This document shows, one piece after another, positions 1 to 64,000 of a stretch of DNA of 64,000 bases. The stretch's first letter is position 1, and the number at the start of each line of letters is the position of its first letter. The DNA comes from Candidatus Poribacteria bacterium (lineage in GTDB: Bacteria > Poribacteria > WGA-4E > WGA-3G), in NCBI GenBank assembly GCA_026706025.1, contig JAPOZO010000056.1, forward strand, positions 1 to 64,000, read 5' to 3'. Made by a program: the position numbers and the translations under genes. Under the pieces are notes generated by a model that ran no database searches, was not told where the DNA came from, and was given only the letters and a program-made list of their open reading frames with translations.

Positions 1-1607
1 ATGGTGTTTTTAAGACGTATGATTTTCCGGGTTCACAGAACACTTATTTCTATGCCCTCGGTAATGATGGGCGTGCTGCCGGGCACTACGAGGATAGCGA
101 GGGGCGTCACCGCGGTATCATCCTACAAGATGGCGAGTTACGCCAATACGATTTTCCGGGCTCCGTTGAAACGGAGATATGGGGTATCAGTGATGCGACG
201 GGGAATCTGACGGGTAATTGGACAGATGCTTCCGGCGTGCGTCGCGGATTCACAGGGGACATCATCGTTGAGTATCCGGGGGCAGTGGAAACTTATGCCG
301 ATTTTATCAATGCGTTAGGGGGGATGTTCGGCAGTTACGTAGATGACGAGGGTACATATACGCCATACCTACGCGCTCCAGATGGTAGATATGTATCTTT
401 CACCCCTCCAACCCAAGAAACTTATGAATTCTTTTTTGTGCACGGTTTCACCGATACAAAGATTTCCGTTTCCCGAGGCAAAGTGGTAGGTGAAGTCACC
501 CGCACTTATGTCGGCACATTCCTTGGGGGGCTCCATGAATTGAAAGTTCCAGGCAGCGTTAGAACGGAAGGCTACAATATCAATCAGGACGCTTCTGTCG
601 TTGGGCACTATGACTCCCCTGATGGGCGCAGACACGGATTTATTGCCAGACTCGGTACCGAGGAAGAGAGCGATGCTTTCAGCAATGCCTACACCGTCAA
701 GTTATCGAAAGGGTTGAACATGCTTTCTGTGCCACTGGCACCCTGGACACCCATGACGGCTAAGAGTCTTATCTCGCTCACAGGAGCGACAACCATCATC
801 ACCCTTGATGCCGCAACTCAGCGGTTCATCGCTTGGACACCAAACGCCCCCGACGATGGTTTCCCAATCGAAGGTGGACAAGGCTATATCGTTAATGTTC
901 CACAGACTCGCAACTTTGCTTTCGTCGGCGCACCCTGGACAGATCAAACTGTGGCTCCTGCAGCACCTGCCATTACCCCCTTGATAAGGGGGGACAGGGG
1001 GGTTGCTCAAGAAGCCTGGGCATTCGTTGTCAGCGGACATTTGAAAGGCAAACTTGCGTTTGACGGCTACAACGTCATCGTCCGTAATCTGAGAACAAAC
1101 AACGCGATTACCGCCCCGATACAAGGCGATTACTTCGCCGCTGCGACTGCCGACTTGACGCGGCGGAGCGTCGTCCAAGTCGGAGACGTAGTTGAAGTCC
1201 GCGTCATCGGTCCCGATGGAAACTTTGAATCACAGACGCTGAGTTTTAAAGTGACCCCTGAGCACCTATCAAACGCCGTCTTATCTGTCAAGTTTGACAA
1301 CATTGGTAAACCGACGCAGAATCTCTTGTTGCAGAACTATCCGAATCCGTTTAATCCAGAGACGTGGATTCCGTATCAACTCTCCGAAGACAGCACTGTA
1401 TCGGTATCTATTTATGATACAACCGGTCAGTTGGTTCGCACCCTTCCGCTCGGTTTCCAATCCGCAGGGTTCTATAATAGTCGCGAACGTGCTGCGTATT
1501 GGGATGGGCGCAACGCCCTCGGCGAACGCGTTGCGAGTGGTATCTATTTTTATCAGTTGACAACGCCAGTTTTCCAACAAACACGGCGGCTCGTCATTGT
1601 AAAGTAG
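1..1607 (+). CDS. Secreted HAF-repeat protein with FlgD-like C-terminal tail (5' end outside window)
   Basis: Frame 3 is open from base 3 to the TAG at 1605-1607. The residues before the first in-window start (GTG at 237) match the two downstream paralogues (TYDFPGSQNTYFYALGN), so the gene begins left of the window. It holds GxYxDxxGxxHGF-type HAF repeats, a middle domain starting near base 690 (LSKGLNMLSVPL), an Ig-like part and a tail with NYPNPFNPETWIPY and GIYFYQL ending in K. Known: such tails resemble FlgD/T9SS-type C-terminal domains of exported proteins. Inference: a cell-surface or secreted structural protein. Ligand and function are unknown. Relative to the 884-aa paralogue it carries about 11 extra residues (TPLIRGDRGV) encoded by a dispersed repeat. 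Confidence 0.85.
   Translation, partial: GVFKTYDFPGSQNTYFYALGNDGRAAGHYEDSEGRHRGIILQDGELRQYDFPGSVETEIWGISDATGNLTGNWTDASGVRRGFTGDIIVEYPGAVETYADFINALGGMFGSYVDDEGTYTPYLRAPDGRYVSFTPPTQETYEFFFVHGFTDTKISVSRGKVVGEVTRTYVGTFLGGLHELKVPGSVRTEGYNINQDASVVGHYDSPDGRRHGFIARLGTEEESDAFSNAYTVKLSKGLNMLSVPLAPWTPMTAKSLISLTGATTIITLDAATQRFIAWTPNAPDDGFPIEGGQGYIVNVPQTRNFAFVGAPWTDQTVAPAAPAITPLIRGDRGVAQEAWAFVVSGHLKGKLAFDGYNVIVRNLRTNNAITAPIQGDYFAAATADLTRRSVVQVGDVVEVRVIGPDGNFESQTLSFKVTPEHLSNAVLSVKFDNIGKPTQNLLLQNYPNPFNPETWIPYQLSEDSTVSVSIYDTTGQLVRTLPLGFQSAGFYNSRERAAYWDGRNALGERVASGIYFYQLTTPVFQQTRRLVIVK
976..1004 (+). repeat. Dispersed C-run/G-run repeat inserted in frame within a CDS
   Basis: A 29-bp sequence with the core CCCCCTTGATAAGGGGGG is absent from the same place in the paralogue at 2358-5012. 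It matches the core of the MITE-like element at 1868-1895. It keeps the reading frame and adds the residues TPLIRGDRGV. Confidence 0.7.
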
Positions 1608-1626
1608 CGTCAATCGGTAACTTACA

Positions 1627-1663
1627 GGTGTCACAGTTATGCCATCGGTGCAACTATGACACC
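1627..1663 (+). terminator. Hairpin downstream of HAF gene 1
   Basis: GGTGTCACAGTT pairs with AACTATGACACC (one mismatch) around a 13-nt loop, 20 bp after the stop. No T-run follows, so it may be an mRNA 3' stabiliser. A copy with a perfect stem follows the next paralogue at 5037-5071. Confidence 0.5.
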
Positions 1664-1692
1664 CCTTTAAGCCTAAAAAAGATTTTTGTTTA

Positions 1693-1728
1693 AGGTAGGC
1701 GCGGTTTGAAACCGCACCTACCTTTTTT
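1693..1728 (+). terminator. Rho-independent terminator
   Basis: AGGTAGGCGCGGTTT pairs with AAACCGCACCTACCT, one mismatch and a short loop, directly followed by a run of T. This is a strong intrinsic terminator for the first HAF gene. The same palindrome family recurs at 5106-5134. Confidence 0.8.
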
Positions 1729-1840
1729 GGTCTGTGGACGTATAAATTCCAACCCGCCAAATCCCTCCCTTGCTATAAGCCACAACCCGCTGATCCTTAG
1801 AAACTTAGATATCCAAGGAAATCAAGAAGGCGGATCAAGA

Positions 1841-1962
1841 TAGGACTTACGCATTTCCTTTTAAAGTCCCCCTGATAAGGGGGATTTAGGGGGTTAAATA
1901 ACTGAAATATCGACTTTTTGGGTGAAATATATTACTTTTGAACTCAATTTGCGTAAGTCCTA
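1841..1962. mobile_element. MITE-like element, 122 bp, with target duplication
   Basis: The ends are perfect 13-bp inverted repeats (TAGGACTTACGCA at 1841-1853 and its complement at 1950-1962). CAAGA flanks both sides (1836-1840 and 1963-1967), as expected of a 5-bp target-site duplication. There is no ORF inside. The core 1868-1895 is a C-run/G-run palindrome also seen inside the first CDS. Confidence 0.75.
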
Positions 1963-1967
1963 CAAGA

Positions 1968-2357
1968 GACAAAACCATCTTTGAATCTATGTTGGTCTGA
2001 TGAAGTAAACGGTTTGCCTCTCGTCTGTTTTTCAATTTAATTTGACTTATGGGTCTAAAATCTGTACAATTAATTAATCGTATTAGCGCATTATTTAATA
2101 TATATTCTATAATATAATTTTATAGATTTATATGATTAATTGATTGTGGTTTCACCTGTTTTTACTGCTTAACCCAATCTACATTTGGCTTTTTAGGTTG
2201 AATTCACGTAGATGTACCAAGATACCCAGTCGTCGCTTTTACCGTATTGCTGAACGTAAGCTTGCAATACTTCAACGGCAAGTCCCGTCTTGCAGGATAG
2301 GGTATCCGATATGTTCTCTGTTTACTAAATCAAAAATATCTTAAGTGAGGTTTCATT
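1968..2357. other. AT-rich intergenic region, no convincing gene
   Basis: The stretch upstream of the second HAF gene is strongly AT-rich around 2031-2145 and probably carries its promoter, but I cannot single out one promoter. An open frame at 2144-2344 has no recognisable protein character and no ribosome site. Confidence 0.5.
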
Positions 2358-5012
2358 TTGTATACTCAGATTAAAAATAGTTTGCTGTTTTTCACTTTCA
2401 CACTGTTCTTATGCTTCAATTCTTTTTTCCTAATGAATGCTGCTGCACAAGGTGGCAGTCCATCCGTCAGTGACAACTATACATTCGAGACGATCAACGT
2501 TCCAGATGTAGATTTTTTAGCAGTGACGGCGAGTAGCGACTTTGAGGGGTACGCCGGCTACACAAAAAGTGCGGATGGTGAAAAAGAGATTGCCTTCACA
2601 CTCATTGATGGTGTTTTGAAGACCTACGATTTCCCCGGTTCGCAGAACACCTATTTCTTTGCGCTCGGTAACAATGGCAACGCTGCCGGACACTACGAGG
2701 ATACCGATGGGCTTTACCACGGTATCATCTTAGAAAATGGCCAATTGCGGGAATACAACTTCCCGGATTCTGTTGAAACACAGATATACGGTATTTCGGA
2801 TGCGACGGGCGCACTCACCGGTAATTTTATAGACGCTTCTGGTATTCGACGCGGCTTCTCAGGCGAGATCATCGTTGAGTTCCCTGGCGCACCGGAAACA
2901 TTCGCTGATTTTGTCAACGCCAGCGGGCGTATGGTGGGCAGCTACATAGATACTGATGGAATATACCATGCTTATGTGCGTTCCTTGAAGGGCAAGTTTA
3001 CATCTATTAAACTTCCAACTGTAGAAAAACTGGAATACTATTTTATCCACGGTATCAGTGACGCGGACACGATAGTTGCCCGATCCAAAGCTGTCGATGA
3101 TGTCCCACGCACATATGTGGGCAAATTTGGCGTACTACAGGAACTGCGGTTTCCGGGGAGCGTTAGCACCGAGGGCTACAACATCAATCAGGACGGTTCT
3201 GTCGTCGGCTACTATGACACCGCCGATGGACGCAGACACGGCTTTATCGCCAGACCCATAGCGGACGAGGCACCCCTTGTCGCGCAACCGCCCACTCACA
3301 CTTATACTTTTGAGAGTATTGATGTGCCGGGTATAGATTTCTTAGCGGTGACGGCGAGTTCAGACTTCGAGGATTACGCAGGTTATACAAAAAGTGCTGA
3401 TGGCGAAAAGGAAGTCGCCTTTACGCTCATTGATGACGTTTTTATGACCTATGATTTCCCCGGTTCACAGAAAACCCATTTCTATGCACTCGGTAATAAT
3501 GGACAAGCTGCCGGACACTACCAAGATAGCGACGGTCTATATCATGGCGTTATCTTAGAAAACGGCGAACTGCGCCAATACAATTTCCCGAATGCTGTCG
3601 AAACGGAGATATACGGTATTTCGGATGCGACGGGGGCACTGACGGGCAATTTTACAGATATTTCCGGCATTCGCCGTGGCTTTACGGGCGACGAAATCAT
3701 TGAGGCTCCCGGAGCTTCCGAAACATTCGCCGATTTTGTCAACGCAGATGGCGTTGTCGTGGGGAGCTACGTAGATCCTGAAGGTGCCTATTTCCCTTAT
3801 GTGCGTTCCCCTGATGGTAATTTTACATCCATCACCGACTTTCCAAATGCCGAAAAAATTGAATACGCGTTTCTCAGCAGTATTAACGATGCATGGACTT
3901 TCGTTTTCCGATTCAAACTGGTGGGTAGTGTCCCGGGCACATCTGTCGGTACACCCAGGACTGGGGTAAAGCCATTGCAGGTTCCCGGCAGCGTTAGCAC
4001 GGAGGGTTGGAATATCAATCAAGACGGCTCTGTCGTCGGACATTATGACTCAGCGGACGGACGCAGACACGGGTTCATCGCAAGACCCGTTGATGAGACA
4101 GAAAGCAACCACTTTGGCAACTTCTATACCGTCATGCTGTCTAAGGGTTTGAATATGCTTTCCGTGCCATTGGCACCCCCAACACCGATGAACGCCAAAT
4201 CCCTTGTCGCCATGACCGGTGCGACAACCATCATCATGCTTGATGTGCCAAACCAGCGTTTCGTCGCATGGACACCAGAGGCACCCAATGACGGTTTCGC
4301 AATTGAAGGTGGACAAGGCTATATCGTCAATGTCCCAGAAACTCGAAACTTTGCTTTCGTCGGGGCACCTTGGAGAGATGAAACACAAGTTCCAGCAGCA
4401 CCCTCTGCGTCGCAGCAAGCATGGGCGTTTGTTGTCAGTGGACGCTTGGCGGGTGAACCCACGTTTGACGGTTATCAAGTCATCGTCCGTAACCTGAGAA
4501 CAAATAGCACGGTAACTGCCGCGGTGGAAGGGGATTACTTCGCCGCTGCAACGGCTGACTTGTCGCGACGGAGCGTTGTCCAAGTTGGAGACGTCGTTGA
4601 ACTACGCGTCATCGGTCCAGGTGGAAATGCTGAATCACAGACCCTCACCTTCAAAGTGACACCTGAGCACCTTGCGAACGCCGTTTTGTCTGTCAGGTTT
4701 GACAGCATTGGTCAACCGATGCAGAATCTTCTGTTGCAGAACTACCCGAATCCGTTTAACCCAGAGACATGGATTCCCTATCAACTTTCCGAAGATAGTG
4801 CTGTATCGGTTTCCATTTATGATACAACCGGTCAGTTGGTTCGCACCCTTCCGCTCGGTTTCCAATCCGCAGGCTTCTATAATAGTCGCGAACGTGCTGC
4901 GTATTGGAATGGACGCAATGCCCTCGGCGAACGCGTTGCCAGTGGTATCTACTTTTACCAGTTGACAACGCCATCTTTCCAGCAAACACGGCGACTCGTC
5001 ATTATAAAATAG
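2358..5012 (+). CDS. Secreted protein with two tandem HAF-repeat modules and FlgD-like tail
   Basis: 884 aa from a TTG start at 2358, chosen because GTGAGG lies 7 nt upstream and a signal peptide follows directly (hydrophobic residues 8-30, then NAAAQG). Two modules of about 270 residues (about 41-300 and 315-577) are clear copies of each other, each starting YTFE(T/S)I(N/D)VP. HAF-type motifs such as GxYxDxxGxxHG recur in both. Then come the LSKGLNMLSVPLAP domain (about 590-675), an Ig-like region (about 690-790) and a tail with NYPNPFNPETWIPY. The neighbouring paralogues have one module, so this gene arose by internal duplication. Probably exported and surface-displayed. Molecular role unknown. 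Confidence 0.88.
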   Translation: MYTQIKNSLLFFTFTLFLCFNSFFLMNAAAQGGSPSVSDNYTFETINVPDVDFLAVTASSDFEGYAGYTKSADGEKEIAFTLIDGVLKTYDFPGSQNTYFFALGNNGNAAGHYEDTDGLYHGIILENGQLREYNFPDSVETQIYGISDATGALTGNFIDASGIRRGFSGEIIVEFPGAPETFADFVNASGRMVGSYIDTDGIYHAYVRSLKGKFTSIKLPTVEKLEYYFIHGISDADTIVARSKAVDDVPRTYVGKFGVLQELRFPGSVSTEGYNINQDGSVVGYYDTADGRRHGFIARPIADEAPLVAQPPTHTYTFESIDVPGIDFLAVTASSDFEDYAGYTKSADGEKEVAFTLIDDVFMTYDFPGSQKTHFYALGNNGQAAGHYQDSDGLYHGVILENGELRQYNFPNAVETEIYGISDATGALTGNFTDISGIRRGFTGDEIIEAPGASETFADFVNADGVVVGSYVDPEGAYFPYVRSPDGNFTSITDFPNAEKIEYAFLSSINDAWTFVFRFKLVGSVPGTSVGTPRTGVKPLQVPGSVSTEGWNINQDGSVVGHYDSADGRRHGFIARPVDETESNHFGNFYTVMLSKGLNMLSVPLAPPTPMNAKSLVAMTGATTIIMLDVPNQRFVAWTPEAPNDGFAIEGGQGYIVNVPETRNFAFVGAPWRDETQVPAAPSASQQAWAFVVSGRLAGEPTFDGYQVIVRNLRTNSTVTAAVEGDYFAAATADLSRRSVVQVGDVVELRVIGPGGNAESQTLTFKVTPEHLANAVLSVRFDSIGQPMQNLLLQNYPNPFNPETWIPYQLSEDSAVSVSIYDTTGQLVRTLPLGFQSAGFYNSRERAAYWNGRNALGERVASGIYFYQLTTPSFQQTRRLVIIK

Positions 5013-5036
5013 AGTCCATCCGTGGGGAACTTATAG

Positions 5037-5071
5037 GTGTCACAGTTGTGCTATCAGTGTAACTGTGACAC
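5037..5071 (+). terminator. Hairpin downstream of HAF gene 2
   Basis: A perfect 11-bp stem, GTGTCACAGTT with AACTGTGACAC, 24 bp after the stop, without a T-run. It is homologous to the hairpin at 1627-1663, so it was copied along with the gene. Confidence 0.5.
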
Positions 5072-5105
5072 TCCCTATGGGCATCAATTTAGGATTCCAA
5101 GGTCC

Positions 5106-5140
5106 GGTAGGTGCGGTTTGCAATCGCGCCTACCTGTTTT
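5106..5140 (+). terminator. Putative terminator palindrome
   Basis: GGTAGGTGCGGTT pairs imperfectly with AATCGCGCCTACC and is followed by TGTTTT. Same family and same relative position as the terminator at 1693-1728. Confidence 0.6.
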
Positions 5141-5216
5141 GGGACTGCGGACGTGTAAATTCCAACCTGCTGAATTGCCTCCTTCGCTATAAGCGACAAT
5201 CTCCTTATCCTTTAAA

Positions 5217-5408
5217 CAGAGCCATTCAATTGTAGGTTTTTGGTTTTTGATGTTGTCCTTTTCGCAGGCGAAAATACTTTATATACGTTATGTTTTTTAA
5301 AAAAAACCAGAAATTTTCGCTGGATTTCGCTGGATTTCGCTAGATTTCGCACCGGATCCTGGAAAAAAGATGTCCAATCCAATAATTTCTTAAAATTGAA
5401 TGGCTCTG
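5217..5408. mobile_element. MITE-like element, 192 bp, with 15-bp terminal inverted repeats
   Basis: CAGAGCCATTCAATT at 5217-5231 is exactly complementary to 5394-5408. No ORF lies inside. It contains a short tandem array at 5311-5350. I see no clear target duplication. Related end sequence (gaactgaatggttctg) appears near 19042-19057. Confidence 0.6.
5311..5350. repeat. Four 10-bp tandem units
   Basis: Units ending TTTCGC repeat four times: AAATTTTCGC, TGGATTTCGC, TGGATTTCGC, TAGATTTCGC. They lie inside the MITE-like element and vary only at the first bases of each unit. Confidence 0.7.
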
Positions 5409-5447
5409 ATCCCTGAAAAATAAAAAGTAGTCAATACCACAGAAAAG

Positions 5448-5456
5448 TGCTATAAT
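5448..5456 (+). promoter_or_regulatory. Extended -10 promoter for HAF gene 3
   Basis: TGCTATAAT matches an extended -10 (TGnTATAAT) about 100 bp upstream of the ATG at 5554. No good -35 is visible, as is usual for extended -10 promoters. The same nonamer lies upstream of sigma gene 5 at 53024. Confidence 0.5.
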
Positions 5457-5553
5457 ATCCATAGAGAAGTCCTTTTGGTATCGGTTTGAATATCTTATTT
5501 CAACAAAAACCGTTTACTCACGGTTTCCAAACACACAATAAAAAAGGATAGCT

Positions 5554-7371
5554 ATGCATCATTACATAAAAATCGCACTTATTCTGTCTATATTCCTAAC
5601 CACTTGCTTCATAGCGGGCACTGTTACACAAGTCGAAGCCGAAACACCGATTGCAGATTACATCTTTGAGACCATCGAAGTCCCCGGTGTCGATTTTCTG
5701 GAGGTGGCTGCAAGTAACGACTTCGGAGATTATGCAGGGAACACCCGGAGTCCTGACGGCGAGAAAACCCTCGGCTTCACATTGATAGACGGTGTCTTCA
5801 GCACGTATGATTTCCCCGGCTCGCAGAGCACTTATTTCTATGCGCTCGGTAATAACGGGAACGCTGCTGGGCACTACAAAGATATGAATGGACTTTACCA
5901 CGGTGTTATCCTGCAAGATGGCGAACTGCGCCAATACGATTTCCCCGGTGCAGCCGAAACCCACATCTACGGTATTAGTGACGAAACAGGGGCACTGAGT
6001 GGTAACATCGTTGATGCAGCGGGAGTCACCCACGCCTTCTCAGGAGAACTGACAATTACATTCCCTGGTGCAGTTAACACCTATGGGGACTTTGTCAACG
6101 CTGCAGGGGCTGTCGTCGGCAGCTACATTGATGCCGATGGAATGTTTCACGGGTTCATACGTCACCCCGACGGCAGTTTTACCACTATTGATCTCCCAAC
6201 AATGCCCGACCTCGCATTCTTGTTTGTGAACACCATCACTGACCTCGGTGTTATCGGCTTCAGAGCCAAAGCTGCAAATGATATTCTGCGGTCCTATATC
6301 CTTCTGCCCAGCGGTATCCTCTATGAAGTGCAGCTCCCAGGCAGTGTTATCACTGTTGTCCGAAATGTTAATCAGGATGGAAGTATTATCGGTTATTATG
6401 ACGCAGCAGATGGTCGCAGATTGGGATTCGTCGGTAGACCAACCCCACAACTAAACGGAGCGGGTTCCGGCAATATCTTCTCCATGCACCTTTCTGCAGG
6501 TTTGAACATGCTGTCTGTGCCCTTGAAACCGACTGTCCATATGACAGCACGCTCGCTTGCAGTCAAGATGGGGGCGACAACAGTCATTACGCTTGATGCC
6601 GCAAACCAGAAGTTTTTGGCTTGGACACTAAACGCACCTGACGACGGATTTCCCATCGAAGGTGCCAAAGGGTATATCGTCAATCTACCAGAGGCACGCG
6701 ATATCGTCTTCACCGGGACAGAATGGACACATCAGACGCAAGCCGCTGCAGCACCGCGTACAACGATACCCTCCCAAACCTGGGCATTCGTTGTTAGCGG
6801 ATATTTAGAAGGTATCCAACAGTTCAACGATTACCTTGTCACAGTCCGAAATCATCGGACCAACACCATCATGGAAGCCCGAGTGCGCCGTAATTACTTC
6901 GCCGCTGCCACTGCCGATCTTAACTACCATAGCGTCGTAGAAGTCGGGGATACGATGGAATTAATTGTCACCGATACGAACGGAAATATCGCCTCAGAAA
7001 AATTCAATTTCACGGTGAACGACACCAATCTTGAAAACGCGGTTATGACCGTGACGCTTGACGACATTGGCACACCAAAACAGAACCGTCTGCTTCAGAA
7101 CTATCCAAACCCGTTTAATCCTGAAACATGGATTCCTTATCATCTTGCGGAAGCCGGTACTGTGTTTTTATCTATCTATGACGCGACAGGCAAACAGATC
7201 CGAACTCTTCCACTCGGCTACCAATCGGCAGGTTTCTATGAAAGTCGAGAGCACGCCGCCTATTGGGACGGACGCAACGCGTTCGGTGAACCTGTCGCAA
7301 GCGGTGTTTACTTCTACCAACTGATAACGCCTTCTTTCCAGCAAACCAGACGGATGCTGATTCTAAAATAG
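5554..7371 (+). CDS. Secreted single-module HAF-repeat protein with FlgD-like tail
   Basis: 605 aa. ATG follows AAGGATAG. Residues 1-30 form a signal peptide ending near VEAET. One HAF module (about 36-300) starts YIFETIEVPGVDF, followed by the LSAGLNMLSVPL domain (about 310-395), an Ig-like region and the NYPNPFNPETWIPY tail ending in ILK. It is more diverged from genes 1 and 2 than they are from each other. Predicted exported. Function unknown beyond family resemblance. Confidence 0.87.
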   Translation: MHHYIKIALILSIFLTTCFIAGTVTQVEAETPIADYIFETIEVPGVDFLEVAASNDFGDYAGNTRSPDGEKTLGFTLIDGVFSTYDFPGSQSTYFYALGNNGNAAGHYKDMNGLYHGVILQDGELRQYDFPGAAETHIYGISDETGALSGNIVDAAGVTHAFSGELTITFPGAVNTYGDFVNAAGAVVGSYIDADGMFHGFIRHPDGSFTTIDLPTMPDLAFLFVNTITDLGVIGFRAKAANDILRSYILLPSGILYEVQLPGSVITVVRNVNQDGSIIGYYDAADGRRLGFVGRPTPQLNGAGSGNIFSMHLSAGLNMLSVPLKPTVHMTARSLAVKMGATTVITLDAANQKFLAWTLNAPDDGFPIEGAKGYIVNLPEARDIVFTGTEWTHQTQAAAAPRTTIPSQTWAFVVSGYLEGIQQFNDYLVTVRNHRTNTIMEARVRRNYFAAATADLNYHSVVEVGDTMELIVTDTNGNIASEKFNFTVNDTNLENAVMTVTLDDIGTPKQNRLLQNYPNPFNPETWIPYHLAEAGTVFLSIYDATGKQIRTLPLGYQSAGFYESREHAAYWDGRNAFGEPVASGVYFYQLITPSFQQTRRMLILK

Positions 7372-7451
7372 AAATAACCGAACATTGACAGGTGTATCGT
7401 TGGCGAAATTTGAAACCTCGCCTCTTAAACACAATATACAAACTTGAATAA

Positions 7452-8561
7452 ATGCAATACGAATGCACCAAATGTAGCAAAACTTATAATGTCTCGCCGT
7501 TACGCTACCGATGTGATTGTGGAAATGCCCTCAACTTAACCACAGATTCAAATATCTGTCCCAACCCACAGGTCCCGGCAGCGATGTCACTCTGGCGGTA
7601 TCGCGAGGCACTGCCGATTGATGTGGATACAGATGTTGTTACGCTCGGTGAAGGCATGACCCCGCTTGTCCCGATTGATGTGGATACGCCGGAACACTTC
7701 GTAAAATTGGACTATCTCTGTCCAACTGGTTCCTATAAGGATAGGGGGGCATCCGTCCTCCTGACGCACCTCAAGGCACTTGGGGTCGAGGAAATCGTTG
7801 AAGATTCATCGGGCAATGCGGGTGCTGCAATAGCCGCTTATAGTGCAAGAGCGGGCATCCAGTGCACCATCTACTGCCCAGAATCTACCTCACAAGGGAA
7901 ACTCAAACAAATTGCCGCCTACGGTGCCGAGTTAAAACTGGTTCCGGGAAACCGCATGGCGACAACGGAAGCAGTGAAACTCGCAGCCGAGACCACCTGT
8001 TACGCCTCGCACAATTGGCACCCGTTCTTCTTGGAAGGTACTAAAACGCTTGCCTACGAAATTGTGGAGCAGCTTGGGTGGCGCGCACCAACGCATGTTA
8101 TCTCTCCTGTCGGATTCGGGAGCATCTACTTAGGACTCTTTATCGGTTTCAGTGAACTACAGGCACAAGGACTTATCGTAAACATGCCGCGCCTTCTCGG
8201 CGTTCAACCTGATGTCTGTTGCCCGATTTACAATGCCTACGCTAATAAAACAGCAGCTATCACCAGAATGGCACAAACCGGTAAAACGCTCGCCGAAGGA
8301 ACGACTGCCGAACGCCCCATCCGAGAACAGATGATTTTGGATGCTATCGCTACAACAAACGGTGCCTTTACTATCGTTGATAACACTGACATAAAAGCAG
8401 GACTGGAAATTCTCTCTGCCAAAGGCATCTACGTCGAACCGACTTCGGCTGTAGTTGTCAAAGGATATCAAAAGTTTCAGGAAACAGGTATTATAAACAC
8501 TGGCGATCTGGTAGTGTCAATTCTGACCGGAATCGGCTTAAAAGCGAGCGGTGTTCCGTAA
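7452..8561 (+). CDS. thrC: Threonine synthase (PLP-dependent)
   Basis: 369 aa, a normal length for the class with an N-terminal zinc ribbon. Cysteines at the start (YECTKCSKTY...YRCDCGNAL) form the ribbon. The PLP lysine is K96 in SYKDRG, and SSGNAGAAIAAY fits the phosphate-binding region of fold-type II PLP enzymes. It would convert O-phosphohomoserine to threonine in the cytoplasm. Some homologues of this architecture are annotated only as PLP-dependent lyase family, so the exact substrate is likely but not proven. It leads a probable operon with the next two genes (49-bp gap). Confidence 0.8.
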   Translation: MQYECTKCSKTYNVSPLRYRCDCGNALNLTTDSNICPNPQVPAAMSLWRYREALPIDVDTDVVTLGEGMTPLVPIDVDTPEHFVKLDYLCPTGSYKDRGASVLLTHLKALGVEEIVEDSSGNAGAAIAAYSARAGIQCTIYCPESTSQGKLKQIAAYGAELKLVPGNRMATTEAVKLAAETTCYASHNWHPFFLEGTKTLAYEIVEQLGWRAPTHVISPVGFGSIYLGLFIGFSELQAQGLIVNMPRLLGVQPDVCCPIYNAYANKTAAITRMAQTGKTLAEGTTAERPIREQMILDAIATTNGAFTIVDNTDIKAGLEILSAKGIYVEPTSAVVVKGYQKFQETGIINTGDLVVSILTGIGLKASGVP

Positions 8562-8610
8562 GAACGAAACTGTAACGAACAAAAAAGAAACATAATAAGA
8601 CGAAAAAAAA

Positions 8611-9930
8611 ATGACACAAGAAAACAGACCTTATCCCACTCGGTTTATTGCGGTGTGCGCGCTCATCGTGCTTTCCATTCTTGTAATTGGTGCACTGCGG
8701 GCTTTAGAACAACCTATTTTTCGTAGCACTGCTGCCAAGAGTCGCGACAGCAACACACTCCCTAATTCTGTCATACGGCGCGATGAGATTGATCGCAAAC
8801 GTTGGCCAGAAGGATTTCAACTCCACCGTTACTGGTGGATAGGCGGTGCTGCTATCTATATCGCAGAGATGGATCGCACGACAGAAAACCTCCAATTCGA
8901 TATAGAACTCGCCAACAACCAGATATTGGGACGTGAAACCATTACAAACGCTACGCGACGACTCATGAAAAAGCAGATACTGCCCCTCGCAGGTGTTAAT
9001 GGCAGTTTCGGCATCCGAGAGGACTCCTATGGACGCGGCGGTATGACTTTTAATCTGCACATCCAAAACGGTGAACTCATCAGCATACCGATAACACGCG
9101 ATAGATGGGGGTATTCACCGCCGTCCCCATGGGGCGAAACGAGTTTCGGTGTCACCCCTGATGGCGAGTTCCTTTTGGAGAGAGTACAGCTCAACGGTCA
9201 ACTCCACATTGACGACGGCAACGGCGATACACTTCCGATTGACGCCCTCAACCAAATCTGTGACACATCGGCTCCGATTATCCTCTATACGCCTCGTTTT
9301 GGACACAGGACACTGACACGCCGATGCTACGAGTTCACGCTCAAACGACTCGAACTTCCGATTACCGGAAAATACACAAGCAGGTTTATTGTTACCGAGG
9401 TCAACCGACGCGGGAACAGCCGCATCCCGTCTGATGGTGTCGTTATCGCTATAGAATCGCGCTTGGCACGCAATTGGACCAAAAAAATTACAACATCTAC
9501 AAAAGGGACATTGGAGATCGCGCTTACCCCAACAAAGTGGCAATACGTTCAACAAGGTGTCGGGGGCAATCTACGGCTTGTCCGAGATGGTAGGATTGAA
9601 CCAGAACTCGTTAGGTTTGGAGAAACCCGAGGCCGCAGCGCATCCGCACATCGTAACGGTGCCTCGCGCCACCCGCGTAGTGCCTTAGGGTTTAACGACG
9701 AAAAACTCTTTCTCATTGCCGTTGACGGCAGACAGCACGGGTATAGCATGGGGATGACGCTTTACGATATGGGGAAATTTTTCAGCGAACTCGGCATCAA
9801 ACACGCCATCAACTTCGACGGTGGCAGCTCCTCGGCGTTATGGGCTTTAGGCGGAGTCGTGAACAGTCCCGCGCACGGCTATGAGCGCCGTATCTTCAAC
9901 ATCGCAATGATTCGTGCGAAAAAGAGATGA
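8611..9930 (+). CDS. Phosphodiester glycosidase family (NAGPA-like) membrane-anchored protein
   Basis: 439 aa with an N-terminal membrane anchor (about residues 12-30, IAVCALIVLSILVIGAL). The C-terminal third shows hallmarks of the NAGPA/DUF2233 family: HPRSALGF, MTLYDMGKFFSELGI and INFDGGSSSALWALGG. Known: this family cleaves GlcNAc-phosphodiester bonds or acts on exopolysaccharides. The substrate here cannot be inferred. It overlaps the next gene by 4 bp (ATGA), so the two are translationally coupled. Confidence 0.8.
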   Translation: MTQENRPYPTRFIAVCALIVLSILVIGALRALEQPIFRSTAAKSRDSNTLPNSVIRRDEIDRKRWPEGFQLHRYWWIGGAAIYIAEMDRTTENLQFDIELANNQILGRETITNATRRLMKKQILPLAGVNGSFGIREDSYGRGGMTFNLHIQNGELISIPITRDRWGYSPPSPWGETSFGVTPDGEFLLERVQLNGQLHIDDGNGDTLPIDALNQICDTSAPIILYTPRFGHRTLTRRCYEFTLKRLELPITGKYTSRFIVTEVNRRGNSRIPSDGVVIAIESRLARNWTKKITTSTKGTLEIALTPTKWQYVQQGVGGNLRLVRDGRIEPELVRFGETRGRSASAHRNGASRHPRSALGFNDEKLFLIAVDGRQHGYSMGMTLYDMGKFFSELGIKHAINFDGGSSSALWALGGVVNSPAHGYERRIFNIAMIRAKKR

Positions 9931-10319
9931 AACCACAATACCTTTTACTTTTTACCTTCTTGATGCTCGCGTGTTCCAATAGGAATACCCCGCGTGCCGT
10001 CTGTGAAGATTTCATCTATAACTATTATCAGCGTGCCGACCAAGTCGCAGCGTTGCAACTCAGCCACGGACTCGCTGCACAAAAACTGGAGGACGAGATC
10101 GCGCGTGTCCGTGAAGTTCGCGTCCCGGGGGAACAGGTTGAGGAAATGCCGAAGATTGAATACGAAGCAACCGGTCAAGAAGAAAGCACAACACACGTGC
10201 TATTCAACTACAAACTCACTATCGAAATCCGAGGCGCGACAACCCACACCCGAAAAGTTGTAATACAGACCGAACAGATTGATGGACGCTGGAAAGTTGT
10301 CAATTTTGATGAATATTAA
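9927..10319 (+). CDS. Small lipoprotein with DUF4878-like fold
   Basis: 130 aa. The signal peptide ends in a lipobox (FLMLAC, Cys16), so it is probably lipidated. The rest (TPRAVCEDFIYNYY... and DGRWKVVNFDEY) looks like a small NTF2/DUF4878-type domain in which a helix is followed by beta strands. The start overlaps the stop of the glycosidase gene (ATGA), suggesting joint translation. Function unknown. Confidence 0.7.
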   Translation: MKPQYLLLFTFLMLACSNRNTPRAVCEDFIYNYYQRADQVAALQLSHGLAAQKLEDEIARVREVRVPGEQVEEMPKIEYEATGQEESTTHVLFNYKLTIEIRGATTHTRKVVIQTEQIDGRWKVVNFDEY

Positions 10320-10395
10320 GAAGCCTATACGTAAATATACAATCATTAACGAGTCGTTGCTGTTTAGTTTTTACGGAAAAAGTCCATCATCAATC

Positions 10396-10462
10396 ATGGG
10401 GGTCGGATTGTTGAAAGGCACGTATTTGCTAAACCCACGTCAGCCCTTCGCAAGGTAAATTA
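10396..10462 (+). repeat. Upstream copy of a duplicated 67-bp leader
   Basis: Nearly identical to 10507-10573, with about four differences. The pair makes a direct repeat with a 111-bp period. This copy ends in AAGGTAAATTAG with no gene after it. Confidence 0.8.
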
Positions 10463-10506
10463 GAAAAATCTTTCTTCTATAGCCAAAACCCGTAGCCCGT
10501 AATGAA

Positions 10507-10573
10507 ATGGGGGTCGGATTGTTGAAAGGCACGTATTTGCTAAACCTACGTCAGCCCTCCACAAGGTAAGTTA
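10507..10573 (+). promoter_or_regulatory. Leader or ribosome-site region of the dehydrogenase gene (second repeat copy)
   Basis: Its last bases (AAGGTAAG) supply the ribosome binding site of the ATG at 10579. The block is a direct repeat of 10396-10462, so a promoter/leader unit was duplicated. No palindrome strong enough to call an operator was seen. Confidence 0.55.
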
Positions 10574-10578
10574 AAGAT

Positions 10579-11682
10579 ATGAAAACCGGAAAAGTCGCTA
10601 TCTTCACACAACCGCAAACACCTATGGAATTTCGGGAATACCCGATTCCATCCGTTACACCTGACGATATGCTTGTGCGAATCCGTATGGCAAATATCTG
10701 CGGCTCCGATCTACATTTCTGGCGTGGACACGGACCCAAAATTGAGAGCGGCATCCCCCAAGTATTAGGGCACGAGATGATCGGGACAATTGAGGCGATG
10801 GGACGTAACATCACAACAGATAGCACGGGGCAACCGCTTACTGAAGGCGATCGGATTGCCTACTCCTATTTCAAGCCGTGTCAACACTGCTGGATGTGCC
10901 TCAACGGGAAACCCGGATGTCCGAACCGCTACAGAGATTGGCTCGGTGTCTCCAGCGAGCAGCCACCACACTTCCACGGTGCCTACGGCGAATACTACTA
11001 CATGAAACCGGGACACTGGGTGTTCAAGGTCCCCGACGCGCTCTCAGACGCGCTGGTGTCCCCCATCAACTGCGCCTTGTCCGAAGTCATCTACGGACTG
11101 AACCAGATCGGCATCACGCTCGGTGACACCGTCGTTATCCAAGGTGCAGGCGGCCTCGGGCTCTACGCGACTGCAGTCGCACGCGAGATGGGTGCCGGTA
11201 AGATTATTGTACTGGATCGGTTGCCTGCACGACTTGTTCTGGCGCAGGAGTTCGGGGCAGATGAGACGCTCAACGTTGACGAAATTGACATGAAATCGCG
11301 GGTCGAATACGTCCTCGACCAAACAGGCGGCATCGGTGCGGACCTCGTCGCGGAGTTCGTCGGCTCACCACGCGTTCTCGCTGAAGGTGTAGAGATGCTC
11401 CGTTGGGGCGGGCGCTATCTCTGGATCGGAAACATCAACCTCGGATTCCCCACAGAGATTGACCCGGGTAACATCGTCCGGTGTAGTAAAGCCATTCGCG
11501 GCGTGATTGTCTATGAACCATGGGTCATTCCACGCGCACTCGATTTCCTAATGCGCACACGCGACAGGTACCCGTTCCACAAAATCATCTCCGATACCTT
11601 TCAGTTCAGCGACATCAACGAAGCGTTCTCTTACGCAGACACAGGTTCAGCCATCCGAATCGGATTGGAATTCAGAAAATAA
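10579..11682 (+). CDS. Zinc-dependent medium-chain alcohol/polyol dehydrogenase
   Basis: 367 aa, typical MDR length. Catalytic zinc ligands are visible: Cys41 in ICGSD, and His65-Glu66 in LGHEMIG. The structural zinc cluster is PCQHCWMCLNGKPGC. The NAD(P)-binding glycine motif is GAGGLGLYA, with an acidic residue after the second strand (IIVLD) favouring NAD. It most resembles threonine or sorbitol dehydrogenase-like members. The true substrate is not readable. It ends 1 bp before hemW, so the two are probably cotranscribed. Confidence 0.85.
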   Translation: MKTGKVAIFTQPQTPMEFREYPIPSVTPDDMLVRIRMANICGSDLHFWRGHGPKIESGIPQVLGHEMIGTIEAMGRNITTDSTGQPLTEGDRIAYSYFKPCQHCWMCLNGKPGCPNRYRDWLGVSSEQPPHFHGAYGEYYYMKPGHWVFKVPDALSDALVSPINCALSEVIYGLNQIGITLGDTVVIQGAGGLGLYATAVAREMGAGKIIVLDRLPARLVLAQEFGADETLNVDEIDMKSRVEYVLDQTGGIGADLVAEFVGSPRVLAEGVEMLRWGGRYLWIGNINLGFPTEIDPGNIVRCSKAIRGVIVYEPWVIPRALDFLMRTRDRYPFHKIISDTFQFSDINEAFSYADTGSAIRIGLEFRK

Positions 11683-11683
11683 A

Positions 11684-12808
11684 ATGGCATCTTCTGTCTA
11701 CATCCATATTCCATTCTGCGCCACGAAATGCTACTATTGTGCCTTCAATACGTACACTTTCCACAAGGAACAGGCGAAAGCATACCTCGCAGCACTCCGC
11801 ACAGAAATGGAACTATACGCTCCAGATACCGAACTACTACAAACAATTTTCATCGGCGGCGGCACGCCTTCCATCCTCTCTGCTAACGCCTTGTCGCAAC
11901 TGCTTACCGACATCCGTCAGCATTTCCAAATAACACCGGATGCCGAAATCACCGTAGAATGCAATCCCGGTACCGTTGACACCGAAAAACTTCGCGTCAT
12001 GCAAGACAACGGTGTGAACCGACTCAGCTTCGGGCTACAAGCGATGCAAGATGAAACCTTGAAGCAGTTAGGTAGAATCCACACCGTCGCCGAATTCCTT
12101 CAGAGTTATCACCTCGCCCGCGAAGGTGGTTTTGAGAACATCAACATCGATCTCATCTTCGCACTCCCTGACCAGACGATGGACGCGTGGCAGCATACTC
12201 TAAACGAAGTGATTTCTCTCGACCCCGATCACATCTCAGCCTATAATCTCATCATGGAGGAGACGACCCCGTTCTACGAATGGTGGCAAGTCGGTGAACT
12301 CCATCTTCCCTCCGAGGACACCGAAGCGGATATGTTCCAATACACGATTGAGACACTCACAGCGCACGGGTACACGCACTACGAAATCTGTAATTTCGCC
12401 AGACCCGACCATTATGCAAAACACAACCTCGTCTATTGGAATAACCAACCGTGCATCGGACTCGGTGCGGGCGCGTCGGGGTACGTCAACGGCGTGCGTT
12501 ATTCTAATATTCGGGGTATCGCACCTTACATCAAAGCACTCTTGCAAGGCAACAAACCCATCGCCGACACCGAACGCCTAACAGGGGACGCTGAAAAGGC
12601 GGAAACGCTCATGCTCGCACTTCGGAAACGCGAAGGCATCTCCGTTGAAACCTATCAAGACCGATTCGGTGAAGAAATAGAAGCTGCATTTGGGAGTATC
12701 CTCAAAAAATGGATGGATTTGGGATTGTTGGAACGCACAGCCACACATCTCCGATTTACGCCTCGCGGGCTTTTCCTTGCAAACGAAGTCTTTGTCGAGT
12801 TGATGTAA
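11684..12808 (+). CDS. hemW: Radical SAM HemW-like protein
   Basis: 374 aa. The N-terminal VYIHIPFCATKCYYC carries the CxxxCxxC radical SAM cluster (Cys12, Cys16, Cys19), followed by IFIGGGTPS, VECNPGTVD and LSFGLQAMQD, all typical of HemW. Known: HemW is a heme-binding chaperone-like relative of the oxygen-independent coproporphyrinogen oxidase HemN. Many are misnamed as the oxidase. Starts 1 bp after the dehydrogenase stop. Confidence 0.88.
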   Translation: MASSVYIHIPFCATKCYYCAFNTYTFHKEQAKAYLAALRTEMELYAPDTELLQTIFIGGGTPSILSANALSQLLTDIRQHFQITPDAEITVECNPGTVDTEKLRVMQDNGVNRLSFGLQAMQDETLKQLGRIHTVAEFLQSYHLAREGGFENINIDLIFALPDQTMDAWQHTLNEVISLDPDHISAYNLIMEETTPFYEWWQVGELHLPSEDTEADMFQYTIETLTAHGYTHYEICNFARPDHYAKHNLVYWNNQPCIGLGAGASGYVNGVRYSNIRGIAPYIKALLQGNKPIADTERLTGDAEKAETLMLALRKREGISVETYQDRFGEEIEAAFGSILKKWMDLGLLERTATHLRFTPRGLFLANEVFVELM

Positions 12809-12900
12809 TTTTTCCTTTCTACTGTCATTTTTCGTAAGGCATTTTATGGAAATTTTGACTTTTTTTAAATGTGTAATACTTAAATCAGCCAGGCAAAAAC

Positions 12901-13014
12901 ATGATTAGGCTTGACGACGACGTAGCCGAAATGTTCCCCGATGCAAAATCCGTCAACGATGCCTTGCGAGCATTGGCAAAAATCATCGCCGAGTATCAGC
13001 AAAAAACGCCATAA
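12901..13014 (+). CDS. 37-aa MIRLDDDVAEMFPDAKSVNDAL-type small protein
   Basis: A short ORF starting MIRLDDDVAEMFPD, continuing SVNDALRALAKII and ending before TAA at 13012-13014. It resembles small proteins or C-terminal ends common in cyanobacteria and Poribacteria that pair a (I)RLDxDVA segment with VNxALR. It could be a whole microprotein or the surviving end of a longer gene: the frame is closed by a TAA at 12874. No toxin partner is adjacent. Function unknown. Confidence 0.5.
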   Translation: MIRLDDDVAEMFPDAKSVNDALRALAKIIAEYQQKTP

Positions 13015-13119
13015 ACCGGAACCATTCCAATTCTCGGGTGCCCTTTCCGGTTTCCCCGTAGCATGTTTATATCCATCAACCTCTCCTACTGACTGCTGCC
13101 CGCTATCTCCTATTTACCC

Positions 13120-13154
13120 TTGACCTATCTCCCAAAACCTGCTATCATACCCTC
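13120..13154 (+). promoter_or_regulatory. Near-consensus sigma-70 promoter, apparently leaderless
   Basis: TTGACC (13120-13125), 17 bp, TATCAT (13143-13148), then only 6 bp to the ATG at 13155. Transcription would be expected to begin at or within a few bases of the start codon, leaving no room for a ribosome site, and none is visible. Confidence 0.65.
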
Positions 13155-16100
13155 ATGCCGAAACTCAATCTTAAACCCAGTCACAAAGCAATCCGCGACT
13201 ACTACGCCACACTGCAGCAATACGAACAACAAGGCATCACACACGAGGGGGCCGTTAGTTCACCGTTTGATACGCTCCTACACACCTGCGCAAAACAGAT
13301 AAACGCTACGCTCGTTCCACAATACCCGATGCGTGCTCCAAAAGGAAACCGTATCGTCATTGACGGCGTAATCCTCGACGCATACGGACTCCCGCTCGGC
13401 TACTGGGAAGCGAAAGACATAGATGACAATCTCGCCAAAGCCGTACAAGAGAAACGGGACGCAGGCTACCCACTCGACAACACCCTCTTCCAAACACCAC
13501 AGCGCGCCATCCTCTACCAAAACGGTGCTGAAGTCCTCGATATTGACATCACTGAACCGGCAAACCTAATCGCAGCACTCCAATATCTGTTCGCCTACGT
13601 TCCGCCGGCATTGGATAACTGGCAGACCGCCGTCACGGATTTCAGAGAACACGTGCCAGACCTCGCAAACAGATTAAAGGAACTCATTGAACAACACCAC
13701 GAAACCGATACCGCATTCAAGAAAGCGTTCTCCGATTTCTACGAAACCTGCCGTACCTCTATTAACCCGGACCTCTCACAAGATGCCGTTGAGGAGATGC
13801 TCATCCAACACATCCTCACCGAACGCATCTTCCGTACTGTCTTTAATAATTCCGCCTTCACCCGTCGAAATATCATCGCACGTGAGATTGAAAACGTCGT
13901 TGACGCACTCATCCGTCAAGCGTTCAGTCGCGAAGAATTCCTCAAACCGTTAGACCGGTTCTACGTCGCCATTGAGCAAGCCGCGATGCTCTGCCGAGAC
14001 TTCACCCAAAAACAGCACTTCCTCAATACGTTCTACGAGAAATTCTTTCAGGGGTTCTCCGAAGATGTTGCAGACACGCACGGCATCGTCTACACACCAC
14101 AACCGATTGTTGATTTCATGGTGAACAGTGTAGAGCATATTCTCGAAGCCGAGTTCGGTCGGTTGCTCTCGGATACCGGCGTACATATCATCGATCCATT
14201 TGTTGGAACGGGGAACTTCATCGTCCGACTCATGCAGGACATCCAAGGCACAGCGTTAGAGGAGAAATATCGGCATGCGTTGCATTGCAACGAGGTAATG
14301 CTCCTGCCTTACTACATCGCCAGTCTTAACATCGAACAAGAGTACTTCCAACGCACAGGGACGTACCTACCCTTTGAAGGCATCGCACTTGCAGACACGT
14401 TTGAATTGCTTGAACAGGAGCAAGGCGAACTCTTTACACGTGAAAACACAGAACGGGTCAAGAGACAGAAAGCAGCAGATATGTTCGTCGTTATCGGTAA
14501 TCCACCTTACAACGCGTGGCAGGTCAATGACAGTGACAATAACAGAAATAGAAAATACGAGGCGATGGACAAGCGGATTGCAGACACCTATGCTACAGAT
14601 TCTAAAGCGACGCTCAAAAACTCACTCTACGATCCGTATGTCAAAGCAATTCGGTGGGCATCCGACAGAATTGGCAATGAAGGTGTTGTTACCTTCGTCA
14701 CAAATAACGGATTCCTTGAGGGGATAGCGTTTGATGGCATGCGAAAACACCTCGCAGACGATTTTGACGCTATTTATATTCTGGATTTAGGTGGGAACGT
14801 GCGGAAGGGATTAAAGGTTTCTGATGCAAATGTGTTCGGAATTCGGGTAGGCGTGAGCATCAACCTATTTGTCAAAACCAAACAGAATTCGTCGGAAAGA
14901 CCCCGTATCTCCTACTTTCGCACCGACGACCTATGGAAAAAACAACAGAAGTTTGACTTTCTGACTAAACAGCAACACACAGGTAATATCACGTGGGAAG
15001 TGATTCAACCTGATAGACAATACACATGGCTTACCGAAGGACTCCATGCTGAATTTGATACTTTCATTCCAATGGGGACTAAGGAAGCAAAAGCAGCGAA
15101 AGTTGACACAATAGACGCAATTTTTAAGACTTACTGTCGTGGTATTATAACCGGTCGCGACGCATGGGTCTACAACTTCAACCGAAATGCCCTCGTTGAG
15201 AATATTCAAGGAATGATAGACACCTACAACACAGAGGTAGATAGATGGAAACGTCGAGAAAACCAACGGGAAAATGTCAATAATTTCGTGGTTTACGATG
15301 ATACAAAAATCAAATGGGATCGGGAATTACGCCAGCATTTGCAACGCGGTAGACTTGCTGAATATTCCCAAGATAAAGTGCGAACATCCCTTTACCGTCC
15401 ATTTACAAAATCTAACCTGTTATTCGATCGCGTTCTAAACAATTGTTTCTACCTCTTTCCTTCCATTTTCCCCACACCTGAGACGGAAAGCGAGAATCTG
15501 GTGATTTGTGTAAGTGGAATAGGACACGATATTTTTAGATGCCATATTGCTAATGGAATCCCTGAGTTGAAATTCTCAAACTCCTCAAATGGCGGAACCC
15601 AATGTTTCCCCTTCTATACCTATGATGAGGACGGCACAAACCGGCAAGAGAACATCACCGATTGGGCATTGGCAGAATTCCGGACCCATTACGCGGACGA
15701 CACCATCACCAAATGGGACATCTTCCATTATAACTATGGTCTCTTGCACCATCCTGCATATTGTGAGAAATACGAGATGAACCTCAAGCGCGACTTACCG
15801 CATATCCCCTTCGCCGCAGATTTCTGGGGATTTGCCAACGCCGGTGCGCAACTCGCAGACCTCCACGTTAATTACGAATCTGTCCCCAAATACGACAGAC
15901 TCAAATACATCGAAACCCCTGATATGCCGATAGATTGGCGTGTCGAGAAAATGAAACTCTCCAAAGACAAGACGCAGTTGAAATACAACGATTTCCTCAC
16001 GATAGACGGCATCCCTCTGGAGGTCTATGACTATCGGTTAGGCACACGTTCAGCGTTAGAGTGGATCGTAGATCAGTATCGCGTCAAGGTAGACAAACGG

Positions 16101-16223
16101 AGCGGCATCGTCAACGACCCCAACCGTGCGAATGAACCGCGCTATATCGTAGACCTCATCGCCCGCGTTATCACTGTCAGCCTCAAAACCGTCGAGATCG
16201 TTAACGGGCTGCCACCATTGTAA
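13155..16223 (+). CDS. Single-chain restriction-modification enzyme (type IIG/ISP-like)
   Basis: 1022 aa. The N-terminal nuclease-like domain has D75-X9-E85-A-K87 (in GYWEAKD), a PD-(D/E)XK signature. The central N6-adenine methyltransferase has motif I DPFVGTGNF (347-355) and motif IV NPPY (449-452). The long C-terminal part (NVFGIRVGVSINLFVKTK and onward) fits the target-recognition region of type ISP/IIG enzymes. There is no SF2 helicase motif, so it is shorter than true type ISP proteins. It should both methylate and cut a specific DNA sequence. No separate methylase or specificity gene is nearby. Confidence 0.8.
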   Translation: MPKLNLKPSHKAIRDYYATLQQYEQQGITHEGAVSSPFDTLLHTCAKQINATLVPQYPMRAPKGNRIVIDGVILDAYGLPLGYWEAKDIDDNLAKAVQEKRDAGYPLDNTLFQTPQRAILYQNGAEVLDIDITEPANLIAALQYLFAYVPPALDNWQTAVTDFREHVPDLANRLKELIEQHHETDTAFKKAFSDFYETCRTSINPDLSQDAVEEMLIQHILTERIFRTVFNNSAFTRRNIIAREIENVVDALIRQAFSREEFLKPLDRFYVAIEQAAMLCRDFTQKQHFLNTFYEKFFQGFSEDVADTHGIVYTPQPIVDFMVNSVEHILEAEFGRLLSDTGVHIIDPFVGTGNFIVRLMQDIQGTALEEKYRHALHCNEVMLLPYYIASLNIEQEYFQRTGTYLPFEGIALADTFELLEQEQGELFTRENTERVKRQKAADMFVVIGNPPYNAWQVNDSDNNRNRKYEAMDKRIADTYATDSKATLKNSLYDPYVKAIRWASDRIGNEGVVTFVTNNGFLEGIAFDGMRKHLADDFDAIYILDLGGNVRKGLKVSDANVFGIRVGVSINLFVKTKQNSSERPRISYFRTDDLWKKQQKFDFLTKQQHTGNITWEVIQPDRQYTWLTEGLHAEFDTFIPMGTKEAKAAKVDTIDAIFKTYCRGIITGRDAWVYNFNRNALVENIQGMIDTYNTEVDRWKRRENQRENVNNFVVYDDTKIKWDRELRQHLQRGRLAEYSQDKVRTSLYRPFTKSNLLFDRVLNNCFYLFPSIFPTPETESENLVICVSGIGHDIFRCHIANGIPELKFSNSSNGGTQCFPFYTYDEDGTNRQENITDWALAEFRTHYADDTITKWDIFHYNYGLLHHPAYCEKYEMNLKRDLPHIPFAADFWGFANAGAQLADLHVNYESVPKYDRLKYIETPDMPIDWRVEKMKLSKDKTQLKYNDFLTIDGIPLEVYDYRLGTRSALEWIVDQYRVKVDKRSGIVNDPNRANEPRYIVDLIARVITVSLKTVEIVNGLPPL

Positions 16224-16236
16224 CCCAACCCCTCCT

Positions 16237-16265
16237 CTGTAGGAGCGAGCTGTGCTCGCGATCTT
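16237..16265 (+). repeat. REP palindrome copy 1
   Basis: Core GTAGGAGCGAGCTGTGCTCG, a GCGAGC/GCTCGC stem. Same family as 16298, 16845, 16892, 16931 and 20779. Lies 3' of the REP-associated transposase. Confidence 0.85.
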
Positions 16266-16297
16266 CTTAGGTGCATACCATAATTCAAACCCCTCTT

Positions 16298-16326
16298 CTG
16301 TAGGAGCGAGCTGTGCTCGCGATCTT
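16298..16326 (+). repeat. REP palindrome copy 2
   Basis: Identical core to copy 1 and the same orientation, 61 bp further on, close to the transposase stop codon. Confidence 0.85.
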
Positions 16327-16345
16327 TGGTCACCCGGGATCTCCC

Positions 16346-16819
16346 TCATTCCATCTCGAATTTACACCGCCAAAATGGATAATCCCGCGCAGCCTTTACC
16401 AATCCTGCTCTCACCGGGTTATGATAACAATACTCAATAATAGCATTCAATGATTCATCCCGCCGAATACCGTGATCGTGGTAAGCAGGTTGCCAAATCG
16501 AACCACTACGACCCAAACACGCGTTAATCTGTTTCGCTGTGTGGCTTTTGAAGGACTGTATGAGTCTTGATAATGTTTGTTTACTACCGAGTTGGATAAC
16601 GGCATGGATATGATCTGGCATCACAATCACACAAAACCATCTGAGCCGATCATTGGTTTCGAGCCAATCAAATGCCTGAAAAATGATGTCTGCGGTTTTA
16701 GAAGTTGCGAGGATCGGTTTTTTGTTAAGTGTGGTGAGTGTGAGATAATAGTAGGTGCCGGGTATTGGGTGTCTACCTTTACGGAGTTGTTGGTGTCCAC
16801 GGGTAGGTGTTTGTTGCAT
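16346..16819 (-). CDS. REP-associated tyrosine transposase (RAYT, Y1 family)
   Basis: 157 aa, typical for the family. HUH motif H70-I-H72 in MPDHIHAVI and the catalytic Tyr113 in WQPAYHDH are intact, and the C-terminal NPVRAGLV is conserved in the TnpA_REP family. Known: RAYTs are single-strand nucleases that bind and cleave REP hairpins. Here the gene sits between two REP copies on one side and three inverted copies on the other, which is the classical arrangement. Probably active or recently active. Confidence 0.9.
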   Translation of the reverse strand: MQQTPTRGHQQLRKGRHPIPGTYYYLTLTTLNKKPILATSKTADIIFQAFDWLETNDRLRWFCVIVMPDHIHAVIQLGSKQTLSRLIQSFKSHTAKQINACLGRSGSIWQPAYHDHGIRRDESLNAIIEYCYHNPVRAGLVKAARDYPFWRCKFEME

Positions 16820-16844
16820 TTTATATTTCTATAAGTATTAAGGG

Positions 16845-16871
16845 GATCGCGAGCACAGCTCGCTCCTACAG
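16845..16871 (-). repeat. REP palindrome copy 3 (inverted)
   Basis: Reverse complement of copies 1 and 2 (GATCGCGAGCACAGCTCGC). Lies 5' of the transposase gene. Confidence 0.85.
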
Positions 16872-16891
16872 AAGATTGGTTTGGTATACAA

Positions 16892-16916
16892 GATCGCGAG
16901 CACAGCTCGCTCCTAC
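16892..16916 (-). repeat. REP palindrome copy 4 (inverted)
   Basis: Same core as copy 3. The end differs (CCTACCAAAG instead of CCTACAGAAG). Confidence 0.8.
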
Positions 16917-16930
16917 CAAAGAGGATTATG

Positions 16931-16957
16931 GTATCGCTAGCGCAGCTCGCTCCTACA
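16931..16957 (-). repeat. REP palindrome copy 5 (inverted, diverged)
   Basis: GTATCGCTAGCGCAGCTCGC replaces the usual left arm, so the stem is damaged. Confidence 0.7.
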
Positions 16958-17001
16958 GAGGAGGCTATAGTTTCTGATAGCTGACCATCGATAACTACTT
17001 C

Positions 17002-17080
17002 AGCCCCAGAGGGGCGGCATGTTTATAGAACGCCCGCAATCAATAGAAGCAAGCCCTGTAAGGGCGGCATGTGTATAGAA
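17002..17080 (-). repeat. Second REP family, two copies
   Basis: AGCCCCAGAGGGGCGGCATG (from 17002) and AGCCCTGTAAGGGCGGCATG (from 17052), each a GCCC/GGGC stem followed by tatagaa. The reverse orientation occurs at 18731-18805 and 27057-27128. Confidence 0.75.
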
Positions 17081-17089
17081 TATCTTCAC

Positions 17090-18367
17090 TCAATCTTCGG
17101 TTGGCCCTCTTTTCACCCGTTCAAGAGCCTTTCTCGCTAACTCTATGTCTTCGCATACATCCGTATAATCGGGATCTATTTTGCGGGCTGCCTCATAGTT
17201 CTCTATTGCCGCGCTATAATCGCCAAGGGCAGCCTTTATCTGTCCCCGCGTGTGGTAGAATAATGCGACATCTGAGTCTAATTCAATAGCAGTATTAATG
17301 TCAATTAGTGCAGCTTGATATAAATCCTTAGCCGCTTCTATATTTCCCACTGCATCTTCAGATTTGCCGAAGTGCCACTTTGTATCTGCTCGGTTGTTGT
17401 AAACAATAGCCAAATTTGCACATAATTCAATTCCTTTTGTATAATCGTCAATAGCGTCTCTATAGTGATTTTGTGCTTCTTTGACCTTGCCCTCATCAAA
17501 CTTAAATTGACCAAGGATAGACTTTGCAGCTCCTCGACTGTGGTAGACTGAAACATAGTCTGGACACAGTTTGATGGCTTTTGTATAATCGTCAATAGTG
17601 CCTCGGTAGTGCTGTTGCGCCTCCACTAAATTACCTTCATCAGTTTTTAATTTTCCCAACTGAAACCTTACGTTACCTCGACTCTGGTAAAAATAGACAC
17701 AATTTGGATTTAGTTGGATAGCTTTATCTAAGTCAACTATCGCTTCCGGATAGAGATTAGGTGAATGTTTATTTTGGCCCTCACGCAAACAGACATAAGC
17801 ACGTATTTGTTCTCTCTTCTGCCATTGTATCAAAGGTTCTATTTCGTGCATCCGGGCGAGCAGCATTTTGACTGCTGTTACCGGAACAGCAAAAGTAAAA
17901 TAATCCGCATTGGCGACTGCAACCGCAATAACCTCACCGTTACCGTTTAATACAGGAGCACCACTATTCCCGCCATCAGTCTTGCATTTCATCCGAATCC
18001 ACTTATCGCTATCGCGAATACTATGTATGGGTCCCTCTGTAACCTTGTATTTTCCACGAGGGTAGCCTATCACTTGAACAGCATCTCCATGCTGGAGTAG
18101 ATCACTGTCACCGATAGGAAGTGGTATCCCCTCGCCTGCAATTTTTAGAATGACGAGATCATTTTTGGGGTCAAATGCTGTGCTGCCTTCAACAACGAAT
18201 TTGGTCTCTGTTCCCACCAGTTCTGCGGAAATTGATGTCGCCCCTGCGACAACATGAATATTCGTCGCAATTAGGTTTTTCCCGACAAAAAATCCGCTAC
18301 CTCTACCAGCACCTTCTGCTCTTATTAAAAGGGCTATAGGATCACTTAACTCTCTACTCTCTTCCAT
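17090..18367 (-). CDS. Trypsin-like serine protease fused to TPR repeats
   Basis: 425 aa. The protease domain (about 5-180) has His38 in TNIHVV, Asp70 in KNDLVIL and Ser135 in GGNSGAP, an HtrA/DegP-type S1C triad. From about 205 to 425 there are at least four TPR-like repeats with the signature A(I/V)xDYTKxIxL. No signal peptide is visible, so it may be cytoplasmic, or exported another way. AAAGGAGGG at 18372-18380 (minus strand) is a strong ribosome site fixing the start. It follows an HNH gene on the same strand by about 50 bp. Confidence 0.85.
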   Translation of the reverse strand: MEESRELSDPIALLIRAEGAGRGSGFFVGKNLIATNIHVVAGATSISAELVGTETKFVVEGSTAFDPKNDLVILKIAGEGIPLPIGDSDLLQHGDAVQVIGYPRGKYKVTEGPIHSIRDSDKWIRMKCKTDGGNSGAPVLNGNGEVIAVAVANADYFTFAVPVTAVKMLLARMHEIEPLIQWQKREQIRAYVCLREGQNKHSPNLYPEAIVDLDKAIQLNPNCVYFYQSRGNVRFQLGKLKTDEGNLVEAQQHYRGTIDDYTKAIKLCPDYVSVYHSRGAAKSILGQFKFDEGKVKEAQNHYRDAIDDYTKGIELCANLAIVYNNRADTKWHFGKSEDAVGNIEAAKDLYQAALIDINTAIELDSDVALFYHTRGQIKAALGDYSAAIENYEAARKIDPDYTDVCEDIELARKALERVKRGPTED

Positions 18368-18416
18368 AATAGTACCCTCCTTTGGGTGTTATTCCTGTTA
18401 GCCTCAAAGAACACCC

Positions 18417-18632
18417 CTACTTCCCATGAATCCGTTTATGGCACCCACCACACACTGCAGTCAGGTCACTGAGTCGCTCTCTGCCGATACGTTTATAGGT
18501 TTCGTGATGCACTTGCGTTGCATGTCTCCTTCCGCACTTCCGGCATTTATACCCGGCACGTTTCAAAATCGTCCGGCGTTTGGTCTGCCATCGCCTTGAT
18601 TTTCGGTATCGTCTATATGATCTCTTATTCAT
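18417..18632 (-). CDS. Small HNH endonuclease
   Basis: 71 aa. It has a basic N-terminus (RSYRRYRKSRRWQTKRR), then CRKCG, the HH pair in QVHHETYKRIG and CGGCHKRIH, which together make an HNH/zinc-finger nuclease motif. The metal-binding cysteines and histidines are all present. Upstream of the protease gene in the same direction. Could belong to a mobile element or a defence islet. Confidence 0.75.
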   Translation of the reverse strand: MNKRSYRRYRKSRRWQTKRRTILKRAGYKCRKCGRRHATQVHHETYKRIGRERLSDLTAVCGGCHKRIHGK

Positions 18633-18730
18633 GCCTTATCCTCAAAATAGGTTTTAAATGTTCAAGGGCACCGTTGCCTTTACTTCTTAAAATTATAGTA
18701 TATCTGATGAGAACATTCAAGGGGAAAGTT

Positions 18731-18805
18731 ATATACATGCCGCCCTTACAGGGCTGAGTCGCTTTTTACAACGTCTTTCTATAAACATACCGTCCTTACA
18801 GGACT
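18731..18805 (+). repeat. REP family II pair
   Basis: ATGCCGCCCTTACAGGGCT and ATACCGTCCTTACAGGACT, both stem-forming and in the orientation opposite to 17002-17080. They form the left part of a composite block also found at 27057-27275. Confidence 0.75.
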
Positions 18806-18846
18806 AAAGAGAGGTTTTTGAAGTTTTCAAGGTTTCTATGTAAAAT

Positions 18847-18950
18847 CCGGTTCGGTTAGGAATGCAGATCGCATGAATCAACGGTATGAATGCCTTATGG
18901 GCATTCCCCGGGGTGAGTACACCGCAAAACCGAACCTACCGGACCTGGGG
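18847..18950. repeat. Structured 104-bp repeat, copy 1
   Basis: Begins CCGGTTCGGTTAGG and ends AACCGAACCTACCGG followed by acctgggg, so the ends pair. An inner hairpin GAATGCC/GGGCATTC lies in the middle. Copies at 27168-27237 (inner hairpin missing) and 45595-45698. It may be a non-coding mobile repeat or a structured RNA. Confidence 0.75.
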
Positions 18951-19167
18951 CCGAGGCGTTATTTTTTCTAAAATTGAAACTTATGTGTGGTTAGGAAACG
19001 GAACCTATCGGACCTGGGGTCCAAAATTGAAGTAAAAATCGAGAACTGAATGGTTCTGTACCCGTTCAACGTTAGAGTGGATAGTTAATTCGATATTGTG
19101 CTAAAATAGATAAACGGAGCGGAAAGAAAAAGATTGCGTCCATCCTATCTATCAAGGGAAAGAAAAA
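18951..19167. other. Intergenic remainder before the AAA gene
   Basis: The first 40 bp extend the composite repeat shared with 27238-27275. A partial end of the 5217-5408 element lies near 19042-19057. A weak ribosome site (AAGGGAAAG) precedes the ATG at 19168. No gene is seen. Confidence 0.5.
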
Positions 19168-20784
19168 ATGAGACGTTTTGGAACCCAGGGGCGTGTGTAT
19201 CCTGACAAACATTATGTGGTCGCCCGCGCCGAGGAGACCGCCGATTTCATTGACCGCATCAAAGACGGGCGGTATATTGTCTTGTTCGCGCCCCGGCAGA
19301 CCGGCAAGACAACCTTTTTTCGCTTGGCACTTGACGCACTCGCTATTCAGGATTCAACCTATTTCCCGATTCAACTGAATTTTGAGGAGTATGAGGACTA
19401 CGATCCAGCCAGTTTTTATGCTTCCCTTCATAAGGAGATTTGCAAGGAAATTGAGAGGGTTTTTCAAAAACGCGGGACGGATCCCTCTGACGAATTGGCG
19501 CGCTTTTTGGTAAACGCAGAGATAACCGACCATGTTTCAATGAGAGAGTTCTTTGAAGAGTTTGCGAAGTTTCTGTCTCAAGGCACGCATTGGCAGCGGG
19601 TTGTCCTTGCCATTGACGAGTTTGATGCTATCCCTCGTGCTGCACTTAAAGGGTTTTTGCGTTCGCTTCGCTATATCTACCTTTCCGACCAAATCCGATG
19701 TCCACACAGTGTTGGGATCGTTGGTGTTAAAGGGATCGCACAACTCAACTACGACCGATCTATTTCTCCGTTCAATATCCAAGATGAATTCCATTTGCCG
19801 AGCTTCACGCTTGAACAGGTGCAAGAATTGTTCGGACAATATACAGACGAAGTCGGGCAAGCCTTCGCACCAGAAGTGATTGCGTCCGTTCATAAGCAAA
19901 CAGCGGGGCAGCCTGTACTCGTCAACCGATTTGCACAGATTCTCACCGAGGAGATGGTCATCCCAAAAACCGCGACGATTACAATGGCGCACTGGACGAC
20001 AGCGCATGCGCAGCTTCTTGAGGAAAGTAATGTCAATATCACACATCTGACAACCAATATCCGTAAAGACCCGCGCTTTGAAAACTTTCTGATGCGAATT
20101 ATGACGCGTGATGAAGGTATAGCCTTCAACTTACGCAATGACATCATCAGTGAACTCGCCACTTACGGTGTTATCAAAGCGGGGACTGACGGTATGTGTG
20201 AGATTCTCAATCCAATTTACCTCTACTGCATTATGCAGGTATTCAAACCACTCGTAAACGGGCTGGAGCAGGCGTATTTCCCTGAAGACACGGACGATGC
20301 GGGACGTGAATATCTCACACCCGCGGGGTGGATTGATATGGCATCTTTACTTGATAACTTCCGGGATTTCATCGCGCGGGCGGGGTTCAAGATTCTGCAG
20401 GTTCCAGATACGCCCCAAGAGTCGGTCGGACGACACCTCTTGCTCGCCTATCTTGATGAGTTTGTGAGACGCGTCGGCGGGGTGATGCACATTGAAGTGC
20501 AAACCGGGCGCGGCAGAATGGACCTCCTTATCACCCACAATCAGCGAAAATATATCGTTGAGACAAAGATTTGGAGAGGCGAGAGCCGCTATCAGTCAGG
20601 CAAGAAGCAGCTTGCAGCGTATCTCAAGTTAGAAGGCGTAACAGATGGATACTACATCGTGTTTGGTCATCGGCAAACCCCCGAGCCTCGGATAGAGACG
20701 GAGACTTTGGACGGTGTAGCCATCCGGAGTTATATTATCCCTGTGATACAGGAAGCCCCCTCAAACATTAACCCTCCTCTGTAG
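19168..20784 (+). CDS. AAA-family ATPase with C-terminal PD-(D/E)XK nuclease-like domain
   Basis: 538 aa. Walker A is APRQTGKTT (41-49) and Walker B is VVLAIDEFD with Asp150-Glu151. The C-terminal region (about 400-530) has D452-X12-E465-T-K467 (RMDLLI...IVETKIW), which fits the PDDEXK_9/DUF1703 family. Known: such ATPase-nuclease fusions are common and uncharacterised. Roles in defence or as selfish genes have been suggested. The last codons and the TAG stop lie inside a REP element. Confidence 0.82.
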   Translation: MRRFGTQGRVYPDKHYVVARAEETADFIDRIKDGRYIVLFAPRQTGKTTFFRLALDALAIQDSTYFPIQLNFEEYEDYDPASFYASLHKEICKEIERVFQKRGTDPSDELARFLVNAEITDHVSMREFFEEFAKFLSQGTHWQRVVLAIDEFDAIPRAALKGFLRSLRYIYLSDQIRCPHSVGIVGVKGIAQLNYDRSISPFNIQDEFHLPSFTLEQVQELFGQYTDEVGQAFAPEVIASVHKQTAGQPVLVNRFAQILTEEMVIPKTATITMAHWTTAHAQLLEESNVNITHLTTNIRKDPRFENFLMRIMTRDEGIAFNLRNDIISELATYGVIKAGTDGMCEILNPIYLYCIMQVFKPLVNGLEQAYFPEDTDDAGREYLTPAGWIDMASLLDNFRDFIARAGFKILQVPDTPQESVGRHLLLAYLDEFVRRVGGVMHIEVQTGRGRMDLLITHNQRKYIVETKIWRGESRYQSGKKQLAAYLKLEGVTDGYYIVFGHRQTPEPRIETETLDGVAIRSYIIPVIQEAPSNINPPL

Positions 20785-20807
20785 GAGCGAGCTCGGCTCG
20801 CGATCTT
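20779..20807 (+). repeat. REP palindrome supplying the stop codon of the ATPase gene
   Basis: CTGTAGGAGCGAGCTCGGC plus TCGCGATCTT, same family as the copies around the RAYT gene. The TAG within CTGTAGG is the stop at 20782-20784. Confidence 0.8.
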
Positions 20808-21071
20808 CAGCAGACAACAATCCATTTTTCTAACAACCACGTAAAATTTCATAGCAGCTTCCATACAACCTCCTGCCAAAATCGCCTATAGCACAGACAG
20901 TGTATAGGTTTACAGCCGTTTTCAAAATCCATCAATTTTCAGAGTTGCTATGAAAACTGTGAAATTAGTTCTATGAGAAAAAGACAGGCACTCGGAAATA
21001 AAAACAGTAATAAAATAGAAAAATATGTAGACACCTCTCAAAATTTGTCCATTTTCTCCAATTACTTGCAG
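20808..21071. other. Intergenic stretch without a recognisable gene
   Basis: AT-rich, with no ORF of protein-like character and no strong palindrome. It lies upstream of the duplicated promoter segment. Confidence 0.5.
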
Positions 21072-21343
21072 AATTAGGCAACCGTTTTGTCCATCTCCCG
21101 CGTCTTTATAATTGAAACGCGGATCTACGTGAATGCGAACAGAATCCCCTAAAGAATCAATCGTTAGGTACGTTAATTGTAAGGAGATAAAAGATGAAAA
21201 GAAATTGGTTGATTTCTACAGTTTTGGTGGCTTCAATTATCGGCTTATGCCTAAGCCTTCAAAGTTGTGCCAGAAATAAAATAAATCTGCGAAAAACATT
21301 GGATACGAAGGAAACCATGCGGGTGCAGGCATATTGGGATCCG
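21072..21343 (+). repeat. Duplicated promoter plus lipoprotein leader (copy of 25616-25886)
   Basis: About 272 bp, with only scattered differences from 25616-25886. It includes the ECF-type motif, the untranslated leader and the first roughly 50 codons of selenoprotein A. Homology stops at the GGGATCC shared by both copies. Confidence 0.85.
21078..21104 (+). promoter_or_regulatory. ECF-type promoter motif A
   Basis: GCAACCGTTTTG then GCGTCTTTATAAT. GCAAC and GCGTC start 22 bp apart, 90 bp before the ATG at 21194. Drives the copied leader and probably the ABC permeases. Confidence 0.65.
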
Positions 21344-21421
21344 ATAAACCCGAAACTTTGCAGTTTCTACTATTCTTTTTCATTTGGAAGTGTCTCTAAT
21401 CGACAAACACCAAACTTTTAG
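21194..21421 (+). pseudogene. Truncated lipoprotein: leader copy of selenoprotein A
   Basis: 75 aa. The first 52 residues (signal peptide, lipobox LSLQSC, then NKINLRKTLDT) are nearly identical to selenoprotein A at 25738. After WDPI the sequence is unrelated (NPKLCSFYYS...) and ends at TAG. It may still be translated as a short lipoprotein or leader peptide, since it keeps promoter and ribosome site. The permease ATG follows 10 bp later, so it may now serve as a translated leader for the transport genes. Confidence 0.7.
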
Positions 21422-21430
21422 GGAGATGTC

Positions 21431-22918
21431 ATGCTACGAACACTTATCCGTCAAGAACTTCTGGCCCATCTGATGAGTGCACGTTTTTTTGCTGCTGTTG
21501 TCATTACGCTTCTACTTGTTGTCGCCAATGCTGTCGTACTTCTTGAAGATTACGAGCGTCGGTTGTCGAAATATAACCAGCAAGAAAATGCACATCGTGA
21601 GAAGGCACAAGAAGCGAGAACCTATTCGATGCTAAAACTGTCTACTGAACGTCCGCCGAACCCCTTAAGTCTTTTTAGTGCCGGATTGGATAAGCGGCTT
21701 GGCACCACTTTTGACATTTACCACGGTTTCGTCCCGATGATTTCGGATGGCTCGGCGCGAAGTCTCGATAACGCGTTTCTCAACCTCTTTTCAAAGATTG
21801 ATCTCGTCTTTATTTTTCAAGTTGTTTTGAGCCTGATGGCACTGCTTTTCGCTTACGACGCAATTGCAGGAGATTGGGAAAACGGCACCTTGCGTCTGGT
21901 TATTTCTCACCCTGTGAGACGCGGAACCATTCTACTTGCGAAATATATTGGAGCAATGGTCTGTCTGCTGCTTCCAGTGCTGATGAGTCTGCTGATGGTC
22001 CTGATTCTGTTATCCACTGTCGGTTCAATCCAATTGGATGGAGAAGATTTTCTCCGGATTGGTGGGATAGTTTTGACGACGACCATCTACTTGTCTGCAT
22101 TTTATCTGATCGGACTGTTGATTTCTACCACAACGCGCCGCACTGCTACATCCCTGATGCTCTGTATGTTCTTGTGGGTAACTTTAGTGCTCGTCTATCC
22201 GAATTGGAGTCGGTTTGCTATCACCCCCGTTGGTGATACACGGGCAATACGATCATCATCAGATCAGCAGATTGAACAGATTTGGGAAGAGGTTGATAGA
22301 GAAGAAAGCCGGTTCTTAGCCAATAGTCCGCTTGAAGGCAAACCTCGAAAGTTTAATCTGGATGTCCAGCAGTCAAATAGTTTCTCGTCAGCGGGACACC
22401 TCAACAGACGGTATGGTATGGATATGAAATTGGGAACGGAATCAGATCCGTTAGTGCCACATGTTCAAAAGTATCATGCCGCCATGGGTGCCTTATACAT
22501 CCGTTCGGCGGAACAAATTGCTTTAGCACGAAAACAGACCTTAGACAGCACCGCTCTCCGGGAATCAATATGGCATGAACGCCTGATGAAACTCAGTCCT
22601 GCAAGTTTGTATACGTTCGCAACTGCTGCGTGGGCGGGCACGGATCTGGAGGGTATGTTTGATTTTATCCAAACCGTTCAGGGGTACCGGCTTACGGTCA
22701 TTGACTATTTTCACGATAAGGATGCGTTTGGGAGTCGGCAATGGTTCGCCTCCGATAAAGGTTCAGTAGACTGGTGGGATCTGCCCCAGTTTCACTTTAA
22801 TCGGGTAGATATTTTGGAAAATGCAACGCGAGCACTGCCAGAATTGTTTCTGCTTCTACTCATCAACCTCGTTCTGTTCACGGTAGCATTTCTGATTTTC
22901 ATCAAAATTGAAGTATAA
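21431..22918 (+). CDS. ABC-2 type transporter permease (DUF3526-like), subunit 1
   Basis: 495 aa. Ribosome site AGGGAG before the ATG. An N-terminal TM helix (about 20-38), a long extracytoplasmic loop, a membrane block (about 115-260, including the ENGTLRLVISHPVRR segment typical of ABC-2/NosY-like permeases) and a last helix at 470-492. Paired with a homologous permease 27 bp downstream. No ATP-binding subunit lies in this part of the window, so it must act with an ATPase encoded elsewhere. Substrate unknown. Confidence 0.82.
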   Translation: MLRTLIRQELLAHLMSARFFAAVVITLLLVVANAVVLLEDYERRLSKYNQQENAHREKAQEARTYSMLKLSTERPPNPLSLFSAGLDKRLGTTFDIYHGFVPMISDGSARSLDNAFLNLFSKIDLVFIFQVVLSLMALLFAYDAIAGDWENGTLRLVISHPVRRGTILLAKYIGAMVCLLLPVLMSLLMVLILLSTVGSIQLDGEDFLRIGGIVLTTTIYLSAFYLIGLLISTTTRRTATSLMLCMFLWVTLVLVYPNWSRFAITPVGDTRAIRSSSDQQIEQIWEEVDREESRFLANSPLEGKPRKFNLDVQQSNSFSSAGHLNRRYGMDMKLGTESDPLVPHVQKYHAAMGALYIRSAEQIALARKQTLDSTALRESIWHERLMKLSPASLYTFATAAWAGTDLEGMFDFIQTVQGYRLTVIDYFHDKDAFGSRQWFASDKGSVDWWDLPQFHFNRVDILENATRALPELFLLLLINLVLFTVAFLIFIKIEV

Positions 22919-22945
22919 AGGTTATCAGGTAAAGGAACATAAAAA

Positions 22946-24472
22946 ATGATTTGGCATATCATCAAACGTGAACTCTTTGACCACATCAATAGCCTGCGCT
23001 TTATTTTAACGGTTGTAATGCTTTCCGCCTTAATGATTACCAACGCTGTGGTGCATCTTCGGACGCACCCGAAAAAAATCCGTAATTATTCTGAGAACGT
23101 TACCAAATCCTTTAACAAGTTGGAATCTCGGACAGAGTTGTATTCTCTGGCAGAAAAGGGGCCCGGTAACCTCTACAAACGCCCTTCCCCACTTGCCTTC
23201 ATCGCCGACGGCGGTAATGCTTATCTGCCGGGACATATATTCAACGAGGGGTCTTGGTCGAAAAGCAGTGCAGGTGGCAAGTTAAAAAGCAACTGGTGGT
23301 TGAGTTACGGCACTGTGAACCCAGACGCAAAAGATCTGCGTCCGCAGGCAACGAAGATAGATTGGGTATTTATTATCACCTATTTGCTTTCCTTCATTCC
23401 GCTCCTATTTACTTTTGATGCGCTTTCTGGGGAGCGAGAACAAGGGACCTTGCGATTGTGTCTTGCGAATCCGATTTCGCGCCCCGTTCTGTTAATCGGT
23501 AAATTTTTAGGGACGTTAATAACCGTCCTCATTCCGTTTGTTTTGGCAGTGTTGCTGAATCTGGCGGTGATTTCGATCGATAGTTGGACACAACTGAGCG
23601 CAGCCGACTGGGGACGTTTAGGGTTGATCCTGTTGATTGCTTCCAGCTATGCGGGTATCTTTGTCGGGTTGGGGCTGATGGTTTCCGCTGGTACGCGCGA
23701 GCCTCGGATGAGCCTTGTTGTGCTCTTATTGATTTGGGTGGCGGCTGTGGTTTTTATGCCATCTACCCTCGGCACCCTCTCCACAAAGTGGATGCCACCT
23801 GTCCAAACGATTGATCAATTTCGTGCTTCAAGAGAAGCAATCCTTGACCAGATTAACGCAGACTATAATGACCGATTGAACGCAATCAAAGAAAAAAAGA
23901 CCCCTAACCTTCCAAACTTAAGTGAACTTCAGAAACTTTTTGAAACGTCACCTGAAGCTGCCAGAGCCGAAGCAGAAAAGTATAGAGCGGCGTGGGAAAC
24001 GGAGGGTGAGGAAGAATTGGCACTCAAGGCGGAACTCGTCAACAGAGATGTAGAGGTTCGAGAACGCTTTAACCGCGAGTATTTAGACGCACAAATCGCG
24101 CAGGTACAGCGGGCAAGAGTTGTAACCCGGTTTTCACCGGCAGCGATTGTCCAATACGCCCTTGAATCAATGGCAGGTACTGGCTTTAACCGGCATTTGC
24201 AATATTTAGAACACGTACATGATTACACAAGACAATTTCGACAATTCATCGTCGAAACCGATAGTGCAGACCCACAAAGTCGTCATCTTATCGGTATCCG
24301 TGAGGGTATGTCTCAGAAGCCGTTCTCGAGTGAGGCGATTCCAAAATTTGAGGATCAGATCGCCTTCAGCGATACATTTAACACTGCGACCTTGGATCTG
24401 CTGCTACTCATTTTACTGCTCGGAGTGTTTCTTTCAGGGGCATTTCTTATCTTCATACGTTCAGCTGTATAA
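22946..24472 (+). CDS. ABC-2 type transporter permease, subunit 2
   Basis: 508 aa, same architecture as the preceding gene: TM helix near 15-33, periplasmic loop with coiled-coil-like Glu/Lys-rich stretch (about 290-390), membrane block 135-275 with EREQGTLRLCLANPISRPVL, final helix 480-503. The two permeases probably form a heterodimer. No ABC ATPase gene is adjacent. Confidence 0.82.
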   Translation: MIWHIIKRELFDHINSLRFILTVVMLSALMITNAVVHLRTHPKKIRNYSENVTKSFNKLESRTELYSLAEKGPGNLYKRPSPLAFIADGGNAYLPGHIFNEGSWSKSSAGGKLKSNWWLSYGTVNPDAKDLRPQATKIDWVFIITYLLSFIPLLFTFDALSGEREQGTLRLCLANPISRPVLLIGKFLGTLITVLIPFVLAVLLNLAVISIDSWTQLSAADWGRLGLILLIASSYAGIFVGLGLMVSAGTREPRMSLVVLLLIWVAAVVFMPSTLGTLSTKWMPPVQTIDQFRASREAILDQINADYNDRLNAIKEKKTPNLPNLSELQKLFETSPEAARAEAEKYRAAWETEGEEELALKAELVNRDVEVRERFNREYLDAQIAQVQRARVVTRFSPAAIVQYALESMAGTGFNRHLQYLEHVHDYTRQFRQFIVETDSADPQSRHLIGIREGMSQKPFSSEAIPKFEDQIAFSDTFNTATLDLLLLILLLGVFLSGAFLIFIRSAV

Positions 24473-24601
24473 CGCAAGCTGAACGTGTGGAAAGGGAAAC
24501 ACCCCGAATCATCAACAACTTATCAAGAATATAGAGATAGCGAAACCTTTCATTGAGGATAGTTATCACAAACCACTTTTACTAATGGAGAGGAACCTAT
24601 C

Positions 24602-25465
24602 ATGTTGAAAAGATTTCGTGTCGTTTTTAGCCTATTACTCATTTTGGGCTTTAGTGTAACGCTGTCGGCACAGGAAGGGAAAGATGCCTATTTCTTACAC
24701 GCGCCAGGGAGCTACTGGGTTTACGAAGATCAGGATGGAAATGAATTAACACGCCGTGCCGTATCAGAAAAAACAATTGAAGGGGAGACGTATCATGCCT
24801 TCAACTATGAACCTGCTTTGGAGGAGTGGGCAGATTATGATTATCATATCTACCCGAATTTGTACCAGGTTGGCGAAGAGAGGGTTACGTTCTTGATCGG
24901 AGAGGAGGCACAGAAAGCAGTCAAGGCACGCTTTACCAAAGAGATGGAAACTTTCATCAAAATAGGAAAGCAAATGAGCCCCGATATTAATATTTTCTAT
25001 CAGATCAAGGCGGAAGTACAGGACCCGTTCTATGCACTTCCAGCGTCTGTCGCCTTCAACGAAAAATGGGAGGCAACGCAGATAAAAGCCAAAATCACGA
25101 TGGCCACTTTTCCACCACAAGACCCTGAAGAAATCATAGTTGAGTTCACTATTGTTGAAACAGGCAAGGTCTTAGGGACGGAAAAAGTTGAGACCCCCGC
25201 GGGCACTTTTGAAGACTGTTTGAAGATTGAATACCGAACAGAAACAGGTGTAACAACAGTCCCCCCGCAAGACGAAAATCCGCCCGGCGAAACCGTTACG
25301 ACGCTGTGGGTAACTCCTAACGTCGGAATCGTCAAGTTTCACCAGAAAACGGAGGATATCCTTCTGAAAGTTATTCCGATCCTTGAACCTAAGGATTCAA
25401 CCACCATCAAAATCCTTAAATTAAAGAGGTATGAAGTCAAATCTGCTGATTCGGATGGCAGATAA
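24602..25465 (+). CDS. Secreted protein with an AGTFxxCLK/GIVK domain
   Basis: 287 aa. Signal peptide about 1-23 (ends LSAQE). AGGAACCT lies before the ATG. The C-terminal half has PAGTFEDCLKIEY and LWVTPNVGIVKFH, which also occur as SAGTF(R/P)ECL(R/K)HKT and LWFAKGVG(I/L)VKM in the extracytoplasmic parts of sigma factors 3 and 7. A shared fold is likely, though not identified. 129 bp after the permeases. Possibly the same transcript. Function unknown. Confidence 0.7.
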   Translation: MLKRFRVVFSLLLILGFSVTLSAQEGKDAYFLHAPGSYWVYEDQDGNELTRRAVSEKTIEGETYHAFNYEPALEEWADYDYHIYPNLYQVGEERVTFLIGEEAQKAVKARFTKEMETFIKIGKQMSPDINIFYQIKAEVQDPFYALPASVAFNEKWEATQIKAKITMATFPPQDPEEIIVEFTIVETGKVLGTEKVETPAGTFEDCLKIEYRTETGVTTVPPQDENPPGETVTTLWVTPNVGIVKFHQKTEDILLKVIPILEPKDSTTIKILKLKRYEVKSADSDGR

Positions 25466-25615
25466 ACAACTCCCGGCAAGAGGGTCCCCAGATCAAAAAG
25501 TCTAAGCAGTTCGTCATCTTTCTCCTCCTGTTTCGATGGATTGCTGGAGGACAAGGATGAGAATCTCGACTATTGGCAGCTGATTACTAATTACTATTTC
25601 ACTGACAACTAACAA
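25466..25615. other. Short intergenic stretch before selenoprotein A
   Basis: No ORF or palindrome seen. The duplicated promoter segment starts near 25616. Confidence 0.4.
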
Positions 25616-25621
25616 AATTAG

Positions 25622-25648
25622 GCAACCGTTTTGTCCATCTCCCGCGTC
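25622..25648 (+). promoter_or_regulatory. ECF-type promoter motif B
   Basis: GCAACCGTTTTG and GCGTCTTTATAAT, start-to-start distance 22 bp, 90 bp before the ATG at 25738. It is the source copy of motif A. Confidence 0.65.
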
Positions 25649-25737
25649 TTTATAATTGAAACGCAGATCTACGTGAACGCGAACAGAATCCCCTAAAGAA
25701 TCAATCGTTAGGTACGTTAATTGTAAGGAGATAAAAG

Positions 25738-26988
25738 ATGAGAAGAAATTGGTTGATTTCTACAGTTTTGGTGGCTTCAATTATCGGTTTATGCATAAGC
25801 CTTCAAAGTTGTGCCAAAAATAAAATAAATCTGCGAAAAACATTGGATACCCAGGAAACCATGCGGGTGCAGGCATATTGGGATCCAATTGCAGATGCTT
25901 CGCTCGGTTTGCCCGATCATTCACCGAAGCATGTCGCGCTGTTTAAGAATCTCGTACCGGCGCACGTCAGTCGAGAATATGACGTAGACGCTTTCAAAGC
26001 TTTTTTTCCTAAAGGATCCGCTCCTGTTGGACACGTGTGGGAACTGGATATGAACGATGTCCTTCTGTTTCTCCGCCAATTCCACCCAGGGGCAACCGCT
26101 GAGATGCACATAAATCCGGGCGGAGAAGGTGCCATAGAGATATTTGGTCGGCATATAACTCTGATAAAGGTAGGTCTGGAGTCAGAGGGTGCCTTCGCAT
26201 GTCTTCGCGCACTTTCACCGACTTATGCCGAAATTGTTTTCAGAATCCATGCTGAATTCCAACTCGATGAAGAGGCGCGCGCCTATTTTACACCCGCACA
26301 ATTCACTGGACGGTTGATACTTAATCGGAGCAACGGCACTATTCGCGATTTTTGGCTTCATCTCCCACCGCGTAATACCAATGTTGACCTCAACGCCTTC
26401 GGCGGTGCGGATATGGTTTACGTGCCGCGCATGGAACTCATCGCACAAAACGCGCATGATGAGAGTGATATTGTCTGGGAGACTGCTATTACAGAGGCGG
26501 TGGCGCAGTCGGCATTAAAGGCTGCCTTCTACAAATCTGCCGAAATTGAGAGGCACCCCGTTAAGGAGGCTGTTGCACAAGCGCAAGTGGAGAATCGCCC
26601 TATTCATGTGGTTCTCACATGGGGTGTGTTTGACGACGAATCGTGCTGAGCGAGCGGTAAAACTTTGAGGGCAGTTGTCCTCTCCGATTCAAAAATCGTA
26701 AAATTGCTCAATAAGCACTACGTCAACGTATTCCTTCTGATTCGGGATCTGCGTGAACTTCAGAACGAAACGAAGGATGAGTCCATAAGTAGATTCGCAA
26801 GCACGATTTCCACAACGTTTGACGCGGCCGTCGCGCGGGGCGTAGATGGTTCTGTCAACAGTTTTGTACTATCGCCCCAATTGGAGTTGATAAGTCATTT
26901 ACCTTATGAGGATCTAATAAAACCGAATGAGGTCATTGACGATACATACCTGACATTTCTAAAGGATGCTCTGACCAAAAACAAGTAG
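25738..26988 (+). CDS. Candidate selenoprotein A: lipoprotein with in-frame TGA (Sec304)
   Basis: Read through the TGA at 26647-26649 this is 416 aa. ATG follows AAGGAG. Lipobox SLQSC (Cys25). The N-terminal domain has the family marks YAEIVFRIHAEF and FTPAQFTGRL. The TGA sits in DDESC-U-ASGKTLRA, after which the same frame continues to a TAG with residues (VLSDSKIVKLLNKHYVNVF) matching the other three paralogues. A GAGGGC/GTCCTC hairpin lies 17 nt after the TGA. It lacks the C-terminal beta domain present in B-D. Known: UGA can encode selenocysteine if SelA/SelB/SelC/SelD are present. None is in this window. Alternative: two separate ORFs. Confidence 0.75.
26667..26682 (+). promoter_or_regulatory. 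bSECIS-like hairpin, selenoprotein A
   Basis: GAGGGC-AGTT-GTCCTC, six base pairs including one G-U, loop beginning AG. It starts at +18 after the TGA. Same position as in the three paralogues. Confidence 0.6.
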
Positions 26989-27056
26989 GTGTGTTCTGAA
27001 ACTGAAACTATAGGTGTCAATTTAGGGATATTTCTCGTTATTTCGTAGTAGCATCT

Positions 27057-27128
27057 CTACAAATGCCGCCCCTCTGGGGCTTAGGTCTTTTTGGGCAGCT
27101 GCTATAAACATATCGTCCCTACGGGACT
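27057..27128 (+). repeat. REP family II pair, second location
   Basis: ATGCCGCCCCTCTGGGGCT and ATATCGTCCCTACGGGACT, with compensated stem changes relative to 18731-18805 (CCCTTACAGGG to CCCCTCTGGGG). Confidence 0.7.
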
Positions 27129-27167
27129 GAAGAGGGTTTTGAAGTTATCAAGGGTTCCGCGGAGGAT

Positions 27168-27237
27168 CCGGTTCGGTTGGGAATGCAGATCGCATTTGGG
27201 CGAGTACGCCGCAAAACCGAACCTACCGGACCTGGGG
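27168..27237. repeat. Structured repeat, copy 2 (inner hairpin deleted)
   Basis: Same ends as 18847-18950 (CCGGTTCGGTT and AACCGAACCTACCGG), but the central GAATGCC/GGGCATTC hairpin segment is missing. Confidence 0.7.
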
Positions 27238-27305
27238 ATCAAGACGGTTATTTTTTCTAAATTGACACTTATGGTGTGTTCTGAAACTGAAACCAACAAA
27301 ATTAG

Positions 27306-27332
27306 GCAACCGTTTTGTCTGTTGCCCGCGTC
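27306..27332 (+). promoter_or_regulatory. ECF-type promoter motif C
   Basis: GCAACCGTTTTG then GCGTCACTATATAT, 22 bp start to start, 52 bp before the ATG of selenoprotein B. Confidence 0.65.
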
Positions 27333-27383
27333 ACTATATATCAAGATTAGGATCTACGCGAACGACATTTAAGGAGACTGAAA

Positions 27384-29054
27384 ATGAAAACCTTAACCAT
27401 TGCTCTTATTATTCTAATGATGATAGGTGGACAACTGAATGCCGACAACCACTCGGCAGCTAATAACAAAATAACACTTAACCTTGATGGCACATCAGAG
27501 GTATTAGTAAAAGGCTTTATTGCACCGATTGAATACACACAATATAACTACCATGTAGAGTGGGACGAGTTGGCAAACCTACGGGTTGCTGAACCTGAAA
27601 AGCGGTATCCGACATCGGTTTTTCACGCTTTTCTGCCAGACCAAGCAGTTTCGGTCGGTGCTCTCTGGCAAATCGAGGAAAAAGGAGCGTTGGAATTGCT
27701 GAAGCAACTTCACCCCAATCCAAGTCTGAATATGCACATCAATACAGGGGATTCTTACGGTTTGTGGGCGTGCCTGCGTGCTTACAACGATCAATACGCT
27801 GACATTGTATTTCGCATCCATGCGGAATTCGTTTTAGAGAACGGTTGGTTTACACCGTCACAGTTTACTGGACATCTTGTTGTTGACCGAATCAAAAAGG
27901 AAATTGTGTTTTTCGAGATGTACGTTCCTGAAGGGGTCTTGAATTTTGATGTCAACTGGAAAAGATTTGGCGGGCGCATTACTGACATCGGTTTTTGCCC
28001 GCAAATAGAACTCCGTGCCGGAAGGCAAGATGTTTTGCAAAACAACATGTTCACGGAATCTATTACCCAAGAAGCCGCGGAACGCGCCCTGATATTGCGT
28101 TTCTACAAATCACAGCAGATTAACTGGGTGTCCCTTGAAGAGGCGTTGAAGATGGCACCAACACAACAAAAACCGGTTCACGCCCTTTCAATAGATGGAC
28201 CGCTTGCAGACGAGTCGTGCTGAGGGAGCGGCAAAAGCCTGAGGGCAGGTGTCCTCTCCGATGACCGACTTATAGCATTCTTGAATGAGAATTTCATTAA
28301 CATATGGATACCGAATTCTGAATTAGGGCGCGTCCCGAGCTTACAGGATCCGATTGCCAAGAGACGCGAGCGAGAATCTAAGACGTTTGACACGACGCAT
28401 GCTTTGGCACAAGCAATCATGAAAGGGTGGAAACAACACTCACCTGCGGACTCTTTGGTAATCTCACCAAAATTTGAATTGATGGGTAGGCTTCCAGTCA
28501 ATGAACGTATTTCGCCATATAACGGCGCAGAGGGGTATCTTTTATTTCTCCAAGAATCCTTGGATAAAAAACTCCCCGGTTTAGGTGAGGAATCCTCGGA
28601 ACTGAAACCAACAGATTGGGATACACTCCTTGAAAATGCTGTCGAATCCGGCGCGATTGTAGCTGACGGTTTGAAGGTTGTGCTCACCAATGAGCATCCT
28701 AAGCAGGAGATCCTCAGCGTTTTTCGGAAGCCCGATTACACTGTTGTTGAGATTGATACAACTGCGTTTAAAGATGGTGGCTTACTCACTATTGATATCT
28801 GGGTGGGAGATGCTGAGGTTGCCGGTTCATTTGACCTGTTTGTTGGTAACACGACAGAACTCGTGTCTGACAACGCGCTTGCCTCTATAAAGGATATTCC
28901 AACGAATCAGAGAGAAGTTATCAAGTATCCTTTGGATCGGGGTGGTATCTTTAAGTTAGGGGCTATCGCCAGCGCGAAAGGGAACGGGAAAATCAACGGA
29001 TTTCTCGCAAAGATCTCTGTGGAACCTGTGTCCGAAAAAAACGAGGGAAATTAA
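27384..29054 (+). CDS. Candidate selenoprotein B: exported thioredoxin-like protein (Sec280)
   Basis: 556 aa through the in-frame TGA at 28221-28223. AAGGAG ribosome site. Signal peptide about 1-20. N-terminal domain about 60-270 with WACLRAYNDQYADIVF and FTPSQFTGHL. The active-site-like stretch LSIDGPLADESC-U-GSGKS starts a thioredoxin-like beta-alpha-beta (LRAGVLSDDRLIAFLNE, then FINIWI). C-terminal beta domain about 450-550 (YTVVEIDTTAFKDGG, KINGFLAKISV). Frame and homology continue without interruption for 277 codons after the TGA. The WD40 gene starts immediately after the stop. Function inferred: extracytoplasmic thiol/selenol redox. Confidence 0.8.
28241..28256 (+). promoter_or_regulatory. 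bSECIS-like hairpin, selenoprotein B
   Basis: GAGGGC-AGGT-GTCCTC, starting 18 nt after the TGA. The CAGGT loop start resembles the E. coli fdhF element (GCAGGTCTGC). Confidence 0.7.
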
Positions 29055-30131
29055 ATGGATATGAAAATGACGAAATTAATAAGTTTTATTCTCAGTTTGA
29101 CCGTTGCTGTATTTCTCGCAAATGGGTTTGCTGGGGGCTTACCCGTAGGTGCTATCGCCCAAATTGATACTGGACAGCAATCTGTTAACGCTATCGCATA
29201 TTCTCGAGTCGCAAATCGACTTGCAGTGGCAGCGGCAGAAAACATCCGTATCTATGATGCGAATACCTATAAGGAACTGATGGTGTTTGTTGGACATACG
29301 GATTCGGTATTAGCAGTTACCTTCTCCCCAAATGGTAAACGCCTCGTGAGTGGCGGTTCAGACGAGACGGTGCGTTTATGGGAGGCAGACACCGGTAAAC
29401 TTTTGCGGACCCGCGAGGAACATACGGGACCTATCAATGCTGTCGCTTTTTCTGCCAATGGTGAAAAGTTTTGGAGTGGTGGCAACACAGACCCGGCAAT
29501 TCGATCTTGGTTTTCGGCTGACGGTGGAAAAGCGAGCAAAGGTGGTTTCATGCCTGCGGATGTTTTCACTGCAACAGCATTTCCATCCGGAGGCGAAACC
29601 GCAGCGAGAGCCTTGGATAAGGCATCAGCTCACAAAGATTTGGTTAAGTTTTTGTTGGAAAGTGGTGATAACCTTGGGACGAGTATTGCTTTCCTTTCTG
29701 GAGTTAACAATCCAGGTATCATATCTGGGCATACGGATTCAGTGAATGTACTAACCCTCTATGCAGATCAGAAGACCCTCGCGACTGGAAGTATGGACAA
29801 AACGATCCAACTATGGAATATGGCAGACCCCAAGAAATCGCTTCATATCCTTGCAGGGCATACCGAGGGTATTACAGCCATGGACTTCTCAGTAAATGGT
29901 AAACGCCTTGCAAGTGGGAGTTTTGATAAGACGGTCCGATTATGGGATGTTGTCACCGGACAGCATCTTCGGACGCTTACTGGACATACAGGCGAAATCG
30001 GTGCGGTGACGTTCTTAGGAGATAAAACACTTGCCGGCATCGGATTTGCTGAAGCCAAAACACTTGCCACTGGAAGTTCAGATGGCACTGTTTTTATTTG
30101 GGACCTGAATAAAATCGTCTCAACGGATTAG
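29055..30131 (+). CDS. Secreted WD40-repeat protein, partner of selenoprotein B
   Basis: 358 aa. ATG at 29055 directly follows the selenoprotein stop TAA (29052-29054). An in-frame ATG at 29061 is equally possible and matches the start of the paralogue at 32448. Signal peptide, then about six WD40 repeats (for example RLVSGGSDETVRLWEADTG and RLASGSFDKTVRLWD), enough for one propeller. One central repeat is degenerate (about residues 150-210). Tight coupling suggests that it works with the selenoprotein outside the membrane. Partner unproven. Confidence 0.85.
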   Translation: MDMKMTKLISFILSLTVAVFLANGFAGGLPVGAIAQIDTGQQSVNAIAYSRVANRLAVAAAENIRIYDANTYKELMVFVGHTDSVLAVTFSPNGKRLVSGGSDETVRLWEADTGKLLRTREEHTGPINAVAFSANGEKFWSGGNTDPAIRSWFSADGGKASKGGFMPADVFTATAFPSGGETAARALDKASAHKDLVKFLLESGDNLGTSIAFLSGVNNPGIISGHTDSVNVLTLYADQKTLATGSMDKTIQLWNMADPKKSLHILAGHTEGITAMDFSVNGKRLASGSFDKTVRLWDVVTGQHLRTLTGHTGEIGAVTFLGDKTLAGIGFAEAKTLATGSSDGTVFIWDLNKIVSTD

Positions 30132-30137
30132 CGTCTA

Positions 30138-30146
30138 TGTTATAAT
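30138..30146 (+). promoter_or_regulatory. Extended -10 promoter for 30254 gene
   Basis: TGTTATAAT 7 bp after the WD40 stop. The same block (GCGTCTATGTTATAATCTAC) follows the paralogous WD40 gene at 33475-33494, ahead of selenoprotein D. Confidence 0.45.
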
Positions 30147-30253
30147 CTACATGCACAGACATCCGAAATAACAGAGTTATGACATTTCTGATAAAAATGA
30201 TTTTGTTAGCTACTCTTGCATGAACACTAACAACTATAGAGGAGATTTTGACA

Positions 30254-30628
30254 ATGCTTAGTAACGTTCTTTACATTCTAAATTTTATGGTATACTTGGG
30301 TCTTGCAGTATTGCTGGTGTTTATATGTTTACGAACGAGATCAAAGGGATTGATTCTTATTAGCGCGATACTTCTTACCGGTGGAATCTTTAATTCGATT
30401 TTTGAACAAGGTATTGATTTCTATATGGAACAATGGATAGCGCGTGAGGCAGCCAGCGACGGCGTGTGGAATATGAATGCTGCAGAGTTCCTAATGGGAG
30501 TTGCCTTGGTAGAATCCTTGCTATACGGATGTTTATGTTTGATCGGTGGCTTCCTTGTCTATAGGGAGTGGCGACTCGGAAAGTTTCGCAACCCTCAACC
30601 TGAACATTTAGAAGAATCTACGGCATAA
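30254..30628 (+). CDS. Small membrane protein, three to four TM helices
   Basis: About 124 aa from ATG 30254 (GGAG at 30241). TM segments about 4-22, 30-45 and 78-100. The charged C-terminus REWRLGKFRNPQPEHLEE is likely cytoplasmic. I do not recognise a family. It sits between the two selenoprotein-WD40 units and has no counterpart after the second. Confidence 0.65.
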   Translation: MLSNVLYILNFMVYLGLAVLLVFICLRTRSKGLILISAILLTGGIFNSIFEQGIDFYMEQWIAREAASDGVWNMNAAEFLMGVALVESLLYGCLCLIGGFLVYREWRLGKFRNPQPEHLEESTA

Positions 30629-30637
30629 CGAAATCAA

Positions 30638-30730
30638 TTATAGTAAAGCTCGAAGATATGTGGACACTTTAGCAACACAAAATTCCCGCTTGCAAGCGGG
30701 GGGTCCAATTAATTGTGGACTTTACTATAA
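30638..30730. mobile_element. MITE-like palindromic element upstream of selenoprotein C
   Basis: TTATAGTAAAG at 30638-30648 pairs with CTTTACTATAA at 30720-30730. The middle has CCCGCTTGCAAGCGGG. No ORF. It may contribute promoter sequence to the next gene, 28 bp away. A relative of the left half lies at 63901-63934. Confidence 0.6.
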
Positions 30731-30757
30731 CTTGTACAAACGACAAGGAGATGGAAA

Positions 30758-32443
30758 ATGAGAACCTTAAGCGTTGCGCTACTCGTTCTAATCGTAATAA
30801 GTGGACAACTCAACGCCGACAACCCCTCGGCAGCGAACAACAAAATCACACTTAACCTTGACGATACATCAGAAATATTAGTGAAAGGGTTTATCGCCCC
30901 GGTTGGAGAGAGTTTGTCTGATAACTTTAAGCAGTGGGACGCGTTGGTAAATCTGCGAGTTGCTGAACCCGAAAAACAACATCCGGCATCGGTTTTCCAA
31001 GCTTTTCTTCCGAACAAACCGGTTTCGGTGGGTGACCTCTGGGTACCAGATATGATAAGAGTCGTTACCTTGCTCAGGCAACTGCATCCGAATCCTAATT
31101 TCTTTCTCCATATCAATTCCGGCGATTCCTTCGGTTTATGGGCATGCCTGCGTGCTTACAACGATCAATACGCCGACATCGTGTTTCGGATCCATGCAGA
31201 ATTTAAACTCAAAGACGGGTGGTTTACACCGTCACAGTTCACAGGACATCTTGTCATTGACCGGAACAAAGAGAAAGTCGCTTTCTTTGAGATGTATGTT
31301 CCTAAAGGCGTAATAAACTTTGATGTTAACTGGAAGCGAGATAAAGGCTCTATGGTCACAAGCACCGGTTTTTGCTCGAAAATGGAACTCCGTGCTGGAA
31401 TGCAAGATCTTCTCGAAAACGTTGAATTCACAGCATCTATTACGCAAGCAGCCGCGGAACGCGCACTGATATTGCGTTTCTACAAGTCCGAACAAATCAA
31501 TTGGGTGCCACTCGATCAGGTGTTGGAGATAGCGCAAGCACAGCAGAAACCGATTCATGTGATCTCCATAGATGGACCGTTAGCCGATGAGTCGTGCTGA
31601 GGGAGCGGCAAAAGCCTGAGGGCAGGTGTCCTCTCCGACGACAAAAACATCGAATTCATGAACGAAAACTTTATTAACGCTTGGGTATTAAATACGGAAT
31701 TAGATCGCACGTCTAAGAAACCAGAACGCATAGCCTATAGACAACAGCAAGGGTTCAACCTTATTGACAAGACGCTCCCATTAGCACAGGCAATCATGAA
31801 AGGCTGGAAGAAACATTCACCCGCAGATTCTTTGGTGATCTCGCCGAAACTTGAACTGATGGGTAGACTGCCGGTCAATGAACGAACGCCACCTTACAAC
31901 GGTGCAAAAGGGTATCTCTTATTTCTTCAAGATGCCTTGGAGGGGAAGTTCCCCGGGTTTCGTGAGGATACCTCAACACATTGGAATACGCTCCTTGAAA
32001 CCGCTGTTGAATCGGGTGCTATTAAAGATGACGGTTTGAGTGTTGTACTCACCGATGAACACGCCGAGAAAGAAATCCTTAGCGTTTTTCGGGCATCTGA
32101 TACCGACGCTCACAATTACCACAATTACACTGTCGTTGAGATTGACGCGACACCGTTTAAAGATGGCGGCGTGCTTGCGATTGATGTCTGGGTCGGGGAA
32201 GCCGAAGTGTCCGGTTCATTTGATCTATTTGCTGGAGATACTACAAAACTCATGCCAGACAATGCCCTCGCTTCTGCAAGGGATATTCCAACGAATCAAA
32301 AGGAAATTATCAAATACCGTTTTGATCGCGGTCAAGTCTTTAAGTTAGGGGCTATCGGCAATGCCAGTGAGAAAGGCAAAATCAACGGATTTCTCGCGAA
32401 AATCTCTGTAGAACCTGCGTTCGTAAAAAACGACGGAAACTAA
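30758..32443 (+). CDS. Candidate selenoprotein C: exported thioredoxin-like protein (Sec281)
   Basis: 561 aa through the TGA at 31598-31600. ATG after AAGGAGATGGAAA. Architecture as in B: signal peptide, N-terminal domain with YADIVFRIHAEF, then PLADESC-U-GSGKS followed by LRAGVLSDDKNIEFMNE and FINAW, and the C-terminal beta domain (YTVVEIDATPFKDGG). The two halves share frame and are collinear with B and D. WD40 gene follows 4 bp later. Upstream promoter may lie in the MITE-like element. No ECF-type motif seen here. Confidence 0.8.
31618..31633 (+). promoter_or_regulatory. bSECIS-like hairpin, selenoprotein C
   Basis: Identical to that of B: GAGGGC-AGGT-GTCCTC at +18 after the TGA. Confidence 0.7.
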
Positions 32444-32447
32444 AAAT

Positions 32448-33476
32448 ATGAAAATGACGAAATTAGTAAGTTTTATTCCTATTTTGACCGTCGCTGTATT
32501 TCTCGCAAACGGATGGGCAGGAGACTTACCGATGGGTGCAATTGCTCGAATTGATGTCGGTGAGGGACCTGTAAACGCCATCGCATATTCTCGATCCACA
32601 AATCGGATCGCTGTAGCCGCTGCGAACAGCATCTATATCTACGATGCGAGCACCTATGAAAAACAGATGGTATTTACCGAACATACCGATTCGGTGTTAG
32701 CCGTCGCCTTTTCTCCGAACGGCAAACGTCTCGTCAGTGGCGGTTTGGACAAGACGGTACGGTTGTGGCATGCCGACACCGGGAAACTCAGAAATACCCG
32801 CGAAGAACACACAGCACCTGTGAATACGGTTGCGTTCTCTGTTGATGGTAAAAGGTTTTGGAGTGCAAGTAGCGAAAACAACACAATTCGGTCTTGGTAT
32901 GCGCGTGATGGTGGGCGCTGGAGTTCTCGAGTTTCTTCAAATACGAATGTTGTGTTCATAGCAATCGCATGTTCATACAAGGGGGCACCCGTGGCAAAGG
33001 CAAGAGCGTTAGATAGTATGAGTGATTGCATTATTGAGTTCAGAGGCGGTAATCATTGGCGTGTTGTAAGTGGACATGCAGATCCGGTTAGCGTCCTAAC
33101 CCTTTATGCGGATGGAAAAACCCTCGCCACTGGAAGCGCGGACAAGACAATTGAGTTGTGGAATAAAGCAGACACCAACAAACCGCTTCATACGCTTACA
33201 GGGCATACAGGCGGTATAACTGCTATAGACTTTTCAGTAGATGCGAAACTTCTTGCCAGTGGGAGTTCAGATAAAACGGTTCGGTTGTGGGATCTTACAA
33301 CTGGGCAATCCATCCAGACATTCTCAGGACACACAGGTGAAATCGGGGCTGTGATATTCTTAGAAGACAAAGCACTTGTGGGAATAGCACTCGCCAAAGC
33401 GAAAGCTCTTGTCAGTGGAGGTTCAGATGGCACCGTTTTCATCTGGAATCTGGACAAAATCGTCTCAGCTGATTAG
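32448..33476 (+). CDS. Secreted WD40-repeat protein, partner of selenoprotein C
   Basis: 342 aa, paralogue of 29055-30131. Signal peptide (VSFIPILTVAVFLANGWAG), then WD40 repeats with DKTVRLW and DGTVFIWNLDK. The central part (about 140-205) has diverged more than the rest. 4 bp behind selenoprotein C, so cotranscribed. Confidence 0.85.
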   Translation: MKMTKLVSFIPILTVAVFLANGWAGDLPMGAIARIDVGEGPVNAIAYSRSTNRIAVAAANSIYIYDASTYEKQMVFTEHTDSVLAVAFSPNGKRLVSGGLDKTVRLWHADTGKLRNTREEHTAPVNTVAFSVDGKRFWSASSENNTIRSWYARDGGRWSSRVSSNTNVVFIAIACSYKGAPVAKARALDSMSDCIIEFRGGNHWRVVSGHADPVSVLTLYADGKTLATGSADKTIELWNKADTNKPLHTLTGHTGGITAIDFSVDAKLLASGSSDKTVRLWDLTTGQSIQTFSGHTGEIGAVIFLEDKALVGIALAKAKALVSGGSDGTVFIWNLDKIVSAD

Positions 33477-33482
33477 CGTCTA

Positions 33483-33491
33483 TGTTATAAT
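33483..33491 (+). promoter_or_regulatory. Extended -10 promoter candidate for selenoprotein D
   Basis: TGTTATAAT, 7 bp after the WD40 stop and about 120 bp before the ATG at 33613. Paralogous to 30138-30146. A GCGTC precedes it, but the matching -35 is absent. Confidence 0.45.
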
Positions 33492-33612
33492 CTACGCAGA
33501 TGTACAAGATAACAGATCTATGGAGTTTCTCATACACACTATTTCATTCGGTAATATCACGTGAATACCTACAATTTTTTCAACTTGTGCTAACCATAAG
33601 GAGATTTTGAAA

Positions 33613-35319
33613 ATGAAAGCCCTAACCGTTGCCCTTTTCATTCTAATAGTGATGGGTGGACAACTCAACGCCGACAACCACTCGGCAGCGAACAAGAAAA
33701 TAACGCTTAACCTTACAGATACTTCAGAAGTCTCAGTGACAGGTTTCATCGCCCCGATTGAGAACACCGGCTCCAATTTCCATGTGGAATGGGATGCGTT
33801 GGCAAATCTGCGAGTTGCTGAACCTGAAAAACGGCATCCCGCATCGGTTTTCCAAGCGTTTCTTCCGAACAAACCGGTTTCGGTGGGTGACCTCTGGGTA
33901 CCAGATATGATAGGTATCGTAAACTTGTTTAAGCAACTGCATCCGAATCCTAATTTCTTTCTCCATATCAATGCCGGGGATTCGTTCGGTTTGTGGGCGT
34001 GCCTGCGCGCTTACAACGATCAATACGCCGACATTGTGTTTCGGATCCATGCGGAGTTCAAACTCGAAGATGGGTGGTTTACACCGTCGCAGTTCACAGG
34101 ACATCTTGTCATTGACCGGAACAAAGAGAAAGTCGCTTTCTTTGAGATGTATGTTCCTGAAGGCGTAATAAATTTCGATGTTAACTGGAAACAAGATAAA
34201 AACGACTCCCATTTTCATACGACTACCGGTTTTTGCTCGAAAATAGAACTCCGCGCTGGAAATCAGGAGTTGCTGAAGAGCATCAAATTCACAGAAACTA
34301 TCACCCAAGAGGAAGCCGAACGCGCACTGATACATAAGTTCTATAGATCGGAGCGAATTAATTGGGTGCCGCCAGAGCAGGTACTGGTGCAGGCAGAAGC
34401 GCAGCAGAAACCGATTCATGCGATCTCCATAGATGGTCCATTAGTTGACGAGTCGTGCTGAGGGAGCGGCAAAAGCCTGAGGGCAGGTGTCCTCTCCGAT
34501 GACCGTATTATCAAATTCTTGAACGAAAATTTCATCAATACTTGGGTATCAAATGTCGAATTAGGACGTACCCGCAATAAGCGCGCCTTTATTGCAGCGA
34601 GAATCCAGCAAGGCTTCAAACCGTTTGACCAAACCCATCCATTAGCACAGGCAATCATGAAGGGATGGAAGTTACGTTCCCCCGCAGATTCTTTAGTGAT
34701 CTCAACGGATCTTGATGTGATGGGCAGACTCCCTGTCAATGAACGGATTTCTCCCTACAACGGACCAAAAGGTTACCTTTTATTTCTCCAAGAATCCTTA
34801 GATGAGAAACGTCCCGGATTGCCTGAACCTGCCCGGGAACCGCCATCAATGGATTGGAATACGTTCCTTGGAACGGCTGTCGAGTCCGGTGCGATTGTTA
34901 ATGACGGTTTGAGCGTTGTGCTTACCCGTGAGCATCCTGAGCAAGAAGTTCTCAGCATTTTCCGGACACCCGGACAGGGTTATCAAGACTATACCGTCGT
35001 TGAAATTGATACAACTGCGTTTAAAGATGGAGGTGTGCTGACTATTACCATCTCGGTCGGTGATGCTGAATCTCCTGGTTCGTTTGATCTTTATGATGGT
35101 AATACTCAGCTTCCGACAGAAGGGGCACCTGATGGTGCGCTTACCTCGGCGTGGGATGTTCCTCCCGGCACAAAAGGCACAATCGAGTATCCTTTTCAGC
35201 AAGGCAACGTTTTTCGGTTAGGGGCTACGGGCAGTTGGCTCAGTGAGAAAGGCAAAATCAACGGGTTCCTCGCTGAATTTTCTGTGAAACCTACACCAGA
35301 AAAGAGCAACGAAAATTGA
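33613..35319 (+). CDS. Candidate selenoprotein D: exported thioredoxin-like protein (Sec283)
   Basis: 568 aa from ATG 33613 (AAGGAG at 33598-33603, better placed than the TTG at 33607). In-frame TGA at 34459-34461 in VDESC-U-GSGKS. After it the frame stays open to a real TGA stop at 35317-35319 and keeps all family blocks (LRAGVLSDDRIIKFLNE, FINTW, SPADSLVIS, C-terminal YTVVEIDTTAFKDGG). Signal peptide 1-20. Instead of a WD40 gene, sigma factor 1 follows after 40 bp and carries the same C-terminal domain. Confidence 0.8.
34479..34494 (+). promoter_or_regulatory. bSECIS-like hairpin, selenoprotein D
   Basis: GAGGGC-AGGT-GTCCTC at +18 after the TGA, identical to B and C. Confidence 0.7.
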
Positions 35320-35359
35320 TCGGTAAGCAAGACCACTGCTTGCTATCTATAGGTGATCT

Positions 35360-36691
35360 ATGGCAAACAATGATGTCGAACTCATCCAACAAAGCCTTGC
35401 AGGCGACCAAAGTGCTTTCGCTAATTTGGTAAAAAAATACCAAAAGTCTGTCCACGCGCTTGCATGGCGGAAGATAGGGGATTTCCACATCGCTGAAGAG
35501 GTTACACAGGACACCTTCCTGCAAGTCCATAAAAAACTGGAGACCCTGAAGGATCCACATCGGTTTGAGGGATGGCTGTATAGAATCGCTTCACGCCAGT
35601 GCCACGCCTGGCTTAGAAAGAAACGGATGCAGACGCAATCGTTGGAGGAAACCGACCCCGCGCTGATAGAAAAGATGACGTATTCTCAATACATTGCCGA
35701 AGAGCAGGCAAAGGCTGCGACAGAAGCACAGCGCAGTATCGCCCATAAATTGCTTGCACGGCTGCGGGAAAGTGAACGTACCGTTGTTACACTCCACTAC
35801 TTCGGAGAAATGACGGTTGAAGAGATTAGCCGGTTTTTAGGTGTGTCGGCGAGTACCATTAAAAGTCGGCTCCGTCGCGCCCGGCTCCGTCTCAAAAAAG
35901 CCGAACCGATGATCCGAGAGGCACTGGAGGGTTTCCAAATCAGGGCGAATCTCACCGAGAATATCATGCAAGAAATCTCACGCATTGAACCCGTGGTCCC
36001 CGCCGGTGGTAAACCGTTCATTCCGTGGGCAATCGCCGCTTCAACCCTTGCCCTCGTGGTGTTGGCACTTGGTGTCAGCAATGCGTATCTAACGCGTTTC
36101 CAGCAGCCTTACAACTTTGATGCCACATCGGAGATGACAGTAGAACTCATTGATACGCCGATTGTTCTGAATCTGGCATCGAAACCGGATGTGCGCACCC
36201 AAATCGGTAAGTCTACTATACCTAATAGAGGCAGTGGGTTTACCCCAAGCATGAGTCAATCCGAATATATGCCAAGATTTCTCACCGCACAGACACAGAT
36301 CGTTACACTCAACGATGCGGAGCCTTCGCGAGATGTTTTGAGTGTCTTCCGGACACCAGACGCTGAATATCAAGATTACACCGTTGTTGAGATTGATACG
36401 ACAGCGTTTAAAGAGGGCGGTGTCCTCACTGTTGAACTCTGGATGGGGAGCGCAGAGGCTGCGGGGGCTTTCATCCTGTTTGACAGCGACACCGAACTCG
36501 CTACAGACGGGATGCCCAAAGTTATACTGACCGCAGCATCGGGGATCGTCCCCGGTAAATCGGGGAGGCTCACGCACCGTTTTGACAAAGGCGGACGTTT
36601 TAAGTTAGGTGCCACCGGTAATGCATTCAGTGGAAAAGGAAAAGTTAACTCCTTTCTCGCAACAATCTCTGTAGACTCCGCCCCAAGATAA
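35360..36691 (+). CDS. Membrane-anchored ECF sigma factor 1 with selenoprotein-type beta domain
   Basis: 443 aa. Sigma-2 (about 5-85, with AWRKIGDFHIAEEVTQDTFL) and sigma-4 (about 130-185, SERTVVTLHYFGEM...SASTIKSRLRRAR). Then a conserved TENIMQEIS helix, a TM helix (about 221-243, PWAIAASTLALVVLALGV), a conserved outer segment (NFDATSEMTVELI) and a C-terminal beta domain (about 328-443, YTVVEIDTTAFKEGG) homologous to the ends of selenoproteins B-D. Expected topology: sigma inside, C-terminus outside. Cotranscription with selenoprotein D is likely. Confidence 0.85.
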   Translation: MANNDVELIQQSLAGDQSAFANLVKKYQKSVHALAWRKIGDFHIAEEVTQDTFLQVHKKLETLKDPHRFEGWLYRIASRQCHAWLRKKRMQTQSLEETDPALIEKMTYSQYIAEEQAKAATEAQRSIAHKLLARLRESERTVVTLHYFGEMTVEEISRFLGVSASTIKSRLRRARLRLKKAEPMIREALEGFQIRANLTENIMQEISRIEPVVPAGGKPFIPWAIAASTLALVVLALGVSNAYLTRFQQPYNFDATSEMTVELIDTPIVLNLASKPDVRTQIGKSTIPNRGSGFTPSMSQSEYMPRFLTAQTQIVTLNDAEPSRDVLSVFRTPDAEYQDYTVVEIDTTAFKEGGVLTVELWMGSAEAAGAFILFDSDTELATDGMPKVILTAASGIVPGKSGRLTHRFDKGGRFKLGATGNAFSGKGKVNSFLATISVDSAPR

Positions 36692-36812
36692 CGCTTATCT
36701 TTTTAGAAAACCAACCCCGATATCTACGCCTCAGTGTAACCCCATCTATACAACACTAATCTTATTCCATTTTGACTAAAGTTCAAGTTTTACATCTTTT
36801 TTTCACCGTTAT
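36692..36812. other. Intergenic stretch with no gene
   Basis: AT-rich. No terminator hairpin that I can support. The ECF-type motif E begins at 36813. Confidence 0.4.
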
Positions 36813-36839
36813 GCACGTTTCTGCTTAAAAAATCGCGTC
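36813..36839 (+). promoter_or_regulatory. ECF-type promoter motif E
   Basis: GCACGTTTCTG then GCGTCTTTAATG, 22 bp start to start, 131 bp before the ATG at 36970. Confidence 0.55.
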
Positions 36840-36969
36840 TTTAATGTACGACAGGTATCAAAAATAGGCGTGAAATGCAATAATTTCTTTAAACTGAATA
36901 ACTCGGTAAAAGGAATAGAATTTAAATCCGAACTGCATTAAGATAATAAATTGGAGGGGAATCGTTAAA

Positions 36970-37980
36970 ATGGAAAATAAACGTCCGTATTCAGTATTCG
37001 TAATGCTGATGTTATTGAGTCATGTCCTACTGACAATAGATGTTATCGCACAAGATATAGGTTCCGAGTATATCTCTTTCTCTACTAACAGGAACGGTAA
37101 CTACGATATTTATATGATAGATAGACACGGCGGTAATCTTCAAGCACTCCTTGACGGTCCCGCAGATGAGATTCACGCGAGATGGTCTCCGAATGGACGC
37201 TACTTGGCTTATGCCTCGAATGAAAATGCTGCCTTTTATAATATTTATGTCATGGATATGCGCACCCAACAACGTTGGCAACTCACGGATCTCCCCGCCA
37301 ATGACACGACCCCGACATGGTCACCAGACGGGACGGAAATCGCTTTTATTTCTGATCGAAGGGGCGAGTATCGGATCTACAAGATGGGTATAAACGGCGA
37401 AAAACTTAGCCACTTGACCAAGGGTGGGAGCGATTGGGGGCCCGCTTGGTCTCCCGATGGACAATGGATCGCGTACAATACACTCCAACCTGACCCACCT
37501 CACAAACGTGTTTACCTCTATATTGTATCTGCTGATGGGAGAAAGCCGAGACGGCTGGCAACGGCTGTGGAGAAGGGACGCAGTGCGGCATGGTCTCCTG
37601 ATAGTAAGAAGATTGCCTTTTCCACTTGGGAACTTGGGATAGGACCAAAAATTGCGATTATAGATGTAGAGAGTGGGAAACTCCGTCGTGTGACGCTTGG
37701 CGGGCGCGTTCCTGGGGGACGTGTATTCATGAAGTACGCCCCGGCATGGTCTCCAGATGGGAAGTGGATCGCTTATGTTTCGGATAATTTAGAAGTCCAG
37801 CACAAGACTTTTCTCTATGTCGTTGATGCTGCAGGTGAGGAACGCGCGGAATCCATTCGACTCACAACACATCTATCAACAAATATATCGCCCGCGTGGG
37901 TGCCAGAGCCATTCTTCTCTGTTTCACCAAGCGCAGAAAAAATGACAACGCTTTGGGGCAAACTCAAGCAACATAGATAG
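36970..37980 (+). CDS. Secreted PD40 (TolB-like) propeller protein
   Basis: 336 aa. GGAGGGG 10 nt before the ATG. Signal peptide about 1-28. Six PD40 repeats with the signature (A/T)WSPDGxxIA(F/Y). The tail is FFSVSP followed by TTLWGKLKQ, the C-terminal tag shared by several proteins here. Lies between sigma 1 and sigma 2. Probably exported. Ligand unknown. Confidence 0.85.
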   Translation: MENKRPYSVFVMLMLLSHVLLTIDVIAQDIGSEYISFSTNRNGNYDIYMIDRHGGNLQALLDGPADEIHARWSPNGRYLAYASNENAAFYNIYVMDMRTQQRWQLTDLPANDTTPTWSPDGTEIAFISDRRGEYRIYKMGINGEKLSHLTKGGSDWGPAWSPDGQWIAYNTLQPDPPHKRVYLYIVSADGRKPRRLATAVEKGRSAAWSPDSKKIAFSTWELGIGPKIAIIDVESGKLRRVTLGGRVPGGRVFMKYAPAWSPDGKWIAYVSDNLEVQHKTFLYVVDAAGEERAESIRLTTHLSTNISPAWVPEPFFSVSPSAEKMTTLWGKLKQHR

Positions 37981-38047
37981 TTAGCCATTCCAATCCACAA
38001 GGAAAAACAACGCGTTTCTGTAAGCACATGATTTTTTTTGGCACAAT

Positions 38048-38074
38048 GCACGTTTTTCTTCCCAAAATCGCGTC
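38048..38074 (+). promoter_or_regulatory. ECF-type promoter motif D
   Basis: GCACGTTTTTC then GCGTCTTTTATAAT, 22 bp start to start, 87 bp before the ATG of sigma 2. Confidence 0.65.
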
Positions 38075-38160
38075 TTTTATAATATAATACTGTATGAGTT
38101 GTTCAGTTAAACGTTTTAACGCATACCAACGCTATTAAATCCATTCGTTAGGATAGCCGC

Positions 38161-41100
38161 ATGAAACAAGAAAACGATGCTCAGTTAATCGACGATATCT
38201 TGTCTGGCGACACCACCGCATTTAACACTTTGGTCGAAAAGTACCAAAAGAGTGTCCACGCGCTCGTCTGGCGAAAAATCGGTGATTTTCATTACGCTGA
38301 AGAGATTACACAAGATACCTTCCTACAGGCATATAAAAAACTTTCGACGCTCAAGAATCCGAATCTATTCGCCGGATGGCTGTATGTCATTGCAAATCGA
38401 CTCAGCATCAAGTGGCTACGAGAGCAAAAACCTGTCCCACAATCGTTAGAGACCATACCTGTGAACGAGATAGAAGAATCCTCTTATACGCGTTATGTGT
38501 CCGAACATCAGGATATAAACGCAACCGAGTATCGCCGCGAACTCGTCCAAAAACTTCTCGAAAAACTCCCTGATAGTGAACGCACGGTTATGACACTTTA
38601 CTATCTCAGTGAAATGACGACCAAGGAGATTGGCAAATTCTTGGGAGTCTCGGTGCACACGATTACGAGTCGGCTCCAGCGGGCAAGAAAACGTCTACAG
38701 CGTGACGAAGAACGCTTGGTTCAGGAGGTGCTCGGCGGTGTACAGGTCTCGGCACGTCTCAGCGAGAATATCATGCGAGAAGTCGCAGAGATAGAAACGA
38801 CATCTCCACCAATTAGCAAACCGTTGCTACCGTGGGCGGCTTTTAGTGCAGCCGTGGTCTTGATCGTCGTGCTGCTTGGCACAAGCAACCAATACCTTGC
38901 GCGCTTTCAGAAACCGTATAGCTTCGAGGCACAATCTGAACCGACTATCGAAATTATTGATACACTTGTTACGCTTGATATCGATTCAAAACCGGATGTC
39001 CGAAATCAGATTGGACAAGCTGCGTTCCCCGGAAAAAGCAACAGTCATGGTTTACAGACCTCTGAAACGCCGCTGGCAGCTACCGTCGGAGTGGATGCTG
39101 CAAAGTTTTCTACCTCGCAGTGGATGCAGGTATCTGGACCTCAAAAGGGACCCGCCTATGGCATCTTTACGACCCCCGAAGGAACGCTCCACGCCTCTAC
39201 ACAGACAGGTATTTACAGATTACCAACGGGAGAAACGACGTGGGGGCGCATCAATGCAAATCCATCAATTAATAGGGGCTACATATCAATGGCAGCATAT
39301 AGGGACACCCTCTATATCGCTTCCATTGATGAAATCTTTGCTTCAAATGACGATGGCGAGACGTGGCACGTCTTTTGCTCGCGACCCAGCGGACGTGCTG
39401 TTGGATTGGTAATAACCGATGCCCCCGAATCCACCCGTTCGCCAACACCTATTACAATGTATCTCGCTCTCCGAGATAAAGGCGTTTTCCAATCTACGGA
39501 TGCCGGCACCGAGTGGAATTTACTTAGTGAAGGATTAACAAACAGACGCATTTACAGCATTGCTGCGATTGAAAACAGGGTATTTGTTGGAACAGATGAA
39601 GGACTCTACCGCCTCAACGCGGGTGTTTGGCAGGAATTATCGGTGGATGCCGCCAAAACTACCCAATCTCTTGAGAACTTTGAAGACAAGACTCCTACTA
39701 ACACAGACAGCGGTTTCTATCGTTTCAGCTCAGGTATTTGGGAACAGGTGCCGATAGAATCTGTCAATGCTATTCATGCCTTAGCAGCCTTTGAGAATAA
39801 TCTTTATGTTGGCATGGGACCGGATCTGTCTATGTGGGCGAGATCGACGAAATCGGAATTAGCGGAATTAGGTGTAATAGTGGATGTGAACTCGGTGCAG
39901 GGCGGAATTTTTCGCTCAGCAGACTTGGGGGAATCATGGACTGAGATAACGCCTAAGGATAAACCGCTCTTTTTTACAGTCCTAACCGGTATAAAGCTTT
40001 TGGTTGCGGGTGAGACGCTCCTCGTACAAGGTGTTGAACAATTCCGGTCAACAGACGCGGGGCGGACTTGGACGCAATTGGACACTGCCCCTGTTCCGTC
40101 TCCACTTGATTTCCGACGAATAGTCGCGGCGGATGAAAGGGTTTTTTATTCAATTGGCGGAGACGGTGTTTATCGCACAACGGATGCTGGCGACTCATGG
40201 CATCTATTTATGGCGGGTGTCATAGGAACGGGGATTCGGAGTTTGGTAGCATTCAACAACGGACTCTGTGCGTATACCGGCAGAGACATCGTTCAGTCAA
40301 CCGATGGTGGCGAATCGTGGAAAAGGATTCCCGTTGATACTGACGATTACTTCATGTTGTCTTATGGTTCAAAGTTAACGGTTAAAGATGGTAAGCTTTA
40401 TGGCATCGCATCTGAAGTGAAAAATTTTCGGATTTTCGGTCTATCTGCGGAGGGTGATACCCTCGTTCCAAGAGAAAAAACACCTGCTTTTGATGAAGAA
40501 ATGCTTTCCACCGAGTCGTGGAAAACGCTTGCAGCGGCAGAACAGTTCCATTTGCCTGATGACCTCGAAGAGAACCCTCAGTTGACGAAAACATTGCGCA
40601 ATATGACTACCTTTGCAAGGGTCGGCGGATTTGCAGTCAGTGGTGAGACATTCTATGTCGAGTACCTCCGGCGGCTTTTCAAGTGGAAACCCGGCGACCC
40701 GGAATGGACGGATACTGGATTAATAGACCTTACGCAAAAATCCCCTTGGGGTCAGCGAGGCTATGGGTTCAAGTTAGCCGCATCTGGAGAAACCGTCTAC
40801 GTCGGGAAGCGAGATGGTAAGTTGTTTCAATCATTTGACGGTGGAAACAGTTGGAGAGATATCACGTTAATCCTTCCGCTTCGTTTTACGTATTTCAAGG
40901 AGATAGTTTTTGCGGGATCAACGGTTCATGTTGCAACAGATACGGGTGTTTTGGCTTCACAGAACGGGGAACACTGGCGCGTGCTGACCGATGGAATGGG
41001 GCAGAGTCCCGTTATAGACATGTTCGCTGTAGATGGTACCACGGTTTATGGTGCTGGTAATGCGGGTGCCTATCATTTAGGGAGCCGTGGCAAGTGGGAA

Positions 41101-41238
41101 CAGGTTTCTCCAAATGTTCCGGGTAAAATTATCTCTCTCGCCATCAATAACGACAGACTTTATGTTGTTGCCTCACGTCGTGGGTTATTTCACATCCCAC
41201 TTGATGAGAAATTTCACAAGGCATCAATCAGTGAATAG
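38161..41238 (+). CDS. Membrane-anchored ECF sigma factor 2 with Asp-box propeller
   Basis: 1025 aa. Sigma-2/sigma-4 (about 5-190), TM helix about 221-243 (PWAAFSAAVVLIVVLLGT), then the conserved segment YSFEAQSEPTIEIID. From about 319 there are at least six BNR/Asp-box motifs (STDAGTEW, SADLGESW, STDAGRTW, TTDAGDSW, STDGGESW, SFDGGNSW), as in Ycf48/sortilin-like propellers, to near the end. It probably senses or binds something outside. Known relatives with Asp boxes include sialidases, but catalytic residues are not recognisable here. Confidence 0.85.
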   Translation: MKQENDAQLIDDILSGDTTAFNTLVEKYQKSVHALVWRKIGDFHYAEEITQDTFLQAYKKLSTLKNPNLFAGWLYVIANRLSIKWLREQKPVPQSLETIPVNEIEESSYTRYVSEHQDINATEYRRELVQKLLEKLPDSERTVMTLYYLSEMTTKEIGKFLGVSVHTITSRLQRARKRLQRDEERLVQEVLGGVQVSARLSENIMREVAEIETTSPPISKPLLPWAAFSAAVVLIVVLLGTSNQYLARFQKPYSFEAQSEPTIEIIDTLVTLDIDSKPDVRNQIGQAAFPGKSNSHGLQTSETPLAATVGVDAAKFSTSQWMQVSGPQKGPAYGIFTTPEGTLHASTQTGIYRLPTGETTWGRINANPSINRGYISMAAYRDTLYIASIDEIFASNDDGETWHVFCSRPSGRAVGLVITDAPESTRSPTPITMYLALRDKGVFQSTDAGTEWNLLSEGLTNRRIYSIAAIENRVFVGTDEGLYRLNAGVWQELSVDAAKTTQSLENFEDKTPTNTDSGFYRFSSGIWEQVPIESVNAIHALAAFENNLYVGMGPDLSMWARSTKSELAELGVIVDVNSVQGGIFRSADLGESWTEITPKDKPLFFTVLTGIKLLVAGETLLVQGVEQFRSTDAGRTWTQLDTAPVPSPLDFRRIVAADERVFYSIGGDGVYRTTDAGDSWHLFMAGVIGTGIRSLVAFNNGLCAYTGRDIVQSTDGGESWKRIPVDTDDYFMLSYGSKLTVKDGKLYGIASEVKNFRIFGLSAEGDTLVPREKTPAFDEEMLSTESWKTLAAAEQFHLPDDLEENPQLTKTLRNMTTFARVGGFAVSGETFYVEYLRRLFKWKPGDPEWTDTGLIDLTQKSPWGQRGYGFKLAASGETVYVGKRDGKLFQSFDGGNSWRDITLILPLRFTYFKEIVFAGSTVHVATDTGVLASQNGEHWRVLTDGMGQSPVIDMFAVDGTTVYGAGNAGAYHLGSRGKWEQVSPNVPGKIISLAINNDRLYVVASRRGLFHIPLDEKFHKASISE

Positions 41239-41278
41239 GTACTAACAGGACTAATCTTGAGGAATTACATACGCGCAA

Positions 41279-41395
41279 TACGTTCTCGGCGAAACATGTT
41301 GGGGACCAAAACAGTTTCTCTCCGTATCGCCAAGTGTAGAGAAACAGACGACACTCTGGGGCAGACTCAAGCAAGCGGAAAATGCCGCCAAGTAG
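41279..41395 (+). pseudogene. Remnant: C-terminal tail of a lost PD40-type gene
   Basis: In frame it reads TCWGPKQFLSVSPS, VEKQTTLWGRLKQ and AENAAK before TAG (41393-41395). This matches the SVSP...TTLWGxLKQ tail of the 36970 gene. There is no upstream coding part and no start. A PD40 gene was deleted here, leaving its last codons. Confidence 0.65.
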
Positions 41396-41424
41396 ATACT
41401 GAATTATAAGAGGAATTTGTTAAG

Positions 41425-42414
41425 ATGAAACGTACCCGAACTTATGTAGTGTTATTGCTAAGTATCAATCTGTTCGTCAGCAGTGGACAGGTGGTTTCCG
41501 ATGAGGTCATCTCTTTTATTTCCAGAGAAGATGGAACGTGTCCTATCATTCTCATGAACACGCAAGGAAAGATACTCAAAAAAGTGATAACAGCACCGGG
41601 AAAACCAGGGAACCTGACCTGGGCTCCTGATGGACGTTCGTTTGCCTACGGGTCGCGCCGAACTGGAAGTCCTGATATTCATGTGATGGATATAAAAACG
41701 AATACACACCGTCAGTTGACTTTCCATGGTAGAAGAGATATATGGCCCGCATGGTCCCCCAACGGGAAATGGATCGCATTCGTTTCGGATCGTACGGGGT
41801 GGATGAGCATCTACAGAATGGATGTCAATGGAGAAAATGTGAAGAAATTGACGAATCGAGGGGACTGCGGCAGACCCGCTTGGTCGCCAGACAGCCAATG
41901 GATCGCTTATGCGTTAGCACCGGATAAACTCATTTACGGTCTTTTTGTGATGGATGCTGAGGGTAGAAAGACAAAGAAGATCGCAGAGAATGTGCCGCCC
42001 CGCGGCTGCACATGGTCGCCTGATGGTAAACAGATCGCTTTTACCGCGTGGGATGCTGAAGGCGGAATCAATATTTTCAGCACTAACGTGAATGGCAAAA
42101 AATTGCGCCAACTCACCTGGTCGGCTTTAGGAACAATCATCTCTCAACCTGTGTGGTCACCGAGTGGGAAATGGATTGCCTATTTTTTGGGGACAAGGCC
42201 AGTCGGGTTCGGAGTTCCTGTAGATCAGATTTACGCTAAGGGAGTCATCCGTATTATAGATACAACAGCAAACGGAGAGCGCGAGAAATCAATTAAAGCG
42301 ACAAAAGGCTTGCTGGCCGGTCCTTCTATTGAGTGGGTGCCGGAGGGATTCCTTTCCGTTTCTCCGCAACCGCACTTGCTAACAACGACATGGGGAGATG
42401 TCAAAAAACAGTAG
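41425..42414 (+). CDS. Secreted PD40 propeller protein, first gene of a four-gene operon
   Basis: 329 aa. Signal peptide about 1-23. PD40 repeats (TWAPDGRSFAYGSRR, AWSPNGKWIAFVSDR, TWSPDGKQIAFTAWD). Tail FLSVSPQPHLLTTTWGDVKKQ. It is followed by three more PD40 genes at 10-11 bp spacing. More diverged from them than they are from one another. GAGGAATTTG ribosome region before the ATG. Confidence 0.85.
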   Translation: MKRTRTYVVLLLSINLFVSSGQVVSDEVISFISREDGTCPIILMNTQGKILKKVITAPGKPGNLTWAPDGRSFAYGSRRTGSPDIHVMDIKTNTHRQLTFHGRRDIWPAWSPNGKWIAFVSDRTGWMSIYRMDVNGENVKKLTNRGDCGRPAWSPDSQWIAYALAPDKLIYGLFVMDAEGRKTKKIAENVPPRGCTWSPDGKQIAFTAWDAEGGINIFSTNVNGKKLRQLTWSALGTIISQPVWSPSGKWIAYFLGTRPVGFGVPVDQIYAKGVIRIIDTTANGEREKSIKATKGLLAGPSIEWVPEGFLSVSPQPHLLTTTWGDVKKQ

Positions 42415-42424
42415 AGGAACTTGT

Positions 42425-43447
42425 ATGAAAACGATACAGTTGTTAGTTTTTGCCATATTGATTCTGTTAGTGCTAAATGTTTGTGCTTTTCCGCTTTTTG
42501 CCAAAGCACCGACAACCCCCAAAATACTGTTTACCTCCGCACGCGATGGCAACTATGAAGTCTATATCATGAACCCGGATGGTAGTGAAAAGGTAAACCT
42601 AACCCGACATCACGCACATGATCAGGATGCTGTGTGGTCCCCAACAGGCGAACAGATTCTTTTTGTCTCGGATCGCGGGGGTAAACGAGATCTCTATCTG
42701 ATGAATTTGAACGGCACGAATGTCCGACGCGTCTTCAAATCCAAAACAGAGACCGGTAGAGAAGATCCGGCGTGGGCACCCGATGGTAAACGGATTGCCT
42801 ACTGGTACCGCAGAGGAAAGGACGGGCCGAGCGGTGTTTACATCGCTACCTTAGGTAAACAAGATGCGGAATATTTCGTGTTGGGTTCGGCACCGGCATG
42901 GTCGCCGGATGGCAGAGAAATCGCTTGTGGTGCAGCTGATCCCGGAGGTGCCTGGCTCATATTAGCCGATGTCCGCACACGAAAGTACACACGACTGCTA
43001 CCCAAGAAAGCATTACCTTGGCAACGCTTTCCATCCTGGTCGGCAACAGGCGATAAACTCGTCTTTGTTGGCCACAAAGATCCCTTACCGGTCATCGCGG
43101 GAAAGGGTATAGACGAAGCAAGGGCTTTGCACAACGCATGGACGGACAAACAGACCATCTTCATTGTGAATCGCGATGGCACCGGTCTCCAACAACTCGT
43201 TGATGAAGCCGGTAAAGAGGCTGGGGTACCTGCGATATCGCCAAATGGTGAACAAGTTCTTTATACACAGCAAACTAATGTTGAGAATCAGATCTTCAAG
43301 CTTGATATAAACAGCGGTGTTCGGACGCAGCTGACGCACATTTCACGAAATTTTGGTGGGGATTGGTTTGATCCGGCGTATGCGTTGCCCGTTTCACCGC
43401 AGCCACATTTGCTCACGATTACGTGGGGAGATGTGAAAAAACAATAA
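42425..43447 (+). CDS. Secreted PD40 propeller protein, operon gene 2
   Basis: About 340 aa from ATG 42425 (GGAAC before it). An earlier in-frame start at 42398 would overlap the preceding gene. Signal peptide about 1-26 (VCAFPLFAKA). PD40 repeats, for example TSARDGNYEVYIMNPDGS and AWAPDGKRIAYWYRRG. Tail VSPQPHLLTITWGDVKKQ. Very close to gene 4 of the operon. Confidence 0.85.
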   Translation: MKTIQLLVFAILILLVLNVCAFPLFAKAPTTPKILFTSARDGNYEVYIMNPDGSEKVNLTRHHAHDQDAVWSPTGEQILFVSDRGGKRDLYLMNLNGTNVRRVFKSKTETGREDPAWAPDGKRIAYWYRRGKDGPSGVYIATLGKQDAEYFVLGSAPAWSPDGREIACGAADPGGAWLILADVRTRKYTRLLPKKALPWQRFPSWSATGDKLVFVGHKDPLPVIAGKGIDEARALHNAWTDKQTIFIVNRDGTGLQQLVDEAGKEAGVPAISPNGEQVLYTQQTNVENQIFKLDINSGVRTQLTHISRNFGGDWFDPAYALPVSPQPHLLTITWGDVKKQ

Positions 43448-43458
43448 AAGGAACTGCT

Positions 43459-44475
43459 ATGAAAAGGATACAGTTGTTAATTTTTGTCATATTGATTCTG
43501 TTAGTGCTAAATGTTTGTGCTTCTCCGCTCTTTGCCAAAGCACCGGCGACCCCTAAAATCTTGTTTACATCCTCACGGGATGGCAATCGGGAGATTTACA
43601 TGATGAACCCAGACGGTTCTGAACAGGTGAACCTAACAGAACATCGAGACGCGGATGTTGATGCCGTCTGGTCACCTACAGGTGAGCAGATTCTTTTTGT
43701 TTCTGACCGTGATGGCATCCGAGATTTATATTTGATGGATCCAGATGGAGACAATGTCCGACGCGTCTTCAAAAAGGACGCTTATAGAGACGAACCGGCG
43801 TGGTCGCCCGATGGTAAACAGATTGCTTATACATACGCCGAAGGGTTGGGCAGCCCGTCTTTTATTTACACTGCGACCTTAGGGGACCAGAAAGAGGAAC
43901 TTGTTGTGAGAGGCTTTTTTCCGGCATGGTCGCCCGACGGAACGGAAATCGTTTATATCACCTATGTCCCTATTGGACATGCCCGCCGGGTTACGTTTGT
44001 TGATGTCCGCACACGAAAACTGACACGCCTGCTACCCAAGGAAGCAATGGATTGGCAAAACTTTCCGTCTTGGTTAGCAACACGTGACAAACTCGTCTTT
44101 TCTTGGAATAAGCATCCGTTGCCACCAGATTTCGATCCGTTGAAAGATCGTTTCCCGCCTGTATGGAGAAACAAGGAGACCATCTACATTGTGAATCGCG
44201 ACGGCACCGATCTCCAACAACTCGTCGATGAAGCCGGTGCCTACGCGCAGTATCCCGCGTCATCGCCGAATGGAGATGAGGTCCTTTATACACAAGAGGT
44301 TGATGGGCACTTCCAACTCTTCAAAATCAATGTGAACAGCGGCATTCAGACACAGTTGACACATGTTGCGGGAAGAAATCTTGGCGGGGATTGGTTTGAT
44401 CCGGCGTATGCGTTGCCCGTTTCACCACAACCGGAGTTGCTCACGACAACATGGGGAGATGTGAAAAAACAGTAG
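43459..44475 (+). CDS. Secreted PD40 propeller protein, operon gene 3
   Basis: 338 aa from ATG 43459. Same signal peptide type (VCASPLFAKAPATPK) and repeats (TSSRDGNREIYMMNPDGS). The internal part is clearly more divergent from genes 2 and 4 than those two are from each other. Tail VSPQPELLTTTWGDVKKQ. Confidence 0.85.
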   Translation: MKRIQLLIFVILILLVLNVCASPLFAKAPATPKILFTSSRDGNREIYMMNPDGSEQVNLTEHRDADVDAVWSPTGEQILFVSDRDGIRDLYLMDPDGDNVRRVFKKDAYRDEPAWSPDGKQIAYTYAEGLGSPSFIYTATLGDQKEELVVRGFFPAWSPDGTEIVYITYVPIGHARRVTFVDVRTRKLTRLLPKEAMDWQNFPSWLATRDKLVFSWNKHPLPPDFDPLKDRFPPVWRNKETIYIVNRDGTDLQQLVDEAGAYAQYPASSPNGDEVLYTQEVDGHFQLFKINVNSGIQTQLTHVAGRNLGGDWFDPAYALPVSPQPELLTTTWGDVKKQ

Positions 44476-44485
44476 GGAAACTCCT

Positions 44486-45517
44486 ATGAAAATGATGCAG
44501 TTGTTGATCTTTGCTATATTGATCCTGTTGGTGTTGAATGTTAGCGTTTCTCCGATTTTCGCAAAAGCCCCGACAACGCCGAAAATCCTATTTACCTCCG
44601 CGCGAGATGGCAACTACGAAGTCTATATCATGAATCCGGATGGTAGCGAAAAGGTGAACCTAACCCGACATCACGCACATGATCTGGGTGCCGTCTGGTC
44701 TCCTACTGGCGAGCAGATTCTTTTTGTCTCGGATCGCGGGGGTAAGCGAGATTTATATTTCATGAACTCAGACGGCACCAATGTCCGACGCGTCTTTAAA
44801 TCCAAAACAGAGACCCGTAGAGAAGATCCAACGTGGTCACCCGATGGTAAACAGATTGCTTATTGGTACCTCAACGGAAAGGACGGACCGAGCGGTGTTT
44901 ACATTGCTACCTTAGGCAAACAAGATGCCGAATATTTCGTGTTGGGTTCGGATCCAGCATGGTCGCCGGATGGCAGAGAAATCGCTTGTGGTGCGGCTGA
45001 ACCCGGGCGCACCTGGCTTATATTAGCCAACGTCCGCACACAAAAGTACGCGCGACTTTTACCTAAGAAAGCATTACCTTGGCAACGAACTCCATCCTGG
45101 TCAGCAACAGGCGATAAACTCGTCTTTGTCGGAAACAACGCTCCGTTACCGGTCATTCCGGAACTGGATCTGGACAATGCAAAAGCACTGCACAACGCAT
45201 GGAAGGACAAACAGACCATCTTCATTGTGAATCGCGATGGCACTGGTCTCCAACAACTCGTTGATGAAGCCGGTGAGGAAGTTTGGGCACCTGAGATATC
45301 CCCGAATGGTGAACAAGTTCTTTATACACAACGAACGAATGTTGAGAACCAGATCTTTGAACTTGATGTAAACAGTGGGATTCGGACCCAGCTGACACAT
45401 ACTTCACGGAATTTTGGTGGCGACTGGTTTGATCCCGCGTATACGCTACCGGTATCACCGAAACCCCACTTACTCACCACAACATGGGCAGACGTGAAAA
45501 CCCACAAACCGCATTGA
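44486..45517 (+). CDS. Secreted PD40 propeller protein, operon gene 4
   Basis: 343 aa. Shares long stretches with gene 2 (NYEVYIMNPDGSEKVNLTRH). Tail VSPKPHLLTTTWADVKTHKPH: the tag is kept but extended. Ends at a true TGA stop. No terminator hairpin with a T-run follows, but a structured repeat begins 77 bp later. Confidence 0.85.
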   Translation: MKMMQLLIFAILILLVLNVSVSPIFAKAPTTPKILFTSARDGNYEVYIMNPDGSEKVNLTRHHAHDLGAVWSPTGEQILFVSDRGGKRDLYFMNSDGTNVRRVFKSKTETRREDPTWSPDGKQIAYWYLNGKDGPSGVYIATLGKQDAEYFVLGSDPAWSPDGREIACGAAEPGRTWLILANVRTQKYARLLPKKALPWQRTPSWSATGDKLVFVGNNAPLPVIPELDLDNAKALHNAWKDKQTIFIVNRDGTGLQQLVDEAGEEVWAPEISPNGEQVLYTQRTNVENQIFELDVNSGIRTQLTHTSRNFGGDWFDPAYTLPVSPKPHLLTTTWADVKTHKPH

Positions 45518-45594
45518 AAACAGATACATAAATTCTTCTTCGCTGGCGGGGTTTCATGAAGATTAAAATATTAATTCGGTAATTTTTAGGAAGT

Positions 45595-45698
45595 CCGGTT
45601 CGGTTAGGAATGCAGATCGCATGAATCAACGGTATGAATGCCTTATGGGCATTCCCCGGGGTGAGTACACCGCAAAACCGAACCTACCGGGCCTGGGG
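45595..45698. repeat. Structured 104-bp repeat, copy 3
   Basis: Nearly identical to 18847-18950, including the inner GAATGCC/GGGCATTC hairpin. Downstream of the PD40 operon. Confidence 0.8.
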
Positions 45699-45967
45699 AA
45701 ATATAGAATTACCGAAATATTTTCTTAAACTTCAACTAATCCCGCCTCTTTCCTGTATGCGCCCTTAACTTAGGTATAGACACCATCCGTTAATGCCTCC
45801 TTTGCTGATGATTAATGGCACTTCCCATGACTGCTAACCACTAACAACTTGCGACTAAATACTCCCATGTTCCCACCTTAGGACATACGTAGACTGTTAG
45901 TATGTGATATAATACTAATGGTCCTCCTCGAAAAGAAACGTCCAATAATCCTGAAATTCATTTTTTT
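45699..45967. other. Intergenic region upstream of sigma 3
   Basis: No ORF with protein character. Contains an extended -10 (TGATATAAT at 45905-45913). The ECF-type motif F follows. Confidence 0.45.
45905..45913 (+). promoter_or_regulatory. Extended -10 promoter upstream of sigma 3
   Basis: TGATATAAT, about 130 bp before the ATG at 46044. Together with motif F it suggests two start points. Confidence 0.4.
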
Positions 45968-45994
45968 GCACCAGTTTGACCCATAAGTCGCGTC
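45968..45994 (+). promoter_or_regulatory. ECF-type promoter motif F
   Basis: GCACCAGTTTGACC then GCGTCACTGGTG, 22 bp start to start, 50 bp before the sigma 3 ATG. Confidence 0.6.
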
Positions 45995-46043
45995 ACTGGT
46001 GTTAATCCGGAATGATGCATGCTCCTTTCCCATGGGATAACTG

Positions 46044-48962
46044 ATGAAAAACGACGATGCTAAACTCATTCAACGCGTTCTCGCTGGTGATGATACTGCG
46101 TTCTCCGTGCTTGTGAGAAAATACCAAAAGCCGGTGCACGCGCTGGCGTGGCGGAAGATTGGCGATTTCCACATCGCCGAAGAGATTACGCAGGACACTT
46201 TCCTGAAAGCATACCAGAAATTGGCGATGCTTAAGGAGCCACAGCGTTTTTTGAGTTGGCTTTATGTGATCGCGACGAACCACTGCAAGGCATGGTCGCG
46301 TAAGAAACGTTTGCGGACAGAGTCGCTGGAAAATACGAGTAGTACAACGTTGGAAAAAGCAACCTATTCGGGATATGTTATTTCGGAAAATGAGCAGACA
46401 GCGGTAGAAGCACAACGCGAGGTCGTCAAAGCGTTGCTTGCCAAGCTTCAGGAGAGTGAACGCACAATTGTAACGTTACGTTACTTCGGCGAGATGTCGA
46501 GTGCAGAGATAGGAGAATTTTTAGGAATATCCGCAAATACGGTTCGGAGTCGTTTGCGCCGGGCGCAGCAACGTTTAAAGAGGGAGGAACCCATGATACG
46601 AGAGGCTTTAGAAAACTTCCAAATCACACCAAATCTCACAGAGAATATCATGCGTGAGATTTCGCGTCTAAAACCCGCTACACCGTCTGGTAGCAAACCG
46701 TTAATTCCGCGGGCAGTTGGTGTTTCTACGTTAGCAGTTATCTTCTTGATGTTGGGTGTCGGTACGCAATACTTATCCCGCTTCCAAAAGCCGTATAGTT
46801 TTGATGCTGCATCTGAGATGACGGTTGAATTTATTGAGGCACCAATTGTGCTAAACCTTGAATCCAAACCGGATGTTCGGACACAATTCGGAAGTTCTGA
46901 TGCGCTTAGTAAAAACGAAGGTACCGGACAACAACCTGACGATCATCCAGTCCTATTTGCAGCTGCACCGGTAGTTGAAACAGAAGAAGTAACTGTTGCC
47001 GATGAACCCGAGCGCGATATTACCTTGATTGTCAATACTACAGCGGAAGGTGGAGGGCATTTGGCAGAAGGAACTTTCAATCTTAGGAACACCGATAAGG
47101 CTTTGACATCCACAACTTATTCTACTAGTGGTCGAGGGAGTGGAAGAAGTGGTGGCGTTGATCCATCGCCGCGGTATATGCTGTTCTCTTATGTTAACCA
47201 CAAGGGGATAGTCCTTCTCGAGTTCCCCTTAAGTATAGGAAATACTTGGACGCAAGTAGGTCGCTTCGGTCGATGGTACATAAGAGCGAAAACAAGTTTG
47301 GAAAACTATGAGCAAGTAGAAGTTTCCGCAGGGACCTTCCGTGAGTGTCTTAGGCATAAAACTGTTTTCACAGGTGTTGAAACCGACTCCGAACTGGAGA
47401 GTGCATTGGCAAATGGCACGCGCTATTTGTGGTTCGCCAAGGGCGTTGGAATCGTAAAAATGCGCTTTGAACATACCAATGGCATTGTAACGGAAGCCGA
47501 ATTGCTGGAATACAAGGTCCCAGCCAACGCCACGGAGTACCTCCCTTTGCAGATTGACAACACATGGAGCTACAAATGGCAAAGCAGTTATCAGGACAAA
47601 GCGGCCATCGAAACGTGTTATGTTGTCAATTCAAGTGCCGTTTCAAGGCAGCAAGATACAACACCTCCAAAAGTGGAGAAGACTATTCCCAACTTATCTG
47701 AGAAAGTTTCGACGGATCTAAAGGAGATCCGAATTGCTTTCAGTGAAAGAATGAGAGGTATCGATGTGACGTTTGCTGGGGTCCCGGTTGATGATATCCG
47801 GTGGGAGGATGGCAACACAACCCTCGTTATTTCATTTAAACAACACCTCGCGGCTTCAAAAATTTACCGGCTCATATTGGGCGTTGATGGAAATATCAAA
47901 GATATAACAGGCAATCCGTTAGATGAACACACGCTTCTCTTCACAACCAAAGGTCCAGAACCAGTTACACGTACTTTTGTGGATATGACACCCGTTCCTG
48001 TAACAAATATTGAAGAACTTGATCTCTCAAGTGAGCTGCTTTGCCGCGTCTCAACGGACCTTACAGATGGCTTTGCTTTTCCATATTATCTGTTTATTCC
48101 ACACCGGATAGATGCTAACAAACCGATCCATCTCCTGGTAGAGCCGTGCAATACAGGGTATGGCGACAATTTTAAAAGACTTGATAGGAAAGTGAAAGCA
48201 TTCACAGAGGCATCTCATGCGACTGTCATCGCAAGAAAACTGAAAATCCCATTGCTTGTCCCTGTTTTTCCGCGGCCCGGCGGGGACCAATGGCAACTCT
48301 ACACACATGCTTTGGATAGGGATACACTCCTGCTAAAAGAGGGTGGACTCAGGAGAATTGACCGGCAACTCATCAAAATGATAGATCATGCACAACGACT
48401 GCTACGGCACAACGACGTGAAAATGAATAAAAAGGTTTTCATGAATGGGTTTTCGGCTTCTGGAACGTTTACCAATCGGTTTGCGATTTTACATCCAACG
48501 GTTGTCCGCGCTGTCGCAACTGGTGGAATCAACGCTATTCCAACCTTCCCAACGGATCGCTGGAACGATGCTACAATGCGTTACCCAGTCGGAATTGCTG
48601 ACATAAAAACAATCACTGGCATTGATTTTGACGAAGTAGCATATCAGCAGGTTTCTCAGTACATCTATATGGGAGCTCTTGATGACAATGACACGATTCC
48701 GTTTCGAGATGGTTACGATGAAGTAGATGCCAAGTTAGTCAAAAGGCTGATTGGGGCTAAGATGATGCCGGATCGATGGGAGGTCAGTCAATCAATATAC
48801 AAGGCACTTGAGATTCCAGCACAGTTTGTTACCTATGAAAATACCGGGCATCAAATCAGGAGTGAGATGATTGATGATATTGTCGCCTTTTTCAAGGCTA
48901 ACTCTGGAGATGAGATTGTTGAGATCGTTCCTCATCAATATCTGCCTCCGTCTGGAGAGTGA
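46044..48962 (+). CDS. Membrane-anchored ECF sigma factor 3 with alpha/beta hydrolase domain
   Basis: 972 aa. Sigma-2/sigma-4 (about 5-190), TM helix about 219-241, conserved YSFDAASEMTVEFIEAP segment. Then an AGTFRECLRHKT/GVGIVKM domain (about 390-520, shared with sigma 7 and with 24602), an Ig-like Big_5 domain (about 545-640, TTPPKVEKTIP...LLFTT) and an alpha/beta hydrolase (about 650-960) with GFSASG (Ser804), Asp880 and His936, a plausible triad. The catalytic part would face outside. Natural substrate unknown. A LamG gene follows directly (2-bp gap). Confidence 0.83.
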   Translation: MKNDDAKLIQRVLAGDDTAFSVLVRKYQKPVHALAWRKIGDFHIAEEITQDTFLKAYQKLAMLKEPQRFLSWLYVIATNHCKAWSRKKRLRTESLENTSSTTLEKATYSGYVISENEQTAVEAQREVVKALLAKLQESERTIVTLRYFGEMSSAEIGEFLGISANTVRSRLRRAQQRLKREEPMIREALENFQITPNLTENIMREISRLKPATPSGSKPLIPRAVGVSTLAVIFLMLGVGTQYLSRFQKPYSFDAASEMTVEFIEAPIVLNLESKPDVRTQFGSSDALSKNEGTGQQPDDHPVLFAAAPVVETEEVTVADEPERDITLIVNTTAEGGGHLAEGTFNLRNTDKALTSTTYSTSGRGSGRSGGVDPSPRYMLFSYVNHKGIVLLEFPLSIGNTWTQVGRFGRWYIRAKTSLENYEQVEVSAGTFRECLRHKTVFTGVETDSELESALANGTRYLWFAKGVGIVKMRFEHTNGIVTEAELLEYKVPANATEYLPLQIDNTWSYKWQSSYQDKAAIETCYVVNSSAVSRQQDTTPPKVEKTIPNLSEKVSTDLKEIRIAFSERMRGIDVTFAGVPVDDIRWEDGNTTLVISFKQHLAASKIYRLILGVDGNIKDITGNPLDEHTLLFTTKGPEPVTRTFVDMTPVPVTNIEELDLSSELLCRVSTDLTDGFAFPYYLFIPHRIDANKPIHLLVEPCNTGYGDNFKRLDRKVKAFTEASHATVIARKLKIPLLVPVFPRPGGDQWQLYTHALDRDTLLLKEGGLRRIDRQLIKMIDHAQRLLRHNDVKMNKKVFMNGFSASGTFTNRFAILHPTVVRAVATGGINAIPTFPTDRWNDATMRYPVGIADIKTITGIDFDEVAYQQVSQYIYMGALDDNDTIPFRDGYDEVDAKLVKRLIGAKMMPDRWEVSQSIYKALEIPAQFVTYENTGHQIRSEMIDDIVAFFKANSGDEIVEIVPHQYLPPSGE

Positions 48963-48964
48963 AA

Positions 48965-49768
48965 ATGAAACGGATACTATTTCCTTTAATTTTTCTGCTA
49001 TTTACGGTGAGTCAAGTTTCTGCTGGGTTGAATGAGGGACTTGTTGTCTATCTTACTTTTGACAACGTAAGAGACAAGAAGGTTCTTGACGCTTCCGGCA
49101 ATAATCTCGATGCCGATGTCATCGCAAATGTAGATTTTATTAAAGGCAAATATGGGAATGGAATTCATATTGCTGCTGAGCCGGAAGGCGATGATTGCGT
49201 CCGTGTTCCTGTTGACGATCTGCTAAAAATCGAAGACGAGATAACGATGATGGCTTGGGTGTATCATGAGGATTGGGAAATCGCTTGGGGATCGTGGCTT
49301 GATAGAGGCAGTCAGGACCGGATTGATACGAAGCTGTCCTACAGCATGGGGTTCTTTGAAGCGCATATTCCATTCTGGGGCCCAAAAATCGGCATGATCT
49401 TGGGGACCGTTCAGGGGAGTTGGAAATTCATCACCACGGGTCCCATGAAAAATAAAAACTGGCATCACATCGCCGAGACTTACGATGGTAGGACCATGAG
49501 AATCTATCTGGATGGTATAATCCGTTCTGAGACCGTGGAGATCTTTGGATTCATGGGGACTAATGACTCAGAGTTACATATTGGATGCGCGGTAGGACAT
49601 CCGCGATATACCTTCAGGAACGGTTCGATTGACGAAGTAGGCTTATGGCGACGCGCCCTGATCCAAGATGAAATCAAGACGGCAATGCAGGACATCTTCG
49701 CGGTTTCACCGAAAGATAAAGTATCCACCACATGGGGTGATATTAAGAGAAGAACATTGATGCACTAA
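48965..49768 (+). CDS. Secreted LamG-domain protein (partner of sigma 3)
   Basis: About 267 aa from ATG 48965 (GGAGAG at 48954-48959). A GTG at 48959 overlapping the sigma stop is less likely. Signal peptide about 1-19. Concanavalin-like LamG fold (about 25-235, AWVYHEDWEIAWGSW, HHIAETYDG, IYLDG). Tail FAVSPKDKVSTTWGDIK. It probably binds a carbohydrate or protein outside the cell. A near-identical copy follows sigma 7. Confidence 0.85.
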   Translation: MKRILFPLIFLLFTVSQVSAGLNEGLVVYLTFDNVRDKKVLDASGNNLDADVIANVDFIKGKYGNGIHIAAEPEGDDCVRVPVDDLLKIEDEITMMAWVYHEDWEIAWGSWLDRGSQDRIDTKLSYSMGFFEAHIPFWGPKIGMILGTVQGSWKFITTGPMKNKNWHHIAETYDGRTMRIYLDGIIRSETVEIFGFMGTNDSELHIGCAVGHPRYTFRNGSIDEVGLWRRALIQDEIKTAMQDIFAVSPKDKVSTTWGDIKRRTLMH

Positions 49769-49791
49769 GTATGAATGCGTTTATTTTCTCC

Positions 49792-49812
49792 GGGCGGTGC
49801 CAAATGCCGTCC
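49792..49812 (+). terminator. Terminator-like hairpin after LamG gene 1
   Basis: GGGCGG pairs with CCGTCC (one G-U), followed by a pyrimidine-rich stretch (tttcctac). Paralogous to 63721-63742. Confidence 0.55.
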
Positions 49813-49869
49813 TTTCCTACCTTTATCTTCCTCTCTTTTCCACAAAAATTTCTCTTTTTTTTCAATTAA

Positions 49870-49896
49870 GCAACCATTTTGCACCTATCTTGCGTC
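49870..49896 (+). promoter_or_regulatory. ECF-type promoter motif G
   Basis: GCAACCATTTTG then GCGTCACTATAATT, 22 bp start to start, 52 bp before the sigma 4 ATG. Confidence 0.65.
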
Positions 49897-49947
49897 ACTA
49901 TAATTCGATGGGTTAGTAATTCAACTATCGCTTTCTGGAGGTGCCTG

Positions 49948-52785
49948 ATGAAAAACGAAGATGTTGCAATTATTCGACGCGTTCTCGCTGGTGATGAAGC
50001 CGCTTTTGCTGAACTTGTGAATAAATATCAAAAGCCGATTCACGCATTGGCTTGGCGAAAAATTGGGGATTTCCACATCGCTGAGGACATCACCCAAGAC
50101 GCTTTTCTGAAAGTGTATCAGAGACTTTCAACGCTGAAAGATCCGAACCAATTTTCTGGATGGCTCTATGTGATTACAGCAAACCTATGCGCCACGTGGC
50201 TCCGCAAAAAACGGATACAGACGCAACCGTTGGAGGACACAGAGACAGCGATGATACAGGAAGACGCTTATTCCCGACACGTCACCGAAGAACGGAGTAG
50301 AACCGCAGTTGAAGCACAGCGCGAAGTTGTCAAAAAGCTGCTTGCGAAGTTACAAGAGAGTGAACGCACAGTGATGACACTCTACTACCTTGGTGAGATG
50401 AAAGTTGAAGAGATTAGTCGATTTTTGGGCGTATCGGCGAGTACTATTAAAAGTCGTTTGAGGCGTGCGCGGCACCGTTTAAAAGAGGAGGAACCGATGA
50501 TAAGAGAAGCACTTGACCATTTCCAAATTACACCGAATCTCACAGAAAATATCATGCGCGAAGTATCGCGTCTAAAACCCGCTGCACCATCTGGTGGTAA
50601 ACCGTTTGTGCCGTGGGCAATAGGCGTTTCTACGTTAGCGGTCGTATTTTTGATGTTGGGTGTAGGCAACCGATACTTGTCGCGTTTCCAAAAGCCCTAC
50701 AGTTTCGATGCGACTTCAGAAATGACAGTGGAACTCATTGAAGCACCAGTGGTACTAAATCTTGAATCCAAACCGGATGTTCGGACGCAGTTGGGGAATG
50801 TCAACACGCCAAGCAAGAACAATGCCGCTAATCGACAGCCTAATGAGGTTTCGGCATCGGTTGCAGACGCAGAATCAGATGAAACAATTAAAGACTATTC
50901 TCAATGGGAACTACCGAAAGAGGCGAAAGCGCGTTTCGGGAAAGGCGGTATTAACGCGATCCAGTTTTCACCGGATGGCACACAACTTGCTGTCGGGAGT
51001 AACATCGGTATATGGCTGTACGATGTAGAAACAGGTGAAGAGAAGTCCCTACTTGCCGGGATGTGCCAATCCCTTGCTTTTTCGCCGGATGGTCGTTTCC
51101 TTGCGAATGGTGGCGGCATGTTTCGCGGGCAGGAACTCCAGTTGTGGGAAATGGCCGCAGATCGTAAGGTCCCGCTCATTGGTGGCCCTTTTGTCGGATC
51201 AGCATTGAAGTTTTCTGAAGACAGTCAAACACTTGTCGGTTTAGTTTGGACTGGAGACAGACTTGTCTGGTTAGATGTTGAAAGTGGGCAGGGCTCTGTG
51301 AAGAAGACCGAAGCAAAATTTGGCACGGGGATACCTTATCCTGATGTCTTCGCACTCACATACGATAAAATTGCGATTGGATGGGATGATGGGAAAATAC
51401 AGTTGTGGGATCCAAAAACGGGTAAAGTGTTATCGACGCTCGATGGACATGCAATGCCAGCGGATATGTCGGATGATAAAAGAGTCTTAGCGTTAGCATT
51501 TTCACCCGATGGTACTCGCCTCGCCAGTGGAAGCAAGGATAAGACGGTGCGCTTATGGGACCTCACCAACGCCGACGACGGAATTATCCTTCAAAAACAT
51601 ACCGGATGGACAAATGTGTTAGCGTTTTCGCCGGATGGAAAAATGCTTGCCAGTGGGAGTGTCGATAAGACGGTGTTGTTGTGGGATACTGCCACGGGTG
51701 AACTACTCGCGACGTTGGCTGGCAATACCAGTAGTATTAATGCGCTAACGTTTTCACCTGATAATAGCATGCTTGTAAGCGGAGGGGCGGATGGCACTCT
51801 CCGATTTTGGAATACAGAAACAGGAGCTTCGCTACCGCTCTATATCACAGGACACATGGCATCGATGAGAGCAGCGGCTTTCTTTCAGGGTAGTTCCACG
51901 CTTGTGGGCGTGGCATTTAATGGGGAAATTATCTTTTGGAATCTGAAAACGCCGCATAAGTCTATTGTTCATACGGCGGGTCATCGAGATTTGTTCTGGA
52001 CTTTGGCGTTTTCGCCGGATGGCACGAAACTCGCCAGTGTTGGTGCCGAGGGGAGCATAATCTTCGGGGCAGGTTTCGGTCTCGCCAGTTCGCGTCCAGA
52101 TTCTTTGATTCGTTTGACTGATGTCAGCACGGGGAGCGAATTGGCGACCCTTACAGATATTGAAGTCCCTTCAAATCTGACTTTTTCGCCTGATGGAAAA
52201 ATAGTAGCCTTTAGTAGTCACGGTAAAATTAGTTTGTGGAATACAGAAACAGGGATTTTAGTTGATACCGCTCTTCCGCCCGCGAGTGCTTTGGCATTCT
52301 CACCAGACGGGAAAAAACTCGTTACTGGCACTCAGGAGGGAGATGTTGAGATGTGGAATGCGGAAACCGGGGTTGCGGTAACTTCCTCTATAGAGCTTGA
52401 TGGTTTTAGCAATACTGTAGCACCTATCAGATCCTTGGTGTTCTCTCCAAATAGTACGCTGCTTGCTGTGGCAAAGGATGAAGGTATTTATTTGTTGGGA
52501 AGTAATAAAGAAATTCATCTTAAAGAGAGGTACCACCGTGGTGCCAGAACGTTAGTGTTTTCGCCAGATAGTACTGTATTTGTTGCTGGACTTAGATATG
52601 GCGACATTGAGTTATGGGATTTGATAAAAGGAAACAAACTTACTACACTCAATGGACATACAGAAGAAGTGAAGATGTTGGCATTTTCACCTGATGGTAA
52701 AACACTCGTCAGCACAGGGGCAGATGGCACAATTCTCTTGTGGGATTGGAATGAAGTCCTCGTGGATTCATCCGAAAGCGAATAA
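49948..52785 (+). CDS. Membrane-anchored ECF sigma factor 4 with WD40 propellers
   Basis: 945 aa from ATG 49948 (GGAGG at 49936-49941). An upstream in-frame TTG at 49879 lies inside the promoter motif and is rejected. Sigma-2/sigma-4 (about 5-190), TM about 220-243 (PWAIGVSTLAVVFLMLGVG), conserved YSFDATSEMTVELIEAP. WD40 repeats from about 333 to 940 (FSPDGTRLASGSKDKTVRLWD, about 13 repeats), enough for two propellers. Known: WD40-ECF fusions are described in Planctomycetes. Here the TM helix would place the propellers outside. Confidence 0.87.
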   Translation: MKNEDVAIIRRVLAGDEAAFAELVNKYQKPIHALAWRKIGDFHIAEDITQDAFLKVYQRLSTLKDPNQFSGWLYVITANLCATWLRKKRIQTQPLEDTETAMIQEDAYSRHVTEERSRTAVEAQREVVKKLLAKLQESERTVMTLYYLGEMKVEEISRFLGVSASTIKSRLRRARHRLKEEEPMIREALDHFQITPNLTENIMREVSRLKPAAPSGGKPFVPWAIGVSTLAVVFLMLGVGNRYLSRFQKPYSFDATSEMTVELIEAPVVLNLESKPDVRTQLGNVNTPSKNNAANRQPNEVSASVADAESDETIKDYSQWELPKEAKARFGKGGINAIQFSPDGTQLAVGSNIGIWLYDVETGEEKSLLAGMCQSLAFSPDGRFLANGGGMFRGQELQLWEMAADRKVPLIGGPFVGSALKFSEDSQTLVGLVWTGDRLVWLDVESGQGSVKKTEAKFGTGIPYPDVFALTYDKIAIGWDDGKIQLWDPKTGKVLSTLDGHAMPADMSDDKRVLALAFSPDGTRLASGSKDKTVRLWDLTNADDGIILQKHTGWTNVLAFSPDGKMLASGSVDKTVLLWDTATGELLATLAGNTSSINALTFSPDNSMLVSGGADGTLRFWNTETGASLPLYITGHMASMRAAAFFQGSSTLVGVAFNGEIIFWNLKTPHKSIVHTAGHRDLFWTLAFSPDGTKLASVGAEGSIIFGAGFGLASSRPDSLIRLTDVSTGSELATLTDIEVPSNLTFSPDGKIVAFSSHGKISLWNTETGILVDTALPPASALAFSPDGKKLVTGTQEGDVEMWNAETGVAVTSSIELDGFSNTVAPIRSLVFSPNSTLLAVAKDEGIYLLGSNKEIHLKERYHRGARTLVFSPDSTVFVAGLRYGDIELWDLIKGNKLTTLNGHTEEVKMLAFSPDGKTLVSTGADGTILLWDWNEVLVDSSESE

Positions 52786-52817
52786 TGGTAAACAGGTTGC
52801 GGAGGAGGTAATCATCT

Positions 52818-52846
52818 GCGGATTGCAGGTGCTTGCCTCCTTATCC
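52818..52846 (+). repeat. GCGGATTGCAGGTGCTTGCC repeat
   Basis: A 29-bp copy of the unit that occurs twice in tandem at 59144-59219. Lies about 30 bp after the sigma 4 stop. Confidence 0.6.
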
Positions 52847-53154
52847 TTGGTCCACTCAAACGTCTAATTAACCTCGCACCTCTCACGTTAAATCTCCGCA
52901 TTTGCTGTCATTCCCAGACGGTATTCAGATTTCTACACAGACGGAGTCTACTGAACTTACCGCCAATCAAATCTCCCCTGAAGATTTGCTGTCCCCGAAT
53001 CTGTATCCTTTTAGATAGATTTATGCTATAATTCTGCTAAGAGAAAGAAGTAGAAACAAATCCAACGACTACAGGTTCTCCTTATCCCTCGTTATCATCA
53101 GAACGGAATCTTAACCCTTTCTACACGAACCACTCCTATCTTTTGCAGAATTAT
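52847..53154. other. Intergenic region upstream of sigma 5
   Basis: No gene. It shares blocks with 59240-59400 (TATAATTCTGCTAA, then a related downstream part), so the upstream regions of sigma 5 and sigma 7 are homologous. Extended -10 TGCTATAAT at 53024-53032. Confidence 0.5.
53024..53032 (+). promoter_or_regulatory. Extended -10 promoter upstream of sigma 5
   Basis: TGCTATAAT, about 175 bp before the sigma 5 ATG. The corresponding TGTTATAAT lies at 59286-59294 upstream of sigma 7. Confidence 0.45.
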
Positions 53155-53181
53155 GCACCAGTTTGCCCCGTAAAAAGCGTC
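53155..53181 (+). promoter_or_regulatory. ECF-type promoter motif H
   Basis: GCACCAGTTTGCCC then GCGTCACTATAGC, 22 bp start to start, only 26 bp before the ATG at 53207. Confidence 0.65.
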
Positions 53182-53206
53182 ACTATAGCACGATCGGAGG
53201 GAATAC

Positions 53207-56200
53207 ATGAAAACCACGGATGTTGATCTTATCCACCGCGTTCTCAATGGTGACGATGCTGCCTTTACGGAGCTTGTGAAGAAATATCAAAAACCGATTC
53301 ACGCGCTTGTGTGGCGGAAGATTGGTGATTTCCACATCGCCGAAGAAATTACGCAGGATACATTCCTAAAGGCGTATCAGGAATTGGCAAGGCTAAAGAA
53401 ACCGCAGAGTTTTGCGAGTTGGCTCTATGTGATTGCTGCAAACAACTGTAGTACATGGCTGCGTAAAAAGCGTTTATGGACAGAACCGGTTGATGATACA
53501 CGACTACAAGAAACGACGTATTCTGGATATGTCGTTGCGGAAAACGAACGCGTAACGGCAGAAGCACAACGCGAAGTCGTCAAAAAATTGCTCGCCAAAC
53601 TCCAAGAGAGTGAACGCACGGTCATCACGCTGCATTACTTCGGTGAGATGTCCAGTTCGGAGATCGGCGCGTTCTTAGGCGTATCGGCAAATACGGTGAG
53701 GAGCCGTTTGCGCCGCGCCCAGCAACGTTTAAAGAGGGAGGAACCTATGATTCGAGAGGCTTTAGAGAATTTCCAAATCACACCAAATTTCGCAGAAAAT
53801 ATCATGCGCGAGATCGCGCGTCTGAAACCCACTGCGCCATCTGGCGGTAAGCCATTTATACCGTGGGCAATAGGTGTCTCTGCATTAGCAGTCGTCCTTT
53901 TGATGCTGGGTATCGCAAACCATCAATCCTTATCGCGTTTCCAAAAGCCCTACAGTTTCGACGCTGCGTCAGAGATGAAGGTTGAGTTGATTGATGCACC
54001 CGTGGTGCTAAACCTCGAAGCCGAGCCAGATAGCCGGACGCAACTCGGAAATGCCAACGCCCAAGATAAGAACAATGGCATTGGTAACCAAGTTGATGAC
54101 GCTGCTTCGCTTGACTTGGAAACAATTATCACCAAGATGAAGTACTACGATAATGCTGTCACCTCCGTAACCGGCGATTTCGTTATGGAACGTCATCAAG
54201 ATTCAGGAATTGGAAAAAATGAATATACGCTGATGTTTGATGGTGAAAAAGTCCAAATGGAGCAGGAAGAGGGATGGCCGATCATAGGGTATTGGGATGG
54301 AGAACGCTCCTGGGAGGGCGCAAAAAATAAAAGGATGATCTTTGAATTTGAAATTCCACCCAACACGGAGAAAACTGAGCTTGAACCGATTCGGCAGGCA
54401 TTCAAGCATAACGGTATTGACCTCGCAGAGGATGTCCGCATCGTTGATGGCGACGAGCCAGAGAGTTTCACACTTGTTGAGAAGGAGACGGGGACAATCT
54501 ACTCTTTCTGGTTGGAGGGAGAGACGACGCTGTTGGTTTATGATTATCATCTCGAATATAGTGTTCGCCCTCAGTGGTTGGTGCCTTCTAACTATGATCC
54601 GAGATTTTGGCTCACCTTCCCAAGCCTCGGTTCAAACAATTCCTACCTATCCGAACCGCTTTGGCACTTGCTTGAGAAACATGAGAGTGAAATTATTGGG
54701 AGTGAGGTCCTGAACGGTGAAAAGACATCCGTAATTCGTCTAAATATCCCTGCTTGGTCCACGGAAGATTTTAAAATGCCTGCTGAGTCCTATAAACTCT
54801 GGATTTCTCATGACAAAGGTTTTCGACTGGTTAAGTCAGAACGAGCGTTTGCCGTGGAGAATCCGACGGAATGGAGTTCCTACAAAGCAGGTGTAACCTA
54901 TATTTCGACCCGAAAAATTGAACATCACGAATATCTACCGGATGTCTGGTTTCCTAAGAGAATTGAGTCGATTACTGTTCCAAAGGCATCACCGGAGCAA
55001 CAAGATGAAGCAGATTTCCTTTACAAAAATGTCCTTCTCACGAAGCAGTGTCGGATAAACACCGATGTTACAGCGTTCCTCAGTCTGCGTTTACCGCCTG
55101 ATACACCTATTTTCGATTACGGAGAAGGTCAACCGAGTTTCGTAGAGAATGTGCTAAACCCTAAACCTAAACCGGATATTCTGACGCAATATGAATCTGA
55201 TGAGCAAGTCTATGATCCCGCGCCACATGATTTACAAATGGTCATCACTAAGATGAAGCACTATGATAGTGCTATCGTCTCAGCAAGTGGTGACTTCGTC
55301 ATTGAGCACCATAGGGATTCAGGGATCGCGAAAACGCAATATGCATTGACATTTGAGGGCAAGAAAATCCGGGTGGAACAAAAAAGGGATTTTCCGACGT
55401 TAGATAAGGATGTGCCCCTGATAAAAACGCTGTTGCCGCTCGTGAAAATTTACGACGGAGAACAGCAGTGGGAAATCTATAAATACAGAAAACTGCTCTT
55501 TAGCCTTGAGGTTACACCTGACGCAGAGCGTACGGTCATCAAGACAATTCGACAGGCGCTCACGCAACAAGGCATTAAACTTGCTGACGATGTACGCATC
55601 GCCGCGAGTGAACAGCCGGATAGTTACACGCTTATTGAGAACCAGACAGGTAAATCCTATTTTATCTTATGGGAAGCAGAGACGACCCTCAAGGTCTATG
55701 ACCTCCATCATCTCGAATATGGGGTTTGGTATCAGCGGAATATTCTTTCTGACCTCGATCCGAGATATTGGCTCACTTATCCCAGCGAAGGTGGAAGTGC
55801 CTATCTCACCGAACCCCTCTGGCAACTCTGGCAACTCCTTGAAAAGCATGAAAGTAAACTGCTCGGCAGCGAATTGCTGAACGGCGAAGAAACTTCTGTG
55901 ATCCGACTGAATTTACCTAAGCAGTCCCTTAAACTCTGGATTTCTCACGACAAAGGTTTCCGGCTGGTTCAGTTGGAAAGAGCATTTATCGCTAAGAAAC
56001 CGGTATCGGAGCACTTCAAAGTCGGTGATATCTATATAGAAACACGGAAAATAGAGCATCACGAATACCTGCCAGATGTCTGGTTCCCTCAGAAAATTGA
56101 ACGGTACTATACCCCACTGACAGATCCGGATCCGCAAGGCAAGGATCAAGTCATTTTAAAAACTGTAGTCCACACGAAGCAATGTCGGTTAAACACGGAT

Positions 56201-56560
56201 GTTGCTGCGTTACTCCGTTTAGACCTACCCTCCGATACACCTGTTTTGGGTTTAAAGCCAGAACCGGATGCGCCAAAAGCGGAAAAAGTCGCATTTTTAC
56301 GTCAAGAAATTCCTCGAACGCTGAATCTCCGTCTTGACATGTTCAAATTGGTTGAGGAACTCGCCGAATTTTACGCCAAAGACCCGGATCTTTCTCTGCT
56401 AAGGGATCAAGTCCATGAGGAATCAAGGACACTCATGAGGACTATCTTTGATTTGTGTCATCGTTACAATCGACTCACCAATGATGACTCGGCATTCAAG
56501 TCAGGCGGTGAATTTCACGATCTCATGAAACAAAACGGCATTAGCATTTCCAGAGAATAG
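53207..56560 (+). CDS. Membrane-anchored ECF sigma factor 5 with duplicated LolA/LppX-like domain
   Basis: 1117 aa. GGAGGG ribosome site. Sigma-2/sigma-4 (about 5-185), TM about 218-241, conserved YSFDAASEMKVELIDAP. Two copies of a domain of about 330 residues follow (starting near 303 with DLETIITKMKYYD and near 674 with DLQMVITKMKHYD). Each has HHEYLPDVWFP near its end and alternates strands like outer-membrane lipoprotein-sorting (LolA-like) proteins. A helical tail closes the protein. A lipid-handling or lipid-sensing role is a guess from fold resemblance. Confidence 0.82.
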   Translation: MKTTDVDLIHRVLNGDDAAFTELVKKYQKPIHALVWRKIGDFHIAEEITQDTFLKAYQELARLKKPQSFASWLYVIAANNCSTWLRKKRLWTEPVDDTRLQETTYSGYVVAENERVTAEAQREVVKKLLAKLQESERTVITLHYFGEMSSSEIGAFLGVSANTVRSRLRRAQQRLKREEPMIREALENFQITPNFAENIMREIARLKPTAPSGGKPFIPWAIGVSALAVVLLMLGIANHQSLSRFQKPYSFDAASEMKVELIDAPVVLNLEAEPDSRTQLGNANAQDKNNGIGNQVDDAASLDLETIITKMKYYDNAVTSVTGDFVMERHQDSGIGKNEYTLMFDGEKVQMEQEEGWPIIGYWDGERSWEGAKNKRMIFEFEIPPNTEKTELEPIRQAFKHNGIDLAEDVRIVDGDEPESFTLVEKETGTIYSFWLEGETTLLVYDYHLEYSVRPQWLVPSNYDPRFWLTFPSLGSNNSYLSEPLWHLLEKHESEIIGSEVLNGEKTSVIRLNIPAWSTEDFKMPAESYKLWISHDKGFRLVKSERAFAVENPTEWSSYKAGVTYISTRKIEHHEYLPDVWFPKRIESITVPKASPEQQDEADFLYKNVLLTKQCRINTDVTAFLSLRLPPDTPIFDYGEGQPSFVENVLNPKPKPDILTQYESDEQVYDPAPHDLQMVITKMKHYDSAIVSASGDFVIEHHRDSGIAKTQYALTFEGKKIRVEQKRDFPTLDKDVPLIKTLLPLVKIYDGEQQWEIYKYRKLLFSLEVTPDAERTVIKTIRQALTQQGIKLADDVRIAASEQPDSYTLIENQTGKSYFILWEAETTLKVYDLHHLEYGVWYQRNILSDLDPRYWLTYPSEGGSAYLTEPLWQLWQLLEKHESKLLGSELLNGEETSVIRLNLPKQSLKLWISHDKGFRLVQLERAFIAKKPVSEHFKVGDIYIETRKIEHHEYLPDVWFPQKIERYYTPLTDPDPQGKDQVILKTVVHTKQCRLNTDVAALLRLDLPSDTPVLGLKPEPDAPKAEKVAFLRQEIPRTLNLRLDMFKLVEELAEFYAKDPDLSLLRDQVHEESRTLMRTIFDLCHRYNRLTNDDSAFKSGGEFHDLMKQNGISISRE

Positions 56561-56599
56561 TGGAATACCGCTGAATCCGAGAAGCACGATGATTTGTTT

Positions 56600-56631
56600 G
56601 GCGAGGCAACTGTGCCTCGCCTTCTCTTTTT
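56600..56631 (+). terminator. Rho-independent terminator of sigma 5
   Basis: GGCGAGGCA pairs perfectly with TGCCTCGCC around ACTG, followed by ttctcttttt. About 40 bp after the stop. Confidence 0.8.
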
Positions 56632-56779
56632 GGGTTGAAGTATATCCTCCGTAGGAACAACCTAAAATCGCATAATTCAACAAAATAAAAAATTGACTGT
56701 CACCGGAATTTGTGGTAAAATAGAGGCATCTACATCAGTGTTCTGGAAACCGCGACCCCTGACAACGAGCAACTTAAAG

Positions 56780-56998
56780 ATGACCAGAGAACAAATCATA
56801 ACCCAAGACCCAGATATTCACGGCGGCGTGCCTGTATTTGCAGGCACACGTGTGCCCATCAAAAGTCTCATTGATCATCTCAAAGCCGGCGAGAGCCTTG
56901 ACTATTTTCTCGAAGGTTTCCCTTCTGTTTCTCGGCAACAGGCAGTTACTTTTTTAGAAATCGCATTGGCATCGGTTTCCAAGGAAATCTCAGCTTGA
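56780..56998 (+). CDS. DUF433 antitoxin-like protein
   Basis: 72 aa from ATG 56780 (MTREQIITQDPDIHGG). PVFAGTRVPIKSLIDHLKAGES and FLEGFPSVSRQQA are hallmarks of the DUF433 family, usually an antitoxin next to a DUF5615 PIN-like toxin. No toxin gene follows. After the stop, TTGAAGTGTCTG could be the start of one, but the frame ends within about 17 codons. Likely an orphan antitoxin. Confidence 0.8.
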   Translation: MTREQIITQDPDIHGGVPVFAGTRVPIKSLIDHLKAGESLDYFLEGFPSVSRQQAVTFLEIALASVSKEISA

Positions 56999-57094
56999 AG
57001 TGTCTGACGACAAACCCTCCTTACCTCTCGTTGTCAAGAAATTAGAATCTCAACCCTCTTATCATAAACTCACTCCAATTTTTTTTGAGAATTC

Positions 57095-57121
57095 TGTGAC
57101 TTTTTCATCTCAAATAGCGTC
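57095..57121 (+). promoter_or_regulatory. ECF-type promoter motif I (variant)
   Basis: TGTGACTTTTTC then GCGTCACTATG, 22 bp start to start. 50 bp before the sigma 6 ATG. The upstream box differs from the GCAAC type but matches motif J. Confidence 0.55.
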
Positions 57122-57170
57122 ACTATGTGTTGATGTGAAATACTGAACATTCCCTATCCAGAGGTATCCG

Positions 57171-59144
57171 ATGAAAAACGATGATGTTCAACTTATCCAA
57201 CGCGTGCTTGAAGGCGATGATACTGCGTTCTCTGTGCTTGTGAGAAAATACCAAAAGCCGGTGCACGCGCTTGCGTGGCGGAAGATCGGAGATTTCCACA
57301 TCGCCGAGGATATCACACAAGAGACGTTCCTAAAAGCGTATCAGCGACTCTCTACGCTGAAAGAACCACAATCCTTTGCGAGTTGGCTGTATGTGATAAC
57401 GGCGAACCATTGCAACACGTGGCTCCGTAAGAAACGTCTGTGGACACAATCGTTGGAAGAGACAAACAGCGCGCAGTTAGAAAAAGCGACGTATTCTGGA
57501 TATGTCATCGAAGAAAACGAGCGAATGACGGTGGAAACACAACGCGAAGTCGTCAAGAAACTCCTCGCGAAATTAAAAGAGAGCGATCGGACCGTCATCA
57601 CACTTTATTACTTCGGGGGAATGACATACGAAGAGATTAGCAAGTTTCTTGGAGTATCGGTAGGAGCGGTTAAAAATCGCGTTTATCGTGCGCAAGAACG
57701 TCTGAAGAAGGAGGAACCCATGATAAGAGAGGTTTTAGGCAACTTCCAAATCACACCGAATCTCACGGAGAACATCATGCGCGAGGTCTCGCGTCTGAAA
57801 CCGGTTGCGCCGTCTGGTAGCAAACCATTAATTCCGTGGGCAGTCGGTGTTTCTACGTTAGCAGTTGTGTTGTTGATGTTGGGTGTTAGTAGTCAATACT
57901 TATCGCGTTTCCAGAAACCGTATAGTTTCGATGCTGCATCTGAGATGATAGTGGAACTTATTGAGGCACCCGTTGTGCTGAATCTTGAATCCAAACCCGA
58001 TATTCGGACGCAACTCGGAAATGCCAACGGACTGGGCAAGGGCAATGTTTCTAATCAGCAGCCTGACGAGGTCTCAGCATCGGTTGCAAAAGCAGACACA
58101 ATGGTCGGAAAAAAGGTTCTTGAGGGTGTTAAGCCGGTGAAAGGGGATAGCACTTTTATTGGGACATTACATCCAGCACTCAAAGCCGCTGGTGGGGATT
58201 GGTCAATCCCACGTCTCACCGGCACATTCGGAAACGCCTTCAGTTTCAGTATGAAAATAGGGGACGGCGCGGTCTGGCAACAAGCCAACATCGATTGGTG
58301 GCTCCTGTGGGATATGATTGCTCACATCGGTTATGAATTTCAGGAGTTTCAATTCGTACGCAACGGAGAGCAGCCCGCACCAACTCCGAAAGAACTTCAG
58401 AGTATTAAAGATCAGACGTGGGAAAAGGTCAAGGCGAGTATTGACCGAGGCATTCCTGCGATTGCGTGGCAACCGATGACAGTTGAGCAGCGTGATTGCG
58501 GCGTGAGTGCCTACGGATGGGCATCGCTCGTCGGCTACGATGAAACCGAGAAAACATACACCGTTCGGCATCAGCATTATACGACCGAGTATACCGTTCC
58601 TTATGATAAATTCGGATCCACAGACCCAGTCGGTTGGTATTGTGTTATGGTGCTTGCCGAAAAGAAACCGTTGGATCGGATGGTGTTGGCAGTGAAATCC
58701 CTTGAACACGCTGTCGCTTTTGCACACGGGACACGGTTTGATTTGAAAGACGCGCCTTACGCTGTTGATGCCATCGGGTTCACTGCTTATGAACTTTGGA
58801 AGCGGGCATTGGAACGTGACGATGTGGATGTCGGGTTTACGGAGCATTCGGCTTGGATCTTGTGGGAGATGCGAGAGCACGCTGCGGCGTATCTCAGAGA
58901 AATCACCAATCACTTTCCAGAAGTATCGAGCCGTGCCTTGTCCGATGCTGCAGCCTTTTATGACGAAGAAATCAGAGCCGTCGTGAAGCTGGTAAACATC
59001 TGCAAAGGGCACGAAAGAAAACACGAAACTTTCACGACATCCAAGAGGCAAGAAGCGGTAGAGGCTGTCAACGCTGCTCTCGCTGCAGAGAAAAAAGCGA
59101 TCGAAAAAATTGAGACAGCTTTGGCGACTCTGCCGAAAAATTAA
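57171..59144 (+). CDS. Membrane-anchored ECF sigma factor 6 with C39-like domain
   Basis: 657 aa. AGAGGTATCCG then ATG. Sigma-2/sigma-4 (about 5-190), TM about 221-243, conserved YSFDAASEMIVELIEAP. From about 341 to 500 comes a BtrH/C39-like papain-fold region (DRGIPAIAWQP, WASLVGYDETEKTYTVRH). A helical region follows to the end. I cannot place an active-site cysteine with confidence, so it may bind rather than cut. Close paralogue of sigma 7 in the sigma part. Confidence 0.82.
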   Translation: MKNDDVQLIQRVLEGDDTAFSVLVRKYQKPVHALAWRKIGDFHIAEDITQETFLKAYQRLSTLKEPQSFASWLYVITANHCNTWLRKKRLWTQSLEETNSAQLEKATYSGYVIEENERMTVETQREVVKKLLAKLKESDRTVITLYYFGGMTYEEISKFLGVSVGAVKNRVYRAQERLKKEEPMIREVLGNFQITPNLTENIMREVSRLKPVAPSGSKPLIPWAVGVSTLAVVLLMLGVSSQYLSRFQKPYSFDAASEMIVELIEAPVVLNLESKPDIRTQLGNANGLGKGNVSNQQPDEVSASVAKADTMVGKKVLEGVKPVKGDSTFIGTLHPALKAAGGDWSIPRLTGTFGNAFSFSMKIGDGAVWQQANIDWWLLWDMIAHIGYEFQEFQFVRNGEQPAPTPKELQSIKDQTWEKVKASIDRGIPAIAWQPMTVEQRDCGVSAYGWASLVGYDETEKTYTVRHQHYTTEYTVPYDKFGSTDPVGWYCVMVLAEKKPLDRMVLAVKSLEHAVAFAHGTRFDLKDAPYAVDAIGFTAYELWKRALERDDVDVGFTEHSAWILWEMREHAAAYLREITNHFPEVSSRALSDAAAFYDEEIRAVVKLVNICKGHERKHETFTTSKRQEAVEAVNAALAAEKKAIEKIETALATLPKN

Positions 59145-59219
59145 GCGGATCGCAAGTGCTTGCCTCCCTATCCTCATCTATAGCGGATCGCAAGTGCTTG
59201 CCTCCCTATCCTCATCTAT
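59144..59219 (+). repeat. Perfect 38-bp tandem repeat, two units
   Basis: Units 59144-59181 and 59182-59219 (starting AGCGGATCGCAAGTGCTTGC) are identical. The first begins at the last base of the sigma 6 stop codon. A related single unit lies at 52818. Confidence 0.85.
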
Positions 59220-59417
59220 TCAACCCTCCAATTTCTTATCAAGCTCCCCTTCTTTCCAGATCATACACACTTGTAAACAGATTTGTGTTATAATTCTGCT
59301 AACGCGAAAAAGCAAAACCCAGTCTGGTAACCACAACCGTTCCTTGCCCCCCGTTATCACGGAAATAAAATCTTAACCTTCTTTAGGCGAACTCGCTTCT
59401 AATTTTTTTGAGAATTA
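59220..59417. other. Intergenic region upstream of sigma 7
   Basis: No gene. Extended -10 TGTTATAAT at 59286-59294. Homologous to the region before sigma 5. Confidence 0.5.
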
Positions 59418-59444
59418 TGAGACTTTTTTTTCTCATGTAGCGTC
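59418..59444 (+). promoter_or_regulatory. ECF-type promoter motif J (variant)
   Basis: TGAGACTTTTTTTTC then GCGTCACTAAATG, 22 bp start to start, 50 bp before the ATG at 59494. Confidence 0.55.
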
Positions 59445-59493
59445 ACTAAATGTTGATGTGAAATGATGAACATTCCTTTTGCAGAGGTGTCCG

Positions 59494-62400
59494 ATGAAAA
59501 ATGATGATATGCAACTCATCCAACGCGTGCTTGAAGGCGATGATACTGCGTTCTCTGTGCTTGTAAGAAAATATCAGAGATCCGTTCACGCGCTTGCGTG
59601 GCGGAAGATCGGGGATTTCCATATCGCCGAGGATATCACGCAGGATACGTTCCTAAAGGCGTATCAGAGGCTCTCAACACTAAAAAAACCGCAGCGTTTC
59701 GCGAGTTGGCTGTATGTAATAGCAGCGAACCATTGTAGTACATGGCTTCGTAAAAAACGTCTGTGGACACAATCGTTGGAAGAGACAAACAGCGCGCAGT
59801 TAGAAAAAGCGACGTATTCTGGATATGTCATTGCGGAGAACGAGCGTATGACAGAGGAAACACAACGCGAGATCGTCAAAAAGTTGCTTGCGAAGTTACA
59901 AGAGAGCGAGCGAACAGTCATTACGCTTCATTACCTCGGGGGAATGAATTATGAGGAGATCAGCGAGTTTTTAGGTGTATCGGTAGCTGCGATTAAGAAT
60001 CGCCTATACCGAGCGCGGAACCGCTTAAAAAAGGAGGAACCCATGATTAGAAAGGCTTTAGGCAATTACCAGATCACACCAAATCTAACAGAGAATATCA
60101 TGCGCGAGGTTTCACGTATGGAACCGATTGCGCCGTCTGGTGGTAAACCGTTGGTGCCGTGGGCAATAGGTGTTTCTACGTTAGCGGTCGTATTTTTGAT
60201 GTTGGGTGTAGGCAACCGATACTTGTCGCGTTTCCAAAAGCCGTATAGTTTCGATGCTGCATCGGAGATGACAGTGGAATTGATTGAGGCGCCTGTTATG
60301 CTAAATCTCGAATCCAAACCAGATATTCGGACGCAACTTGGAAACGCCAATGCACTGAAGAGTAACGATGGATTAAATCAGCAACCTGATCCGCCAGAAG
60401 ATATGGCTAAGGTTACCGCTGCACCAGTAGATGAAGCAGAGGAAATAACTATTGCTGATGAAGCCGAGCGCCACATCACACTGAGTACCGACGCTACTAC
60501 AGAGAGTGGAGAAAGCTTGGCGCAAGGAACTTTCATTTTCAGCAAAACCAATACAATTTTTACATCTACAAGTGCTAGTACTAGAGGCATAATTTCTCCA
60601 ACTGATCCATCGCCGATGTACATGCTGTCAAGTTATATTCTCCACCATAATATTAACCTTTTCAGATTTCCTTTGGTTGTAGGAGATAGCTGGACACAGA
60701 AGGCGGGCTGGGATTCACAGGCTGAGATAACCTTGGAGGGCTATGAGCAGATAGAAGTTTCCGCAGGAACTTTCCCCGAATGTCTCAAACACAAAACTGT
60801 TTTCACAGACGCTGAAGCGGATTCCGATCTTCAAAGTGCATTTGTGAATGGAACACGCTATTTGTGGTTTGCTAAGGGCGTTGGACTCGTCAAAATGCGT
60901 TATGAACATTCTAACGGTGCCACAACGGAAGCAGAATTGCTGGAATACAATGCCCCGGCCAACACTATAGAATACCTCCCCGTGCAGATCGGCAATACAT
61001 GGACATACAAATGGCAAAACGATTATCGCGAAGAAGCAGTGATTGAGCGGTTTCATATTACCGAGAACTTAGGTAAACCGATGGGATTCAAAGCCGCGAA
61101 GTATGAAGTTAAAATAAATGCCGATAATAAACGCGTGGCGCATGTCAATTGTGTTCTAACTCCTAAAGTGGGGAGTGGAGAAACAATACAGTTAAGCATG
61201 GACAATTTTGGTACTGAGGGACTGCCCTTTGGTTATGCTGCTTACGTACGTGGGTTAACTGTTCGCGACGCGACAGGCGAAACCTTGCCCATAGAAGAAC
61301 TTGATCGTGTTCGCTGGTCGATTGAATTTAAAGATACATCTCCTATAACGCTTAGTTATAGGGTATTACTCAAGCACGATGAAAGGGAATGGCCCCCTGG
61401 GCCGGACGAAGCACCTTATGCTAAAGAAGATTGTGTGTTCTGGACGGGTCGTGCCTTGTTCATTATTACTGAAATGGATAATATCAAAGTACAGTTTGAT
61501 GTTCCTGAGAACTGGCATGTGTCAACGCCTTGGAATCGCATCGGAAACAAAAGACACCAATTTGCTGTCACAGACCAAAATGATTTGATAGAATCTTTCC
61601 TCTTGATTGGTACACATGCTGAGAGGATAGCAAAATCTGATGAGGTAGAAGTTGTCTTGGCAATCGGTGAACGCTTTAAAGCTGCTGCTGATGAAATACA
61701 AGGGACAATCGAGGCTTTCCTGAAAGCGTACACAACAGTATTTGCTGGTACTCCAAACGGTCGCATGCTGTTTGTTGCGAATCCTTATGATAGAAAAGGA
61801 AGCATGGATGGTGGTGTTTTTGGGCGCAGTATCAGTGTTCTGATGGGTGGCACCCCGAATGAAAACAACAGACATTTTTGGATGCCTTTTGTCGGACATG
61901 AAATTTTCCATATCTGGAACGGACAAGCTATCAATTTTCGTGGACAGGAATATTGGTTCAGCGAAGGGTTTACCGAGTACTATTCACGAGTCATTTCTAC
62001 ACGCCTCGGATTTACTTCTGAAGATAGTTTTCTTGAAAACCTTGAACGCGCATGCGAATTGTATCTGCCTAAGCAGGGAGCACTCTCTATGCGTGATGCG
62101 GGTAAAAACAAATCCGCCAACAGCGATTTAGTCTACCAAGGGGGCAGTCTGGTTGCCGCCACATTGGATGTGCAAATCCGCAAACTTACGCAAAATCAGA
62201 AGAGCCTTGACGATGTAATGAAACAGGTGTACCGGGAGTTTGGTCTCACTGACACCCCTTGCACTATGGACGATATTATCAGAATTGTTAGCCAGATTAC
62301 AGGCGAAGATTTTAAACCGTTCTTCCACAACTATGTCTCTGGAACGAATAGGTTGCCGCTCGCCGAATATCTCAGTGATGCGGGTATAGATGCTCAGATA

Positions 62401-62790
62401 GAATTTGATGAAGTACTACCGGATCTCAATTATGTCCGTCAACAGATGCTTCATATTAACTCGCTAACGCAAACAGGTGGAGGCTTGATAATCCATCGGT
62501 CTCAAAGCGGAGGTTATCAAGATGAAGATAATCTGATTGGCATTAATGGTATACCGGTGAAGACCTTTAAGGATATAACAAAAGTCGCTAAAGATTGGAA
62601 TATTGACGACAGAATCAAGTTAACACTTGAACGAAAGGGCGAAAAAATTACTTTGCCTATCAAATTAGGTAGCACTTCAGATAAACCGCCAATGGTATTT
62701 TCTGGTGTCAATGTGATCATCACTAAAAAAGAAAATAGCACTAACGCACAACGCGCTATCTTAGCAGCCATCTTGGGCTACAGTCGTTGA
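59494..62790 (+). CDS. Membrane-anchored ECF sigma factor 7 with M61-like metallopeptidase and PDZ
   Basis: 1098 aa from ATG 59494 (GAGG before it). An in-frame TTG at 59479 is rejected. Sigma-2/sigma-4 (about 5-190), TM about 221-243, conserved YSFDAASEMTVELIEAP. Then the AGTFPECLKHKT/GVGLVKM domain shared with sigma 3 (about 400-520). A peptidase part follows with HEIFH (802-806) and Glu824 in SEGFTEYY, the zinc-ligand set of gluzincins such as M61. A PDZ-like end (about 985-1065, NLIGINGIPVKTFKDI) follows. All zinc ligands are present, so it may be an active extracytoplasmic peptidase tethered to a sigma factor. Confidence 0.85.
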   Translation: MKNDDMQLIQRVLEGDDTAFSVLVRKYQRSVHALAWRKIGDFHIAEDITQDTFLKAYQRLSTLKKPQRFASWLYVIAANHCSTWLRKKRLWTQSLEETNSAQLEKATYSGYVIAENERMTEETQREIVKKLLAKLQESERTVITLHYLGGMNYEEISEFLGVSVAAIKNRLYRARNRLKKEEPMIRKALGNYQITPNLTENIMREVSRMEPIAPSGGKPLVPWAIGVSTLAVVFLMLGVGNRYLSRFQKPYSFDAASEMTVELIEAPVMLNLESKPDIRTQLGNANALKSNDGLNQQPDPPEDMAKVTAAPVDEAEEITIADEAERHITLSTDATTESGESLAQGTFIFSKTNTIFTSTSASTRGIISPTDPSPMYMLSSYILHHNINLFRFPLVVGDSWTQKAGWDSQAEITLEGYEQIEVSAGTFPECLKHKTVFTDAEADSDLQSAFVNGTRYLWFAKGVGLVKMRYEHSNGATTEAELLEYNAPANTIEYLPVQIGNTWTYKWQNDYREEAVIERFHITENLGKPMGFKAAKYEVKINADNKRVAHVNCVLTPKVGSGETIQLSMDNFGTEGLPFGYAAYVRGLTVRDATGETLPIEELDRVRWSIEFKDTSPITLSYRVLLKHDEREWPPGPDEAPYAKEDCVFWTGRALFIITEMDNIKVQFDVPENWHVSTPWNRIGNKRHQFAVTDQNDLIESFLLIGTHAERIAKSDEVEVVLAIGERFKAAADEIQGTIEAFLKAYTTVFAGTPNGRMLFVANPYDRKGSMDGGVFGRSISVLMGGTPNENNRHFWMPFVGHEIFHIWNGQAINFRGQEYWFSEGFTEYYSRVISTRLGFTSEDSFLENLERACELYLPKQGALSMRDAGKNKSANSDLVYQGGSLVAATLDVQIRKLTQNQKSLDDVMKQVYREFGLTDTPCTMDDIIRIVSQITGEDFKPFFHNYVSGTNRLPLAEYLSDAGIDAQIEFDEVLPDLNYVRQQMLHINSLTQTGGGLIIHRSQSGGYQDEDNLIGINGIPVKTFKDITKVAKDWNIDDRIKLTLERKGEKITLPIKLGSTSDKPPMVFSGVNVIITKKENSTNAQRAILAAILGYSR

Positions 62791-62799
62791 TTTTCCTCT

Positions 62800-62848
62800 A
62801 CTCCTGTTGCGCCTTGAAAATTTTGCATTTTCAAGGCATAACAGGAGT
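62800..62848 (+). terminator. Long hairpin after sigma 7
   Basis: ACTCCTGTTGCGCCTTGAAAA pairs (19 of 21) with the complementary arm ending in ACAGGAGT. No T-run follows. A barrier or RNA-processing element between sigma 7 and LamG 2. Confidence 0.55.
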
Positions 62849-62887
62849 TAGAATAAACCTATCTGAACGCCAAAGGAAGAAATAACA

Positions 62888-63697
62888 ATGATACGAATAC
62901 TGTTTATTCCCACTGCTCTATTATTGGTAACCACTCATGCCATCGCCGGACTGGATGAAGGTCTTGTTTTCTATTTCACCTTTGACCAGGTAAAAGGCAA
63001 GAAAATTCTTGATGCTTCTGGTAACCGCCTCGATGCCGATGTCATCGCAAATACTAATTTCGTCAAAGGTCGATATGGAAATGGAATTCATATTGCTGCT
63101 GAGCCGGAAGGCGATGATTGCATCCATGTTCCTGCTGATGATCTGCTAAAAATCGAAGGCGAGATAACGATGACGGCTTGGGTGTATCATGAGGATTGGG
63201 AAATCGCTTGGGGATCGTGGCTTGATAAAGGCAGTCAGGACCGGATTGATCGGAAACTGTCCTACAGCATGGGGTTCTTTGAAGCTCATATTCCATTCAG
63301 GGGGCCAAAAATCGGCATGATCTTGGGGACCGTTCAGGGGAGTTGGAAATCCATCACCACGGGTCCCATGAAAAATAAAAACTGGCATCACATCGCCGGA
63401 ACTTACGATGGTAGTAGCCTGAGAATCTATCTGGATGGTATAATCCTTTCTGAGAGTGAGAATGTCTTTGGATTTGGATTCATGGGTACTAATGACTCAG
63501 AGTTACGCATTGGATGCGCGGTAGGACATCCGCGATATACCTTCAGGAACGGTTCTATTGACGAAGTGGCTTTATGGCGACGCGCTCTGAGCCAGGATGA
63601 AATCAAGACGGCAATGCAGGATATCTTCGAGGTTTCACCCAAAGATAAGACTGCCACCACTTGGGGCGATATTAAGCAAAGGAAAGTTACTCACTAA
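62888..63697 (+). CDS. Secreted LamG-domain protein (partner of sigma 7)
   Basis: 269 aa. AGGAAG before the ATG. Signal peptide about 1-19. Nearly identical to the sigma 3 partner in its LamG part (EPEGDDC, YHEDWEIAWGSW, YTFRNGSIDEV), though its signal peptide has diverged. Tail FEVSPKDKTATTWGDIK. Confidence 0.85.
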   Translation: MIRILFIPTALLLVTTHAIAGLDEGLVFYFTFDQVKGKKILDASGNRLDADVIANTNFVKGRYGNGIHIAAEPEGDDCIHVPADDLLKIEGEITMTAWVYHEDWEIAWGSWLDKGSQDRIDRKLSYSMGFFEAHIPFRGPKIGMILGTVQGSWKSITTGPMKNKNWHHIAGTYDGSSLRIYLDGIILSESENVFGFGFMGTNDSELRIGCAVGHPRYTFRNGSIDEVALWRRALSQDEIKTAMQDIFEVSPKDKTATTWGDIKQRKVTH

Positions 63698-63720
63698 GTG
63701 TAAAGTGATTTTTGTTGTCT

Positions 63721-63742
63721 GGGCGGTGCTACAATGCCGCCC
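63721..63742 (+). terminator. Terminator-like hairpin after LamG gene 2
   Basis: GGGCGG pairs with CCGCCC, then tttctctc. Paralogous to 49792-49812. Confidence 0.6.
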
Positions 63743-64000
63743 TTTCTCTCGGTATCTAAATTCCGCAACCAATCTATCAACCTCACATTCTCGGCTCTTT
63801 CCAAATCTATTCTGTTCCGTCTTATAATAATTCCATATTTCTTCACACGCGTAGGTGTCGCGAGCACGGATCACTCCTACAAGAAAACGTTGCTGTGGTT
63901 TTATAGTAAAATCGGAAAATATGTTTACACTTTTCCCGTTCGTAGGGGTGTTTTTGCTTAGAAGAAACACCCAAGCAAAAACGGTGTTTCTTCGAGGTTA
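63743..64000. other. Repeat-rich end of window
   Basis: No gene seen. A degenerate REP (near 63850-63884, with TCGCGAGCACGGATC), a relative of the 30638 element (63901-63934) and a perfect 11-bp stem GAAGAAACACC/GGTGTTTCTTC (63961-63971 and 63983-63993). Confidence 0.55.

Follow-up and report, generated by a model that had tools for sequence, protein, structure and literature searches.

The DNA analysed here, hereafter the window, is a stretch of 64,000 nucleotides on a 252-kb contig (C56) of Candidatus Poribacteria, belonging to a MAG-type set of 6.27 Mb in 103 contigs from a sponge-associated bacterium. Its central part carries a truncated copy of a selenoprotein gene, a cassette of three genes (PermA, PermB and a DUF3108-like gene), an intact copy of the selenoprotein gene and an array of further genes. 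The names selA, selB and selC are our own labels and do not denote genes of selenocysteine synthesis; G numbers designate other genomes. The features are as follows.

20961–21072, + strand: flank 5′ of the first selA promoter, assigned as ancestral, common to G005, G006 and G029
21077–21104, + strand: P1, GGCAACC-N17-CGTC, exact pattern
21105–21193, + strand: leader and ribosome-binding site of the truncated selA copy, repeated at 25649–25737
21194–21421, + strand: stump ORF, 75 aa; codons 1–50 of selA with the lipobox, the remainder running into the cassette leader (cassette homology from 21361)
21361–21414, + strand: the cassette's own conserved leader element, which precedes PermA in relatives
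21431–22918, + strand: PermA, ABC-2 permease (PF12679, DUF3526)
22946–24472, + strand: PermB, ABC-2 permease (dN/dS 0.11–0.18)
24602–25465, + strand: DUF3108-like protein (PF21347), third gene of the cassette, which comes after PermA-PermB in relatives
25541–25612, + strand: putative vestige of a selA 3′ flank, from an upstream copy now lost, matching the selA 3′ flanks of G006 and G004
25621–25648, + strand: P2, motif of intact selA, exact pattern
25738–26988, + strand: intact selA, selenoprotein, in-frame TGA at 26647–26649
27305–27332, + strand: P3, motif before selB, without a gene start, exact pattern
27384–29054, + strand: selB, second selenoprotein, TGA at 28221–28223
35360–36691, + strand: ECF sigma factor with a C-terminal extension (Sigma70_r2/r4_2, Sigma70_ECF), proposed regulator of P1–P3

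After intact selA, the array proceeds as selB-WD-selC-WD and then the ECF gene at 35360–36691. The in-frame TGA of the sel genes lies in the context DESC-TGA-xSGK, and TGA was found in all 39 of the 39 hits of a pattern that also permitted Cys or Ser at that position. The same genome encodes a tRNA-Sec of 78.1 bits, above the Rfam cut-off; by this tRNA and the conserved in-frame TGA, selA is classified as a predicted bacterial selenoprotein. With respect to a SECIS hairpin after the TGA, the folds of two 60-nt stretches (z of -0.82 and 0.17) were not better than those of shuffled sequences, and our literature search returned nothing that combined Poribacteria with a selenoprotein. Upstream of the array, 13155–16223 encodes a type ISP restriction-modification enzyme. 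The interval between selA and P3 (26989–27293) harbors a 265-nt insert (27009–27273) flanked by 20-nt direct repeats, GTGTGTTCTGAAACTGAAAC; parts of the insert recur at 18810–18950, and G029 has the same site without it.

The duplicated selA start and the permease cassette

The segments 21053–21345 and 25597–25889 form a direct repeat, 94% identical over 293 nt without gaps. Its core (21069–21345 versus 25613–25889; 277 nt, 96%, E 2e-128) comprises the 28-nt motif GGCAACCGTTTTGTCCATCTCCCGCGTC at 21077–21104 and 25621–25648, followed by leader, ribosome-binding site and the first 50 codons of selA, which include the lipobox LQSC, in agreement with the original prediction that these elements are duplicated. 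Nine sites within 21073–21345 separate the two copies. The similarity ends after GGGATCC(GAT), as abruptly as had been claimed; nevertheless, because the selA of relatives (e.g. G005) reads GGGATCCGAT at this point, the stump actually extends to about 21348. The stump ORF (75 aa) had also been described as lying 10 bp before the permease ATG; it does adjoin PermA, at a distance of 9 nt from the ATG at 21431. Its final ~25 codons, as well as the DNA just 5′ of this ATG, lie outside the repeat and belong to the cassette's own leader. The RNA fold of the leader 21105–21193 was not significant (z 0.66), and an Rfam search of 18000–33500 gave 0 matches.

The stump codons are 95% identical to those of intact selA over 152 coding nt. 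We considered whether the stump might derive from the non-lipobox paralog, which occupies the first position in G006 and G029; this was ruled out by the codon identities: 86–93% with the lipobox-type selA of G014, G005, G032, G006, G029 and G004, versus only 79–82% with the non-lipobox paralog. The six named relatives in which selA was found are all Candidatus Poribacteria MAGs. The promoter of the stump is 92–96% identical to those of the non-lipobox paralogs in G006 and G029.

To the left of the stump, 20961–21175 is 87% identical to a syntenic locus of G005 that lacks permeases and has the order type ISP gene, AAA gene (92%), flank, motif, selA, motif, selB, WD and selC. The flank of the truncated copy was also found in G006 (20844–21345, 87%) and G029 (20998–21345, 86%), and the 28-nt motif is identical at P1, at P2 and in G005. 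When the nine differing sites, admittedly few for a test of polarity, were compared with the sequences of seven relatives, the truncated copy was favored at 7 sites, one of them resting on 1 relative against 0, and the intact copy at 2. Tree branch lengths were 0.004 for the truncated and 0.033 for the intact copy. Position and polarity thus concur, at the level of sequence comparison, in assigning the truncated copy to the ancestral position. The G005 locus also features a two-ORF element between the motif and the start of selA (L083 5972–7440), presumably of the IS3 type as judged from its ORF sequences, and its selA is cut at codon 90.

The cassette is found at other loci, so that the proposed comparison with related genomes gave both a locus without permeases and permeases without this locus. 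Thirteen further genomes of the genus carry copies of PermA with 84–90% identity away from this locus; G028 has a 75% copy, and an 87% copy lies on another contig (C13) of the window's own genome, which has at least 27 PermA matches (26 of 87 candidates scored). In relatives, PermB comes after PermA and is often followed by DUF3108. DNA similarity to most other cassette copies starts at 21361 or some nt later, and similarity to other genomes stops near 25511; beyond 25534, there was no match to the regions behind DUF3108 in relatives. The dN/dS values (0.08–0.13 for PermA and 0.08–0.33 for all three genes) indicate that the cassette genes are maintained under purifying selection. The PermA and PermB trees disagree over where the cassette of the window belongs and single out neither C13 nor any one genome as its source. 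The leader element contains AAGTGTCTCTAATAGACAAA, with a GTCT..AGAC inverted repeat (window version, AATCGACAAA). It is kept before PermA even in relatives that have no P motif there, and it occurs near selenoprotein-like genes in three genomes (G009, G018 and G021). A pattern search for Walker and signature motifs, a crude test, found no ABC ATPase in the window and nine loci.

The right-hand boundary of the cassette is marked by 25541–25612, which is similar to the selA 3′ flanks of G006 (56/72 identical) and G004 (48/60 identical) and, more weakly, to that of G061 and to sequence behind the second G004 paralog. For each of these four matches, 0 of 2000 shuffles scored as well. No match to this segment was seen in the selA 3′ flanks of G019, G003 and G029, which are shorter, in the flanks preceding P1 or in the 3′ flank of the window's own selA, and it is single copy in its genome save for one 16-nt match. 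Its resemblance to a selA 3′ flank makes it probable that the left side of the intact copy was formerly occupied by an entire selA together with such a flank. Such a tandem order is seen in G004 (motif-selA-flank-motif-selA paralog), where the second copy is a 65% paralog.

The comparison shows a first selA copy that is ancestral in position, a 5′ stump of it on the left of the cassette and a 3′ remnant on the right, with a cassette-free site in G005 and the cassette present at other loci, as would be left by a replacement within one of two tandem genes. By contrast, position, polarity and the right-hand remnant all speak against the original proposal that 272 bp were copied from 25616–25886 to the front of the permeases; a donor at the old place and a copy at the new one was rejected, as the ancestral flank belongs to the truncated copy. 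Insertion of a transposon likewise found no support: the three cassette genes account for the long ORFs of 21346–25612, no transposase match was obtained there, and the interval is bordered by a 5′ stump and a 3′ flank instead of a short target duplication.

The P motif and a candidate sigma factor

Sites resembling P1–P3 are widespread among relatives. A loose form of the motif, GGCAACCNNTTT-N10..14-CGTC, gave 80 sites in 35 of the 38 genus genomes, as compared with 20 for the reversed control, and 70 of the 80 were exactly 28 nt long. A strict form, GGCAACCNTTTT-N10..14-GCGTC, gave 78 sites in 41 of the 72 order genomes and 0 in the control; it was present in 30/38 genomes of the genus, 11/20 of the rest of the family and 0/14 outside the family. 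The AT-rich borders of the motif are conserved over 42 sites.

We assessed the genes downstream of the loose sites using 16 query genes and the 59 site records with fetched DNA, at least 1 of which is an edge duplicate of the window's P3. The best match was selA, selB or selC for 29 records, a homolog of the ECF gene for 5, PermA for 3, WD1 for 2 and another gene for 1; the remaining 19 had none of the 16 query genes. In all 5 ECF cases, which are sites of a sister genus, the motif lies 48–51 nt before an ECF gene that is a 56–65% homolog of 35360–36691. In the window (genome G000), the ECF gene stands 8 kb downstream of P3 and has no motif directly ahead of it. Its orthologs, some partial or cut by contig ends, were found in 29 of the 38 genus genomes, and a motif is located within 20 kb upstream on the same strand in 19 of these 29; in the other 10, there is no motif nearby. 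The genome of the window has 45 matches to the ECF gene, many of them paralogs. Residues 315–439, within the extension of the sigma factor, are 48% identical to the C-terminal part of selB over 126 columns. These observations make it very likely that GGCAACC-N17-CGTC serves as an ECF sigma promoter, and the array sigma factor is the most likely cognate factor of P1–P3. The window contains further ECF factors at 38161–41238, 46044–48962, 49948–50826 and 59494–60426, of which two are fused to BNR/Vps10-like or Ig-like domains and two were seen only as homologs of 35360–36691.

No terminator-like site was found between P1 and PermA on the same strand. From this, the intact motif and the stump stop 9 nt from PermA, we infer that P1 controls the permeases, which are likely to be co-regulated with the selenoproteins.

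A second motif, GCAACCTTT-N11..13-CGCGAC (also written GCAACCTTT..AAAACGCGAC), was found at 16 sites in 13 of the 38 genus genomes (records L221–L236; control, 0) and not in the genome of the window. Five of the sites precede the PermA of this same cassette (G008, G010, G013, G023 and G030), five lie 33–73 nt ahead of an ECF gene, and the remaining six precede other ORFs or none nameable, one having an odd spacing. Depending on the species, this one permease is thus placed behind either of two ECF-type promoters. In addition, G012 has a P motif 125 nt ahead of a PermA paralog, and in G014 and G032 the P motif is followed by selA and PermA′ with PermB′. Taken together, the five relatives, G012 and G014/G032 lend plausibility to ECF control of such permeases. 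The cases with a P motif (the window, G012 and G014/G032) are also suggestive of a repeated recruitment of permeases to P sites, with the proviso that in so numerous a family some chance adjacency is expected.

The G014 and G032 operons are similar to the window in having a selA fragment to the right of the permeases that starts at the window's codon-50 point, but their selA is full length and their permeases are 54–61% identical, representing a different cassette. The fragment, degenerate and covering codons ~49–90 (L072 12163–12320 and L074 13716–13870), starts within ~10 nt of the end of the window stump, and its far deletion point coincides with that of the truncated G005 selA. The seams of these genomes and of the window could possibly reflect a common older event or a hotspot.

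Origin and use of the captured promoter

We favor, at a probability of about 0.6, a history in which the first of a tandem pair of selA genes had its body replaced by the PermA-PermB-DUF3108 cassette, such that an ECF sigma factor would now read from P1 into the permeases. The ancestral state would have been two tandem selA genes as in G004, and the replaced stretch would have extended from codon 51 to a point inside the 3′ flank, P1, the leader and 50 codons being left in place. The ECF sigma factor, most likely that of 35360–36691, would transcribe from P1 via the stump into the permease genes, with P2 and P3 driving the selenoproteins. Translation of PermA may be coupled to that of the stump, as the stop codon of the latter lies only 9 nt before the ATG. 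Since the cassette keeps its own leader, P1 probably adds a second input, and the cassette may not need to rely on the captured promoter alone. Promoter capture as originally proposed is thus retained in so far as the permeases sit behind an intact selA-type promoter in the same direction; what is to be revised is the movement, as the permeases would have come to the promoter and not a copied promoter to them. None of the genomes seen retains the expected intermediate, in which both selA copies would be full length and of the lipobox type.

Capture by copying, with a selA 5′ fragment set before the permeases, for instance by single-crossover integration of a circle carrying the fragment and the cassette, would likewise yield a 5′ stump, the cassette, a full gene and 277-nt repeats at 96%. 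We regard it as unlikely, because it leaves the 72-nt selA 3′ flank before the second copy unexplained and because it is the truncated copy whose upstream flank is ancestral and whose sequence is the more ancestral-like. False joining of two loci through the repeat also deserves attention, as repeats of 96% identity are a known source of erroneous joins, the genome is a draft, and the complete stump-cassette junction occurs only in the window's genome among the 38 genus genomes searched, 37 of which match some part of the query. The seams at 21345–21361 and 25511–25541 lie outside the repeat, however, the copies differ at 9 sites, and both flanks match the syntenic G005 locus in order, which renders such an artefact highly improbable.

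The stump might instead be a neutral leftover, the permeases using their own leader element at 21361–21414 with P1 being irrelevant, a view that accords with the conservation of this element before PermA in relatives without the motif there. We consider it rather doubtful: all 28 positions of P1 and its AT-rich borders have been kept, the stump and its promoter show less change than their counterparts in the working gene, five relatives have a different ECF-type promoter directly ahead of the same permease, and the P motif of G012 stands ahead of a PermA paralog. A wider scheme may be put forward tentatively, as a possibility that we hold somewhat below even odds: the cassette would have switched sigma factor within the genus (GCAACCTTT..CGCGAC versus GGCAACC..CGCGTC), permeases of this family would have entered the selenoprotein regulon repeatedly (the window; G014/G032; G012), and the array sigma factor would carry a domain in common with the selenoproteins under its control.

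Relation to known systems and significance

Regulatory rewiring by rearrangement, in which genes gain a new upstream promoter, is a known kind of event. The present case differs from promoter capture in general in that the new genes would have replaced the body of one tandem gene, leaving its promoter and signal-peptide codons, with the other copy intact. As for the sigma factor, the ECF41 study describes a promoter TGTCACA-N16-CGTC, few targets, an adjoining sigma gene and a C-terminal extension (PMC3426412). The system proposed here resembles ECF41, as described there, in its bipartite promoter with a -10 CGTC, its neighboring targets and the C-terminal extension of the sigma factor (PMC3426412), but it has a -35 GGCAACC and a 17-nt spacer, and it is likened to ECF41 by these features, not assigned to it. 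Relative to that description, it also differs in that the sigma extension shares a 126-column stretch (48%) with a neighboring selenoprotein and in that the candidate targets are selenoproteins and permeases.

While the event is of a kind already known, the case is unusually complete and testable: it offers a natural example of operon rewiring together with a cassette-free site (G005) and the likely ancestral order (G004), and it is probably a working case of natural genetic rewiring. With one permease family standing behind two ECF-type promoters, these selenoproteins may be functionally connected with transport, a hint to be viewed with caution as such permeases are very common in these genomes. 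For Poribacteria, the results point to a small candidate ECF regulon centred on selenoproteins, with a precise motif by which it can be tested.

Follow-up and report, generated by a model that had tools for sequence, protein, structure and literature searches.

Selenoprotein N (SELENON/SEPN1) is found in animals and a few algae, and in animals it acts in the redox control of calcium pumping (SERCA). Mutations in SEPN1 lead to a group of human muscle diseases, and the underlying chemistry is poorly understood and debated. SCUG is the named motif of SELENON, and the Sec position of human SEPN1 is the reduced, attacking residue. The human homologue has been described as a reductase, and a mutant at the Sec position traps its partners. 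The PDB copy that we searched contained no structure related to SELENON.

The window analysed here, a stretch of 64,000 nucleotides from Candidatus Poribacteria, contains four paralogous genes (A–D) on the forward strand, each interrupted by an in-frame TGA. Their products very likely form part of a bacterial branch of this selenoprotein family, with UGA decoded as Sec. Gene A (25738–26988) encodes a short SelN-like protein of 416 amino acids, which has a signal-like N-terminal region that may include a lipobox (LQSC), an N-terminal β-rich domain and a subsequent thioredoxin-like domain. Its Sec codon lies at 26647–26649 and is preceded by TGC. Genes B (27384–29054; 556 amino acids), C (30758–32443; 561 amino acids) and D (33607–35319; about 570 amino acids) encode long forms with an extra C-terminal β domain, and their Sec codons are located at 28221–28223, 31598–31600 and 34459–34461, respectively. 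For gene D, a start at the ATG at 33613 is more likely, since the codon at 33607 is TTG. All four proteins are exported, to the periplasm or the cell surface. The whole genome holds ten SelN-like genes with TGA, distributed over contigs C56, C63, C34 and C2.

A preliminary description of this DNA had pointed to the TGA codons at 26647, 28221, 31598 and 34459 in otherwise open frames, which gene callers cut in two, and to a block conserved across A–D (DESC-U-(G/A)SGK(S/T)LRA, followed by VLSD, LN and F(I/V)N). These observations hold, and they suggest that ordinary gene callers cut genes of this kind in two. Among 164 distinct family copies, 163 have TGA in the Sec column, a conservation far beyond chance. 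The lone exception is GGA; TGT and TGC are absent, as is any pattern of unrelated residues or plain stops. Cys homologues are usual, if not defining, for bacterial selenoproteins, and none of the 164 copies has Cys in this column. The vicinal Cys–Sec pair proposed earlier is strict, as Cys precedes the TGA in all 149 distinct gap-free contexts (TGC in 148, TGT in one), while Ser occupies the first position of the SCUG motif in 121 of them.

If the TGA were a real stop, the genes would be decaying or their product truncated. The split gene calls would fit this explanation, as would the few copies in which Sec is lost (Gly and Ser forms occur) or, in genome G062, the frame is shifted. The decaying copies of G062 nevertheless speak for Sec decoding, since the tRNA-Sec gene of this genome is broken and selA was not found there. 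However, TGA is retained in the 163 copies across the phylum, with one TGA-bearing copy on a contig labelled Deltaproteobacteria, and the dN/dS ratio over 513 pairs is 0.178 before the TGA and a similar 0.204 after it. Selection is purifying on both sides of the codon, and synonymous change is depressed in codons +1 to +13 after the TGA. We therefore regard a real stop as extremely improbable. A frame that is clearly coding 3' of the TGA could also result from readthrough or from genome-wide reassignment of the codon to another amino acid, without selenium. This explanation has a negligible probability as well. Code reassignment is ruled out, since TGA terminates 48 of 152 family genes. Gene D ends on an ordinary TGA at 35317, as had already been recorded. 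Moreover, a reassigned codon would swap with its synonyms, whereas the column is fixed at TGA, and both a complete Sec machinery and a SECIS-like hairpin 3' of the TGA are present. The comparative data show recoding of the TGA together with coding constraint beyond it, and we infer that Sec is actually incorporated.

The SECIS-like hairpins are located at 26667–26682 in gene A (GAGGGC-AGUU-GUCCUC) and at 28241–28256, 31618–31633 and 34479–34494 in genes B, C and D, respectively (GAGGGC-AGGU-GUCCUC in all three). The hairpin begins 17 nt 3' of the TGA and carries the loop sequence (G/C)-(G/U)-U. Comparison across the family shows that, of 122 distinct sequences, 121 preserve its pairing, through two-sided changes. 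Its stability has a z-score of –2.8 relative to synonymous recoding, a signal limited to that stretch. The element thus has the downstream hairpin and G/U-bearing apical loop of the SECIS type, with a weaker signal in single-sequence folding: for B–D, folding a 42-nt stretch in isolation does not give this hairpin as the top structure.

The genome encodes the entire Sec machinery, including tRNA-Sec (78.1 bits), selA (604 bits), selB (353 bits) and selD (360 bits). The selB gene adjoins that of tRNA-Sec, and selD itself has one in-frame TGA. None of the three refuting conditions named in the preliminary description (absent Sec machinery, unrelated residues or an ordinary stop in the TGA column, missing constraint beyond the TGA) applies. 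The family is greatly expanded in Candidatus Poribacteria, with relatives in 65 of the 85 genomes of the phylum. tRNA-Sec was detected in 58 of the 65 family-bearing and 14 of the 20 family-free genomes, a co-occurrence that is only weakly informative, as Sec use extends beyond this family. Three family-bearing genomes yielded neither tRNA-Sec nor a full selA, possibly owing to assembly gaps. The source bacterium is sponge-associated.

The preliminary description had not recognised the family, which can now be placed as a relative of SELENON. The two are homologous across the luminal region of SELENON. A bacterial profile matches human SELENON with an E-value of 1e-67 in two blocks spanning human residues 193–583, and no shuffle matched; the human sequence, entered by hand, is consistent with every published residue number checked. 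Single bacterial proteins match it in 84 of 84 cases, and for B–D the match begins no earlier than human residue 184. Human residues R291, H293, G315, C461, Sec462 and R469 are invariant in all 84 proteins; R291, G315, C461 and Sec462 are disease residues, and R291 and H293 correspond to R144 and H146 of C. Within the SCUG motif, C and U are found in all 84, followed by G in 70 proteins and by A in the other 14. SELENON and the bacterial family therefore share the (S/A)C-U-(G/A) centre as well as a thioredoxin-like domain. Both occur nearly always in the Sec form, never with Cys in the bacterial set, and in both the active site is non-cytosolic.

Thioredoxin folds are common, and the thioredoxin domain is the best-organised part of a match to a hand-entered sequence. 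The genes could hence represent a new thioredoxin-like family of bacterial selenoproteins that has no true homology to SELENON and resembles it through convergence around Cys-Sec-Gly. However, the hand-entered sequence is in line with published residue numbering, the match extends to the N-terminal domain (101 bits, human 193–371, FRIHAEF and F-P-QF-GH included), and the bacterial family and human SELENON agree in 44 conserved columns. Convergence is thus highly improbable, and we favour the homology with SELENON that these comparative data show.

The two groups also differ. Whereas SELENON has an EF-hand calcium sensor, Pfam scans detected no luminal EF-hand in the bacterial proteins. Calcium sensing is therefore not common to both, and we file the bacterial family as a branch of the SELENON family rather than as SELENON itself. 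The bacterial proteins also lack the type II membrane anchor of SELENON, and their long forms carry the extra C-terminal β domain, unlike SELENON. Likewise unlike SELENON, the bacterial family can number up to roughly ten members, or more, in a single genome. In place of the 3' UTR SECIS of SELENON, the bacterial genes have an in-frame hairpin. Animal SEPN1 mRNA additionally has a recoding hairpin (SRE) after the UGA, which is mutated in some patients. In a speculative and rather unlikely scenario, SELENON would have originated in bacteria as an exported reductase with obligate Sec and been passed to an early eukaryote, perhaps from bacteria associated with the forerunners of sponges; the SRE would then be a relic of the SECIS of its bacterial ancestor. 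A FastTree tree of the bacterial proteins together with the human one has low basal supports (0.2–0.5). The bacterial homologues, with their invariant disease residues, supply numerous natural variants as well as new candidates for expression and crystallography. The bacteria may serve as simple models of SELENON and provide a clue to its origin. Our findings suggest that some of the selenoproteins of animals have counterparts among the bacterial symbionts of sponges.

In a PDB fold search, an AlphaFold2 model of full-length C returned mostly weak β-sandwich matches, and copy A was therefore modelled separately. The best matches of copy A are thioredoxin folds of the DsbH type and the ERp19/AGR type, in agreement with the earlier guess of a thioredoxin-like fold. 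DsbH (Thioredoxin_7/Thioredox_DsbH) has the same fold as the bacterial family; the corresponding Pfam scores of A–D are under the cut-off. By eye, the Sec of A–D aligns with the first Cys of the DsbH CxxC motif; Gly stands in for the second Cys, and the Sec is preceded by an additional Cys. The Trx7/PDZ domain-containing selenoprotein (NF041199) is also bacterial and has a Thioredoxin_7-like domain, but its motif is CxxU, compared with the vicinal CU of A–D. A resemblance to thioredoxin reductases, suggested previously, is only partial. It holds for the vicinal Cys–Sec followed by Gly; SELENON is the closer relative, and the architecture differs. The Gly-Cys-Sec-Gly centre of thioredoxin reductase forms the C-terminal tail of a flavoprotein, whereas the Cys–Sec pair of A–D lies inside the thioredoxin fold, and Pfam detected no FAD or NADPH domains in A–D. 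A thioredoxin reductase-like enzyme was ruled out on architecture.

In our proposed mechanism, SelA, SelB, SelD and tRNA-Sec would decode UGA as Sec with the in-frame bacterial SECIS-like hairpin. Within the thioredoxin-like domain, Sec would take the attacking-residue position of CxxC, with the resolving Cys directly before it. The selenolate would reduce a disulfide or comparable oxidised group of a partner. A Cys–Sec selenenylsulfide would then form, and a donor would re-reduce it. Inferred from the human protein, the function is probably that of a periplasmic reductase; the redox direction, the partners and any role of the C-terminal domain are putative. The first thioredoxin helix has U-G-x-G at its N-terminus, which recalls the U-G-x-T motif of glutathione peroxidase, and the fold matches include peroxiredoxin and GPX8-type structures at low rank. 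Both points would fit a protein that is mainly a peroxidase with glutathione-peroxidase or peroxiredoxin-like chemistry. However, the top fold matches are disulfide oxidoreductases (DsbH, ERp19, AGR2/3), and the reductase description and partner trapping of the human homologue also argue for disulfide reduction. A peroxidase is thus unlikely.

No such family was found in Pfam, the PDB or an inventory of prokaryotic selenoproteins from 2026 (119 families; PMC13188914), and A–D had no match in NCBIfam, including NF041199. Viral contigs gave 106 pattern matches and zero relatives. The family has probably escaped surveys through their dependence on Cys homologues, which are absent here; the deep-Sep authors state that such families may be filtered out. 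Literature searches around bacterial SELENON returned nothing relevant, and none of the papers searched combines Poribacteria with selenoprotein. A paper on Poribacteria and selenocysteine notes only an enrichment of SelA/SelB in sponge symbionts.

Immediately 3' of B and C lie genes for WD40 β-propeller proteins (29055–30131 and 32448–33476, respectively; both forward strand), and similar proteins occur at 20 related loci. Gene D is followed on the same strand by a gene for an ECF sigma factor (35360–36691), whose C-terminal part is homologous to the C-terminal domain of B–D (E-value 2e-34, at 36299–36685).

The window is C56:1-64000, part of an assembly of 6.27 Mb. Its four paralogous genes A–D for exported proteins (25738-35319) contain a single in-frame TGA apiece, at 26647, 28221, 31598 and 34459 as placed in the preliminary description, and their products have signal-like N-termini. 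The protein of A (416 aa) ends after the thioredoxin-like domain, and those of B–D (556-570 aa) add a C-terminal domain beyond it. Sequence searches of Pfam, NCBIfam and the PDB gave nothing above threshold. AlphaFold gave good models of C (pLDDT 85.6) and of A (82.5), and the predicted structure of A matches the DsbH-type, ERp19 and AGR2/3 thioredoxin folds in the PDB, in keeping with the fold guessed initially. The Cys-Sec pair lies before a Trx helix, and in a hand alignment Sec coincides with the first Cys of the CxxC motif.

The motif DESCUGSGKxLR pointed to selenoprotein N (SELENON or SEPN1), a human muscle-disease protein. The human query was a reconstructed sequence, cross-checked against published residue numbers. 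It has R5, Q8, R27, H52, S78, R291, Sec462 and R466, as published, and also fits the four glycosylation sites as well as the C427/U428 pair and N204 (both in isoform-2 numbering). A profile of 84 bacterial proteins matched this reconstructed sequence (E 1e-67) over two blocks, residues 193-371 and 399-583 of the human protein, and matched none of 2000 shuffles. Each of the 84 proteins also matched it singly, A with 31% over 393 columns (E 1e-42). Forty-four human residues are identical to the bacterial residue in columns with 90% conservation or more; R291, H293, G315, C461, Sec462 and R469 are invariant in 84/84 proteins, and human N340 is present wherever it is aligned. R291Q, c.943G>A (codon 315), Sec462Arg and R466Q/W have been reported in SEPN1 patients; the position of R466 is Lys in 82 of the 84 bacterial proteins. 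Unlike the human protein, the bacterial family has no EF-hand, so that the part which senses calcium seems to have been added in eukaryotes, or else was lost in the bacterial branch. We regard the family as a branch of SELENON that is bacterial, occurs in multiple copies and lacks the EF-hand.

SELENON is on record from animals, sponges included, and in rare cases from algae, there nearly always in the Sec form, and a 2026 SEPN1 review lists orthologues in vertebrates and some invertebrates, with bacteria unmentioned. Nothing comparable appears among the 119 families of prokaryotic selenoproteins inventoried in 2026 (PMC13188914). Our literature search found no link between Poribacteria and selenoproteins, though subscription papers, preprints and automated domain databases may mention one. 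Transfer between bacteria and eukaryotes, in either direction, may have taken place.

Among 164 distinct copies from related loci, the column of the in-frame TGA reads TGA in 163 and GGA in one, preceded by TGC (163) or TGT (one). Of the codons that the preliminary description had proposed to look for here, TGA was thus borne out, and TGT and TGC were found at this column in none of the copies read. The lack of a Cys form suggests that Sec is essential to the family's chemistry. One Ser copy outside the 164 (locus L136) has TCA, one base from TGA. The Gly copy (Cys-GGA, L119:6265-7581) belongs to a genome that retains an intact tRNA-Sec. A second, outside the 164, occurs in G062, another genome of the phylum (L162, G062:C115); its DNA is 76% identical to the first, and a Sec-less Gly paralogue, perhaps a non-catalytic member, therefore seems to persist in two species.

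Coding constraint continues past the TGA, with a median dN/dS over 513 pairs of 0.178 before it and 0.204 from codon +14 on. TGA is also an ordinary terminator, as first noted (family genes end in 48 TGA, 62 TAA and 42 TAG). Synonymous distance is only 0.195 across codons +1 to +13 and about 0.8 beyond them, a dip suggesting that the RNA carries a second signal. A predicted hairpin, GAGGGC-AGGU-GUCCUC, can form at +20 to +35 downstream of the TGA. The folding energy of the 24 nt beginning at +15 is -9.4 kcal/mol, compared with -3.2 for synonymous recodings of the same peptides (z -2.8), and no such signal appears well upstream or from +30 on. The stem keeps this register in 83 of 122 distinct sequences and is shifted with pairing kept in 39 (e.g. 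GAGAGCG-GGUC-CGCUCUC). Six pairs are retained in 121/122, with two-sided changes at several pairs, and positions 27-29 downstream of the TGA are invariably GGU, GUU or CGU. The SelB of E. coli recognises a GU-bearing loop. When the gap-free alignment is folded to a consensus, the register shift leaves only the outer three pairs. Folded alone as 42 nt, B–D favour another structure, but this alternative is fully formable in only 12 of the 122 relatives. The animal SRE, a hairpin after the UGA in SEPN1 mRNA, may have descended from a bacterial SECIS.

The same genome encodes the full set of Sec machinery that was to be sought, namely a tRNA-Sec (78.1 bits, anticodon TCA) adjoined by selB, selA (604 bits) and selD (360 bits). 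This selD (L142, G000:C56:238667-239590) has one in-frame TGA of its own and is probably itself a selenoprotein gene. The family is carried by 65/85 genomes of the phylum, with TGA in nearly all copies listed, mostly exactly one each. A tRNA-Sec scores above the cut-off in 58 of the 65; among the other seven, selA is full-length in three, fragmentary in one and not above background in three. Close relatives in named records are almost all Candidatus Poribacteria MAGs, and a contig with the label Deltaproteobacteria (L113) bears one copy, likewise Cys then TGA. Work on human SEPN1, with the Sec position studied as U428C, describes this residue as reduced and as the one that attacks substrates; mutating the adjacent Cys traps partners. 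By analogy, A–D-type proteins would be periplasmic reductases with a vicinal Cys-Sec pair.

In G062 (96% complete), the tRNA-Sec gene, which neighbours an intact selB, is missing its 3' part, namely the T arm and acceptor strand. The remnant (L161, G062:C54:31550-31900) scores 39.5 bits and is missed by ARAGORN; selA was not detected in this genome. One family copy is split by frameshifts, one is the Gly form and others still have TGA. This fits a recent loss of Sec use, apparently still under way, followed by decay of the copies, with assembly faults possible.

Exported WD40 propeller proteins directly follow B (29055-30131) and C (32448-33476) and have relatives in 20 of the related loci compared. 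After D lies an ECF sigma factor (35360-36691), and the C-terminal domain of B–D has a homologue in the C-terminal part of this protein; one may speculate that the common domain binds the same partner or surface. Altogether three ECF sigma factors have very long C-terminal extensions (35360-36691, 38161-41238 and 46044-48962), one being the selenoprotein C-terminal domain, one a Sortilin-Vps10/BNR propeller and one a Big_5 domain; each may represent a fusion of a sigma factor to an extracytoplasmic sensor domain. Upstream of the cluster, an ABC-2 permease pair (21431-24472) recurs in 17 and 18 related loci, and at 21212-21373 (L029) a short stretch matches the family profile over its first 60 positions (E 1e-10), perhaps the remnant of a further copy.
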